Counted from the first letter of the stretch, positions 1-64,000 are shown. The stretch: DNA of 64,000 bases from Siphonodentalium dalli (GCA_032622095.1 CP136065.1:23114134-23178133), one strand, 5' to 3'. Notes: a model not told the origin generated them from the letters alone. Numbers and translations are program-made.

Positions 1-2226
1 GTGATCTTACCTGCTATGACAGGTAAGATACTGTCTTTTCTCGTATATGAGGACGATGAGTTCCGAATGCACATAGGCAAGAACTAGGCGGTTTCCGTTA
101 GGAAAGTGCGCTTACAGCGGACGTGAAGATACGAATGCCTGTATTTTCGTCATGATTGTATCGAATCGTTTTGTCACATAATCAGTGGATATGTCGATGA
201 TATACCACTATGATCACATGACTGCGGAGGAGCAGGCCCGGATGTATCCCGAAGGTATTACTATTCCAGGGGATCGACTGGACCCCATCTTGTAATGATG
301 TGGGCCACTGCACCATGGGGAAGAGTCAGAAGGCCATTTGGCTGGTGCGCTATGTCTATGAGAGCAAGAGCGTCACGTGACAACGAGTCTTCCCCACCCA
401 GAACAGCCGCCATAGACGAAGAGCCATGTCATGGCCGGTTTCGGAAATATATTGGCAGTAGATGTGCGCAATATAAACGCTGCGCATGTAAGCTCGCTTT
501 AGACATGTAACAATACAAATGCAGTCCTTTCTGCGCAATATAAATGTGTTGCATGTAACTGCGCATCATACACGAGTGAAAGCTATGTGGCAGAATATCG
601 TTTTGATATATGTGGAAATAGAAGTTAGTGAGCCAAGTGATGGTCTCTACTGGAAAGACTATTGGCAGTGAATCTGGAGCACGTGACAATATGTATTCTT
701 TCTATTTCGCTGTTTGCCGTTATCATTCACTGATGAAACTGCAAAGTATGTCAGTATTGGGATGAAAACTGTTCACCATATGTAAGCATACTAGTAGTCA
801 GTTCTGACAGCATACATGAGGCCCTGATACGATATGATTGTCATGTACAATGTATGGAACTATTACGGCGTGCAATACATCATTGCAAGCTCGCCCACGC
901 CGAGGCATATTAGAGCCTACGGTAAGATGGCTTAGTGTCAGGCCACAAAGTTTTCACTTCATTGCAGTCGGTGAACAATAGTTCGTAGGAACCCAAACTG
1001 TACATACATGGATGTAAAGAATGCAACACAATATTTAGAACGTCAGACAACACATCAATTCGAAGTGTGGTTATATATGTGATAACGAATACCATCCCCC
1101 TGTTACGGAGTGTTAGTAACTATTGTACTGATGATACAATGAGTTATATGATATTTAATCGTGATAGACAAGGTAGAATTTTCGAAATACCTTGAAGTCG
1201 ATGTAATGTGTTATTACATTTGTCATGTGTCTAACAAGACCACGCGCTCATACATACTGGCGGGCGTAGATTCGCAGGTATTGATCGTGAAAACAATATT
1301 ACAGATCGCTCAGTCGAAAGAAATGTGAATTGTCATCTGATAGTGATAACAAGTACTATCTTTCGTATTTATTCATGTAAATTATTACAAAGGAGGATAT
1401 GGCTGTCCTGTGCAACTTTCTGCGAATTAACAGAGCAGTGCCATGTATGATTTGGCAGTATACATTAGGATACAAAGCAACGGAACTTACGAAATAACCG
1501 AAGCGAGTCGACGGAAACTTATGTAAAGTGAAACACGTGTAGCACGAAATTAGGAGACATCGCATACCGTACTACATTGCGTCCTCAATTGTAAGTCATG
1601 ATAGTCATCACGCCGTATGTGTGGCACAATATGCACTATGTGGTTTTGCCACAAGTAAGCTATGTGCTTCTTTAGTCATTGTCAAGATGGCCATCTTAAT
1701 TCCAATTGTTGGAAGATAAATGCCGTCTTGAGGAAAACAGAAAACACGGAAACAAATTACGGATACAGTGAAACGAAAAAAGTTCCCGTTTCGGATGTGA
1801 GAAATATTAATTAACTATCGGGTACAATAAATTGCAAGTTTGTAATATCAACAATAAATATTGAGTCGATAAACTCGCAACACAGAAAGATACAACCTTG
1901 AGAAAATAGAAACGATCCTGTCCTGGCGAGGAGGAATAAAAACTGACTAGACAATAGATAGAATGCGGGTGTATTCATGCGAGACTAATCTGGACACGGA
2001 TGTGAGTGGGGTCGGCACAGCAATAAAATTTTAACCCTCCTGATTGACACAAGGCCGGAGACGTAATCCATATAGTTCAGTTGAGGGCTTCTCCTTGGCG
2101 GAAAAATAACAGCTAATCACATTAACATATCACGGCTGGCTGATTAACTTATCACGGCTGGCTGATTAACTTATCACGGTGGCTGATTAACTTATCACAG
2201 CTGGCTTATATCTCTCTTAATGCTCA
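1..2226. other. No recognisable gene
   Basis: Only short, unconvincing open frames. A small hairpin TCTTACCTG/CAGGTAAGA is at 5-29, and repeat-like sequence similar to the CACTGAACTATATGG foldback family is at 1960-2110. The missing last SNX exon was looked for here and not found. Confidence 0.6.
2127..2206. repeat. 22-bp tandem repeat, about 4 copies
   Basis: The unit is TTATCACGGCTGGCTGATTA plus AC, with a one-base deletion in the third copy. Confidence 0.85.
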
Positions 2227-2449
2227 TTAATCCTTCCATGACTTGAGCTTCCTGAAATTTTGCGAAAACCCTGTGCCCTCGCATATATAAGAAAATATAT
2301 TGCCTAACAATATTTACCTTCACCTTTTAAGCCAGTGCATTCTCTTATACATGCGAGGATCCATATGGGAGACTCGCATATATAAGAGAATGCACTGGCA
2401 CAGAGTCTTTAATGCTGCATCAGCGCAGCTCCCGTCATGAAAGGGTTAA
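2227..2449. mobile_element. TTAA-flanked hairpin MITE, family B
   Basis: The left end is TTAATCCTTCCATGAC and the right end GTCATGAAAGGGTTAA. It contains the CAGTGCATTCTCTTATA hairpin and a GCTTCCTGAAATTTTGCG flank typical of this family. Confidence 0.75.
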
Positions 2450-2560
2450 TATAATATATGACATACATATCTAAGCACAGTTGTTGGCGACCAATACCAA
2501 GTTACTTTCATGTTTGCTAACCAGTGATTATTAACGAGTCTATTGATTCCTGGTTCCCGT

Positions 2561-2807
2561 TTAACTCTTTCATGACAGGAGCTGAGCTGGTGCAGCATTA
2601 AATAACCTGTGCCAGTGCATTTTCTTATATATGTGAGTCTCCCATGGGGAGCCTCTCATATATACGAGAATAGACTGGCTTACAAGGTCAAGGTAAATAT
2701 TGTTAGACCAAAGGTTTTTCTTATATGGGAGACCTGCAGATATAAGAGAATGCATTGGCACAGGGTTTTCGCAAAATTTCAGGAAGCTCCAGTCACGGAA
2801 GGGTTAA
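2561..2807. mobile_element. TTAA-flanked hairpin MITE, family B
   Basis: Ends are TTAACTCTTTCATGAC and CACGGAAGGGTTAA, with two diverged hairpins inside. Confidence 0.78.
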
Positions 2808-3003
2808 AATGATATATTTACAATTTTTTATATTACAATAAATTTACAAGCTGACAAGATATTAGTGTTCCACTATCCTATTACTATGTTGTTACAGGCT
2901 CAAGACATCAATCATCTTGCACCGTTGTCCATATGCTCATACTACATACACATATCAACAACATATGTCCGTTATAGGAATCTTGTTGATATTTTACACT
3001 TAC

Positions 3004-3069
3004 TTCAACTTTGGCTTTGTCTGTACAAGCTTCATAAGCTCTTTCTGTGAGTATTTGGTGATCTTCTGC
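3004..3069 (-). CDS. SNX-like exon, BAR helix 3
   Basis: Twenty-two codons, phase 0 to 0, acceptor attttgtag and donor gtaagt. AEDHQILTERAYEACTDKAK aligns with AEAHQQECCQKFEQLSESAK of human SNX5. The final exon (family consensus about 50 residues more) was not found between 1 and 3003 and is probably beyond the left edge. Confidence 0.85.
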
Positions 3070-6000
3070 CTACAAAATAAAATGAAACAACCTCCTGAAA
3101 TTTGTTTCAATGCTTAACCTCTCCATGACTTGAGCTTCCTGATATTTTGCGAAAACCCTGTGCCAATACATTCTCTTATATGTGCGAGTCTCCCATAGAC
3201 TTCGACCTTGCAAGCCAGTGCATTTTATTATTTCTGCGAGGCTCCCTATGAGAGACTTGCATATATACCAGAGTTCACTGGCACAGGATCTTTAATGATG
3301 CACCAGCGCAGCTCCCATCATGAAAGGGTTAATAGCAGTGCCAGGGCCCAAGCCAGGAGTTGAAAACAGGGAGAAGTGACTTCTCCCTATGGAGCTTTTA
3401 GGGAGACTTCAGCCAAAATAGGGAGAAGTGGGGGAGACTTAAGAAAAACATAAGAACCACTTATTAATTTTCAAATATCACTTTATTTATAACATCAATA
3501 AAAAGATAAAATAAAACGAAATTTTTTTACTTTATCTGAAGAAATTAGCCTAATTGTTATTTGAAATTTGAAATTTTTGGAAATGTTTTGTGTAAATTAC
3601 CAGTGGGCTAGCATCACCAAATTCACTCTCTGGGGAGCTCATTCTGTATGACCTCATCTGCTATTGGAGAGATAGATTCAGATTTAAGACAATTAGCAAG
3701 TTACATTAGTAGTTATATGTTTGACTTAAATGCAAGTAGTATTGTAATAGTGTAGTATTATTTCCTAGTCTGGAACTTGGAATATACGTTTGTACAGTCT
3801 GAATCATGATGCATGTAACTTTCACTTTGTAAGTTTAATTTGGTCACTGCTGTAATGTGGGTGTCCGCTAAAATAAACAATAAGGACTAACTGACAGAGG
3901 AGTTGAAAAGCTTTTAGTTTTATTTCTATAACTTTTATTAATTAATGGCCTCCTTAATTATGCCTACATTAATCGTACACTAGTAATCCGATTAAATCAA
4001 TAAATTTGACAAGTGGGCGCGGCCAATTATTTACCAAAAGTGCAATGCGTTGCCGAAACAAACTTCCGAAGCGCCTAGTACATTACCTGATAATGTCGTT
4101 AAGTTTTATATCTGAAAAGCGGGACGGCGATCCTGTACTAATTTATAAACTCATGGAACTCGATTCGTCTAATTATTTCTGATTCTAGCGATAATGACTT
4201 TCGATGGTTAGATATATAATCCCCTGATAATCCCGCCGATTATGGGTGACTTAAAATAGATTGTACCGGTGTTGAATGCGAACAGTTTCATTGATCAGAA
4301 AGGGATATTTTAAGGAAATGTTTCGTGAAATGGTTCTGAGAGATAGGACAACAACATTATTTCAATATATAAGTCAAATTTCCACCTGTAAATCTCAGTT
4401 TGGTCAATTTTGAAGGCGACTTCGTTTTCGCCTTGTGGACGTCCGAGGGCGAAGTTGGCGGCCCGAAGGCCTGAGAATAAGGTGCTTGTCATTTGCAGAA
4501 TGAGGTCCCCAGAGGGTGAATATATACATATGGCTACCTTCTTTATATTTTTAGAATGTATATATACAGCTTGATACTTTTTATTTTTAGAATGTACACA
4601 TACAGCTTGAGTCTTGATATTTTTAGAATGTATACATACAGCTTGATTCTTTGTATTTTTAGTATGTATACACACAGCTTGATTCTTTATATTTATAATT
4701 TATACATACAGCTTATTCTTTATTTTTAGAATGTATACATACAGCTTGCTTTTTTGCAGGTTTAGCCTTCTCTAGAGCTTTATTGGCATCTTCATAATCA
4801 ACAAGTAAACTTGTTCTTTTGAACAACATTTCCTGGAAAGAAAGGCAAACAGTTAAATTTGTATTTGCCGTTTCAGACACAATCCCTATCACGACATGTG
4901 TCAGTTATATTGGTGGAGGAAAGACCTACTTAAAAGGTTATTTTCACCGGGAAATCACTCCTTTGTACATAGAAACCACCGACCCCGGAAAATAAGGACA
5001 TATGTGCTCAGATATACGCATCAGGTCATCTTCTCTATATGTGGATCACAAATCAACACCAATCATAAATCGAACCAGCTTTGCCACCCCAGGGCATCCT
5101 ATGTTTAACTGATGTGCCATGCACATTACCATCTGAGCCACAGGTGTCCCCTTCGGAGAGCCTTAGTGATGTTACAGAATTGAATTATCACACATATAGC
5201 AGCACTCTTTAAGTAAACTTGAGTTAAATATATTCATGGAAGTTCGTAGAACAAAATTTATTGAACAAGTTTTATGGGCTGTTTAAAAAGAATTTCGGAA
5301 TGGAAGCATATATGACTAATACAACAAAAAGTTTGATAACATATATTGTTAAGATGCACACTGCTAATCATAGACTGCAAATTGAAAGGTCAAGGTGGGG
5401 TGAAGCCAAAAAGAAAAAATAAGAATACAAATTTCTGCCAGCAATGCAAGACGGCAATAGGCGACGAATTACACTTTACACTAGAATGCATGGAACTCAC
5501 ATATTTAAGATGAAAATATTTGACAGAAACTTACCATACGGAACCAACTGAAACTAAATTAGTGAGATTACTCACGAGTGCTGACCCAAATGTTCTAAAG
5601 CAGTTGCAATCTTTGTGAAGTTGGGTTGTAAGATTATCGATAGGAACTAACTTATTGACAGTGGCAATTTATAACTATATCTGCTTATGACGATTACGGT
5701 GATGACATATATTACGACAGATATAGCGATGATGATTGATGGTAACAAAGATGATTGCGACGATGATAGTGAAAAATATCTTTATGATGATGACAATGAC
5801 TATGTTTGTGGTATGTGAAGATGATGATGACTATGCCGCTGATGATAACGAGAGCAGAGATATTACGATGACGGTGATGACGACTCCATGACGTTATTTA
5901 GATGCGGATGACGAGGAGTATAATTATGACAAGGCCGATATATGGAGTATGACGATAACTGTGGTGGTGGTGGTGATGATAATGTTTTGAATGGTGATGG

Positions 6001-9000
6001 TGATGGCGATGATGATGATGATGCTGCTGATGATGATGATAACGATGCCAATGATGATAATGTTGATGATGATGACGAAAATGAATGTGATGGCGAAGAT
6101 GATTAGTATGGTGATGATGTCTGATGGCGATGATCACGATGATGGTGATGAAGATGCTGGTGACGATGATGATTATGATGATATTCATGATGGCGATGAT
6201 GATAAAGATGATGATGATGATGATTTTGATGATCATGCTAACGATGATGATGACGATGATTATGATGATAATGAAGATGATGATGATGATGGTGGTGGTT
6301 GTGGCGATGACGACGTCGATGATGACGATGATGATGATGATGATGATGATGTTGATGATACACTTCTGCCATATGAAAATGTCAAGCCAGACAACAGTGG
6401 CCCCCTTTTGTAAATACATGTATATATGTTAATTAGTACTCTGTATTCACCACTTAATTGTAGTGTTGAGTTAAATAAACAATCAATAACATGATTCTTA
6501 CACATTTGGTATGTGTGCCAAGCCTGATTATAGTGTGTTTGTCATTTGCAGAATGAGGTCCCCAGAGGGTGAATTTAGTGACACTACCCCGCATAGCAGG
6601 CTAGCATTACCAAATTCACCATCTGGGGACCTCATTCTGCTTAGGCCTCATCTTTTCTGGAATGTTTCTTTATTATAAAATTTCTATAGAAACTTCTTCA
6701 CATAGATTCTATTTCTTTTTTATATTAGTTTCTCTATATCCCCAAATTGGCAGACAACACATTGCATAATCAAGGTTTCCAATGGGGGTACAGCACAATA
6801 TTCGCCATTTGGTAACTTCAATCTGAATACATCTCTCCAATAGCAGATGAGGTCATACAGAATGAGCTCCCCAGAGGGTGAATTTGGTGATGCTAGCCCA
6901 CTGGTGATGCTAGCCCCCTGGGGACCTCATTCTGCAAATGACAGGCACACTAAACTCAGACTTGATGTGTGCACTCAATTTCTGTCGAATCTTTTAACCA
7001 ACATTATTTCACATACACGTAAACTCAGTGCTTATAGGCATCTGAATTTACACCTCACTGTTGTTCCTATAGTTTGAATTATCATAATTATTACAAATGA
7101 AAAGTATTTTAGCCCCCAAATGACTTGTCCCCATCTACAGGTCAAAGTCAACAGCCAAGACAAATTTCATAATCATTAGACCAATGGTACGGTCTGTAGC
7201 CAATGCTAATTCATATTGTTTATAACTGAAAGCCAAGATGGCCAACAGCAGCCATGTTTTTGGCTGAATGACGCCCAAAATGACTCGTTCCCATCAAAAT
7301 GTCAATGCCAACATCCATGACAAATTATTTTATCATCAGACAAACAGTATGGCCTGTATACCATGCTAATGGATTGAATTGTGAAATTCAAGAGCGCCAC
7401 TGGATCTGGTGGCCATGTTTTTTTGCCGAATCTCCTTAAAACGACTCATTCCCATCTGCATGTCAATGTCAACAGCCATGCAAAATTCATAATGATTCAA
7501 CCAAAGGTACGACCTGTAGCCTGTGCTAATGGAATGGATACATGCACGCACACACGCACACACACATATGATACCAACCCATAGCAATAGCTCAAACTTG
7601 ACTTTGTCAAGTGGAGCTAAAAAAAACCACAAATTAATTTTTTATGGAACAGGGGAACCAAATTTTCCATCATATTTTGTAGCTGTGAACTGCTGAATGG
7701 AGATGTTGGCCAGAATAAATCATTCACAATACAAATAAACACATAATTCTGGAAAAAACAACTGCCATGTGGCCCAAAGAAGTTACCCAATTTCCTGGTA
7801 AATATTGAGTCCCAATATTTGATGACCCCTATCAGACTGCCTGACTTTTAAAATTAGCTTCAGTTGACAGAAACTTTAAACCACCTTTATAAAGAATGCA
7901 TACATTACATGGTTTTTGATTAGAATACTGACCTTCACTGACTCCATATATCTGGAGTATAATTCCAGTTGAAAGCCCAGAGTTTTGTCACTACTCATGC
8001 TCCGACTCTCCAGCCCATGCTGTGAAAAAATATTTAGCATTAATGTACTTAGTGAGAAAATTTATATTCAACATTGTACTGAGTGATAAAATTTATATTC
8101 ATTATTTAATCATGATCCAAGAAATGAACACTCATAAACTAGTGAGAATGAGAGATTGCACCAAGCACCACACAAGCACCACACAAGCACTGCACAAGCA
8201 CCACACATGAATTCCTGATAGGAATGACACCCTATATTTTGTTAATCCTATATAATCTATACTAAATACTCATTGATGAGCAGTTCCCTTAAGTTCAGGT
8301 GACTTGTTGAACTTCTTATCTGAACATTTCCCTCTAACATATTTGACTAATACTGCACTTTGATTATCTGTCATCTACTTATTTTTCCTGAAAACCCCTC
8401 CAGATGAACAATAGACCATTCCAGTGCATACTTTTACAACTGGGTGTGAGAATCCAATCAGTATAGAAAGTGTTAATAAAGCTAAGGAGGCATTAGTATC
8501 TACAAAAATAGAATATTTAGTGCTGCACCAGCGCAGTTCGTGTCATGAAAGGGTTAATGATCAGATGAAGTGTCTTTAACCCTTTCATTATGGGAGCTGT
8601 GCTGGTGCAGCATTAAAGACCAGTGCATTTTCGTATATATGCGAGTCTCCCATAGGGAGCGTCGCATATATAAAAGAATGCACTGGCTTACAAGGTCAAG
8701 GTAAATATTGTTAGGCCAATGTAGTCTCTTATATATGGGAGGCTCACATATATAAGAATTGCATGGGCACAGGATTTTTCAGGAAGCTCCACTCATGGAA
8801 GGGTTAAATATTTTGTTGGCTTTTCTTGAAAATTGAGGGGAGGGTGGGTGTTTGTTTCTTATTTTTTACTTTTATTTTGCCAATATAGTTGTCGCAATTT
8901 CCGGAAATTGAAGCAATTTCCGGAAATTGAAGCACTACACCTCTTTATATCATAACATGTGCTCTGGAATTGCTCAAATTTTAGTGATTAAACAGCTATT

Positions 9001-12000
9001 GTAATAGTTAAGGCATGAGAACAAATTTAAAGAAAAATTATCAGAATAAAACGTTCTAGTAGAAGACCAAAAATAGCGTTGGGATAGGATGAGAATCTAG
9101 CAATAAAAATAGTTCTTTATCTTCACTGTAAATAAAAATCTTATTTTTATAAGTATAATACATTTTTCCTTAAAGAAAGCCTGAACACTGAACTATATGG
9201 ATATATGTAAAACCACAGTAGGAAAGGTGTTAACTTTTTGGTCGCCTCCGACGTCTAATGTGCTTGCTCGACTAGTCACACATGAACGCCCCCATTATAA
9301 CCGGCTGTACTCGAGTGAATTGTCTCAGTTTTATTTCGGACTCAATCAGGAGATTGGCGAGTTGCGGGGTTGTGAATGGCATGGGAGGGGTCTATGATAG
9401 TTCAGTTTTCAGGCTTTCTTTAAGGAAAAATGTATTATACTTATAAAAATAAGATTTTACCACTAAAGGAAGCCATTCACACTGAACTATATGGATTAGT
9501 ATGCAAGCCCAGGAGGAGGCACGAGCAATAAAGTTAATATCCAAATTTAGAGACAATTCACTCGAGCACAGCCGGTTATAATAGGGGCATTCATGCGTGA
9601 CAAGTCGACCAAGCACATTAGACATCGGGAGGTGACCAAAAAGTTAACCCCTTTCCTACTGTGGTTTTACAAAGCAGGGGCATATACCCATATAGTTCAG
9701 TGTGAACGGCTTCCTTTCATTAATGGAGCTTCCAGAAATTTTTACGAAAACATTGTGCCAATGCAATTCTCTTATATAGGGAGCCTCGCATATATAAGAG
9801 AATACATTCGCCTAACAATATATACCTTGACCTTGTAAGCCAGTGCATTCTCTTATATATCAGAGGCTCCCTATGGAAGACTCGCATATATAAGAAAATG
9901 CACTGGCATAGGATCTTTAATGCTGTACCAGCACATCTCCCGCCATGAAAGGGTTAAAGAATACCGGGAAAATACAGTTTATACTTAATTGTTGCTAGAA
10001 TACTTACTCTATACAAATTTGCACCTTCTGATAGCAATCCAAATGTTCTGAAAAACCAAAAGAGAACTTTTTACAACACAGTACAGCTGGTTAGTTCAAG
10101 TTTATATTGGTTTGTTAATTAGGATTCATTCTGGCCCAAAACTTTATTTTGATAAATGAAAATTAGTGAATTCACCTAGATGTAAAAATCATGGAATAAT
10201 GTCTAAATGCTATCTGTTTTAAAGATAATGAAATATATTAACTTTATTATATAACCTTTCCATTTTTGGGCGCATTTCGCAGATTTTGTCCATTTGTCTA
10301 TTTTTTAACACAAGATAGAGGAAGGGATGGATACGCATTGAAAAAATATATATACTAATCTTCATCTATTCGTCTCCACACAACACTTTCTTTTCGCTGA
10401 GAAAGACGGTGAAATTATTATTAAAAAATCATTTTAAAATCAGGTGTCGTCAGTCATATATATATATTTATCTTACTTTCTTATTACTGCACAGTCTTCA
10501 CTTTTCTCGGAGTTATTTGCAGTCAGTGCTGTAGCCAGATGAGAGTTTCCGCCGGCTATTCCTGAAATAAAAGCAGACCATCGCTGAGATGTACTAGACA
10601 GAACACAACACACCTCTTAATCGAGAGTCTTCTATCGAATTAGTTGCTGTCAGCACAAGGGTCTGTTCCATAAGAGCACTGTATTCAATTTGTGGGAGAC
10701 AGTAATAAGTATTCAATGTCAGTGACTCCATTCACCATTCAATACATTTACTTCATGTTAACAAGTGTGGAATAAAATGACATATTTTAGGGAGAAGATG
10801 TCTTCGAATCGCCCTCTAGGCTGGTCCCTGGTAAAATGTGGTAAACATCATACAGTTATAAACTCATATCTATCCAGAACTTAAAAAAGTGTGTATGCCT
10901 GAATGCCCAAAGACAGGAGTAAATAGAAACCATCCCAAAAGACCGCAAATTATTATTCACAAAATATGTTTTCAGCAAATATACAACAACACCAATTGAA
11001 AAGCTTTCACCGCAGTTATGTTTAAATGGACCAAGGCACTCACAGCAGGTAAATGTTTAAAATATATGGAAGTCTGTAAAAACATAACCACTAAGAAGAA
11101 TATGGATAAATAGATAAACTTTGTTCTTTCATTTATTATTAATAATTCTCCAATAACAAAATTTCGATTGTTGAAAACATTGTTATGTAAACAAAACTGT
11201 TTTACTGATTTGTCAACAAACATTGTTAAATGTGCAGTTAGTTCAAATATTTTAGTCTGAATATGATTTTCAGAAAAGTTTTATAACACTTTTTCCAATG
11301 TTTACTGTCAAGTTTTGATTAAACTTGGGTATTTTATTGGACTAATTGGACTTTTATTGGTAATTTCACTTACATAATGGATTTGACATGCAAATTATTG
11401 GAGTGTTATTGATAATGAAAATAAGAACAGAGTCAATCTATTTCTCATGTACTTGTTGATGGTAGTTGTTTTACAGACTTGCAAGCCTTGAAATAGGGTG
11501 TCTGTCATTTGCAGAATGAGGTCCCCAGAGGGTGAATTTAGTGATGCTACCCCGCATAGCAGGCTAGCATCACCAAATTCACCCTCTGGGAACCTCATTC
11601 TGATGAGGTGTAAGCAGAATGAGGTCCCCAGAGGGTGAATTTGGTGATGCTAGCCCGCTATGCGGGGTAGCATCACTAAATTCACCCTCTGGGGAACTCA
11701 TTCTGCAAATGACAGACACCCTATTTCAAGGCTTGCAGACTAGTATGTTATTTCGCATGAGTCAAACTCGATGGCCTTTAATCCCTTTTAAATAGACTCT
11801 GACCGATTACATACTAGTATATACGATATGAAGCTTAAATTGTGCTGCATCTATTTGAGCAACCTTTGTATTCAAGTTGCCTTATCAATAAAATAAATAA
11901 GAGAAATAAAACTAGACTTACGTAATTGTGAACCAACCATTTTAGAGAAATTCTGTAAAACATAGAGAGAATATGTGTTATAAAATACTATAAAAGCCAT

Positions 12001-15000
12001 TTTAAGATAGCTTGTTGTTGAGTGCGATCTATATTAAATTATACATCTAAAGTAACAATCCAGCATAAATTCCTGCCTGATTCACCCCGAACGACCTTAT
12101 GTCATTCGGGACATTTGAACACTCTGGGAGATGACTTACAAAATTCCACAATAGGCTTGTTGTCTCATCCCATTCCAATCACCCATAATCATCCATTAGC
12201 ATTTTGTTAAAATATTAATCTTTTTTGTATTGGGAATAAATATTGTTTACACCAATCTGGTCATCTCTGTAATATGATCTCATAATATTTCTAGATTATA
12301 GTTTAGCAAGGGAAGCCTAACTGTCTTAATAAAGCATGCAGTAATGCCCTAATTAATCGACTCCTTAACCACAGCAGAATTATGGGTAATTTTTCAGGAT
12401 TTAGTCGGAAATATGGCTTGTTGCCATTCATCGGAAAGCCATATTTCGGACTAAATCCTGAAAAATTACCCATAATTCTGCTGTGGTTAAGGAGTCGATT
12501 AATTAGGGCATTACTGTAAGTCGGTATGAATTGTCATAAGTAAATTGCTTGTTTGGTATGATAACTTAGGTAATTAAATATGTGTTGAACCAATACTTTT
12601 TGTATTAAGATATAGTGTAACTGATTTTGCTTGGGTTAAGCTCTTCATGTGAATTGCCTTGTAATTAATCAACCCAACTACATGTACTTAGTATATGGCT
12701 ACATACATTACACCCACATTATCCTCCAGCGATGTGTGGCTCACCACCTCAGGAACAGAAGTCGAACAATCAGACAAAAGTGAACCTAACACAAATACAG
12801 AGTTTAGGAAAGCCAAAAAATGACGACTAACAGTTCCCGCCCAGACACACGATAAACTTCCTCACATGAAGGTCAATATCCCCCCCAACACAAATTAGGC
12901 TACCCTTATACAAAGCCACCATAAATGAAGGCAACCACAACATCTGTGTAGTGTGTCCTCTCATACCGTGTCATACAAGTCTCAGATACTGACCCATATA
13001 TCTAGACCAACACTCGACACGGGAAAAACACAGAATATAACTGGACGTTCCTACTAAGGACATTGGTTTAATAATATTTATTCCCAATAATAATTGTTAC
13101 AATATGATATATTGGTAATTCATGTTACCATGTTCCTTGTGTATGGGAGTGGATTCGGCTGTAAGCCTATATGGCTTATATATGCCGTCTCCACAAGTGA
13201 CCTTATCATCGGTGGACAAAATAAAAAATGGTGCGACAAAGCAAGCAATATTATGCTTGCATTACTCGAGTCGCGTCCCGTCTTGGAGTTGTCGGAGACA
13301 GGTAATGAATTGGTATATTCATGTACTAAATGTTTACACCATGTCTAATATATTATAGTATGGGTTTCATAGAATGGGTTCGTAAGAGCAATACAGACAC
13401 AAGCATATATACAACATGTGTGTGTCACCTGTCGTGTCGGTCATCAGCTATTTCAATAGTTCCATATATTAGATATTTACTTAATGTAATTATTATTGGA
13501 CAGTGCCATATAATCCTACTAAGGACATTATATCCAGAGGGCACGAACAGGTCAGACACCTTATGGTGAATAATATTAATCTCTTAATATATCTAACTCA
13601 CATCAGAGGTTTCCTGTATGAGCTTTGAATAGGTGGCAGCCCACTCTCTCTTATTGTGGAAGTATTCATCAATATCCTGAAATTATCCAAAAAGTATATG
13701 TTTTATTACATTAATATCAATATAGAAAAATCCCCCAAACCAAAGATTTATATATGAATATTAGAAATAAAATCCAGTAAAATCTTTTTTTAACAGTGGA
13801 TATAATTCTACAGTTATATAGCAGTGGATATAATGCTACAGTTATATAGCAGTGGATATAATGCTACAGTTATATAGCAGTGGATATAATGATACAGTTA
13901 TATAGCAGTGGATATAATGCTACAGTTATATAGCAGTGGATATAATGCTACAGTTATATAGCAGTGGATATAATGCTACAGTTATATAGCAGTGGATATA
14001 ATGCTACAGTTATATAGCAGTGGGCATGGCTTACTGTCAGCTCAGTTATGAGAACTTATGGAATGAATGATATAAAAGGGAGTCTTGTCATATATCCCCT
14101 CCAAAATATAGGCACATGGCCTATACTAAATATTTTATAAACAGTCTTAAATTTGATCTTTTATTTCATTGTGATGAAATATATATATAAAACATATCAA
14201 ATTTAAAATTAATTAAAAATTTAAAACTGTAGTAATTATCTGCATTTTCAATTGATGAGATAGAATATAATTCCTTATTCAACTTTTTAGGGCTTCAAAC
14301 ATCTCGCAGAATGTCACACATGAAAGCCATTAGGCTTGTATTAAATACAATTTTATGATGTCAAAAATGGGAGTGATATGTTATGGCAAGAAAAAAGATA
14401 CACAGAACTGCACTTCCTGGTCATCAGGTTATGTTACCTAAAGATAATGAAAATATGACATGAGCTGGGGCATAGGAACAGTGTGCTTTTCAGTAACAAG
14501 TGTGTCATAAAAATGGTATTAAATACTGACCCTATGCTGACCTTTCCGTGCCTCATCGACCACCTCCGCAAACTTTGTGAAGAAACCCTTTTTAACTTTG
14601 GTCCTTAACGGAGCCTAGAAATTAAGATTTATGGAGTCACAATTATTAAAGGTACTCAATCCGATCAGACGGTCCCCATATCATCAAGATACAATATTTT
14701 TCAAAATATGTAAAATATATATCTCCTAGAAGTATCTTGCTCACTGAACTATATGGTATATTCCCAAATTTAACAAGGAAGGGTTAACAAACCCGCGTTG
14801 AAAAAGGTACGGAAATTCTATGGTACATTTTATCATATTTCATGACCTGTAACCTCTGATGACGTCATCTCCAACTGATCATTTAACTCGAAGCCAGATA
14901 GCTATTTCTCACTTTTTCCCTTTTTAATGGAAGGACCAACATCGAAGCTAAGTGTTGACAGTTTTTTGTGTTATAAACAGTAAAATTGAGTATCACAAAA

Positions 15001-18000
15001 TTTGGGCGTATTACCACTTGATTTTAGAGTTATCCATCTTCATCTGCAATTTTGTCCGAGACCATCCGTTTGACGTTTTTCTGGGCCACAAATAATTGCA
15101 CATATCGAGATATAACAAACTTCAAAAACGATATCTGATCACTCTGAGCTTTGATGGGTGGGTTCCTCGACTTGAATCTGATATTTGTTACTTCCGAAGC
15201 CAAATAAATAGTAATTTAGGAGCGTTAATTCCCATAATGCATCTTTAACTGAATACCAGTTCTACACTGAGATCAAGCCTTGAAATAGTGTGTCTGTCAT
15301 TTGCAGAATGAGGTCCCCAGAGGGTGAATTTAGTGATGCTACCCCGCATGTGGACCTCATTCTGCTTACACCTCAGTAAGACATACATTGCAGTCAATGG
15401 AGCGATAAGGAATGCGGAAAGTTGAAATGTTTAAGTAATACCAGAGGTCAACTTGAGGGGGGGTATAAACATCCCCATTATTGAAAGATTTCTTTCATGT
15501 ATGTTCATATCATTGAAATTGATAAGAGAGACTACAGTACTAACCTCATCTTCACACAAGAATGAATGGAGATTAGAGTCTGTACCAAATGTCTCGTGAT
15601 TCAACAGTGATAACAAATATCTGAAATAAACGTACAAATCTCGTGATTCAACAGAGATAACAGATATCTGAAATAAACGTACAAGTCTCGTGATTCAACA
15701 GTTATAATAAATATCTGAAATAAACGAAAAATGTCTCGTGATTCAACAGTGATTAGAAATATCTGAAATAAACGAACAAGTTGGATGGTTGTCACTTATC
15801 ACCTATGTATATACACACCGATCACTATCTTTCGGCTGATAACGTTACCAGGGAAGAATCCAGAGACAATTTGGGGACACCTGTTTCCAGCAGAGGACAT
15901 GTATCCCCATATAACTTAATAAGGCTTCTACACCGAACCAACACCAATACAGACACATATATTAAAAATGTGACATAATATTTCTGATTTAAAAATTCAA
16001 CATGCAAAATGAAGGCTGTATTGCAACTGCAGATTTTTTATTTGCATAGCATATTGTTGAATTGCCTTGAAAATTCAGGTTGACTCAATACTGTCCACTA
16101 GGAATTTGGGGCCATTTGAGCTTCTCGAGTTTGGGCGCCCATACCTGTTACAGGTATCAATACAGCCCTGGAAATTTCCCTGAATGTTACTTCTGCCTGT
16201 AGGGTAATTTCACCCAAATGCTCTAGAGTGATCCTGATAGCTTGCGTGACATAAATGACTTCATGCACAAAAACCCAACTGGTGCTACAACCATTATTAA
16301 CCCTTTACCCAACAGAAGGGCCCTGTGCCAATGCATTCTCTTATATATGCGAGTCGACCATAGGTCGCCTCGCATATATAAGAGAATGCATTGGCTTAAC
16401 ACATTAAAACATTTTTTTAGGCCAATGCATTCTCTTATATATGCGAGGCAACCTATGGTCGACTCGCATATATAAGAGAATGCATTGGCACAGGGCATAA
16501 CTGTAACTATCACAATGTGGTCAAGGAGCCGGTTCCAATGATATCCATATTTGTATGGTTCTATTGAGACAGACCGAAGATATTTTAGGCTGTTGAAGCT
16601 TTATTTGGCCGGTTTTGGCCGGTTTGTTGGGTAAAGGGTTAAATTTTAATGGTTAGTTAACCACATTTGATATCTTGACTATGTGCTGTAATATGTGCTT
16701 AAAAATCGGACCTGGCACTCAAAGGGTTAATGAATACACTTATTGTGATGTAGTTTGATGGCAAGATGACGGAATGTATTACCATGAAGTCCACATCAAG
16801 CATGATTTGATTAGGTGTGGTGTCTGATTGAACATAATTTGACTGTGTGTGGTTACTGAGATTTGTTATACATGGACACAGCTAGGCAGGGTTTGTGGTG
16901 GTTTGGCCATTTCTGAAATTGATTGGCCATTTCTCATAAACAAATTAACAAACCAAAATAAAGGATCATTGGGAAACAATGAAAGGGTCAATGACACTAT
17001 AGCTCAACTTGGGGAGGCATTAATTTTATGCAGTGCAGACAATGGAATGATAATGAATAAGGAAAGTCAAACAGTTTCAGTGAAGGGATTGTATCAAGAT
17101 TAAACTTTTTCATTTCAAACATCTCTCCGATAAATGTGGGCTGCACGGTGTGCTGATGGATTCATATGTGAAATCGAAGATGGCTGTTGGCAGCCATTGT
17201 TTTTAACAAATTTCATAATTATTTCATGGCTCTCATCTAGAGGTCACCCCAACGGGCCATATAAAATTTGGTGATGATCGGATGAGGGATGCGGCATGTA
17301 GGATATGCCGAAGGATTTAGTCATGCAAAGAGTAAAATCCAAGATGGTTGCTGGTGGCCATGTTTTTGACAAAATTCGGAAAAAAAATTATGGCTCCCAT
17401 CTAGTGGTCACTCAAATTTTTCATCGAAAATCATTAAAATTCAATAGCTTCCATCTAGATGTGATTCTTAACATGCCTGTAAATTTTCATGACATTTCTC
17501 TGATAAAATGGGAGATGCAGGGTGTGCCGATGGATTCAAATTTGAAATCCAAGATGGCTGCTAACGGCCATGTTTTAGCAAATTTCGGGAAAAAATTGAT
17601 GGCTCCCATCTTGAGACCACCCCAGAGATCCATATGAATTTTGGTGATGATCAGATGAGGGATGTGGCATGTAGGGTGTGCCAAAGGAAATTGTTGATGG
17701 ATCAGGCATGACGGACACCAACCCATGGCAAAGGCTCAAATTTGACGTCAAGTTGAGCTAAAACTATAAAAAAAAGTTATTCAAACATACACAGGCGAGT
17801 AAATGCTGTGGTGGCAGACCAAAAAAATAACAGCAACTAATCAAAATAGGGCCTATATGTTGCTGGCTCATATAAGTATAAATATTGACATTAAAGACTC
17901 ACCAAAGATATAAATAAAATATTCATTCATAAATTTTATGTACACGTGTGTTAGACCAAGTTACATTATAATCATGATTATCTAAGCCTATTCTATAACA

Positions 18001-21000
18001 GGTATATATATTCGTAAAACATTAATTATAGTCTCTGGTACGAATCATCTTCCTTGACTTGGTACCAACCATCCAAACGGTACCGGTGCCAATCGACCTG
18101 TGGGTACGAACATCCAGGTACCAATCCTCCAAGGTACCAATTATCTTGCTTCCCTATTAACAAGTGTAAGGGTTTTAATGAGATCTGTGATATTATGATC
18201 TGAAAAATTTAAAACTTTTTGGCTAAAGCCAAATGTAATTTTTTTGGCCATTTTCGAAAAAATCTGGCAATTGGCCAATTTGGATATGGACAGCACGAAT
18301 ACTGGACACTGGATAGATTGGGCTTTGCTGTCTGGACTATTACAAACTTTTCTAATCTCTGACAGTCTCCATCAAACTCTTCACCGATCATTAGGTCGCC
18401 TCGCATATATAAGAGAATGCATTGGCCTAACAATTTTTTATCATTTGTTTTAAATAAATGTTTCTTACAATTTTTAGGACATAAAATAAAAAACATCCAT
18501 TACCCTGCAGGGAGCCCCACACATATATAGAAGCATGTAGAAGAGTGTCGTCTGCTCATGTTTGTCTGGGGCTCTGTATGGGTGAAATTATAAAATTGTT
18601 AAAGAATACAAGAAAAAATTATTAAAATTGTAAAAAATTGTTAGGCCAATGCATTCTCTTATATATGCGAGGCGACCTATGGTCGACTCGCATATATAAG
18701 AGAATGCATTGGCACAGGGTAAAAAAAATATTACAAACTTTTCTAATCTCTGACAGTCTCCATCAAACTCATCACCGATCATTATGTTCGTTGCGCTTCC
18801 GAGTTGCTGCTTGGATTTATTTTCTGCCATCTTTGGATCAACAATTGGATTATGAGGAAGTGGAGGAACCTGAATAAAGAGAAATAACACACACACAAGG
18901 TACAGTAATGCCCTAATTAATCGACTCCTTTAACCACAGCAGAATTATGGGTAACTTTTCAGGATTTAGTCGGAAATATGGCTTGTTGCCATTCATCGGA
19001 AAGCTCTCCCCGAGTCGATTAATTAGGGCATTACTGTATTACAGTAACACTAATAAATAAACTACATGTACCATCACAGTAATACTAATACACTTCTGCC
19101 TCATGCCTGAGTTTAGTGCGCCTGTCATTTGCAGAAAGAGGTCCTCAGAGGGTGAACATAGTGGGCTAGCATCACCAAATTCACCATATGGGGACCTCAC
19201 TCTGCATGGCCTCATCTGCTATGGGAGACATAGACTACTCAGACTGAAGTTCCCAAATGGTGAATATTGCGATGTACACCAATTGCGAACCTACATATTA
19301 ATATATAAATTTTATAATAAAGAAACTCTCAAGAGAAGATGAGGCCTAAGCAGAAGGAGCGTCTCTAAATTCACCCTCTGGGGACCTCATTCTGCAAATG
19401 ACAGGCACACTGAACTCAGGCTTGTTCTGCCTGTCTCTTTTAAAAGCCGAAGATAATCTTATCACATTTTCATCTCTAGAATCGCGATTCAGATCTTAAT
19501 TTTTTAATTGATGGGATTCTCTTCAATCCATTGGTCATGTCTCAGACTGGGCACTATTTCATTGGTTAGTGACATAACAGCTCATTGCAAGTTGGAATCC
19601 ATTCTCTTTAAAAAACTGATGACAATTGCAAACACCGCCTTACAATTGGTTTTATTTAAATTGCCATATTGGAGGTCTATGACGTGTTGACAATTTTTAA
19701 ATAGACAGCATTTCTGCCTGAGAAAGTGGACACTATACTTTTTGGATAGCATTGATCTAATAATAGTTTTAACAGCATTTATTGAAGACAGTACAGTACA
19801 GTATGGTGCCAGACATTTGCAGAATGAGGTCCCCAGACGATGAATATAGAGATGCTAACCTGCACAGCAGGATAGCATCACCAAATTCATCCTCTGGGGA
19901 CCTCATTCTGCATGGTCTCATCTGATATGGGAGACCTAGACTCAGATTTAAGTTCCCAGATAGTGTATATGGTGATGTGCACCCATTGAGCACCTCGATT
20001 ATGCATTGTGTCATCTGCTAATTTGGGGATAAAGATAAACTATTAAAACCAAAAAATAAAAAGAAACTGTCAAAAGAAGTTTCTAAAGAAATAAAAAACT
20101 TGTTAATTTGATAATAAAGATACTTTCTAGAGAAGGCGAGGCCTATTCAGATTGAGGTCCACAGAGGGTGAGTTTAGTGATGCTAGAACGCTATGCAGGG
20201 TAGCATCTCTAAATTCATCTCCTGGGGACCTCATTCTGCAAATGTCCAGCACCATATTTTGAGGACTGTTTGTCACTGAATAACAGTCGATATCTCAGAT
20301 CATGAAGTATACCATCACGGTGGGGAATCATGTCGTTTCGGGTTGATGAGTATCATGCATTCAAAATGGCAGAAGCTCTCGCAAATGCAACCAGAAACGA
20401 GGTAAAAGGTAATAAACTACATGTGTAGGTTAATAATATATCACATAGTATTTTGGCAGATACGAGCATATGCTATAATATTTTTCAAACAAGCTGATGC
20501 CTCATTTGTGGCCAAGCTCACAGTGGTTTGCTCTAACATTCTGACCAACGTTGTCAGTCGTAGGATTTCTCCTGTATGTATGGACTGGCGTATTCCACGA
20601 ACCTCCGACTGGCAAATTTGGTCAGAATGTTTAAGAAAGCAACTGAGTATTTCCAAATAAATACGATATCAACTCTTTTTAAAAATAAACTAGCATATGC
20701 TCGTAACAGTCAAAATGCTACGTTTTGTGTCAGTTCCTCATATGTTATGTTTTTGTGCGTTTGAACTCGCCTCGACCATCTTTAATGCATGGTACTCACC
20801 AACCTCAAAACCATGTGATTCCCCACCGTGACCATGCTTGTCCTCCTGTCTTTCTTGACAGTAAAGATAAAGAACAAAATAAGAACTAAAAAGTATATTC
20901 CATAGTTCCTACTAGTATAGGGCACAACTTGGTTGTCATGATGACTTTGCGCATTCCACACATATCTGTTGGACCACACTGCATGCACACAACACAAAAA

Positions 21001-24000
21001 ACATATTTCTTATGGGAGACCAAATTCACATTTATTAATAACTGTATTGAAGTCAAATTTAATTGCACTGATGTACAATCAACTGCTAAACTGCACTTCA
21101 CCAGCACAATAAAACTGGACAGAAAGCCGTTCAGAACAATTACATCCATCGTTGTTTGATTGGTTATATAATTCAATATGACTTCCATGGCCATGCCTGG
21201 ATATAGTGTTTCTGACATTTGCAGAATGAGGGCCACCCTCTTGGGACCTCATTCTGCATAGGCCTCATTTTCTGGGAAGTATATATAGTCTCAAATTAAC
21301 ATTGTTTTTAGTTATGTTTTCCTTTCTATTCAGTTTCTATATCCCCTAATTTGAAAAAGATAAAATGCATAATCGTAGTGACTAATGGGTGAACACTTCA
21401 ATCTGATCCTAGGTCTCCCATAGCAGTTGAGGCCTAAGCAGAATGAGGTTCACAGAGGGTGAATTTTATGATGCTAGCCGCCTTCCGTGTGGGATAGCGT
21501 CACTAAATTCACCCTCTGGGGACCTCATTCTGCAAATGTCAGACACAATATAGTCAGACTTGTAGTCCATGGCACAGGGCTTGCCGCTCATCTGAGATGG
21601 GTATGAGGTAGAAATAATAATCGCGCTTCAGCAAAATTGAATTACTCTTCAGTGCAATAGAATCACCGGTACCAACATGATGGTAGAACATAATAGATAC
21701 TCACAATCACTCCATTGACATCTGCACTGGTAACCACACGATGGTGGAGCCATACAAAGTCCTCAAATTGTCTTGTGATTATCTTGTCGCTTGTTTTCTC
21801 TCCACTCTGTGCAAAAATGATGTTACTATAAAGGTATGCATTCATTTTGAACTATTTTTCCCTTTGAAAGACATTTTACACTTTATAAACAAGCATCGCT
21901 AGGGCATGGCACAATACACCCTTTAGCCATTTCGAGTTGTACTACCACAAAATAAAATAATAATTTGAGCGTCCAAAGAATATCATCTGATATACCCCTA
22001 GTCCAAGTCTTCTCATACTAAAACCGGCTAAGATATTGGGATGGAGGTGCCAGTCTTTAAAAAAAGCAAATCGCCATCCCAATATCTTAGCTGGTTTTAG
22101 TACAAGAAGACTTGGACTAATATACCCCATGCTAAAAACATGGTAATTATAATGAAAATAAATTTGTGACTCGTTTGTTTGCATCGTTCATAGAGCACAT
22201 GGGTGTATTTTGCACTAATCCATGGCTCAACTTCATTCATTTCTTGCATATATTCTGTTGAGTATAAAAGGAGATGGTCCCATAAATGGCCGGATTTAGT
22301 GAACAGACAGTACCCCTTTAATAATGACCTGCCTCTTTCAAACAGCAGTTAACTTTAATGTCTTGTCATCTGCAACCAGGAATATGCTACATGGGAGATT
22401 ATCATTTCAAACTAAATACAAGTACAGCTATGCTCTAATTAATCGACCCCCCCCCCTTAACGAGGTTGATCACCGGTATCACTGCGGTACTCAGTTTAGG
22501 GCCCGACGAATCGGCAATTTCAGCATTGAATCGAATTTCGAATCGAATCATGATAATGATTCGAAATCGAATCGAATCTCAAAATCGAATCTTTTTCAAA
22601 CACTTTAGTAGATTGGCGGTACCGATCAGTGGGAGGTATACGAGCAAAAATGGGGTAAAATGACCGATGATTTTATAATGTCAGTGAGATAACTCAGATT
22701 ACGAAAGAGGTTCATTAAACTTAATTTCTATGACATGATATGAACAGTATTTAATCACAGTTTTAAACAGTTTAATATGTGAGAATGGCATGACACCAAT
22801 TCATATTTTGTGACACTGCCACTATGTGGGAAGTTCGTGAAAGTAAGCCGTTTGGAACTTTGGAGTCAATGGAGTCTGATTCGTGTCATTTCAAACGGAA
22901 ACTCTTCTGCGCATGTACGCTTCACCCTGTCACGCACAGCAGGCACGCGCGATATCAAAATTGCGCATCGTAAACGGGATTACAGGAACTATGTATAGTA
23001 TCCCAACTTGGACCTCGGATCAATTGAGTTGTCATGAAAGGTAAATGGTCATCCATATTCCATTTCCCGGATAACATATGCTGTATAAAGATGTCGATCG
23101 GATTTGGACATGTGCGGCATGTTGGAGCCCAAAATGTTTATTTAATATATTTATGTTTTAAATTAAAAACAATATATTATTTGATTGAGCTGAGTAATGC
23201 AATATAGGCTTTTCTGGTAAGAATCTCAAATACCAACGTATACAAATATCGCGACATTGCTAGTTTTATGTGGTGGAGGAAACCCATTATGGTACAACCG
23301 TGGTGAACACGCGAACCATCACAGACCTACCAGCAGGTTGCACGATTAACACACCGACCTGCCACATGTAACCAGCGCTGGGACAGGGAGGCCAATATAT
23401 ATATCAGCAGTGGGCTAGTGGACAACTCAATTACGCTATACACATTGGACCACGGAGGTCCCAGACGGTCGCAGAAGTATTGGGAATAAAATGAATGTTT
23501 TGTATATATAATGCAGTCTATTCCCGGTGATGAAGTACTTGTATATAACGATTTGAAATATCCCGAATCACACGACCGCTTTCGAATCGAATCGAATCGG
23601 AACGCACGATTCGAAATCGAATCGAATCTCGAAGCTTCGTCGGGCTCTAAGTTCCCTAACTCAGTTATTATACCATTGCCAACCATGGTACCACCTCACA
23701 ATCCCAGTTAGACCATATTGTTCATGCAATATTTATATGAATTAAATTTTTTTTTAAAGTCAGCATTGTAACCACACCAGAGAATGGGTTTTTTTTCTGG
23801 CGTGGTATGAGCTGCATTGATGATGCAATTGCAAATGTCAGTCAGTGACCAATTTCGTATGTTGAATAAACCATAAACAATTTATTAATTGACATATTTT
23901 GTGTTTTAGTTAACTTGAAAATAAAGATACCCCTGATGGTGAAAGAAAATGGCGCCGGTCGAACGCTGATGTGTTTCAAAATTTCTAGATTGAATTTGTT

Positions 24001-24386
24001 ATTGTGGTCACACAAAAATTAATGAAGCAGTAATTTATTTGGTTATCTCAGTTAAAAACTGTTACCGCAGTAAGATTACTGGCGGATACTGCATGTCAAT
24101 CGCTAGAATTTGCGGTGATACCACCTGACTTCAGTTGACTGGAGGTATGAACATGGTCATTATCAGCCTACAATATCGTTAAAGGGTCGATTTAATAATA
24201 AGAGCATTTTTTATAAGGATTATGGTAATAATGACCTGTATATCTCTTACGACGAGAGTAAACTTGACTGTTTCGCCATCTTTTCACTGCTTCTGAAACT
24301 TTCACATCATATTTAACTTCAAATAAGATGGGCTCTTCTTGAGATTCTGGTGAAGCATCCGAGCCTGTGAATGTGTCAGTCGACAT
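3004..24386 (-). CDS. SNX5/SNX6-like: SNX5/SNX6-like sorting nexin gene (span of recognised exons; 3' end off window)
   Basis: Eleven minus-strand exons with GT/AG borders join into a PX-BAR sorting nexin. The PX part includes RQFEDFVWLHHR followed by VPPLPHNP, the phosphoinositide-site region of the PX fold. The BAR part includes VKKGFFTKFAEVVDEARK, DIDEYFHNKREWA and LLVDYEDANKALEKAK, which line up with SNX5/6 (human: FVWLHDTL, IIPPAP, VDDFFEQEKNFL, ALIDYENSNKALDKAR). SNX5/6 proteins form SNX-BAR coats on endosomes and act with retromer or SNX1/2 in cargo recycling; that role is inferred from family. About 292 residues are seen versus roughly 400 in the family. Phase breaks show a missing exon after exon 1, another between 18735 and 15579, and a microexon between 11922 and 10047; the last BAR helix lies left of base 1. 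No frame breaks were found in the exons seen. It lies divergently from the Nup98-like gene. Confidence 0.88.
3114..3332. mobile_element. TTAA-flanked hairpin MITE, family B
   Basis: Ends are TTAACCTCTCCATGAC and CATGAAAGGGTTAA. It lies 45 bp upstream of the SNX exon at 3004-3069 (minus sense). Confidence 0.78.
4530..4752. repeat. 36-40-bp minisatellite carrying copies of an SNX splice donor
   Basis: About six imperfect units contain, on the minus strand, AAGCTGTATGTATACATTC then TAAAAATA. The first unit overlaps the exon end and donor at 4743, so each further unit repeats the GCT|gtatgt donor context. Confidence 0.85.
4743..4832 (-). CDS. SNX-like exon, BAR helix 2/3
   Basis: Thirty codons, phase 0 to 0, acceptor ctttctttccag. 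EMLFKRTSLLVDYEDANKAL matches DLLYRRTKALIDYENSNKAL of human SNX5. The donor gtatgt lies inside the first unit of a minisatellite (4530-4752), so further copies of the same donor follow in the intron. Confidence 0.92.
5690..6365. repeat. Imperfect GAT/ATG trinucleotide tract
   Basis: A roughly 650-bp low-complexity stretch is dominated by GATGAT with GGT, GAC and AAT variants. It stays open in several frames (poly-Asp/Met on plus, poly-His/Ile/Ser on minus) only because of the triplet composition. It lies in an SNX intron. Confidence 0.92.
6519..6964. mobile_element. CAAGCCT palindromic MITE with 8-bp target duplication (hAT-like)
   Basis: ATGTGTGC at 6511-6518 is repeated exactly at 6965-6972. 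The ends are CAAGCCTGATTATAGTG and CACTAAACTCAGACTTG. Inside are two palindromic blocks of AGAATGAGGTCCCCAGAGGG / CCCTCTGGGGACCTCATTCT type separated by an AT-rich core. Confidence 0.88.
7933..8019 (-). CDS. SNX-like exon, BAR helix 2
   Basis: Twenty-nine codons, phase 0 to 0, acceptor ttttttcacag and donor gtcagt. SMSSDKTLGFQLELYSRYME matches RVSSDEDLKLTELLRYYML of human SNX5. Confidence 0.9.
8576..8807. mobile_element. TTAA-flanked hairpin MITE, family B
   Basis: Ends are TTAACCCTTTCATTATGG and CATGGAAGGGTTAA; two hairpins with diverged arms are inside. A solitary right end of the same family lies at 8518-8557. Confidence 0.8.
9130..9719. repeat. Compound inverted repeat
   Basis: The segment around 9137-9190 (TTATTTTTATAAGTATAATA) is inverted at 9409-9462, and the segment around 9213-9262 (AGGAAAGGTGTTAACTTTTT) is inverted at 9612-9675. 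Ends resemble CACTGAACTATATGG, also found at 2067 and 14745, so this is a dispersed foldback family. Confidence 0.75.
9720..9957. mobile_element. TTAA-flanked hairpin MITE, family B, degraded left end
   Basis: The right end CCATGAAAGGGTTAA is intact; the left end retains only TTAATGGAGCTTCC. It sits at the end of a larger inverted-repeat region (9130-9719) and 50 bp left of an SNX small exon. Confidence 0.65.
10008..10047 (-). CDS. SNX-like small exon, BAR helix 2 start (probable)
   Basis: A 40-nt segment with acceptor ggtttttcag and donor gtaagt. Read in phase 2 it gives TFGLLSEGANLYR, ending phase 0 to join HGLESRSMSSDK. The reading frame is chosen because it is the one compatible with the next exon; the alternative open frame is not. 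Confidence 0.6.
11482..11735. mobile_element. CAAGCCT palindromic MITE, short form
   Basis: Ends are CAAGCCTTGAAATAGGGTG and its complement. The flanks are CAGACTTG and CAGACTAG (7 of 8 identical). Two facing copies of the GAATGAGGTCCCCAGAGGG palindrome fill it. Confidence 0.85.
11922..11952 (-). CDS. SNX-like small exon, BAR helix 1 end (probable)
   Basis: A 31-nt segment between acceptor tgttttacag and donor gtaagt encodes NFSKMVGSQL, continuing QETSD from the previous exon in phase 0 and resembling ADKMTRSH of the family. It ends in phase 1, whereas the next recognised exon starts in phase 2, so a microexon between them is implied or this call is wrong. Confidence 0.55.
12339..12516. mobile_element. 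Near-perfect 178-bp palindromic MITE (mariner-like TA flank)
   Basis: CAGTAATGCCCTAATTAATC and its complement are the ends; the arms meet at GGCTTGTTGCCATTCATCGG with almost no loop. The right flank is TA and the left TG. Confidence 0.88.
13602..13676 (-). CDS. SNX-like exon, BAR helix 1
   Basis: Twenty-five codons, phase 0 to 0, acceptor ataatttcag and donor gtgagt. DIDEYFHNKREWAATYSKL aligns with VDDFFEQEKNFLINYYNRI of human SNX5. Confidence 0.9.
13794..14020. repeat. 28-bp minisatellite, 8 copies
   Basis: The unit CAGTGGATATAATGCTACAG then TTATATAG repeats eight times at exact 28-bp spacing, in an SNX intron just upstream (minus-strand sense) of the BAR helix 1 exon. Confidence 0.95.
14531..14614 (-). 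CDS. SNX-like exon, start of BAR domain
   Basis: Twenty-eight codons, phase 0 to 0, acceptor atttctag and donor gtcagt. The peptide includes TKVKKGFFTKFAEVVDEARK, the amphipathic start of the BAR region (human KEMFGGFFKSVVKSADEV). A donor 9 bases earlier (gtcagc) would break the frame with the next exon, so the later donor was chosen; it yields EARKGQHR joined to DIDEYF. Confidence 0.88.
14650..15257. repeat. Dispersed repeat, copy 1
   Basis: About 500-600 bp is shared in the same order with 24463-24900, including GATTTTAGAGTTATCCATCT and GGTGGGTTCCTCGACT. The copies are clearly diverged. Confidence 0.75.
15272..15375. mobile_element. CAAGCCT MITE, left part only
   Basis: CAAGCCTTGAAATAGTGTG and one palindrome block are present; the right half is missing after CTCATTCTGCTTACACC. 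Confidence 0.7.
15545..15579 (-). CDS. SNX-like small exon, PX-BAR linker
   Basis: This 35-nt exon starts in phase 1 and ends in phase 0 at donor gttagt. It encodes (D)SNLHSFLCEDE, which matches DRNFHVFLEYDQ in human SNX5, and joins in frame to APLRTKVKKGFF. The acceptor (tttggtacag) has a weak pyrimidine tract and sits next to a 47-bp tandem repeat, so the 5' border is less sure than the 3' border. The preceding exon (phase 0 to 1, about 20 codons) was not found. Confidence 0.68.
15591..15779. repeat. 47-bp tandem repeat, 4 copies
   Basis: Units begin CTCGTGATTCAACAG and end ATATCTGAAATAAACG, at 15593, 15640, 15687 and 15735. The array starts next to the acceptor of the small SNX exon at 15545-15579. 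Confidence 0.92.
16297..16642. mobile_element. TTAA-flanked hairpin MITE, family A (piggyBac-like)
   Basis: TTAA direct repeats bound inverted ends CCCTTTACCCAACA. Inside are two ~70-bp palindromes (CCAATGCATTCTCTTATATA arms) whose loops are in opposite orientation. TTAA targets and CCCTTT ends are the piggyBac signature. No transposase is present. Confidence 0.85.
17120..17760. repeat. Diverged tandem repeat, about 200-bp unit
   Basis: Blocks with AAATCCAAGATGGCTGCT, GCCATGTTTT and ATGGCTCCCATCT recur three times. A related stretch is at 7100-7630 (GACTCGTTCCCATC, CCATGTTTTT). No coding frame persists. Confidence 0.7.
18338..18393 (-). pseudogene. Partial duplicate of the SNX exon end and donor
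   Basis: These 56 bases match 18729-18784 with one mismatch (55/56). They encode the same GEEFDGDCQRLEKF end followed by gtaata, but no acceptor or upstream exon part precedes them; instead the copy abuts a truncated hairpin element. It is probably not spliced in, but it supplies a decoy 5' splice site in the same orientation, 391 bp downstream of the true one. Confidence 0.8.
18394..18728. mobile_element. Truncated hairpin element between duplicated SNX exon ends
   Basis: It starts in the middle of a hairpin loop (AGGTCGCCTCGCATATAT) and ends with a complete second hairpin and GGCACAGGGTAAAA. The middle contains GGAGCCCCACACATATA and GAGTGTCGTCTGCTCATG, also present near 63680-63715, so this is a fourth kind of hairpin-bearing element. 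Confidence 0.7.
18735..18869 (-). CDS. SNX-like exon, PX proline loop to PX end
   Basis: The acceptor tttattcag precedes VPPLPHNPIVDPKMAENK; the exon ends DCQRLEKF before donor gtaata. It is 45 codons, phase 0 to 0. The PPLP motif is the membrane-proximal loop of PX domains. The last 50 bases and the donor are present a second time at 18338-18393, on the far side of a hairpin element (see findings). The right-hand copy annotated here is the complete one because it alone has the acceptor. Confidence 0.9.
18903..19036. mobile_element. Palindromic CAGTAATGC MITE, internally deleted
   Basis: Same ends as 12339-12516, with TA on both sides (18901-18902, 19037-19038). Most of the right arm is deleted. 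Confidence 0.85.
19102..19424. mobile_element. CAAGCCT-family MITE with 8-bp target duplication
   Basis: TTCTGCCT at 19094-19101 is repeated exactly at 19425-19432. Ends are CATGCCTGAGTTTAGTGCG and GAACTCAGGCTTG. Confidence 0.87.
19802..20256. mobile_element. Variant palindromic MITE with TATGGTGCC ends
   Basis: The inside matches the CAAGCCT family (GAATGAGGTCCCCAGACG and complement), but the ends are TATGGTGCCAGACATTTGC and its complement. No clear target duplication was seen. A right-end copy of the same variant is at 61537-61775. Confidence 0.7.
20300..20850. repeat. Foldback element, about 250-bp arms
   Basis: CACGGTGGGGAATCA near 20317 recurs inverted near 20820; ACGAGCATATGCT and CTAACATTCTGACCAA are also present in both arms. 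The centre lies near 20580. Confidence 0.8.
21192..21565. mobile_element. CAAGCCT-family MITE with 8-bp target duplication
   Basis: TCCATGGC at 21184-21191 is repeated at 21566-21573. Ends are CATGCCTGGATATAGTG and its diverged complement. Confidence 0.8.
21705..21806 (-). CDS. SNX-like exon, PX domain core
   Basis: The acceptor is ttttgcacag and the donor gtgagt; 34 codons, phase 0 to 0. The peptide holds KIITRQFEDFVWLHHRVV and ends NGVI, matching the PX core VTRQHEDFVWLHDTL of human SNX5. It splices in frame to VPPLPHNP of the next exon, restoring the PX proline loop. Confidence 0.9.
21999..22119. mobile_element. Palindromic MITE with 9-bp target duplication
   Basis: ATATACCCC at 21990-21998 is repeated exactly at 22120-22128. 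The arms start TAGTCCAAGTCTTCT and include GGCTAAGATATTGGGATGG and complement around a short loop. Long terminal inverted repeats with 9-bp duplications are typical of Mutator-like elements. Confidence 0.85.
22495..23670. repeat. Long inverted repeat with GAATC-rich arms
   Basis: TAGGGCCCGACGAATCG followed by GAATCGAAT-rich sequence at the left is mirrored by GAATCGAATCGAATC and CTTCGTCGGGCTCTAAG at the right. A fragment of a similar GATTCGA stretch is at 26325-26395. Confidence 0.65.
24251..24386 (-). CDS. SNX-like exon 1 (start codon exon)
   Basis: This exon opens with ATG at 24386-24384 and encodes 45 residues, beginning MSTDTFTGSDASPESQEE and running into ILFEVKYDVKVSEAVKR, the start of the PX domain. 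The donor chosen is GTC|gtaaga, a strong 5' splice site that leaves phase 1. The acidic, Ser/Thr-rich N-terminus is typical of SNX5/6 leaders. The next exon I recognise starts in phase 0 and lacks the expected second PX strand, so an exon of roughly 15-20 codons between 24250 and 21807 is missing from my reading. Choice of start rests on the ATG being the only one upstream of the PX segment in frame. Confidence 0.7.
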
Positions 24387-24462
24387 GATCGCTGAATATA
24401 TATAAAGACATATTTATAATGAACTGACAATTCTCAAAATAAATATATTAGTTACTCTATTA

Positions 24463-24900
24463 AAGGTATGCAATCTGATTCGATGGTCCCCATATAATCA
24501 GGTTCCAACAACAACAACAATTTTAGAAATGCTGCTTCAGTTATCAGAATCGATTAATTGCCCAAAAATAATGCTAACCACTGTCAACTGAAACGTGTTA
24601 TTTGTCAACATGTTGTTTGACGAAATTTAGCCTTATTATCAACAAAAGCCTCTTGATTTTAGAGTTATCCATCTTCATCCTCAATTTGGTCCGAGACTGT
24701 CGGCTTGTCAACTTTTACTGGGCCACTAATAAGTCTCGATGGTGAAAAATAATAGATTTCAAAAATCGATATCTATATAAATAACTCTGAGCTTTGATAG
24801 GTGGGTTCCTCGACTCGAATCAAATAGTTTTAACCCTGGATCTGCCTGAATCCAAATAAATAGTAATTGAGCGGTGCTTAATCTGATTATGCATCTTTAA
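24463..24900. repeat. Dispersed repeat, copy 2, just upstream of the SNX start
   Basis: The same sequence as 14650-15257 begins about 77 bp upstream of the SNX ATG (minus sense), so it probably overlaps the promoter or 5' UTR. Confidence 0.72.
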
Positions 24901-25137
24901 ACTCAATCAAACAAGATGTGACATTTAGGTGACTATATATTCACAATGACATTAAAGCCATGCAATTTACATACATATATATATTTCACATTATTTTAGA
25001 CTGAAACCCTGGAACGCAGGCAGCGACATGTGGACAGGGGGTGGGGTTTGAAATACCCCCCACACTAACTTTGGCAGAAATGTTCTACATTTGGAAATTT
25101 CATGCCTGACACAACATTAGAATAAAATAGATTGACA

Positions 25138-25387
25138 CCCGTTGGGAACCTCGATTATGCAATGTGTCATCTGCAAATTTGGGGATGTAGAGAAACTAAA
25201 CTAACAAAGAAATAGAATCTATGTGAAGAAGTTTCTACAGAAATGTTATAATAAAGAAACTTTGCAGAGAATGAGGTCCCCAGAGGGTGAATTTAGTGAT
25301 GCTAGCCCGCTATGTGTGATAGCATAACTAAATTCACCCTCTAGGGATATCATTCTGCAAATGACAGGCACACTAAACTCAGACTTG
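25138..25387. mobile_element. CAAGCCT-family MITE, left end missing
   Basis: The right palindrome block and the end ACTAAACTCAGACTTG are intact; the left starts in the AT-rich core (TTGGGAACCTCGATTATGC). Confidence 0.65.
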
Positions 25388-25672
25388 GTGGCCATCAGTA
25401 GTAAATTTAGTGGGAAGTTATATAGGATCCAAATTTCCAATAATAGGAAACTTGGAAAATTTCAACTCAAGGGAGAGAGGTGAAAATGAAATTTCTTGGA
25501 CTTCATTAAATTCGGTCCAGTGCAATGAAGGGGAAATGACAGGGGGGCACATTACGGCCCTGCATGGCTACAAAGCTTCGAGAGTAGATTTGATTCGTGA
25601 ATCAGGCTGTTGATTTTGTTCAATCATAGGACTAAAATATTTTTGAATCATTCTTCTTGACATTCTTGTGGA

Positions 25673-25823
25673 CAAGCCTTGAAATAGTGTGTCTGTCATT
25701 TGCAGATTGAGGTCCCCAGAGGGTCAATTTGGTGATGCTAGCCCGCTATGCAGGGTAGCATCACTAAATTCACCCTCTGGGGACCTCATTCTGCAAATGA
25801 CAGACATGCTATTTCAAGGCTTG
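25673..25823. mobile_element. CAAGCCT palindromic MITE, single-block form
   Basis: Ends are CAAGCCTTGAAATAGTGTG and its complement around one palindrome; no matching flanks were found. Confidence 0.75.
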
Positions 25824-26489
25824 TGAAGATGCATTGTTCTATATTCAACTATACGTTTATTAGAATAACGGCTAAACTATTAGTCTAACTCGTTATCTTG
25901 CTGCATTGATTTGCACACATGCCTCCAAATGACGTGATATTAATACAGTGCATTTCTCAACAGATTACGCAAATGCAGGGAGTCAATGCAAATATTGTAA
26001 CATTTTATGAATGCGAACAATCTTGATTAATCAGATTATCAGAGATACATGTATGATGTATGTTCGTCTAGGAATTCTTGAAATGTACTTGCAGACATAC
26101 AATGTTCATGATTTATTTTCTTTATTGCAACTTAAACTTCCCAGCGGTTTGCCAGTTGTGGCAGGCTCCATCACCCATTGTACACCTTGTAATTGCATAC
26201 CTTATTTGCCCCAGTGCACATAGTAATGCTGCTAAATCATCTCTAACCCATGCTTTTGGGCACTAAATTTCCCAGGTTCACAAAACTGGTATTTTAATAC
26301 CCAGGTTTGGCTCATATCTACATATCGATTCGAGATTCAATTCACGAATCTCACCCCGATTCGATTCGACTGTAAACCTCCGATTCGCAGGTCCTAGAGA
26401 ATGTGCAGTTAGAAATTAATTCCAAGCAGGATCACCAACCCCACCCCCCAATGAAGACCCTCTCACCACATCCCGCCTCAACACATGGG

Positions 26490-28140
26490 TCAGGGACATT
26501 GTTTTTATTTTATTACTAGTAGGATGACCACTCGGTGTTGCTCAGGTTAAAGAGATGGGCATGGAACCCTCCGCTGTGGAAATCTGATGAGAATAGACAA
26601 TACTCTTGCTCATAGAGGTAATTCTCATAAATTTTATACCCAACTGGTATTAGTGAACCACACCATTAGATTCCTGACATATCATGGACATGACTATATA
26701 TAAGATTGGTGGACTAAAACATTCTTATCGATTTTAGTGGAAATGGGCATTAAAGTATGTTATCAACTTCAGTGCCTTCCTATCCTGGGAAAATCTATGG
26801 CCCCTACGGCATCGCGTTGAACTAAGTCCATGCCAACAGATTAATTAATTGTAGCATAGTGATGGTAAAAATTGGCAAACTATTTTTTTTTCACATTCGT
26901 CCTCCCACCCCACTCTGGGTTTCTTTAAACCACACCATTTGTTTTTTAGTTTTCTTGTGTCATGGGGATGACTATATATAAGTTTGGTGAAATCTGCGAC
27001 TGTTGTTATTAATTTAAGTGACACTCCCCATCCTTGACCCAAATGTCACCAATTTGGCATCTTTAACCACAGGATTAAATTCCTCGTATTGTGGAGAAAA
27101 ATATATATTAACTTGGGGAAAATTGGCGTTAAAAATATTTTGTGCTCTCCTCTCTGCAATACCTAGAGTAGCACCTACGTCGCCGTATGGGGACGACTAT
27201 ATAAATTTGGTGGAAATCAGGAACTAAAAATTTTATCAATTTTAATGCCCCTCCCCATCCCTGACCCAAATAGCACCAAAGTTGGTGTCTTTTAACCCAC
27301 ATAATTAAATTCCTCGTATCATGGAGAAAAACTTAGTTAAATAGACGTTAAAATATTTCGGCGACTCAAAAAAATTTCTTATAAATTTTTGTGCCTGAGA
27401 TCTGCTCTCCCCCCATCCCTGACCCAAATGACACCAGATTGGCATCTTTAAACCACATACACCATCCGATTCCTGTATCGTGGAGAAAATTTAATATATA
27501 TAAATTTGGTGGAAATCGGAACTACATGTATAAACATTCTTATGAATTATATATAAGTGCTACTTCCGCCCTCCCCCAATACCCATCCCTAGCTTTCCTG
27601 CACATGGCAACCAATTTGGTGTCTTAAAACAATATGTTTAGATTCCTCATATTATGGAGAAGAATTAAATAGGTGGAAATAAGATTTTACCGATTTTGGT
27701 ACAGATCCCCATCTGCATTCCCGACCCACTTTAAACCACACTAGACTCCTTGGTCATATCATGGACATGATTTTATATAAGTTTGGTGGAAATTGGCAAC
27801 AAAAAAAAGGTCATCGATGTTGTTGCCACCCCCCCCCCCCCCTTTTCTTTCTCTGACCTGATATAAGTGTCACAGACGGTCACTAGTACTATAGAAATTT
27901 TAACCTGCACCATTAACATCCTCTTGAAAATACCCGTCAGACACATTTGGAGCCCCATATATTGATGCCCCCCCCCCCCCCCTCCCTGATAATTACTATT
28001 ACCACAGACTTTTCCAAATATATATACACTGTAGATATAGAAGATAATGGAATTTTCGGAATGATACATCCAAATATATTAAACCACAAAGCCCCTCTTA
28101 ACACCCCCCCCCCCCCATATCACTCTCCCGACCCGTCTAT
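26490..28140. repeat. Degenerate tandem repeats with C-runs (intergenic)
   Basis: Six or more blocks of roughly 200 bp share CCCTGACCCAAATG, TTTAAACCACA and GTGGAGAAAA / TTTGGTGGAAAT. C-homopolymers of 13-16 bases occur at 27827, 27969 and 28105. I see no gene. Confidence 0.7.
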
Positions 28141-28962
28141 ATATCTCTCTGGATATAACGATTATAACCTGATCTTATATGATCTGAACCAGTTAACGCC
28201 GATTTCAAGTATAACCAGATCCAAGCAGATGAAAGGAGAACAAAAATTTATGATCGTTCAATAATATCCTGATCCATTTACCAAAGTTAATCCTATTAAA
28301 ACTAAAGCTCTGTCGAGTTCTGACTTATGACACTGACAATAGCTGTAACATTGTTATTATTACCTAATTTCACACCTCAGTGTCCGCATTAGAAATACGT
28401 TTGTCAACGGTTTGTTTGTTAGCGCCCTTAAGATGAACTTAGCACAGGTATTTTGATGAAATAAATCATTATTTTCACCGGCTCACAAACACGCCCACTA
28501 TTTTTCATAACAAACCATAGGTGGCAGCAGGTGACACCAAAATATTAACACGTGTTCCATTATTTTCGCGCCATCAGTCACGTGGGAATTAAAAGATTGC
28601 CAAAGTTTTAAAAACGTCACAGTTAAAAGATCAGAATATACCCCAACAGCCAACACAGCCCCAACAGATCTGTATCTGTATCTGTATCTGTATCTGTAGG
28701 TATCTCAGCGCAGGAGCCTTGCGACTGTAGGTGCGCCGTTGGGAGGACTTAAGCTGTTTTGTCTGTTGTTTCTTCACATACGCTCACATCCAGGCAGGGA
28801 TGTGGCTAGAGGGTCTCCGCTGGGGGGGGGGGGGGGGTGTCCGCCTTGGGAATTTCCAACTGCACCCCCCCCCCCTTGAGTCGCAATCACACCAACACAA
28901 CTTTTTGCATAATTCCATTTGCATCCCCCCCCCCCCCCCCTTGAGTCGGAATCGTACCAACA

Positions 28963-31392
28963 CAACTTTTTGCATATTTCCATTTGCACCCCCCCCTTGT
29001 ACCTCATGCTCAGGCCTAATTTCCTATATATTCATAAGCCATGCTTCTATTTTCCCAGTATGAGAACATTAAGATATTTTAACCTGAAAATTGCCCCCAA
29101 AAAAAACAACTAGTGATCTAATTCCAGACAAATGCACACAGCTACCGACAACAGACCAGGAAACACCGGGCCGACCATGGTTGTTCGGCCCGGTGTGAGA
29201 AATTTTTTTGAACTATACAAGAAAATCGCAAATCCTAGCATCAAGACTGGCCTCAACTGAAGCTTTCCTAGTGTTGGAAATTTCAAACCTCATACTCCCC
29301 CTCGGGTTGGAAAATTCTTCAACTGATGACCATTTATGTCTACAAGTTTGACCAAATGTAGTAAAATATTGTTTTGCTAAACTAATTAGCAGTTTTGTAT
29401 TGGCCATGTGAATGGGGCAATGACATACCGGGCCGACCATGGTTCGGCCCGGTGTGCGAGCGAAAATTTTGAAATCTGAACAAGAAAATCGCAAAATCCT
29501 AACATCTAGACTAGCCCCAAGCCTTCCTACTGTTCGAAATTTCAAACCCTACACCCCCACTTAGGTTGGAAATTTTCCAACTGATGACAATTCCAATGAC
29601 AATGTTGACCAATTGTATAACAATATTGTTTTCTTAAATTAACTAGAAGTTTTTGACTGGCCACGGGGGAGAGACCAGGACACAATTAAGCTTTCCAAGT
29701 GTTGGAAATTTCCAACCTGTCACCCCCCTAAGGTTGGAAAATTTCCAACTGATGACCATTTCTGTCAAAATTTTTGACCAAAAATAGGAACATATGCAAA
29801 TATTGGTCGAAAAACAACAAATTGTTTTATAATCAAACTACAAGAACATTTTCAACCTATTGTTGGTGTGAAATTTCGTTGTGGCAGGTATGAAATTTTC
29901 AACTATTGAAAATATAGCTCTCTGCTGGGGGTGAGACACCCCCACACCCCCTCTAGCCACATCCCTGCATCCAGGCTATTCCACTCGAGAATTGTACGAA
30001 CAAAGAACGAGTTTTCGTACTGTGGTGTTATATAGCTCTGATTTGCTCGAATGAATTTGAGTTAATACACTCTTGTTTTTCGATGATGTTTGTCGTTTCA
30101 AAGCCTGGGAATTTTTTCGCCTTAATTTTTCTACCCTCTTTTTTTTTGTTTTAGTATGTCATTTGAGTTTATAGCTGGCACCAGCCCCTGTGCTACCCTG
30201 CTAAAGAGTTTCATCCTGAGCTCGCGTCTTCTTGTTTGGAGTGGTACCATGTTTTCATTGTCCAACATCTCTGTCACTGCACCCTTTTTTCTGTCTGTAT
30301 ACTTTCCGGTGATAAACCTTGCAGCCATTCTTTGAACCTTCTCTAGTGTCTTTATATCTTCCTTCTTAGGGGGTGACAGCAGGGATGTGGCTAGAGGGGG
30401 GTGTGGGGGTGTCTCACCCAGCAGAGAGCTATATTTTCAATAGTTGGAAATTTCATACCTGCCACAACGAAATTTCACACCAACAATAGGTTGAAAATGT
30501 TCTTGTAGTTTGATTATAAAACAATTTATTGGGGGAATTTATTGTTTTTCGACCAATATTTGCATATGTTCCTATTTTTTGTCAATTTTTTTGACAGAAA
30601 TGGACATCAGTTGGAAATTTTCCAACCTTAGGGGGGTGACAGGTTGGAAATTTCCAACACTTGGAAAGCTTGTGTCCTGGTCCCTCCCCCGTGGCCAGTC
30701 AAAAACTTCTAGTTAATTTAAGAAAACAATATTGTCATACAATTGGTCAACATTGTCATTGGAATTGTCATCAGTTGGAAATTTTCCAAACTAAGTGGGG
30801 GTGTAGGGTTTGAAATTTCCAACAGTATAGGAAGGCTTGAGGCTAGTCTAGATGTTAGGATTTTGCGATTTTCTTGTTCAGATTTCAAAGTTTTCGCACA
30901 CCGGGCCGAACCATGGTCGGCCCGGTGTGTCATTGCCCCATCCACATGGCCAATACAAAACTGCTAATTAGTTTAGCAAAACAATATTTTACTACATTTG
31001 GTCAAACTTGTAGACATAAATGGTCATCAGTTGAAGAATTTTCCAACCTGAGAGGGAGCATGAGGTTTGAAATTCCCAACACTAGGAAAGCTTCAGTTGA
31101 GGCCAGTCTAGATGCTAGGATTTGCGATTTTCTTGTATATAGTTTTCAAAATTTTCTCACACCGGGCCAAACAACCATGGTCGGCCCGGTGTTTCCTGGT
31201 CTGTTGTCGGTAGCTGTGTGCATTTGTCTGGAATTAGATCACTAGTTGTTTTTTTGGGGGCAATTTTCAGGTTAAAATATCTTAATGTTTTCATACTGGG
31301 AAAATAGAAGCATGGCTTATGAATATATAGGAAATTAGGCCTGAGCATGAGGTACAAGGGGGGGGGGGGTGCAAATGGAATTATGCAAAACA
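28963..31392. repeat. 2.4-kb inverted repeat with 1-kb arms
   Basis: Arms 28963-29968 and 30379-31392 are inverse copies of each other, down to CACCGGGCCGACCATGG-type hairpins, with a 410-bp loop. Outer parts carry C/G-runs and TTTGCATAATTCCATTTGC copies. Confidence 0.88.
29969..30378 (-). pseudogene. LINE reverse-transcriptase 3' fragment in the inverted-repeat loop
   Basis: Minus-strand translation gives LEKVQRMAARFITGKY, AVTEMLDNENMVPLQTRR and later FFVRTILEWNSLD, which is the pattern found at the C-terminal end of CR1/Jockey-type reverse transcriptases (QRRAARFV, LGWEPLEQRR, RTIxEWNSL). Stops separate the parts, so it is a dead fragment. Confidence 0.8.
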
Positions 31393-31449
31393 AACATTTG
31401 TTGGTGCCACATCCCTGGGTGACAGTGACCATTTCAGCGCTACTGAGAG

Positions 31450-34400
31450 CTAATTGAAGCTAAAAAATCACATGTACATAAACATCCCACATCTACAGGC
31501 CCTGTATATCTGTATATATACTAGCCTTTTGTGTATGATCATCACGGACTGGGATGTGTAGGCCTATGCACTCGGGTTATATTTTCTTTATATCTACCAG
31601 AATGATTTTAACCAGAACTTGTGACACAGTGTATACACCCCCCCCCCCCCACCAGGACGCCGGTATTAGTTCTACGACGAACACTATATCGTGTCTATAC
31701 TATATGTCAATATTCCAAGTTCATATTTTAAGAACATTCAGGACCTGTGAATTTACTGAAATTAATATGCAGCCTAATCATCACATGATTTCATAATTTA
31801 TTCTGATTCAATTAAGAAATTACTTGCATGCAGATCGATTGGGGTCATTGGATTTTGACCGGCAGAGTAATTAAACAAATGAATCCCGAATGAATTCGCA
31901 CGACACTACCAAAACAACTGTAGAAGTCAATATAATTATAGCGCTTTAATTTCGCCGAACCGCAATTATTACCCCCCCCCCCCCCGGCCCACACACATTG
32001 CCAGATGATTTGATATATTATAATCTCTAGAGTCTATACTCTATATATATATATAGCGCTGGCGACTGCTATATTCAGTTGGGCTATTTCAATATTAATT
32101 GGAGGGTGTTAGCCTTTATATATCGGTATGCCTACCTGGATAATTATTGCACTTTAGTTCGATTTTATTGTATATATATATAGGCCTATACATTTGAATT
32201 GCGCTTCAACAATATTAATAATTTTAAATATTGTGCATAGGGCCAACATATTACATGGCATACTTCAGCACAGTCATGCATGTATCTGCCTATAGATATG
32301 CTGTGCAACTATACGGCACTCTAGCCAGTCCGTTTTTTATAAGTGTGATATCATCAGTATTTATAAATGAGCCGGATATAATTATGTACATTATACCATC
32401 GATCTATATACGTCGATGATTATACCAGAACCAATTGATCCATGGATATTGTGATGCAGGGTGTGTTTTCAAATTACCCGATACATAACTGCAAGGGTTA
32501 ACTATCGTGTAATCACACATTTGAAAAGAGGATTATCTTTAAATTCCTCATAATTATAAGAAAGTTGTGGTAATATAAGTATATTATAGGTTGACAAACA
32601 CGCACTGATAATATGCTGCATTGATTGCGATTTTGTGTTCATCCGTATATAAGTTACACGTTTTCTTTTAGTGATTACCATTTGCGTGACGTCATTTGCG
32701 AAAATAGGCAAGTGCGCGCTTAGAAATTACCAGTTTCAGCCAGATATCTGCTTATAAATTAACTTATTGCAACCTGAAATCAGTAGAATTGTTAATTCGC
32801 AACATTGATTTGGATGTTAAGTATGTCAATTTCTTAGTTAGGACCCACAAATATTGATATTAAGGTTTAAAATTTAATTGTGGGGAAAAGCTGTCCGGGT
32901 ATTCCTTGATCACAGATCAGTGAAAATTTAAATGTGAAACTGAAAGTACAATTGAATAGCTGAAATCAGCTATCCTACTTCATTGTTGAATTAAACTATA
33001 GATTATACTCTCCAGTTGGTAAGTTTTATGCAATACTTTGAATCGTGGTCGAGAATTCTGTGTTAATTTTCGGGGAAAAGATTACTCAATACTTACAAAG
33101 CGCAGAAGACTGCTTTGTCAATTTGTGTCTTGTCGGAAAGTATGAACACAGTTACAGGACATAAAGTACCAAAAATAAGGTTTAATCGAATTTATAAATC
33201 GGTATACTAATATAAGGAACTCAAGTTATGAAAGAATTACCAAATGGCCAGACAAACATATCCCAAATACAAGCACAAAATACCAGGCATATGTCGCCTG
33301 TTTCCTATAAATAACATACTCCGCTACAACTCTGCAGTGATAATAAAATCGTTCCGGATGCCATATTAACAGAGTTTAAAACATTTTTCAGTGACTCGTC
33401 GCCATCCATATCGCTATTTTATTTCTTAGCATTGTGTGAAGGGAACCGGTATTCTGAAAAAAAGTGCATGTGTTCCGACATACTATTTGTTGCAGATTAC
33501 CGATTAAATAAGTACACAAAAACATTGAAAACATGGATGGCTAATGGTGAAAAATGTTTTAAACTCTGTTAATTTGTCGTCCAGAACGATTTATCGCTGC
33601 AGAGTTGTTGCTCAGTATGTTATTTATAGGAAACAGGTGACATATGCCAGGTATTTTGTGCTTGTATTGCTCACAAAGTCACTTAAATTGGAAAATTTCG
33701 AGTTGGGACCGTCATCTACAGTGAATTACATTATTAAGGAACAGATGATAACTAAGAAATATCTTCCCCGAGTTATTTGTTCGACTTTATAAGGTTCCCT
33801 GTCAAACATCAAAAGATTCCCATGTTTTGTACTGGTGGAATATGATCTCTACAGGCGTTAGCCAGAGTTGAGATTCATGACATGATCTAACGGAACACTA
33901 CCGGTACCGTTTCATTTCAAAGAAAACTAGCAGTCCTTTTAGTTGCAGTGCTCACTTTGTAGAAATAATAATGTCCTATTCAATCATTTGGAAACTTGAT
34001 GATGACATTTAAGCTATTGCAGCTGAATTTTCACATTTGCCAGATTTGCTGATGAAAAAGGTTTCTGAAAATACAGTACCCAGGCCTCAGCTCACAAGGC
34101 GACTCGGGCGAGATTGTCGCCTTACTGTCGCTGACTTCGCCCTATCGTCGCTCTAAGGCGAAATCGAAGTCGCCTTCAATTTTAGGGGGAATTTTTTGTT
34201 TTCTAGATTTTTTTCCGGACATGTCCGTATATAGATGAATTGTGGCGGCCATCCCAAAAAGAAACAGACGATGCAGAGACAAAGACCCAAGTGTTTAAAA
34301 TAAAATATGACCTATTGTTTTGTGTTGTTATTCCGTCGCCTTTGTTACCTTTGCGGTAATGAATGTTAATCACGAATGTTTTGACACGCTGAAAACACGA

Positions 34401-34540
34401 TGAGATGTTCGCATCTGTGTTGTTACTGACCATGGTGAGTGTCACAAATAAATGTTTTAATTAACTTAACCTCTTCGCTGCTATGACGTCCGTAACTATT
34501 ACGGACATAAAAGTGCACGCCGTGTGCTATATGGTCCGTA
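31450..34540. other. Intergenic, no recognisable gene
   Basis: AT-rich sequence with C-runs at 31638 and 31975 and the foldback at 33269-33672. A GCGA-rich stretch at 34085-34190 contains small inverted repeats and resembles 4405-4480. Confidence 0.6.
33269..33672. repeat. Foldback repeat, about 125-bp arms
   Basis: TTTCCTATAAATAACATACT and CAGAGTTTAAAACATTTTTC on the left are inverted at 33620-33640 and 33545-33565; the loop is about 150 bp. Confidence 0.82.
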
Positions 34541-34544
34541 GGTA

Positions 34545-35541
34545 CTACATAGGGATGATACAATATGTGCTATTATCCCTGCATTCAGAGGGATGATAAA
34601 ATATGTGCTATTATCCCTGCATTCAGAGGGATGATAAAATATGTGCTATTATCCCTGCATTCAGAGGGATGATAAAATATGTGCTATTATCCCTGCATTC
34701 AGGGGGTGATAAAATATGTGCTATTATCCCTGCATTCAGAGGGATGATAAAATATGTGCTATTATCCCTGCATTCATAGGGATGATAAAATATGTGCTAT
34801 TATCCCTGCATTCAGAGGGATGATAAAATATGTGCTATTATCCCTGCATTCAGAGGGATGATAAAATATGTGCTATTATCCCTGCATTCAGAGGGATGAT
34901 AAAATATGTGCTATTATCCCTGCATTCAGAGGGATGATACAATATGTGCTATTATCCCTGCATTCAGAGGGATGATAAAATATGTGCTATTATCCCTGCA
35001 TTCAGAGGGATGATAAAATATGTGCTATTATCCCTGAATTCAGGGGATGATAAAATATGTGTTATTATCCCTGAATTCAGAGATATGATAAAATATGTGC
35101 TATTATCCCTGAATTCAGAGGGATGATAAAATATGTGCTATTATCCCTGAATTCAGAGATATGATAAAATATGTGCTATTATCCCTGAATTCAGGGGGAT
35201 GATAAAATATGTGTTATTATCCCTGAATTCAGGGGGATGATAAAATATGTGTTATTATCCCTGCATTCAGAGGGATGATAAAATATGTGCTATTCCTGCA
35301 TTCAGAGGGATGATAAAATATGTGCTATTATCCCTGCATTCAGAGATATGATAAAATATGTGCTATTATCCCTGCATTCAGAGGGATGATAAAATATGTG
35401 CTATTATCCCTGCATTCAGAGGGATGATAAAATATGTGCTATTCCTGCATTCAGAGGGATGATAAAATATGTGCTATTATCCCTGCATTCAGAGGGATGA
35501 TAAAATATGTGCTATTATCCCTGCATTCAGAGGGATGATAG
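34545..35541. repeat. 38-bp minisatellite, about 26 copies, upstream of Nup98-like start
   Basis: The unit contains AGGGATGATAAAATATG then TGCTATTATCCCTG; GGGATGATA and its near complement TATTATCCC make each unit an imperfect hairpin. A few units are shortened by deletions (for example TATTCC near 35290 and 35430). The array ends about 90 bp before the start codon, probably in the 5' UTR intron or promoter. Confidence 0.93.
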
Positions 35542-35629
35542 ATTTTACGGGCTAGAAAGTTAAATTTGTTCTCTGATATTTTCAGATTGAGTGATGTTAC
35601 ACATTTAGCATCTTCAAGAAACTACAAGA

Positions 35630-35684
35630 ATGTTTGGAGGATCAAAACCTACTGGTTTTGGAACAACATTTGGTGGCAACACCT
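35630..35684 (+). CDS. Nup98-like exon 1, start codon
   Basis: ATG at 35630 opens MFGGSKPTGFGTTFGGNT, the expected Nup98 N-terminus with FG dipeptides, and ends in phase 1 at donor gtgagt. An acceptor-like tgatattttcag ending at 35585 suggests that this exon has about 44 bases of 5' UTR preceded by a UTR intron. A 38-bp minisatellite ends only about 90 bp upstream of the ATG. Confidence 0.88.
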
Positions 35685-36216
35685 GTGAGTATAATTGTTA
35701 GACATAATATGGACTTTTTCAGGTTCGTGGAACTGATAAGTTAGAACTTAGGTGTTATGCCAACTTCGGAATGTAACATTGCCAAAAATCTCAAGCAAAT
35801 CAACCATACCACTCCATAGAAAACATTGTCTGAACTACGCTCAATTGTAAATATTTACATCTGGATTCAGGATGTAATTATCGGCGATAAACTAACACCA
35901 ATGTTTTCACCATTGATAATCTTTGCATTTAATATATATATCAGAATGTTTGTTGTCAATTTTGATTAATATTCGTAAAAAATAACTACTTTGAGCTGAG
36001 CAAGAGTATTCTCCAGTTCCATTTGATCACCCTACCAGAGTGTTTCACATCACTTTAATAATTAAGTAGTAAACTGAACATTTGTTCTGAAAATCACTTG
36101 CTTTGGCTTATTATCAGTTGATGATAATGGTACCGGTGGGAATCAATAACTGATTTTTTATACAGAAATGGCTGGACCCTCAGAGCTGAAAATTTGTACA
36201 TATGGCTAATTTGACT

Positions 36217-36264
<48 letters not shown>

Positions 36265-39200
36265 GTGGTATCTTATTAGATAGGTTCCATTTACATCAGA
36301 TGATTTAAAAGGGCACTAATAATTAATTTAATGAAATAATTAATTATATACCCATAATTTTTGCAATCTGGTCGGTGAAAATTGAAACACGGGGATAAAC
36401 TGACCCGTAGAGTGTAATGAGATAGATGCTGTTGACCTCAGACGACTTAAAGGGGCTGACTCATATTGGCCGAGTTATTAAACATCTTTTTACTTTGAAT
36501 ATAAGCTTTCACAGGTGAGTAAGTAGTACCTTTCCAGTGACACTATTGATCAAGTTCAATATATGGTAATGGCTACTTCATTGGAATAACTTGTTGAATA
36601 CGGGGGTATACCTTAGTCCTATCTGGGACAGGCCCATCTCTAGTTAAATTTGTAATGTGGATTAACCACATGAAGATACAGGTCAAGTCCGAATTTGGGT
36701 TTGGTCCACCCATTTTTGCGAGAGTTATGGTCCTTGTCGACTTAAAATTTATCAATTATTTTGTTAACTTTACTTTTAGTTATCTGACTGTTTTTAAATT
36801 CAAATGAATCTCTTGATATTTGGTACGTGGTTCAAATTTCAGAAGACAAAGGTCATGTTTGAATTTGGTCACGGTTCGATGAATTTTGAAAGAGTATTTA
36901 AAAAAAAAGCTATCCTTACTAAAAAGCCACCTTTTCAGGGGACACGTGGTCTGCGATCTTTTATTTATTTGGTCTTAAAACAATAATTTCAAGTATAAAA
37001 ATTACTAACTGTCATCCAATTATGCGAACCCCTGCCACTCAGTCAGTATATTTTCACCATCATAAATTAATATCTTGCATTTGGTTTGATGTTGTTACTT
37101 AATAAATCATTTACTTCTTATTGGACACTCTTATTCTGGATAATTTTAAATGAATTCTCATGTTATGGTTTGTTATTTTTCAGCCACATTTGGTTCAACT
37201 ACTCCTTTTGGAGCAACTTCTACAAGTAAGTGTCCTAAATTTGACTTTTTACCATCAAAGCAGATCAAAGATAAAGTTTTGAGTCATAAATGTCACAACC
37301 TGGTAAAATTGACTCTTTGAACGTCGAAGAAAATTAACATAACATCTATCTAGAGCGTCTATTTGCAAATACTTGGAAACTTACCTAATAATTTTAATTA
37401 AATACACCCACCCACTTTGTCCGGGCATATATCTGAGCAATAGGTTATTGGATCTGAATAAAATGTTGTATGGTTATTCTTTCTGGATGATAACTTTAGT
37501 AAGTCTGAACTGAATGGAACAAAATTTGGTGTGTGAGTTTACTAGCCCAAAATACAAGTCAAGTTCGAATTTGGGTTCTGCACCGCCAATTTTCACCAGA
37601 GTTATGGCCCTTTGATGGAATTAACATTAACACTGGCGTATTTTGCCACGACCTAGCAATGATCTTGTTGTGTTATATCCAATCAATCAAAAAGAAATAC
37701 AAAATACATCCTTATGGGAGTCCAGAAGTCCTTGAGAACACTCTTTGTTTATACATTATGCACACCCATATTCTTTCTACTTATACAGGTAGTAATTTGT
37801 TCGGCAATACATCATTCACTGCACAGACCCCAGCATCAACTGGCGGCCTATTTGGATCTACACAGACTAATACAGGAGGAGGCCTCTTTGGACAGCAAAG
37901 TCAGGCTCAACCGACCAACACATTTGGTGGATCTTCTGGATTCTGTAAGTGCTGGATTAACCCTTTCATGATGGGAGCAGCGCTGGTGCATCATTAAATG
38001 CCCTATGGGAGACTCCCATATATAAGATCATGCACTGGCTTACATGGTCAAATAAAATATTGTCCAGCCAATGCTTTCTCTTATATATGCGAGGAGCTCT
38101 ATGGGCGACTCACATATATAAGAGAATGCATTGGCACAGGGTTTTCGTAAAATTTCAGGAAGCTCCAGTCATGAAAGGTTTAAAATATTGTTCTCTCTTT
38201 CCTCTGCCCTCTCTTTCCAATGAATGATTTGCTTAGTGCATTTGATCCACTATACAAGGATTTTAGTAACCTATTTTACCTATTAATTTTCTTGTTTTCC
38301 TTAATTATATTCAGAATTTAACTAGACTGTTTGTAATGCTATATTTTTAAGGTACCATGGAAAAATGGCAGTTAAAAGATTTATTACTATCTCATTTTTC
38401 AATCACTTGATAATAATTGGAGCAATAAATAGTTATATATATAGTTATATTTTTTTTAGCTAAATTCTTCTCTCTCACTTTCGCTGATTTTATTTTAATT
38501 TTGTGCCTTGACTTGTATTAAACACATCAGCAATACCAAAATATATATATTGTATAGTGATTCTAAGGCCACACAAAGCCAATGTTTAGGTTCTCGGGCA
38601 ATATGTTTCTAAAATGCATGTGGGCATGAGATTTTTGTTTTGTGTGTGATACAACAATAGTGCGATACTACAAACAACGGGTCTGTGATTTACGAGATAA
38701 ATTGATTTATATATCGCTGTATACAAATTCTTATTGAAGAGAGCTTTGTACTTATTGGGGTACTAGATTGTTCCATTAATCTTTAACTGTCCAATCTACA
38801 TTATATTTTATTACTGTTTTATTTAAGCAATTTTGATTTGAATTAATGCACATCCATGGTCATTTGTTTACAATTACGATACCATGCAAAACATTGTTTT
38901 TAATTACGAAACGAACTCTGTTGGACAACATGCACATGGTCTCAATAACAGGTGATTTGACATCCGGGTTAAATGAATAGATCGGCGATATTATGAAACA
39001 TTAATGTTAGGATGACACGGGCACGTGATAAGTGCATTTACTATTGCACAACCCCTTTGATTATTTCCTTTTTAACTCACTCCACATTCTGTTACTAAAA
39101 CGAAAACATACGTTCTTACCGATTTTGCTTTCACAGATGAATTATCGACCGTCATATTGTCACAAGTTTTCTGTGTGACTTAAAAATCATTGGGGGGGGG

Positions 39201-42200
39201 GGGGGTGTTTTGGGAGCATGGGGACCTAAACATTGACTTTGTGTGACCTACAATTTCAAGATATAAATATGCTTAATAACAATCTTCAACATGTCCACTA
39301 AAAATTACTTCATTGGTATAAATTATGCTACTTGAATAATCCTTGAATGATGAACTATAACTTTCTTGTCATTTCCAGCTTTTGGAGCCACCGCTAACAC
39401 TTCGGGAGGATTGTTTGGCCAGACGAATACTACTACCACCAGTGGAGGATTGTTTTCCACCCCTAACAACAATGCATTCGGAAACAAGACACCAGGATTT
39501 AGTGGTTAGTGTTAGTTGAATCAGCATCGTAATACAGTTCTAATTTATCCTTTCTTTACTAAATACTCATTGATGAGTAGTTCTCGTAGGAAATGATCAG
39601 ATAATAAGTTCAACAAACGGCCATAACCAATGAAAGGTATCCTTATGTACTTATATTTTTATCTTATCCATCTGTCTAATTTAGTAAAGGGCTCAATCAA
39701 AGCACATTTATCATGCGGAATGGGAAATACACCATGGACGAATTACTTTGCGTTAAGTGTGTGATGTCATGGAATGATCAATATTAACTGGACCATTTTT
39801 GCCCACCATTTATCAAAAGACAATTGAAGATCAGGATTGTTGTCAGAATATATACATTGAAAAATGATAAGATTGAGTGATATCAGCGGCTGGGAGCTTA
39901 TGTTCAATCATGTCAATCCTTCACTCGGCTCACTCCATTGTCATGTATGTCATGTCTAATAGACAGAATAATAAATTAGTTTCGATGATTACATTACATA
40001 ATTCACTCGGGTCGCCAGTCATATTGGTAAAACCCTTGTTTGCCCCGCTCACTCGGGTTTTACCAGGCCCAGCTCCCCTCGTGAATTATTTAATGTAATC
40101 ATCGAAACCCATTGATTACTCACTATATAATAAATTGTTTTTAATGTTTTAACAGGTTTCGGCTCTGCAGCCACAACAACTACAGCGAGTGGAGGAGGTA
40201 TTTTTGGAGGGCAAGCATCTGGTACTAACTTGTTTGGTGCTACACCAGCTGCTAACACAGGTATGAGACATCCCGCACAATGTGCATATTATCCTGGCGT
40301 AAAAAAAGATAGATAGCCTTTTCTTCGACTAAATCAGCTTGTTATTATCATTTCGTATTGTGCTGTTTTTAGTTGTATGTTCCTCTTCTACAACCAAGCC
40401 TGGTTTAGTGTGTCTGTCATGGGAGACATAGACTCAGACTGAAGTTCCCAAATGGTGAATATTGTGATGTACGCCCATTGGGAACCTCGATTATGCAATA
40501 TGTCATCTGCCAATTTGGGGATATAGAGAAACTAAACTGAAAAAGAAATAGAATCTATGTGAAGAAGTTTCTATAGAAATTTGATAATAAAGAAACATTC
40601 CAGAGAAGATGAGTCCTAAGCAGAATGAGGTACTCAGAGGGAGAATTTAGTGATGCTAGCCCGCTCTGTGGGATAGCTTCACTAAATTCACCCTCTGGGA
40701 ACCTCATTCTGCATATAACAGGCACACTAAAATCAAGCTTGTCTACAACAGACTTTAAATAATTAGTGACATGTTCATCTAAAATCTCCAGTAATGGTAA
40801 TAAAATGTCACAACTGTGTAACCAGTTTATTTTATAGAAGAAATGATATTTGTTCTGAACTCCAGTGGTAATTTAAAGTGAAAAATATATTTTATTGCAA
40901 TGTTTTCATAATTTCAAAAGATTCAAGTCTTGAAATAGTGTGCCTGTCATTTGCAGAATGAGGTCCCCAGAGGGTGAATTTAGTGATGCTACCCCACATA
41001 GCAGGCTAGCATCACCAAATTAACCCTCTGGGAACCTCATTCTGCTGAGATGTAAGCAGAATGAGGTCCCCAGAGGGTGAATTTGGTGATGCTAGCTTGC
41101 TATGCGGGTAGCATCACTAAATTCACCCTCTGGGGACCTCATTCTGCAAATGACAGACACCCTATTTCAAGGCTTGAAAAGATTACAAACTCATTTAATC
41201 GGCAATCGGTGCAAGGCTCTATTTGACAATCGGCTCATCACTAGAAGTGACCATGGCTTATTCCGTTGTTCTAGGAAACATGAAAGCATTATGATTTGTC
41301 GCCTTGAAAGAAATTGTATCGTGTAAAATAAATCGTTAGACTTCCAGTATAAGAACTGTTTAACTGACCAGGGATGATGCCACTAACAATTTATAAAGCT
41401 CATAACAGCAAGCAGTCAAAATTGGTCACAGCAATAAGCAACGGCGTGACAACATGTGGATTCTAACATGATAGAGCATTAAATGTGCCATGGGATGTTT
41501 TTCCTAATTTTGAGGACTACATCAATGGGATATTGTAATAAAATCATATCGCATGTGTCCGCATGTTTGTTACTATTGTACGCGTTCAATTTTCAGAGAG
41601 TTGAAACTTGTCAGCACATAACAAATATTGCGATTAGAATTCAGAACACTTCTGGTCTTTGTAAATGTAAACAAACACTGAGGAAAGGTGAGGTTATTTC
41701 TGATTATGAGGAACATTCAAGGAGAACGATCTTTGACTTAAAACAGCACAATACCATCTGATAATAACCTGCACTCGATCGTTTTGAATTTATTAACCCT
41801 GTGTTAGATGAATGAAGTTCCCTCATTCAATTATTAACTATTTTTATACAATATGGATTGTCTCAATTAGTTATAAATGTATACTTTGGAATGGTATATT
41901 ATTCATCTGGATTGGTTTTTCCCTCTGGGTACCTCATTCTGCTTAGGCCTCATCTTCTCTTGAAATTTTCTTTGTTATCAAATTTCTATAGAAACATCTT
42001 CACATAGATTCTAGTTCTTTTTTAGTTTAGTTTCTCTATATCCCCAAATTGGCAGACGACATAATGCATAATGGAGGTTTCCAATGGGCGTACATCACAG
42101 TATTCATAATTTGGGAACTTAAATCTGAGTATATGTCTCCCAGAGCAGATGAAGCCATTCAGGATGAGGTCCCAAGAGGGTGAATTTGGTGATGCTAGCC

Positions 42201-45200
42201 TGCTATGCGGGATAGCATCACTAAATTCACCATCTGGGGACCTCATTCTGCAAATGACAGGCACAATAAACTCAGGCTTGATTTGTATCGGTGTTCTGAT
42301 AACATCAGCAGACATAGAAACACCCTATGGATTTCCATTCATTCATACCTAATTGGGGTGGTATGCTTTTACATTCTATTAGTTCAGGAGACATAACATA
42401 TATGTATCTTTTTTTTTTACCCACGTAACAAGTTATGGGCGAGGGGGCTATATATGAATCAGCTAGTTCGTCTGTCTGTCCATTGTGGTGTCTGTCTGTC
42501 CATAGACGCAACTTTGTCCAAGCTTTCATTCCTTCATTTTTCTGTAAATTTCGGTGGAGTTATCCCCCTTTGTCGACTTAGATAATGTTCTCAAGATGCC
42601 TAATTTTGTCCAAGCTTTTATTCCTACATTTTTCAGTCAATTGTTTTAAAACTTGGCACAGATATTTAGTACCACGTGAAACTGTGCACCTGCCATTATG
42701 GGGTCTGTCTGACGTTTTGTGGAGTTATCCCCCTTTTTCGACTAAGACAATTTTCTCAGGATGCCTAATTTTGTCCGAGCTTGTATTGCTACATTTCTCA
42801 GTCCATTTAAAAAAATATTTAGTACCTCATGAACCTGTGCACCTGCGATTATGAGGTCCTTCCAACTTTTTTTGTGGAGTTATTGCTCCATACATCTATG
42901 TATGCATCCAACTTACCTTTCCAGACCATAACTGGAGTGTGTAAAACATTTGTGCCACTCACTTCTATGGGGGGGGGGGGTATCCATAGTCCCATTGGGC
43001 TAGCCCACCTCTAGTTTGTTTTGTTCTTTAGCTATATTGGGAAGTTAACCCTTTCATGACTGAAGCTTCCTGAATTTCTGCAAAAACCCTGTGCCACTGC
43101 ATATATAAGAGAATGGATTGGCCTAACAAATTTTATATTACTTTTTATAACTGTTAAAAAATGAAAAAAATTATAAAAACATTGGTAAAGAATGTAAGAA
43201 ATAATGATAAAAAAATTCTAAAAATTGTTGAAGAATGTAAGAAAAATTATAAAAAAAAATATATAAAGAATGTAAGAAAATAATTATAAAAAATGATAAA
43301 ATTCTTCAAGAATGTAAGAAAAAAATTTATAAATGTCTTTTAAAGAATGTAAGAAGAATTGATAAAAATTTGTTGGGCCAATGCATTCTGAGCCATTCTC
43401 TTAATTATGCGAGGCGACCTATGGTTGACTCGCATATATAAGACAATACATTGGCACAGGGTCTTTAATGTTGCGCCAGCACAGCTCCCGTCATCAAATG
43501 GTTAATCCTGTATTTAGTTCTACATTTATAATAACAATCACGAGATAAGAAAACTGTTCACCTGAATTTCATTCATTTGACTCAATTCTACATATAGATA
43601 ATTAATTTCAGTATTCGGAAGTGGACCTACTGCCCAAGCCCAATCAGGAACTATCATTAAGTTTGCTCCACCTGCCGGACAAGATTCTATGGTGAAGAAT
43701 GGTGTATCCCAACAGATAAACACAAAACATCAATGTATTACTGCGATGAAGGAGTATGAAAATAAGTCTCTAGAGGTAAGACATTTAGTTGCATATCAAT
43801 GTAACTATAGTACTAATAATAACTTGAAGATACTGTTGGCCTTCATGGTGGTTATTGCTGTTAAAATGGTCACATCCATTTAAACTGCCATAAACAGAAA
43901 GAATATTAAAATATAGGAAGATTTTCTTCTTATACCAATCATAAATATCACATAAATAGTATGTTATTGTTTAATTAGTTCACTGTGTTTGAAACAAAAT
44001 AAGGAATTTACGATGATATTATTGTAACTCATAAGTTGTAGGTTGCGCATGTTCTAAATACCATATACATTATGTCACACACCAGATAAGGCATATTTAC
44101 AATCATGGTAAAATGCTCACGCATCTAAATAAGGAGATTACACAATAGTAAGTCATCTCAATAGCACAGAGAGCGTGTTCAACATTATATCATTCCTTTC
44201 TTGTTTCTTCATGTGTATTATACATTTTTGTTGCTACGTGGCGACTGCCTTTTGAGTTTATAATAAATCCTATGAAGGATAAAACGTTTACATCGAATTT
44301 TGCCCCGAACCATCTTGAAGGAGGTTTAATCTTGTGTTTTGTTGTGCGACCACGTGGTTGTTGTTTACGCAGAAGATTCGCAACAATATCCGATGATTTT
44401 CGGAAATCTATGGATAACTCTAACTCTGCTGATAAACAAAGCAAAACAATCGAACCTAATATTCTGTGACACAGTGTGTTTTGTGGATGGTATCACATGC
44501 ATATTATCATTATACTGTTATTTCTAAAATTAACCTACAACAAAGGCCATCTGTGCCTTTAACAATACAATCTAGTTTCGAAATCTCCAATTGCAACAAC
44601 ATAAATGACAATATATGATCAACAAAATCTAAATTTATGTTTTACTTGCTATGGCTAGTGTTGAAATGACTAGGGAATTTTCATAGTTGACGGGCCCTAG
44701 TCAACTAGACTACAACAACCATATACAATAATGGACATTAGTGTGCAAAACATTGAGCTCTAATATAAAGGTGTCGTGTGTGAAAAGTGACTTGTGGACA
44801 TAGAACCAGGGTTGGTTATTTTTTTTATTATTTTTAAATAAATAAAAACAAATTTATTTATTTGATTTAAATCAGATTTTGTTTATTTAAATAAAAAAAA
44901 TAGATTTTTTTTCTAACTGAAATGAAAATATGTAATTGTGCAATGTTTTTGATACATGAAGGTTCTAAAAGGTGTTGCCTATTTGATCCAATGCTGGATT
45001 AATCAGATTTCTATTATTATATTATTTTTTATTATATTTTGTATACCTATTAAACTCAAATATCATGGTACAGATATAGCGACCATGTATTTCGTGCATA
45101 CACTTAGGTCTATGTGAGTTCCAATGTTGTGATATCTGGATAGGTACACCTGTGCTTAAACATTTACTAATAAATTTAGTAAAGTTTAGCCGAAAATTGA

Positions 45201-48200
45201 ATATATTATCAATCGTGTTTGCTCTTCGGTGACTTGAGGACATAATCACACCAATCCAGTATATCGAGTATAGACATTAGACAACTAGAGTAGTTTAGAT
45301 GGTAGAGTATATGGTATAGTTACTCGGTTAGCATTTACATGTACGACCATCAGAAAAGGAAAGAAAATTCTACATTTTAATGATCAGTGCTTAATCTGAG
45401 TGGTGTTACATATAATACTAACATTGCTAAGCTGAACAGGCCATTTTTGAAGCAGTGATCAACGTACCATGCAGCATGCATGTAGTTTCTATACTGTTGA
45501 CAATTACTGTACAATTGCATATCTCTTATCCAATTTTGTATATTGTTTAATCATACTCATGTTATAGTTTACAAAAACCTTGTTAGATATTGCAGTTCTT
45601 GACTTTTTGCCATCATTTCAATTTTTTTTGATTTGTGTAGAGTTACAACCAATGATTTAAATGACTTGATTTAAATTGGCCAACCCTGCATAGAACATGA
45701 AGTAGATGACTTCATTTAATAAAATTATTAGCTGATCCTCATGCTTTTGTTATGCCCCCGACTTGAAGTCGGCGGGTATATAGTCGACGTCTCCGTCCGA
45801 AACACGTCCGTACGTACGTACGTCTGGACATCCGTCCGTACAAACATTTTGCCTTATTGTTCAGCAACCGCTGGGCGGATTTAGCTGATATTTGGTATGG
45901 TGATAGAGCAGCATGGGGAAACAGCTACATGCATAGCGCGGGTTTCGTCCACCCATTTTCACCAGAGTTATGGCCCTTTTTTTACTTAGAAAATTCAATT
46001 TTGTCCTACCGTACAAACATTTTGCATTATTGTTCAGCAACCGCTGGGCAGATTTAGCTGATATTTGGTATGGTGATAGGGCAGCATGGGGGAACAGCTA
46101 CATGCATAGCGTGGGTTTCGTCCACCCATTTTCACCAGAGTTATGGCCCTTTTTTAATTAGAAAATTCAATTTTTCTCTTGTTTTTTGGGTATAGCGTGA
46201 ACTTTGGTGTTACGATTGCAAATCCCGTATTTTTGTGGATCAGTTATATGAAAATAAATGTCAAGTGCGAATTTGGGTATGATCTGATGATTTTTGCCAG
46301 AGTTATGGCCCTTTTTTCAACTTAGAAATCCGTCCGTACGTCCGTCCATACAAACATTTTGCATTATTGTTCAGCAACCGCTTGGCAGATTTAGCTGTTA
46401 TTTGGTATGGTGATAGAGCAGCATGGGGGAACAGCTACATGCATAGCGCGGGTTTTGTCCACCCATTTTCACCAGAGTTATGGCCCTTTTTTTACTTAGA
46501 AAATTCTATTTTGTCCGTCCGTACAAACATTTTGCATTATTGTTCAGCAACCGCTGGGCAGATTTAGCTGATATTTGGTATGGTGATAGAGCAGCATGGG
46601 GGAACAGCTACATGCATAGCGCGGGTTTCGTCAACCCATTTTCACCAGAGTTATGGCCCTTTTTTGACTTAGAAAATTCAATTTTGTCCGTCCGTACAAA
46701 CATTTTGCATTATTGTTCAGCAACCGCTGGGCAGATTTAGCTGATATTTGGTATGGTGATACCGTCCATGCTTAATCCGAATTGCTACGGTCGGAGGCAA
46801 ATGCCACGCGATAGCGTACCTCTTGTTACAATTAGTAATTGTGTACTAAATTACTAATTGTAACTCCAGACAATTGCAAGGCACTGGATAAAATTCAGAA
46901 TCACTTATTATAATGGGGAGGTATCAGTTTATAAAAACAATAACAGTGAATAGTCAGGTGCACTAAAAATATATGATGTGTTAGGTAATCCATGTCATAT
47001 ACTGGTAGTACAATGCCATTTTTGTATAAGATTAAATGAGTTTATATGCAAAACAGTTCCCTCTAGATTTTCTGGTTTGTCCATGCTTACTATGTGCAGA
47101 CAAAAATAAATGTAAAAAATAAAAGCCTTCCTCCCTCACTGATTTGAAGAAAAAATAATTGCCCTAGAACCAAAACCCTTTTTTTTTGGCATTAAAGAGG
47201 ATTTTTTAAGAACAGTCACCTGCAATCTTTTTGTTGGTCACAGAGAGATTTTATCTTCTATATTTTTCTCTATTTATCAGGAACTGAGAGTGGAGGACTA
47301 TCTGGCAAACAGAAAGACTAAGCAGGCACAGGTGGCGACGGCTGGTGGATTGTTCAGCACCCCTGCTGCTACGACTGCATCTGGATTTACCTTCGGCGGC
47401 CAACAACAACAACAACAGAACAAAACTAGCTTTGGCGCAGGAGGTATATATGATAAATAAATCACTCTTGTTTTGATTAACCCTTTACCCAACAAACCAG
47501 CCAAAACCGGCCAAATAAAGCTTCAACAGCCTAAAATATCTTCGGTCTGTCTCAATAGAACCATACAAATATGGATATCATTGGAACCGGCTCCTTGACC
47601 ACATTGTGATAGTTACAGTTATGCCCTGTGCCAATGCATTCTCTTATATATGCGAGTCGACCATAGGTCGCCTCGCATATATAAGAGAATGCATTGGCCT
47701 AAAAAAAATCTTTTTTTAACACTTTTTACCATTTGTTCTTACATTCTTTAACAATTTTATAATGTTTAATGTGTTAAGCCAATGCATTCTCTTATATATG
47801 CGAGGCGACCTATGGTCGACTCGCATATATAAGAGAATGCATTGGCACAGGGCCCTTCTGTTGGGTAAAGGTTTAAAGTTTATGCAGTCATAACCAAAAA
47901 GTTTGAAATCCAATTTTATGACACGCATTTATAGTACATGTTTTATCTTCTAAGTTTTCAGTTAAAACTCAAACTTAATAAAAACAAGTTAATTATAATT
48001 TAATTAATATATTTCCATAAAATTAAGGCTTGGAAACAAACACCTGTTAACACTTTCACTGCCGACTACGAGTTATCTCGTACTTTTTGCATGTAATTGA
48101 ATGGGCATCAGCAGTGAACGTGTTAACCCTTCCACTACTCTAGCTTCCTGCAATTTTGCCAAATCCATGTGCCAGTGCATTCTGTTATTTATGGGAGTCT

Positions 48201-51200
48201 CCCATCCGGCGCCTCGCATATATAAGAGAACACATTGGCCTAACAATATTTACATTGACCGTGTAAGCCAGTGCATTCTCTTATATATGCGATTATAGGG
48301 AGACTCGCATATATAAGAGAATGCACTGGCACAGGGTATTTAATGCTGCACCAGCACAGCTCCCGTCACGAAAAGGGTTAAAATCAACACTCTAAAAGAA
48401 TTTTTTGATTTTTCAGGACTTTTTGGTGCTCAAACCACAGCATCTAACACAGGTATATTCAACCAGCCAGCTCAGGCGACAGGAGGTCTGTTTGGAGGAC
48501 AAACTAAATCTCTGTTCGGAACTCCTACAACGACGACTCAACAAACAGGATTTGGGTTTGGAGCTTCTACTGCAAACACAGGAACATCATTATTTGGTCA
48601 AAACCAGAACAAGGTAATATTCAAATTCAGTCTGGAGTAAAACTACATACCCACATATTTCAACATAGCGCAATTTGATATAATTTGGAGGAATACTACA
48701 AGCCTTATGAGAAATGAAAAGTTGGCGGGATACGTAGACCAAACAGATTTATATGTAATTGGTTATTGAAAATTATTCTATTTCAGCCTCTATTTGGTAC
48801 AGCAACGACCCAATCAGCAGGCCTATTTGGGGCTGCAAGTTCTGCCACTACCTTTGGTACCGGCGTCGGTGGATTTGGTACAAGCACTACAAGTGTAAGA
48901 TATTTTCATTGTATTATTTTATGCTCAGATGCATCTACATATCGTTAGAGACACAAGGCCAAAGAAAAACATATCTGTTGTTGGGGTTTCACTACTGACC
49001 CTATTTTAACCCTGCGGTGGTGCAGCATTAAAGATCCTGTGCCAGTGTATTCTCTCCCATAGGGAGATATAAGAGAATGCACTGGCTTACAAGGTCAAGG
49101 TAAATATTGTTAGGGCAATGCATTCTCTTATTTATATATGCGAGGCTCCAACTCGCATATATAGGAGAATGCATTGGCACAAGGTTTTTCGAAAATTTCA
49201 CGAAGCTCATCATGGAAATTGTTTTTCAATGTTTTCAAAAAAATATTTATAATTTTTTAGTAAAATCCTTCAATGGGTTGATTTCTCAGTCAAAGCATTG
49301 CGATTATTACAGTTTATACCAAGACAAACAGAATTAATATAAATAAAATAAAATATAAGACATGAAAAGTGTCAAAATAAAAATGTGTCAAAATAAAAAA
49401 TTTAAGCTTTCCTACCTACCCTAATTTGTTCTGAATTGTAACCCTGAGGCCATTTTTTTTATTTATTTGGTTTATGGATAATTTTTTCCAGATGTTTGGG
49501 TTGGCATGTTGGAATAAAACAAAAAATAAAATAGGCATTTCAGATTTTTTCCTCCCGCTGATTATCTAACGGAGTCGGTAGGCAAAAAAAAAAAAACAGA
49601 AGTGTCAGTAGGGAGCGTTCGGTTCGGTTCGGTTCGTTGCCGAGACGAGAATTAATTTGCAATGCATTAAACTTCACGCTTGTTAAACTATATATACACA
49701 TTATTTTATTTGCTACCCAGTACCCATCCTGTTTGGAGTCAGTAGGAAACAAAATAAGCGATGATCAATATTTAAAAAAGTTTTTTGATTTTTAAGGTCT
49801 AAATAATCTCTCCAAATTAATAAAACTTTGTTTCTGTGTCTGTCATTTGTTTATATGATCTGAACATTCCTTCAAAGAATGTAAAGACCTTTCAATTAAA
49901 TTTGTTTATAACTGAATGAAATTATCTATTCAGTGATTAAAAGAGTTAAAATTAGGGAGAAGAGGACAAAATGGCTACCATTTGCTGTAGAATTAAATTA
50001 TTGTGCATTAAGTTGAGAACAGTTTTGGCATTGATTTAATTTTTACTCGCTCAAATCAGCTCATGTTTAGAATATGATTTGTCATTGCTCCATAGTTAAT
50101 AGAAGACATCCATTACAGGCTAGCGGAGGGTTGTTTGGCAACCAAGCTAAACCAGCAGGATTCGGAACAGCTCCAATATCATCCACAGGATTCACTTTTG
50201 GCCAGAACACAGGAAACAGTCTGTTTGCTCGTCCATTCACGGCAAATACTCAACCTCCTGCTTTCGGAGGTAAGCTTTTTTCTATATTTTTTTAATTTCC
50301 TTTTATTTATGCCATCCAAATTTGAAAAAACAAATTTTACTTATCTTTCCAAACATTTTCTTTGTCAAGGATATTAGATTTGTTTTTGCCATTGTATACA
50401 TCAAATAAAGTCACTTTTGATGTTGCCTTGCCCAGTTCTTTATATCTCAAATGTGTGTTGATGTTGTTGAACAAGCCTCAATTTGTTTTGCATAAAAGAG
50501 TGTTACCAAGAGACAGCTTCATAACATAGAGCATAATCCATGATCATGGTATATAAACAAAATTTATATTCTTCATATTGTGTGTTTTGTAAATAACAAT
50601 ATCCTATCACATCCCAATCTTAGAACTAAGAACATAATGAATTGAATAGTAAACTCATTACAATGTAGCCTATAAGTAAAGTTTGTTTTTCATTTCATGT
50701 TGTTACTGTGACTAATCTGTCTATTATTTATGTTATCAATTCCTAACAAATAGGTGTCGGAGTCTATTTTAATCGGTGTATGGCCTAAAAATAGGTGTGT
50801 TCCCCTAACTTGATTGTGACAAATGCTCATTGGATGTCCAACTGCAGGTGTGAAAATTGCGATGTTATGGTTATAACTACTATAATATGACCACCACAGT
50901 GAAAAACAAAACAAAAATGTCTTCTTGATTTAGCAATTGGTGAATTGTTATGGATGTCAGGGGAACACACTGAAGATAATTTTTTAGGCTTAAGCATGCT
51001 GGAGTAGTGCATTTGTTATGAGGCCAAACAAAACTATACCTGTGTTTCTATAAAGTTATACAAAAATTGCGGACAGACAGGAGGCATTAAAATTTAATTT
51101 ATAATTCACTTTATTTTAATTCATTAAAATAATTATCCTGGTGTCAGCAATATGCAGCTATGTGAAGGCTAGTTTTGTTTTATTGAATTGAATGCTAGAT

Positions 51201-54200
51201 TTTAATAAAAGAGTGCTCTCTTTAGCATGTTGCAATTAAACCAAATATTTATTTTGTAAAAAATTAATAATATCTTTTAAGCTCAGATCTATAAGGATAT
51301 TTTGGTTAACAGAAACACGGGTGTATTTTAATTTGGTCTTTGCTTTAGTATCGCTGCATGTTTCTTTTGCATGAATTTCTTTATTTCATGATCATTTCTT
51401 TTCATCATTGGAAAGGTTCACATGGCTCTTTCCTATGAATATGTATTCTCTTGTTTGTAGCGCCTTGTCGACTCTGTAAGAAGCCAGTGTTCAATAGCTA
51501 CAAACCGTGTGGCCACCGTGTACTGTGCAGAGCATGCTATGACAAGACGTCGGCTCAGAAGTGCATTCAGTGTGGACTCTGGGTCGAGGACATCAAAGAT
51601 GATTGGGACACTGCATGTATCAACTGTGACAATGAGGCAGAGATTATATTCCCCTGTTGTACTCACATGGTTCTATGTGAAAAGTGTGCTGAATGTGCCG
51701 TCACTTGTCCTGTATGTGATATTTCAATGATGCATTCATTTGTACCATTTGGTAATACTCATCCAGCAAACGAAGCTCCTGTTCCGCGATACGGGGAAGT
51801 TCAGCATCAGGCAGCTCTTGCCCCTCCTGCCATTCAAGGCCTTAGCTATGGTGGGTTTGGTTCGGGTTCCTCTGCTCAACAGTCTTCTCAAGCGACCGGA
51901 GGTGGTTTTGGATCCTTCGCTTCAAATAACCAAAATCAGCAAGGATTTGGGACAGCTTCATTCGGACAACAGACTGCTCAAGGTCAAGGTCTTTTTGGTT
52001 CCTCGTCAGCACAGTCTGCTGCCACAGCAACTCAACAAAGTTCAGGGAGCTTCGGTGGAGGCTCTCTGTTTGGAGGACAGCCGTCTGCTAATCAGACTTC
52101 ATTTGGTTCTGCTAATTCAAACTCCAGTAATTGTGGATATTACAAGAAATCTGATGTTAGAAAGGGAAATTATCAAATGACTTTTAGACCTGCACAAGCA
52201 AATAATACAGCTCCAAGTTTATTTGGGAACGCTTCTGTTCAGAGTCATCCTACCCAGCAGCCTGTTGCCCAGCAGCCCTTATTTGGAAAACAAGAAGAGG
52301 GTGCCCCAGCAATGGGTTTCGGCATTGGTGGACCCGCTGTTACGTCTACAAGTACATCCAACACTAGCACCTTATTAGGCAAACAAGAACAGACCGCCCC
52401 AGCAATGGGCTTCACCTTAGGAGGACCTTCTGTTACATCTACAAATACATCTAACTCCAGCTCCTTATTCGGTAAACAAGAACAGAGTGCCCCAGCGACG
52501 GGCTTCAGCTTAGGAAGACCTGCTGTTACATCTACAAATACATCTAACTCCAGCTCCTTATTCGGTAAACAAGAACAGAGTGCCCCAGCGACGGGCTTCA
52601 GCTTAGGAAGACCTGCTGTTACATCTACAAATACATCTAACTCCAGCTCCTTATTCGGTAAACAAGAACAGACCGCCCCAGCGACGGGCTTCAGCTTAGG
52701 AGGACCTGCTGTTACATCTACAAATACATCTAACTCCAGCTCCTTATTCGGTAAACAAGAACAGACCGCCCCAGCGACTGGCTTCAGCTTAGGAAGACCT
52801 GCTGTTACATCTACAAATACATCTAACTCCAGCTCCTTATTCGGTAAACAAGAACAGACCGCCCCAGCGACGGGCTTCACCTTAGGAGGACCTGCTGTTA
52901 CATCTACAAATACATCTAACTCCAGCTCCTTATTCGGTAAACAAGAACAGACCGCCCCAGTGATAGGCTTCACCCTTGGAGGACCTGCTGTTACGTCTAC
53001 AAATACATCTAACTCTAGCACGTTATTAAAACAAGATGAGAGCGCCCCAGCAACTGGCTTCGGTTTTGGAAGTTCTGCCATTACATCAACAAGTACATCT
53101 AACACTACATCTACAAATATGTCTAACTCCAGCACATTATTCGGCAAAACAAAGAGTACTGGCTTATTTGAAAAACAAAAAAAGCTCGCCCCAACATCAG
53201 GCTTCACCCTTGGAGGACCTGCTGTTGCATCTACAAATACATCTAATTCTATCACTTTATTAAAACAAGATGAGAGCGCCCCAGCAACGGGCTTCGGTTT
53301 TGGAAGTTCCGCCGTTACATCTACAAATACATCTAACACTAGCACCTTATTAAAACAAGAAAAGAGCACCCCAGCAACAGGCTTTACCTTGGGAGGACCC
53401 GCTGTTACCTATACAAATACATCTAACTCCAGCTCCTTATTCGGTAAACAAGAACAGAGCGCCCCAGCAACAGGCTTTACCTTGGGAGAACCCGCTGTTA
53501 CCTATACAAATACATCTAACTCCAGCTCCTTATTCGGTAAACAAGAACAGAGTGCCCCAGTGACAGGCTTCACCCTTGGAGGACCTGCTGTTACATCTAC
53601 AAATACATCTAACTCCAGCACGTTATTAAAACAAGATGAAAGCGCCCCAGCAACTGGCTTCGGTTTTGGAAGTTCCGCCATTACATCAACAAGTACATCT
53701 AACACTACATCTACAAATATTTCTAACTCCAGCACATTATTCGGCAAAACAAAGAGTACTGGCTTATTTGAAAAACAAAAAAAGCTCACCCCAACATCAG
53801 GCTTCACCCTTGGAGGACCTGCTGTTGCATCTACAAATACATCTAATTCTATCACTTTATTAAAACAAGATGAAAGCTCCCCAGCAACGGGCTTCGGTTT
53901 TGGAAGTTCCGCCGTTACATCTACAAATACATCTAACACTAGCACCTTATTAAAACAAGAAAAGAGCACCCCAGCAACAGGCTTTACCTTGGGACAACCC
54001 GCTGTTACCTATACAAATACATCTAACTCCAGCTCCTTATTCGGTAAACAAGAACAGAGCGCCCCAGCAACAGGCTTTACCTTGGGAGGACCCGCTGTTA
54101 CCTATACAAATACATCTAACTCCAGCTCCTTATTCGGTAAACAAGAACAGAGCGCCCCAGCAACGGGCTTTACCTTGGGAGAACCCGCTGTTACCTATAC

Positions 54201-54951
54201 AAATACATCTAACTCCAGCTCCTTATTCGGTAAACAAGAACAGAGCGCCCCAGCAACGGGCTTTACCTTTGGAGGACCCGCTGTTACATCTACAAATACA
54301 TTTAACTCCAGCAGTTTATTTGGCAAACAAGAAGAGATCACCCCACCAACGAGCTTTACCTTTGGAGGACCTGCTGTTACATCTACAAATACATTTAACT
54401 CCAGCAGTTTATTTGGAAAAGAAGATCTCGACCCAGCAACGGGCTTGTCCCTGGGAGGACATGCACTTACGTATAATAATACTGAAAAGAGTCAAGGTTT
54501 AACTTTAGAGGCTGAACAAAAGAAGCAGGAAAGTGGGTTTTTCCAGAACAAGAGATCCACCAAAAATGACGATAAGAGTGTTCCCTTAATTGGTTCTGGA
54601 TTGGATAACGTGGAGATGCTCCCTATGGTAATGGCCTTGCGAAAAATCGAACAAGATACATCCGGAAGTACTCCTGGAACACTCCCTATTGCAAGTGACT
54701 CAAATAATGTTGGTGGTAAAGGGGTGTCCTCATTATTTTGCGGCCAGCAATCGCAATCTAGCACAGCTACCAAATTCAAATTTCGAATGAGTAATCTTGA
54801 TTCACCTAAAGAACCTGGAAACGAAAATGTCGGCACAATGGTATCGGACACCAAAGCACAGACATCATCATCTTTGTTTAATCAAAGTATAACTTCACAA
54901 GAAGGAAATGCTTCTTATAATCCATTCTGGATTTCACCAGAGAAAAAATAG
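35630..54951 (+). CDS. NUP98-like: Nup98-like FG nucleoporin fused to tandem RING fingers and a long FG-type repeat tail (11 exons)
   Basis: Eleven exons join without a frame break into 1585 codons plus stop. Residues 1-161 are FG/GLFG repeats starting MFGGSKPTGFGTTFGG; about 173-228 is the GLEBS segment that binds Gle2/Rae1; about 229-422 are more GLFG repeats. Residues 425-508 carry two consecutive cysteine/histidine RING patterns; about 520-695 are FG-rich; about 696-1425 are 23 copies of a ~31-residue repeat; 1426-1585 is a unique tail. Nup98 normally forms the pore permeability barrier, is cleaved from Nup96 by an autoproteolytic domain, and anchors through it. No such domain or Nup96 part is visible, while RING pairs usually recruit ubiquitin E2 enzymes. 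A role as a pore-linked or mobile ubiquitin ligase is inference. It could also be one isoform of an ordinary Nup98-Nup96 gene whose other exons lie past 64000. Confidence 0.85.
36218..36263. repeat. Uninterrupted G homopolymer of about 46
   Basis: A single run of G in Nup98-like intron 1. It can form G-quadruplexes and its length is likely polymorphic or mis-assembled. Shorter G/C runs are at 28824, 31360, 39194, 42971 and 56803. Confidence 0.95.
37184..37225 (+). CDS. Nup98-like exon 2
   Basis: Fourteen codons in phase 1 to 1, acceptor ttatttttcag and donor gtaagt, encoding STFGSTTPFGATST. Confidence 0.88.
37789..37944 (+). CDS. Nup98-like exon 3, GLFG repeats
   Basis: Phase 1 to 1, acceptor cttatacag and donor gtaagt. 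It contains NLFGN, GGLFGST and GGGLFGQQ, classical GLFG motifs. A TTAA hairpin element begins 12 bp beyond the donor. Confidence 0.92.
37957..38183. mobile_element. TTAA-flanked hairpin MITE, family B, in Nup98-like intron 3
   Basis: Ends are TTAACCCTTTCATGATGG and CATGAAAGGTTTAA, with two hairpins. It starts 12 bp after the exon 3 donor. Confidence 0.82.
39379..39504 (+). CDS. Nup98-like exon 4, GLFG repeats
   Basis: Phase 1 to 1, acceptor tcatttccag and donor gttagt. It encodes SFGATANTSGGLFGQT and later NNNAFGNKTPGF, the latter similar to the NAFAQNKPTGFG segment of vertebrate Nup98. Confidence 0.92.
39979..40108. mobile_element. Palindromic MITE in Nup98-like intron 4
   Basis: Arms GTTTCGATGATTACATTACA and TAATGTAATCATCGAAAC surround an inner inverted pair GGTAAAACCC/GGGTTTTACC. 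It ends 47 bp before exon 5. Confidence 0.8.
40156..40260 (+). CDS. Nup98-like exon 5, FG repeats before GLEBS
   Basis: Phase 1 to 1, acceptor gttttaacag and donor gtatga. It encodes GFGSAATTTTASGGGIFGG and NLFGATPAANT, directly preceding the GLEBS exon as in other Nup98 genes. Confidence 0.92.
40394..40741. mobile_element. CAAGCCT-family MITE with 8-bp target duplication, Nup98-like intron 5
   Basis: TCTACAAC at 40386-40393 is repeated exactly at 40742-40749. Part of the left palindrome block is deleted. Confidence 0.87.
40924..41176. mobile_element. CAAGCCT palindromic MITE with 8-bp target duplication, Nup98-like intron 5
   Basis: AAAAGATT at 40916-40923 is repeated exactly at 41177-41184. 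It is the same short form as 11482-11735. Confidence 0.9.
41920..42282. mobile_element. CAAGCCT-family MITE, left end missing, Nup98-like intron 5
   Basis: It contains the AT-rich core and right palindrome and ends AATAAACTCAGGCTTG; the outer left arm is lost. Confidence 0.68.
43045..43505. mobile_element. TTAA-flanked hairpin MITE, family B, long version, in Nup98-like intron 5
   Basis: Ends are TTAACCCTTTCATGACTG and TCATCAAATGGTTAA. The middle is expanded by repeats of AAGAATGTAAGAAAAA-type sequence, about seven imperfect copies. It ends 106 bp before the GLEBS exon. Confidence 0.75.
43612..43775 (+). CDS. Nup98-like exon 6, GLEBS (Gle2/Rae1-binding) motif
   Basis: Phase 1 to 0, acceptor taatttcag and donor gtaaga. 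The peptide runs VFGSGPTAQAQSGTIIKF, then MVKNGVSQQIN and TKHQCITAMKEYENKSLE. The last part is nearly identical to vertebrate Nup98 (TKHQCITAMKEYESKSLE), the hairpin that inserts into the Gle2/Rae1 beta-propeller. Conservation of this segment shows the gene is under selection as a Rae1 partner. Confidence 0.96.
44807..45688. mobile_element. Non-autonomous hAT-like element, 882 bp, Nup98-like intron 6
   Basis: CATAGAAC at 44799-44806 is repeated exactly at 45689-45696. Ends are CAGGGTTGG and CCAACCCTG, followed inward by AT-rich GATTTAAAT-type subterminal repeats. No transposase-like frame was recognised. Confidence 0.9.
45841..46766. repeat. 173-bp satellite-like repeat, five copies, Nup98-like intron 6
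   Basis: Copies start CAAACATTTTGC at 45841, 46014, 46351, 46524 and 46697; spacing is exactly 173 bp within each run. Each has TTCAGCAACCGCTGG and ACCAGAGTTATGGCCCTTTT. Related sequence with GAGTTATGCCCCTTTTTCGA recurs at 37555-37620 and 59690-60290. Confidence 0.9.
47281..47443 (+). CDS. Nup98-like exon 7, GLEBS end and FG repeats
   Basis: Phase 0 to 1, acceptor ctatttatcag and donor gtatat. It opens ELRVEDYLANRK, the end of the GLEBS hairpin (vertebrate ELRLEDYQANRK), then GGLFSTP, GFTFGG, a six-Gln run and SFGAG. A TTAA hairpin element begins about 34 bp after the donor. Confidence 0.95.
47477..47876. mobile_element. TTAA-flanked hairpin MITE, family A, in Nup98-like intron 7
   Basis: Same ends and two hairpins as the copy at 16297, in the reverse orientation. 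One base of the right end is changed (AAAGGTTTAA). It starts about 34 bp after the exon 7 donor. Confidence 0.87.
48123..48381. mobile_element. TTAA-flanked hairpin MITE, family B, in Nup98-like intron 7
   Basis: Ends are TTAACCCTTCCACTAC and CACGAAAAGGGTTAA, with two hairpins. It ends 35 bp before exon 8, so it must be close to that exon's branch point. Confidence 0.8.
48417..48613 (+). CDS. Nup98-like exon 8, GLFG repeats
   Basis: Phase 1 to 0, acceptor tgatttttcag and donor gtaata. It contains GLFGAQ, GGLFGGQ, KSLFGTP, TGFGFGAS and TSLFGQNQNK. A TTAA hairpin element ends about 36 bp before the acceptor. Confidence 0.93.
48787..48894 (+). CDS. Nup98-like exon 9, GLFG repeats
   Basis: Phase 0 to 0, acceptor ttctatttcag and donor gtaaga. 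It encodes PLFGTATTQSAGLFGAA, TTFGTG and GGFGTSTTS. Confidence 0.93.
49006..49215. mobile_element. TTAA hairpin MITE, family B, degraded right end, in Nup98-like intron 9
   Basis: The left end is TTAACCCTGCGGTGGTGCAG; hairpin arms CAATGCATTCTCTTAT and their complement follow. The right end (CACGAAGCTCATCATGG) has lost the final GGGTTAA. Confidence 0.65.
50119..50269 (+). CDS. Nup98-like exon 10, last canonical Nup98 exon
   Basis: Phase 0 to 1, acceptor tccattacag and donor gtaagc. ASGGLFGNQAKPAGFG is followed by GFTFGQNTGNSLFARPF, matching the NSLFSKPF-type block of vertebrate Nup98. It ends PPAFG plus one base, which joins the RING exon as Ala-Pro-Cys. Confidence 0.93.
51461..54951 (+). CDS. 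Nup98-like exon 11: tandem RING fingers, FG spacer, 31-residue repeat array, tail, stop
   Basis: The acceptor is tcttgtttgtag and the exon is open for 3491 bases to TAG at 54949. The phase-1 entry matches exon 10. RING-like pattern 1 uses Cys425, 428, 439, His441, Cys445, 448, 457 and 460; pattern 2 uses Cys475, 478, 489, His491, Cys495, 498, 505 and 508, with PCGHRVLCRAC and THMVLCEKC cores resembling the C-terminal RINGs of MIB- and IAP-type ligases. Then come FG motifs such as YGGFGSGSS and GQGLFGSSSAQ, the repeat array, and a tail ending YNPFWISPEKK. The FG motifs on both sides of the RINGs argue that the exon belongs with Nup98 exons rather than to a separate gene. An internal GT (51752) could end a shorter version. 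No poly(A) signal was seen close after the stop. Confidence 0.85.
51475..51726 (+). other. Tandem RING-type zinc-finger region (residues 425-508)
   Basis: Two C-x2-C / C-x-H-x3-C-x2-C / C-x2-C modules lie 14 residues apart. Module 2 reads CINCDNEAEIIFPCCTH then CEKC and CPVC, which is the RING-HC consensus including the Pro before the penultimate zinc ligand region. Module 1 has CIQC instead of CPxC, a common weakening in RINGs that help fold or dimerise rather than bind E2. All sixteen ligand positions are present, so both should bind zinc. Module 2 looks more likely to be catalytically competent. Confidence 0.85.
52279..54480 (+). repeat. Coding tandem repeat, 23 units of about 93 bp (31 residues)
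   Basis: Units follow LFGKQEQSAPATGFSLG then GPAVTSTNTSNSSS. The 93-bp spacing is exact in the early units (for example 52465 and 52558). Variants replace LFGKQEQ by LLKQDES or LLKQEKS, so some units lose the FG but keep a central GFSLG, GFTLG or GFGFG. The units are Ser/Thr/Asn-rich with one or two Lys, like nucleoporin FG spacers. The array suggests an intrinsically disordered, pore-compatible segment. Confidence 0.92.
53023..54222 (+). repeat. Exact 600-bp higher-order duplication inside the coding repeat array
   Basis: Bases 53023-53622 and 53623-54222 are two nearly identical 600-bp blocks of six units each. The blocks share the odd unit LFGKTKSTGLFEKQKK and the TYTNTSNSSS variants, and differ by scattered single substitutions. 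Because 600 is a multiple of three the frame is kept. This indicates a recent unequal exchange. Confidence 0.92.
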
Positions 54952-54973
54952 ATGTATCAAAATATTTAACTTT

Positions 54974-55384
54974 CAAGTCTGAGTTTAGTGTGCCTGTCAT
55001 TTTGAATTTAGTGACGCTGTCCTGCATAGCAGGCTAGCATCACCAAATTCACCCTCTGGGGACCTCATTCTGCATGGCCTAATCTGCTATGGGAGACATA
55101 AACTCAGATTGAAGTTCCCAAATGGTGAATATTGTAATGTACACCCATTGGGAACCTCAATTATGCAATGTTACTCCTGCCAATTTGGAAATATAGAGAA
55201 ACTTAAACTAATAAAGAAATAGAATCTATGCGAAGAAATTTCTATATATAGAAATTTGATAAGCAGAATGAGGTGCCCAGAGGCTGAATTTAGTGATGCT
55301 AGCCCGCTATGTGGGATAGCTTCACAAAATTCACCCTCTGGGCACCTCATTCTGCTAATGACAGGCACACTAAATTCAGGCTTG
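54974..55384. mobile_element. CAAGCCT-family MITE just after the Nup98-RING stop
   Basis: Flanks TTAACTTT (54966-54973) and TTAACTTA (55385-55392) match at 7 of 8 bases. It starts 22 bp after the TAG stop, so it lies in the 3' UTR or first downstream sequence. Confidence 0.82.
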
Positions 55385-55486
55385 TTAACTTAATATATTT
55401 AGCTTGTAGTTCTTGTGATTCTGTATGTACATGTATATTGGATACTTGTTTACATTGTTTTAATTTTAATCATTTCTTATTCCAAG

Positions 55487-55572
55487 TTTCCTCAAATGTA
55501 AAGCAGCTTGTGAAATTGTTAGAGGAAGATGCTAGTTTACTTACGAGATCCACCTCATATATCAGACATTAA
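55487..55572 (+). CDS. Possible alternative terminal exon of the Nup98-RING gene
   Basis: After acceptor-like tcttattccaag, a phase-1 frame encodes SSNVKQLVKLLEEDASLLTR then STSYIRH and stop, a helical, coding-looking peptide. A possible donor gtaata at 51752, right after the RINGs (HSFVPFG), also leaves phase 1, so splicing would give a short form that ends just after the RINGs. The same donor sequence is used by exon 8. A poly(A) signal follows at 55601. The AAG acceptor is non-standard and the exon lies beyond a MITE, so this is tentative. Confidence 0.35.
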
Positions 55573-55600
55573 GTGTTGTTTAAACTAACCTAAAACCACC

Positions 55601-55606
55601 AATAAA
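55601..55606 (+). terminator. Candidate polyadenylation signal AATAAA
   Basis: AATAAA lies 29 bp after the stop of the candidate terminal exon, and a second AATAAA lies at 55632. Either could serve the Nup98-RING transcript, since none was seen closer to the main stop at 54951. Confidence 0.35.
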
Positions 55607-56049
55607 TCTAATCAAATATCACAATTGTGGCAATAAACTGGTTATTCCATAGAATACATGATATTTGTTCTGAACTCACAACAGTTGTTAATTGAAAGCG
55701 GTAATTTACTGTGAAAAATATATTTAGTCACAGTGTTTATATAATTTTGAAAGATTATGAACTCAATTGACCTCACAAAGTGAACTCGTACATTTTTTTT
55801 ACAATAGAAAGCTTGGTCGCGCTTTGTAAACAAAATAGCGTGCTGAATGGAAATTAAGTTAAAAAAATGTACAACTGGAGACATCCAGTGAAGAAATGTT
55901 TTAACTACCTTGTAATGATGCCGCTTACCATTTTCAAAACCTTCTAAATGCAATAGAATATTGGAATAAAAGCGCATTGCATGCATACACATGTTCGGTT
56001 GTTTTGGGTGTGTTCAATTTGTCACCTTAAGGCCTCTTTTTTTTTATTT

Positions 56050-57638
56050 AGTGGTTTACGGATCCGCCGACCCCTTTAAAATACGTCCGCTCAAAAAAAA
56101 AAACCCGATTATAATTTTTTGTTTTATTATTTCCTCCGACTATAAAAAATAAATCATTTCTCCGACCATCATACTTTTCATATCAGTTTTTGATCAGGCA
56201 AACTCATCCCCTGATCTCGGCGAGTCATTCCCGTACAATTAGTACAGTATTTAATCGATACTGGGTAGCTTTTGTAATAGTCGCGCTCTTCATGGTGACG
56301 GCGTTTCCAAATTTCGTGATATGATTTATCACTACGACCGTCATGGAGAGCGCGACGAAAATCAGTATTAACCTAATATTGATGTAAATGCTCGATGCCA
56401 ACAAGAAAAAAAATGCTTTTAACAATCTTCCACCTAAAAGGTACATGTCCAGTTATACTTTTGTAAAAATCTGCACTTTTAAATCGATTGGAATTTGGAG
56501 TTATGTCCCATGTATTTCATCTTCCAAACCCGGAAGTGTAAACAGGTGTCATCAATTTATCGGACATTTGTCGGCTTTATACATTTATTGGTCACGAATA
56601 CCTTCAGTTTTCAAACGCTGGTCGGAGATGCAAACCGGTATACTGCAGATTTATGGTACTATTAAAATTTAAATCCGTTTGTTGATTATTTGGGTGTCCT
56701 GTTAAAAAATTGTTTAGAATGATTTTGACCATGGAGTAAACTAGAACTAGTAGAAGTTTCTGTGAACTTGGGTGCAGCCATGGGGTGAAGTTAATTTGGT
56801 GTGGGGGGGGGGGGGGGGGGGTGAAGTAAAACATACTAATTGGGGTGGGAGTTGAAGGAGCAATGGGGAGGCATCATCACATGATGAACTGTGTCCACAC
56901 ACATGTTTTTTGTAAAATTGTCCTACCCGTTTAAAGGGGCTGACAGGCTTCCTGTGATGTCATTCTTTGATATACTCGCATGTCCCGAATAAACGTACGG
57001 GTTTCTAATAATCGTAGGGGTCGGAATAATAGAACGGGGTGGAAATGTTTGGGAAACTGGGAGCAGAAATGTGTTTCCATTTTGGGAAAACGGCCGAAAA
57101 CACACCAACGTTGACCCAATCACATATATGTTGCGCTGGAATTGAGAAGGGCGGTGTCTTGGCACAAATTTACATGTTATTCTTCCACGTAATGTACATT
57201 TTTATGTGAGCATTCCAATAAATCAGAAATGTTTCATTAAATGTAATAATCGTAGGGCCCAAATAAGAATCGTACAGGGTGGACTTTCACTTTAAAAATA
57301 ATAATCGTACAGGTACATTTATTTGGGTCACTAGAGTAATATATGGATGGAAAGCCGTGACTTTAATACTGTCAGATGCAATATATCTGTGGAGCAGTAT
57401 ACTCAACATTAAAAAATTCTCAAATCTTTATTTTTTTGAATTATTCAGAATATTGACACCAAATATTGTGTTTTTTCCCAAGTATAATGTATTATCTTCA
57501 TTCTGGAAGCCCCCTGACAGAAGTGCTGACTTACATGTTTACGAACCTAAAAAAAATAAAATTGATATTGCCATTTTATTTTTTATTTTTTTTCGTCCGA
57601 CCCGACTGAACCAATGGGCAAAAATTCCGTAAACCACT
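56050..57638. mobile_element. Possible 1.6-kb non-autonomous DNA transposon
   Basis: AGTGGTTTACGGA at the left and TCCGTAAACCACT at the right form a 13-bp terminal inverted repeat, followed inward by CCGACCC-like and T-rich sequence on both sides. No coding domain was recognised inside. A related end may lie near 49455-49500. Confidence 0.55.
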
Positions 57639-58019
57639 TTATCAAAAATAAAAGGCGTAACTATTGTCGGTGAAAATCTGAATGTTGCCGAATTGACTTT
57701 GGATGAAGTCGGGTCCTTTTGAAATCATCAATAGAATGCATGGTTACTTATAATTGCATGACATATTCTATGCCTATTTTATCATAAAGGTTTAATTTTA
57801 ATACATCATTATGACCATAGATGTCACTCTTTCCGATATATATATATGGCATCATGTATTGATTTGTAGAGTAAAATCTATTAAAATATACAAACAATTC
57901 TGCCTTGGGATCTGGGCGTAAAGTCCGATATAAGACAGTAATGGGGGATTGCGGCAGATGTAAACTAGAATCTCGCTCTACTGATTTCACTAGCTGATTT
58001 ACATTCGGTTAAACCTGGA

Positions 58020-58232
58020 TTAACCCTTTGAGTGCCAGGTCCGATTTTTGTATCGACCCATATACCCTGTGCCAATGCATTCTCTTATATATAAGAGAAT
58101 GCATTGGTCTAACATTTGTTTTTGTTTTTGTTTTTTTTTACAAATTTTAATAATTTATTCTTATATTCTTTAACAGACTTATTTTGTAGGTTTAGGGCCG
58201 ATGAGATCGGCCCCTGGCACTCAAAGGGTTAA
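58020..58232. mobile_element. TTAA-flanked hairpin MITE, family C
   Basis: Ends are TTAACCCTTTGAGTGCCAGG and its complement CCTGGCACTCAAAGGGTTAA, distinct from families A and B. It nevertheless carries the same GCCAATGCATTCTCTTATA hairpin, here reduced to its arms. A lone end of this family is at 16704-16735. Confidence 0.85.
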
Positions 58233-58462
58233 CATTTCTGAGAGATGTATGTAAATGGTGCAATCTGCTTCCTATTTGTGTTATCATTATATGATATTAC
58301 TTTGTGGTCTAACAACTGGCACACTATGTATATAAACTATGTATGCACAAAGAAAACCTTTAAGGTCATGAATTTATCATTATTTTAGGATTTCTAATTT
58401 CATTTCTTTTTTTCTGGAGGAATTATGTATACAGTGTGTACTACAAAGTTTTCTTTGGCAAT

Positions 58463-58904
58463 CAAGCCTGATTATATTGTGTCTGTCATTTGCCGAATGA
58501 GGTCCCCAGAGAGTGAATTTAGTGACGTTATCTGACATAGTGGGCTAGGATCACCAAATTCACCATCTGGGGACCTCATTCTACATGGCCTCATCTGCTA
58601 TGGGAGACAGAGACTCAGATTTGAAGTTCCCAAATGGTGAATATTGTGATGTACACCCATTGGGAACCTCGATTATGCAATGTATCGTCTGCCAATTTGG
58701 GGACAGAGAGGATCTATACTAAAAAAGAAAAAGAATCTAGATGTGATGAATTTTCTTTTGAAATTTGATAATAAAGAAACTTTCCAGAGAAGATGAGGCC
58801 TAAGCAGAATGAGGTCCCCAGAGGGTGAATTTAGTGATGCTAGCCCACTAAATTCACCCTCTGGGGACATTCTGCAAATGACAGGCACACTAAACTCAGG
58901 CTAA
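58463..58904. mobile_element. CAAGCCT-family MITE with 8-bp target duplication
   Basis: TTGGCAAT at 58455-58462 is repeated exactly at 58905-58912. The right end has changed to CAGGCTAA. Confidence 0.85.
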
Positions 58905-59289
58905 TTGGCAATGCCGATATGACAAAATTAAGAATCCATGTTGAGTTCTTGATGGAAATTAGGATCTGTTTGCCAAAATATACTACTGGTTAGAATGATT
59001 GCATGGGGTATGCACCATGAATCATACAGCATCAGTCAGTTCATTTGCATATACTTTGGTAATGAAATACTAGTATTGTTTTTTGTTGTCATAAATCCAA
59101 AAAGCTCATTGATGAAATTCAGTAAACCAAAGATGTACCTTGGACAGAAATGTTACAGCTTAATTTTATATATGGCTGTTTATATATCTGTTTTGGATTA
59201 AAATCTACATATCTATTACTATTTACATATTTTATATTTATTTATTTATTTATTAAGGCTCTGCAGTTAGAATTTTTATATGCCCTAAG

Positions 59290-60880
59290 CTCGTTTGAGA
59301 AACGGTTGTATTATGTTATCAGTCTGAGTTCGTCCATCTGTCCATTAACATATTGGTTTCCGACTGATAACTCCAGTTTGGATTATTTAATGAGAACCAT
59401 AGTTGGTATGTGTGTTTCTCCGCCAAAAATATTGGCCAAGATCGAATTTGGGTTTCATTTATTTATTTTACATAAGTTATGGCTCTTTAGTCTCCCAATT
59501 TTTTTTTTCGGGAGAGTCTGGAAATGAGCAGTGTCCGTCCGTCTGCATGTCGCTGTGTCTGTCTGTCCATCCATCTGCCGAAACGTTTGTTTTCCAGGTG
59601 ATTACTTCAATAATATTTGGCAGAATTTGATTAAATTTGTATGTGGCCTTCATATGATAAAGTCCCGATCAAGTTCAAATTTGGATCCGGTCTGACCATT
59701 TCTGGCAGAGTTATGGACTTGAATTTGCTGCTTATTTTGTTATCTGGATGATTGCTCAAGTTATGATTATCAGATAGCTTTCAAATTTAGTATGTGGATT
59801 AATCACACGAAAATACAAGTCAAGTTTAAATTATTTTCGGACCGACCATTTCTGAAGGAGTTATGCCCCTTTTTCGACTTAGAATTTGTTGATTATATTG
59901 TTGCCCAGATGTTAACTTGAATAGTATTTGACAGAATTTGCTGAAACTTGTTGTGTGGCCTTCATATGAGAAATTCCCAATCAAATTCAAATTTGGATCC
60001 AGTCCGACCATTTCTTGCAGAGTTATGCCCATTTATATCGACTTAGAATTTGCCAATTATTATTTTGGTATCTAATCATATTTGATAACATCATAAACAG
60101 TTGGAAGCAAAGTTTGATTCAATGATTGTTCCCATTATTTTGAGGTCCAGATGGAACTAAACTTATGATTATCTGATAGCTCAAATTAAGTATGTGGATT
60201 AATCACATGAAAATGCAGGTCAAGTTCGAATTTGGGTTCAGTGTGACCATTTCTGATGGAGTTATGCCCCTTTTTCGACTTAGAATTTGCCAATTATTAT
60301 TTTAGTATCTAATCAAATATGTTAACATCATAAAGAGTTGGAAGCAAAGTCAATGATCAAATATAAAAATGTTCATTTGTCAAAAAGCCACCGGTCAAAT
60401 AAAGCCACATTATAAGGGTATGTGTGGCCTGGCCCGCCTTTTATCCGACTTAGTTTTACCCGGTTTAATAACATTTTTATATGCCTTTTAAAAAAAAAAC
60501 AGTTTTATTATGTAATTAGTCTGTCCTGTCTGTTAACATATTTGGCTTCTGACTGATAACTCCATTTCGGTTTATTTGATCAGAACCGAAGTTGGTATGT
60601 TTGTTTCTCAGCCAAAATACAGGCCAATTCAATTATGGGTTTAACTCCATTTCGGTTTATTTGATCAGAATCAAAGTTGGTATGCGTGTTTCTCAGCCCA
60701 AATGCAGGCCAATTCAAATATGGGTTCCGTCCAATTAATTTGACATGGGGTCCTTTTTGCCCCCCATTTCGGAGGACTATCGTAATCATTACATGTATAT
60801 CCGTCCATCCGTCCGTCCATCCAGTTTGTAAGGATGACATTGATACTTTTTCGACTGCCATCTTGTTTCGGGGGAGACGT
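59290..60880. repeat. Diverged tandem repeats related to the 173-bp satellite
   Basis: Blocks with GACTTAGAATTTGCCAATTA, AAGTATGTGGATTAATCACA and GGAGTTATGCCCCTTTTTCG recur several times, with GTCCGTCC-rich ends. No gene is visible. Confidence 0.7.
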
Positions 60881-60923
60881 GGTCTGCGACATTTTATTGC
60901 TATTGAACTTATAATTGGTTGTA

Positions 60924-61522
60924 CAGTAATGCTCTAATTAGTCAACTCCTTAAACAAAGCAGAATTATGGGTAACTTTTCAGGATTTAGTTGGAAATATG
61001 GCTTGTTGCCATTCATCAGAAAGCTCTCCCCGAGAGCGTTCCGATGAATGGCAACAAGCCATACTTCCGACTAAATCCTGAAAAGTTACCCATAATTCTG
61101 CTGTGTTTAAGGAGTCGGTTAACCCTTTACCCAACAAACCGGCCAAAACCGGCCAAATAAAGCTTCAACAGCCTAAAATATCTTCGGTCTGTCTCAATAG
61201 AACCATACAAATATGGATATCATTGGAACCGGCTCCTTGACCACATTGTGATGTTTACAGTTATGCCCTGTGCCAATGCATTCTCTTATATATGCGAGTC
61301 GACCATAGGTCGCCTCGCATATATAAGAGAATGCATTGGCCTAAAAAAAATCTTTTTTTACCATTTTTTCTTACATTCTTTAACAATTTTATAATTTTTA
61401 ATGTGTTAAGCCAATGCATTCTCTTATATATGCGAGGCGACCTATGGTCGACTCGCATATATAAGAGAATGCATTGGCACAGGGCCCTTCTGTTGGGTAA
61501 AGGGTTAATTAGAGCATTACTG
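60924..61522. mobile_element. Palindromic CAGTAATGC MITE interrupted by a TTAA element
   Basis: Ends CAGTAATGCTCTAATTAG and complement with TA flanks. A 390-bp family A element occupies its terminal TTAA. Confidence 0.9.
61119..61508. mobile_element. TTAA-flanked hairpin MITE, family A, nested in a mariner-like MITE
   Basis: Both ends and the TTAA duplication are intact. It is inserted exactly at the TTAA of GTCGATTAATTAGGGC in the terminal part of the palindromic element 60924-61522; the uninterrupted site is seen at 12490-12510 and 19013-19030. Confidence 0.92.
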
Positions 61523-61536
61523 TATATTAGTAACAG

Positions 61537-61775
61537 AAGGCTAGCTTCACCAAATTCACCCTCTGGGGACCTCATTCTGCAAGGCCTCGTCTGCTATGGG
61601 AGACCTAGAATCAGATTTAATTTCCCAGATGGTGATGTGCACTCATTGGGCACCTCGATTATGCATTGTTTGAGGATATTGAGAAACTAAACTAAAAAAG
61701 AAATTTTCTAAAGGTAGCGTCACCCTCAGGGGATCTCATTTTGCAAATGTCCGCCACCATATTTCCTGGACCCTT
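61537..61775. mobile_element. Palindromic MITE fragment (TATGGTGCC variant)
   Basis: It begins inside the palindrome (GCTAGCTTCACCAAATTC) right after element 60924-61522 and ends TGTCCGCCACCATA, like 19802-20256. Confidence 0.6.
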
Positions 61776-63547
61776 CTCATATTGATTTATGAAGTTTCCT
61801 ATGTTTTGCATTTTCTGTTGGTTGGTACCTGTATACAATATTTTTACGAAAAGTGCTGACATGGTTACTATCATTGAGAAAGTTTGAAGACCACGAATTA
61901 TGAATAGATATACCTCCTAAGGAATATGGAATAACATCTGGTTTCTGAGTTTGACATTGCCGCATTATTTATTGAGCATGTATTTATTTATAACTTATCC
62001 ATTTTCATGGATTACTGTAGTGTTAATTAACCTGCAGTTAGTAAAATATTTGCCATGTTGCTATTTAATACGTCCATTTTGAATATATGAAATGTGTCGA
62101 TTTAATCTAGGCTGTTGTCTTAGGAAGCCCTAGAATAGACTCAGTTAGAATGTGTCCCAGCTGGATATTATTATATCACGTTTTATCATATTTTATTAAT
62201 TATTAAATATTTTTAGCTTTAGCATTTACACAATTCCATCTTATTTATTTATTTTTATTTCTTGTACCTTTCTACACTAAATACTCATTGATGAGTAGTA
62301 AGTTTGTTGAACTTATTATCTGAACATTTCCCACCAATGAATATGAATCCTTCTGCTCTTGTATTATCTTTTCGCATGCCTGTTGTCTGCTTTCATTTTA
62401 CCTCAACACCCCTCCAAATGAATAATAGACTGTTCCAATGTCTACCTTTATAATTGAATGGGAGAATCCATTCAGCATAGAAAGGGTTAACTTAAAAGTC
62501 GAAATGCAATGGTTTCAACATTTTGTTAAAAATGAATTTAATTGGCCGCCAGTTTGGTCAGCAAACATATCCCGCAAAACCAATATTTTAACATCTCGCA
62601 TATCAGCAGATATGCAGCGTGCTGATATGCAGCGTCAACATTTCAGTGTTTTGAGATAGGTATCCCCATTGAGTGAAAATGTCATGACTTATCTCCCCAT
62701 ATTTTGTGACGTCGCGGATTGACAAGAGATAGTAGAGTTTATGGCCAGTCTCAAAATTGCTTACAAAATCTGATAATATCGAAGTTAACACATTGCTCAT
62801 GCATCAGGCTATATGTTCCAGTTTCAAGTATACACATTATTTCACTCCATCAGTCAGAAAAAAAACTTGAATAGCAAACTATGACTCAACTAATTTAGTA
62901 TAAAAAAGCACGATGGCATAGTACATTTAGGTCAAATGGATGACCTCTATGATTACAGTAGATGACCTGTCTATTCTACTGGCGAAATTAGAAATTTTAT
63001 CAATATAAAACAACGGTAGACCGATGATTTTACTGCTGGGAGGGTAAACCCCTAATGCCAAAATATGCAATAGTTCTGTTTTATAATTTTATTTTATTTC
63101 ATGGCTATAGGCCTAATGTGCCATCATTGTGAATATGCTGCATTTGAAATTCTAGTTCTTGAACCATCATTATATATAGGATGGATTCTCATCTCACTGA
63201 AAAGTTACGCAGTTACGCGCGTCTACAACATAACTTATATATACATGGAATAACTCCATTACATACTGGACAGAAACTAATGGTGTTGTGAAACATTGGT
63301 CGCTCATTTCTGGATGCCATTACTTTTACAACAATTTGTGACATCACAATACATGGGAGATAAGTCATGACGTTTTGTCTTTGTGCAAACATTGGGGAGT
63401 TGGTGTAACAGTGATATCTCGGCTTCCTGGCTGTCTAGAGACTTCGCATTTTCTCTTATTGGGATCAGGGTCGAAATTTAAAAGTGCAAATATTCGATTA
63501 TATGTGACCCGCCATATTAAATTCAGCCGTAAGTTGGGATTTTTTTA
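61776..63547. other. No recognisable gene
   Basis: AT-rich sequence with one dispersed repeat (62277-62490) and no exon with convincing borders or protein similarity. Confidence 0.6.
62277..62490. repeat. Dispersed repeat (TAAATACTCATTGATGAG type)
   Basis: The sequence matches 8262-8490, and its start matches 39558-39630. It ends GCATAGAAAGGGTTAA, resembling TTAA-element ends. Confidence 0.65.
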
Positions 63548-63725
63548 CCCTGTGCCAATGCATTCTCTTATATATGTGAGTCGACCATAGGTCGCCTCGC
63601 ATATATAAGAGAATGCATTGGCCTAACAATTTTTTACAATTTTAATAAAATTTTTTTTTTAATAATTTCACCCATACAGAGCCCCAGACAAACATGAGCA
63701 GACGACACTCTTCTATATGCTTCTA
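63548..63725. mobile_element. Hairpin element fragment related to the one at 18394
   Basis: A full hairpin with loop GTCGACCATAGGTCGCC is followed by AT-rich spacer and GAGCCCCAGACAAACATGAG, the inverse of the central part of 18394-18728. The far half is missing. Confidence 0.65.
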
Positions 63726-63847
63726 TTTGATATGAAAGACATTTTCTCTTATTGGGATCAGGGTCGATCATGGCACATTGATATGAGAGACATAGACCTA
63801 TCTAAAAACTGCTGCATGTCATTTTTAATCATTAATTCATTCACTCA

Positions 63848-64000
63848 GGCCTGCAAATAGCGTGTCTGTCATTTGCAGAATGAGGACCCAGAGGGTGAAT
63901 TAATGACGCTATCTCGCATAGCAGGCTAGCATCACTAAATTCACCCTCTGGGGACCTCATTCTGCTTAGGCCCTCAACTGCTATGGTAGACCTAGGATCA
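63848..64000. mobile_element. CAAGCCT-family MITE running off the window
   Basis: GTGTCTGTCATTTGCAGAATG opens a palindrome block; the second half is beyond base 64000. Confidence 0.7.

Follow-up and report, generated by a model that had tools for sequence, protein, structure and literature searches.

A tandem-RING exon within intron 10 of the single-copy Nup98–Nup96 gene of Siphonodentalium dalli, predicted to serve as an alternative terminal exon

Introduction

Nup98 is among the most conserved proteins of the nuclear pore, and the complex that it forms with Rae1 has been tied to ubiquitin pathways, both through the PHR ligases and through the degradation of securin by the APC/C. The modules to which NUP98 is fused in cancer sometimes include a PHD zinc finger. 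In leukemia fusions such as NUP98-KDM5A and NUP98-PHF23, the N-terminal FG/GLEBS part is joined to another C-terminal module, often a chromatin-binding one, with loss of the anchor (PMC8983581, PMC11423334), and NUP98 oncofusions give rise to nuclear condensates (PMC8983581). Arabidopsis HOS1 is a RING E3 ubiquitin ligase of the plant nuclear pore (PMC12626886), and in the PHR ligases (RPM-1/Highwire/MYCBP2) a RING E3 is coupled to Rae1 (PMC4806438). We found no Nup98 isoform with a catalytic-type domain described in the open-licence literature that we searched.

Here we report on a window of 64,000 nucleotides from S. dalli, in which an initial annotation had read a Nup98 fused to tandem RING zinc fingers, and on the genome in which it lies (2.23 Gb in nine contigs). 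All of our claims are drawn from this one genome of one species; coordinates are those of the window, and a plus sign before a number marks a position beyond the window's end, counted likewise from its first letter. If the RING-bearing exon is used, a Rae1-binding pore protein would be joined to a ubiquitin-ligase-like module.

Results

The RING exon lies inside a complete Nup98–Nup96 gene

The chain of ten in-phase Nup98 exons described in the initial annotation (35630–50269; Table 1) held up on inspection, with AG/GT at every border and a joined frame devoid of stops. As Nup98 requires, the N-terminal half consists of GLFG/FG repeats around the GLEBS (32 FG and 7 GLFG in 422 residues), and the GLEBS itself, also claimed before, is the sole match to PF21240 (E=1.4e-16) across the 2.2 Gb of the genome. 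Exon 10, whose donor score of 10.5 is the second best of 11, is the last exon common to the canonical and RING forms.

The gene runs on past the window. Canonical exon 11, which reads ...PPAFGASTATQSLFNKPAGFG, lies outside it at +69953 to +70135 (C5:23184086-23184268) and has a phase-1 acceptor that is the top-scoring one in the intron (15.6) by a matrix made from the gene's own acceptors. Downstream follow linker exons, the autoproteolytic domain (PF04096; on the same contig and strand, 22–24 kb beyond the window end at about +85.9 to +87.9 kb, with exons at +85895, +86939 and +87767) and, again on the same strand, Nup96. Because exon 11, the linker, the autoproteolytic domain and Nup96 are all present, the RING exon sits within an intact Nup98–Nup96 gene, which is complete and single-copy and carries this exon inside its intron 10; ordinary Nup98 must therefore skip it. 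A second, RING-bearing Nup98 paralogue was ruled out by a genome search, in which the GLEBS, the autoproteolytic domain and Nup96 were each found at this locus only. The earlier reading of a Nup98 fused to tandem RINGs was thus right that a RING-bearing exon is present, with an open frame that fits onto exon 10, but it was overstated as a description of Nup98 itself, for the only Nup98 gene found also has a same-phase exon 11, the autoproteolytic domain and Nup96. Because this sole gene carries the canonical 3′ part, a RING form is possible only as an alternative isoform. The outcome that had been named as refuting the fusion, in which exon 10 is always joined to another exon further along, may hold, with the acceptor at +69953 as a concrete candidate for it.

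Table 1. Features of the Nup98 locus, in window coordinates.
Feature	Position	Strand	Remarks
Nup98 exon 1 (ATG, MFGGSKPTGFG...)	35630..35684	+	GT donor, phase 1
Nup98 exons 2–5	37184-37225, 37789-37944, 39379-39504, 40156-40260	+	GLFG/FG repeats
Nup98 exons 6–9	43612-43775, 47281-47443, 48417-48613, 48787-48894	+	GLFG/FG repeats
GLEBS (Rae1/Gle2-binding) hairpin	43612..47443	+	encoded by exons 6 and 7; PF21240 E=1.4e-16
Nup98 exon 10	50119..50269	+	donor GGAG/GTAAGC (slash marks the border), phase 1
Canonical intron 10, part within the window	50270..64000	+	full span 50270 to +69952, 19.7 kb
Predicted alternative terminal exon, encoding both RINGs, the FG region with its repeat array, and the charged tail	51461..54951	+	stop TAG 54949-54951
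RING1 (C3HC4), CRLC..CGH..CRAC..CIQC	51466..51573	+	PF13920, 24.9 bits alone
RING2 (C3HC4, IAP/IDOL-like), CINC..CTH..CEKC..CPVC	51616..51717	+	phmmer to cIAP1; AlphaFold2 model
Non-repetitive FG region (GLFG, SLFG, GFG)	51769..52272	+	PF13634
Tandem array of 90-93-base units (SSSLFGKQEQSAPATGFTLGGPAVTSTNTSN)	52273..54460	+	in-frame purifying selection
Charged C-terminal tail, FG-free, matching no known family	54475..54948	+	
AATAAA, possible polyadenylation signal	55210..55215	+	259 bases 3′ of the stop

The RING exon has a long open frame in phase with exon 10

The open frame reported earlier comprises 1163 codons within the RING exon and, together with exons 1–10, forms one frame of 1585 residues with a single terminal stop. 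The splice phases also agree as had been claimed: the exon 10 donor and the RING acceptor (after TAG) are both phase 1, and so is the exon 11 acceptor. Measured from stop to stop, the frame of the RING exon spans 1170 codons versus 176 for the longest other frame in the window outside it, and a phase-compatible YAG with an equally good pyrimidine tract occurred in only 0.5% (0.005) of random 24-base intron stretches, which places the frame beyond chance. The acceptor (TTCTCTTGTTTGTAG), with pyrimidines at 10 of 12 positions, is on par with the gene's best real acceptors and surpasses every other YAG across the 1.19 kb that separates exon 10 from the RINGs. Scored with the matrix of the gene's own acceptors, which is built on few sites (n=10), it is poor, at 0.4 versus 7.0–17.2, a level reached by 225 of the intron's 984 AGs.

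Because no in-frame ATG precedes the RINGs within the exon frame, the start must come from an upstream exon. That exon need not belong to Nup98 if the RINGs are part of an independent gene nested in intron 10, with its own promoter and a short ATG exon, whose RING-FG product would lack the Nup98 N terminus and the GLEBS. Such a gene would fit a RING exon that stands alone as a complete unit, closed by a stop and followed by an AATAAA, and a candidate private first exon does exist (ATG at 50823, MLIGCPTA, donor after 50847 with a score of 7.7). However, we consider this origin unlikely: shuffling the intron gave an equally good first exon in 49 of 500 trials (~10%), chance alone would have to account for the FG content and for the phase shared with exon 10, nucleoporin FG repeats would be improbable in an unrelated gene inside a same-strand Nup98 intron, and neither the RINGs nor the tail turned up a second time when the genome was searched at the DNA and protein levels. 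The AATAAA at 55210 means little by itself, this hexamer being common in AT-rich DNA; six further copies of AATAAA or ATTAAA occur in the 2 kb beyond 55215.

Use of the RING exon as an internal cassette spliced to exon 11 was rejected, as the sole phase-1 donor above 6 bits yields a 15-base exon. Also discarded were an origin by copying from elsewhere or as part of a repeat, given that the exon is unique and that the protein hits ranking next are FG-free RINGs, and a viral origin of the RINGs, which had no relative among viral contigs.

The repeat array shows frame-specific constraint

Copies of the 31-residue repeat had a pN/pS of 0.38 in the predicted frame versus 1.31 and 1.18 in the shifted frames. 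With each distinct change counted once, there were 13 synonymous and 16 nonsynonymous changes over 23.7 and 66 sites, respectively (Fisher p=0.011). This test speaks to the repeat array and not to the RINGs, and because the array copies are non-independent, the frame-specific constraint provides moderate evidence for translation of the RING exon. A recent duplication of a 600-base block differed at 11 synonymous and 10 nonsynonymous sites, and these differences were bunched at one end and hence carry little weight.

These results bear on the idea that the RING exon is decaying or unused, whether as the relic of an isoform once made or as a coding segment that was inserted, and is now always skipped, such that only canonical Nup98–Nup96 is made. 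The completeness of the canonical gene and the leading matrix score of the exon 11 acceptor speak for this idea, but 1163 stop-free codons, 16 intact zinc ligands and in-frame constraint over recently duplicated array copies argue against it and make it, in our judgment, very unlikely. The RING exon thus appears to be protein-coding and lies in the right intron, on the right strand and in the right phase; from its sequence, we consider that it is likely used in transcripts.

Both RINGs are complete and RING2 resembles those of IAP proteins and IDOL

All sixteen Cys/His ligands that had been reported are present, making both RINGs complete with C3HC4 spacing (in the numbering of the exon product, C2-C5-C16-H18-C22-C25-C34-C37 for RING1 and C52-C55-C66-H68-C72-C75-C82-C85 for RING2). 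On the first 212 residues of the exon, which hold both RINGs and the FG sequence that follows, PF13920 scored 32.6 bits against a curated cut-off of 27; on the single RINGs it scored 24.9 and 22.4 bits, just under that cut-off. By sequence, RING2 is nearest to cIAP1, XIAP and cIAP2 (phmmer to cIAP1, E=4.3e-05). An AlphaFold2 model made without an alignment was too poor to use (pLDDT 40), and one made with six RINGs from the same genome reached a pLDDT of 60, with ~70–80 across most of RING2 and RING1 still poor. The modeled RING2 superposed on the RINGs of cIAP2 and IDOL at 0.8–1.2 Å over 47–48 columns for the best pairs, with E-values of at least 0.0026, and the RING model had a weak structural match (E=0.21) to chain 9sob_T of an Arabidopsis nuclear pore complex model, which we take to be HOS1. 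Pfam detected no BIR domain in the RING exon, and the sequence of exons 1–10 shows nothing but FG repeats and the GLEBS.

RINGs that bind an E2 usually have Ile, Val or Leu before the second Cys and a basic linchpin, Arg or Lys, past the last Cys, although many active RINGs lack the linchpin or one of these residues. The residue before the second Cys is Leu in RING1 and Asn in RING2, and the residue after the last Cys is Gly in RING1 and Asp in RING2, with no Arg/Lys linchpin in either. RING2 retains the CPxC proline and has a Phe at +11 past the last Cys, a place at which IAP-type RINGs carry an aromatic residue that supports dimer contacts and where three IAP-like RINGs of the same genome (L007, L008 and L009) are likewise aromatic. 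An isoform that is made but is not a ligase would use its zinc fingers for dimerization or protein binding, thereby setting the valency of FG condensates, or would compete for Rae1 and so have a dominant regulatory effect. The missing hydrophobic residue of RING2, the absent linchpins and the dimer-supporting Phe are in keeping with such a role; set against these are the Leu of RING1, the CPxC proline of RING2 and the many RINGs that are active with no linchpin, and overall we regard a non-ligase role as somewhat unlikely. A Rae1-targeted ubiquitin ligase, as the initial annotation had proposed, is a plausible reading of the predicted isoform.

FG repeats resume after the RINGs

The return to FG repeats that had been noted beyond the RINGs was borne out by a match to PF13634 within the RING exon (E=2.8e-15). 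FG dipeptides number 7.6 per 100 residues in exons 1–10, 5.6 over 51769–52360 and 3.6 in the array. Beyond the RINGs, the protein is thus poorer in FG and richer in charged residues than exons 1–10, from which we expect this part to cohere less strongly than the N-terminal half does.

Discussion

With its sequence, frame, splice phases, copy number, RING ligands and frame-specific constraint established, we favor the reading, at a probability of roughly 60%, that the RING exon serves as an alternative 3′-terminal exon of the single-copy Nup98–Nup96 gene, within intron 10. In this scheme, transcripts ending at a polyadenylation site near 55210 would have exon 10 joined to 51461, and all others would have exon 10 joined to exon 11 and produce normal Nup98–Nup96, with either alternative polyadenylation or splicing past exon 10 as the switch. 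The predicted product would comprise Nup98 residues 1–422 (GLFG repeats and GLEBS), two RINGs, a second FG region that carries more charge, and finally an acidic/basic tail, and it would lack both the autoproteolytic pore-anchoring domain and Nup96.

Because the C-terminal autoproteolytic (Nucleoporin2) domain that anchors Nup98 at the pore is missing from the RING product, the earlier description of this product as pore-linked is weakened. More likely is a mobile, Rae1-bound and condensate-prone ligase or adaptor, in which the GLEBS would bind Rae1 and the FG repeats would admit the isoform to FG condensates or the pore. An IAP/IDOL-like RING module would thereby be brought to Rae1 or to FG-associated proteins, on which it would work as a ligase or else serve as a RING adaptor or dimer. 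Splicing, translation, Rae1 binding and ligase activity of the RING form are what we infer from the features of the gene. The fullest version of this proposal, a natural, alternatively spliced Nup98 isoform in whose chain the Rae1-binding FG half is followed by a tandem RING E3 plus another FG region and which ubiquitinates Rae1- or FG-associated clients as a native counterpart of the NUP98 oncofusions, is one that we advance tentatively, at less than even odds.

If the RING form is indeed spliced, evolution would have built a protein resembling a NUP98 fusion in a healthy genome and would have placed ubiquitin chemistry directly onto the Rae1–Nup98 complex. The locus would also offer a simple, testable case in which alternative polyadenylation switches a protein of the pore to a soluble, regulatory form. 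A proposed ubiquitin link between VSV-M and Rae1–Nup98 was dropped from consideration, the published effect being independent of Rae1 and Nup98.

Compared with described systems, the locus is closest in its first part to canonical animal Nup98–Nup96, with which it shares exons 1–10 bearing GLFG repeats and GLEBS and a gene that runs on to the linker, the autoproteolytic domain and Nup96; unlike the canonical protein, the predicted RING product stops before these last three and adds RINGs and a second FG region. Retention of the N-terminal FG half and loss of the pore-anchoring domain are features that the predicted isoform would have in common with the NUP98 oncofusions, but those arise by somatic translocation and have chromatin-binding partners, whereas here the exon belongs to the native gene, encodes RINGs and is followed by a resumption of FG repeats. 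The IAP proteins and IDOL (MYLIP) offer the nearest relatives of RING2, by sequence (cIAP1, XIAP and cIAP2) and by fold (cIAP2 and IDOL), with the differences that here there is no BIR or FERM domain, the RINGs are tandem and internal rather than C-terminal, and the position before Cys2 is not hydrophobic in RING2. HOS1 is a separate, ELYS-like scaffold protein of plants, with neither FG repeats nor GLEBS, and in the PHR ligases the coupling to Rae1 is done by the RAE-1-binding domain of a giant neuronal protein and not by the GLEBS of Nup98. HOS1 and the PHR–Rae1 pairing are therefore precedents for parts of the idea, and neither joins RINGs to Nup98.

Possible splice partners and repeat array of the RING exon

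Most Nup98 introns in this gene are in phase 1 (those after exons 1, 2, 3, 4, 5, 7 and 10), and the RING exon could therefore be joined in frame to several upstream Nup98 exons besides exon 10. Within its repeat array a 600-base block has been duplicated in tandem, with 21 differences between the copies, indicating that the array is still changing length by whole units.

RING domains elsewhere in the genome

A search of the animal's own genome (G000) returned, at locus L010 (C8:116918870), a RING with YPCGHKVICRRCFIKT that is similar to RING1 (47% over 31 residues, E=2.6); this locus may point to the family from which RING1 came. Two further RING-encoding loci, L007 (C9:208443808) and L009 (C1:190998510), carry a near-identical pair of exons with the appearance of a BIR plus RING IAP; such closely matching exons, here on separate chromosomes, suggest that an IAP was recently duplicated in this genome.

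Repeats in and around Nup98

Between the two GLEBS exons, intron 6 contains a tandem repeat whose 173-base unit is present five times; reading through these copies on the + strand gives long, similar peptides (PYKHFALLFSNRWADLADIWYGDRAAWGNSYMHSAGF, translation). Ahead of the coding sequence, a minisatellite of 14 38-base units (93% alike) ends 90 bases 5′ of the start codon and so falls within either the promoter or the 5′ UTR region of the gene.

Positions of repeats and dispersed elements (window numbering, continued past 64000 where marked +)
Feature	Position	Location	Seen in
Minisatellite	35000-35540	5′ of the Nup98 start codon	
173-base tandem repeat	45831-46761	Nup98 intron 6	
Duplicated 600-base block	53014-54213	RING-exon repeat array	
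Dispersed element	55000-55345	3′ flank of RING exon	ORF translations
Dispersed element, further examples among many	42020-42350, 58670-58900, +64161, +87363		ORF translations

A further repeat, with CACCCTCTGGGNACCTCATTCTGC as its core, is scattered through the introns and the RING exon's 3′ flank and frequently occurs in inverted form; its mirrored arms make it look like a member of a MITE or SINE family.
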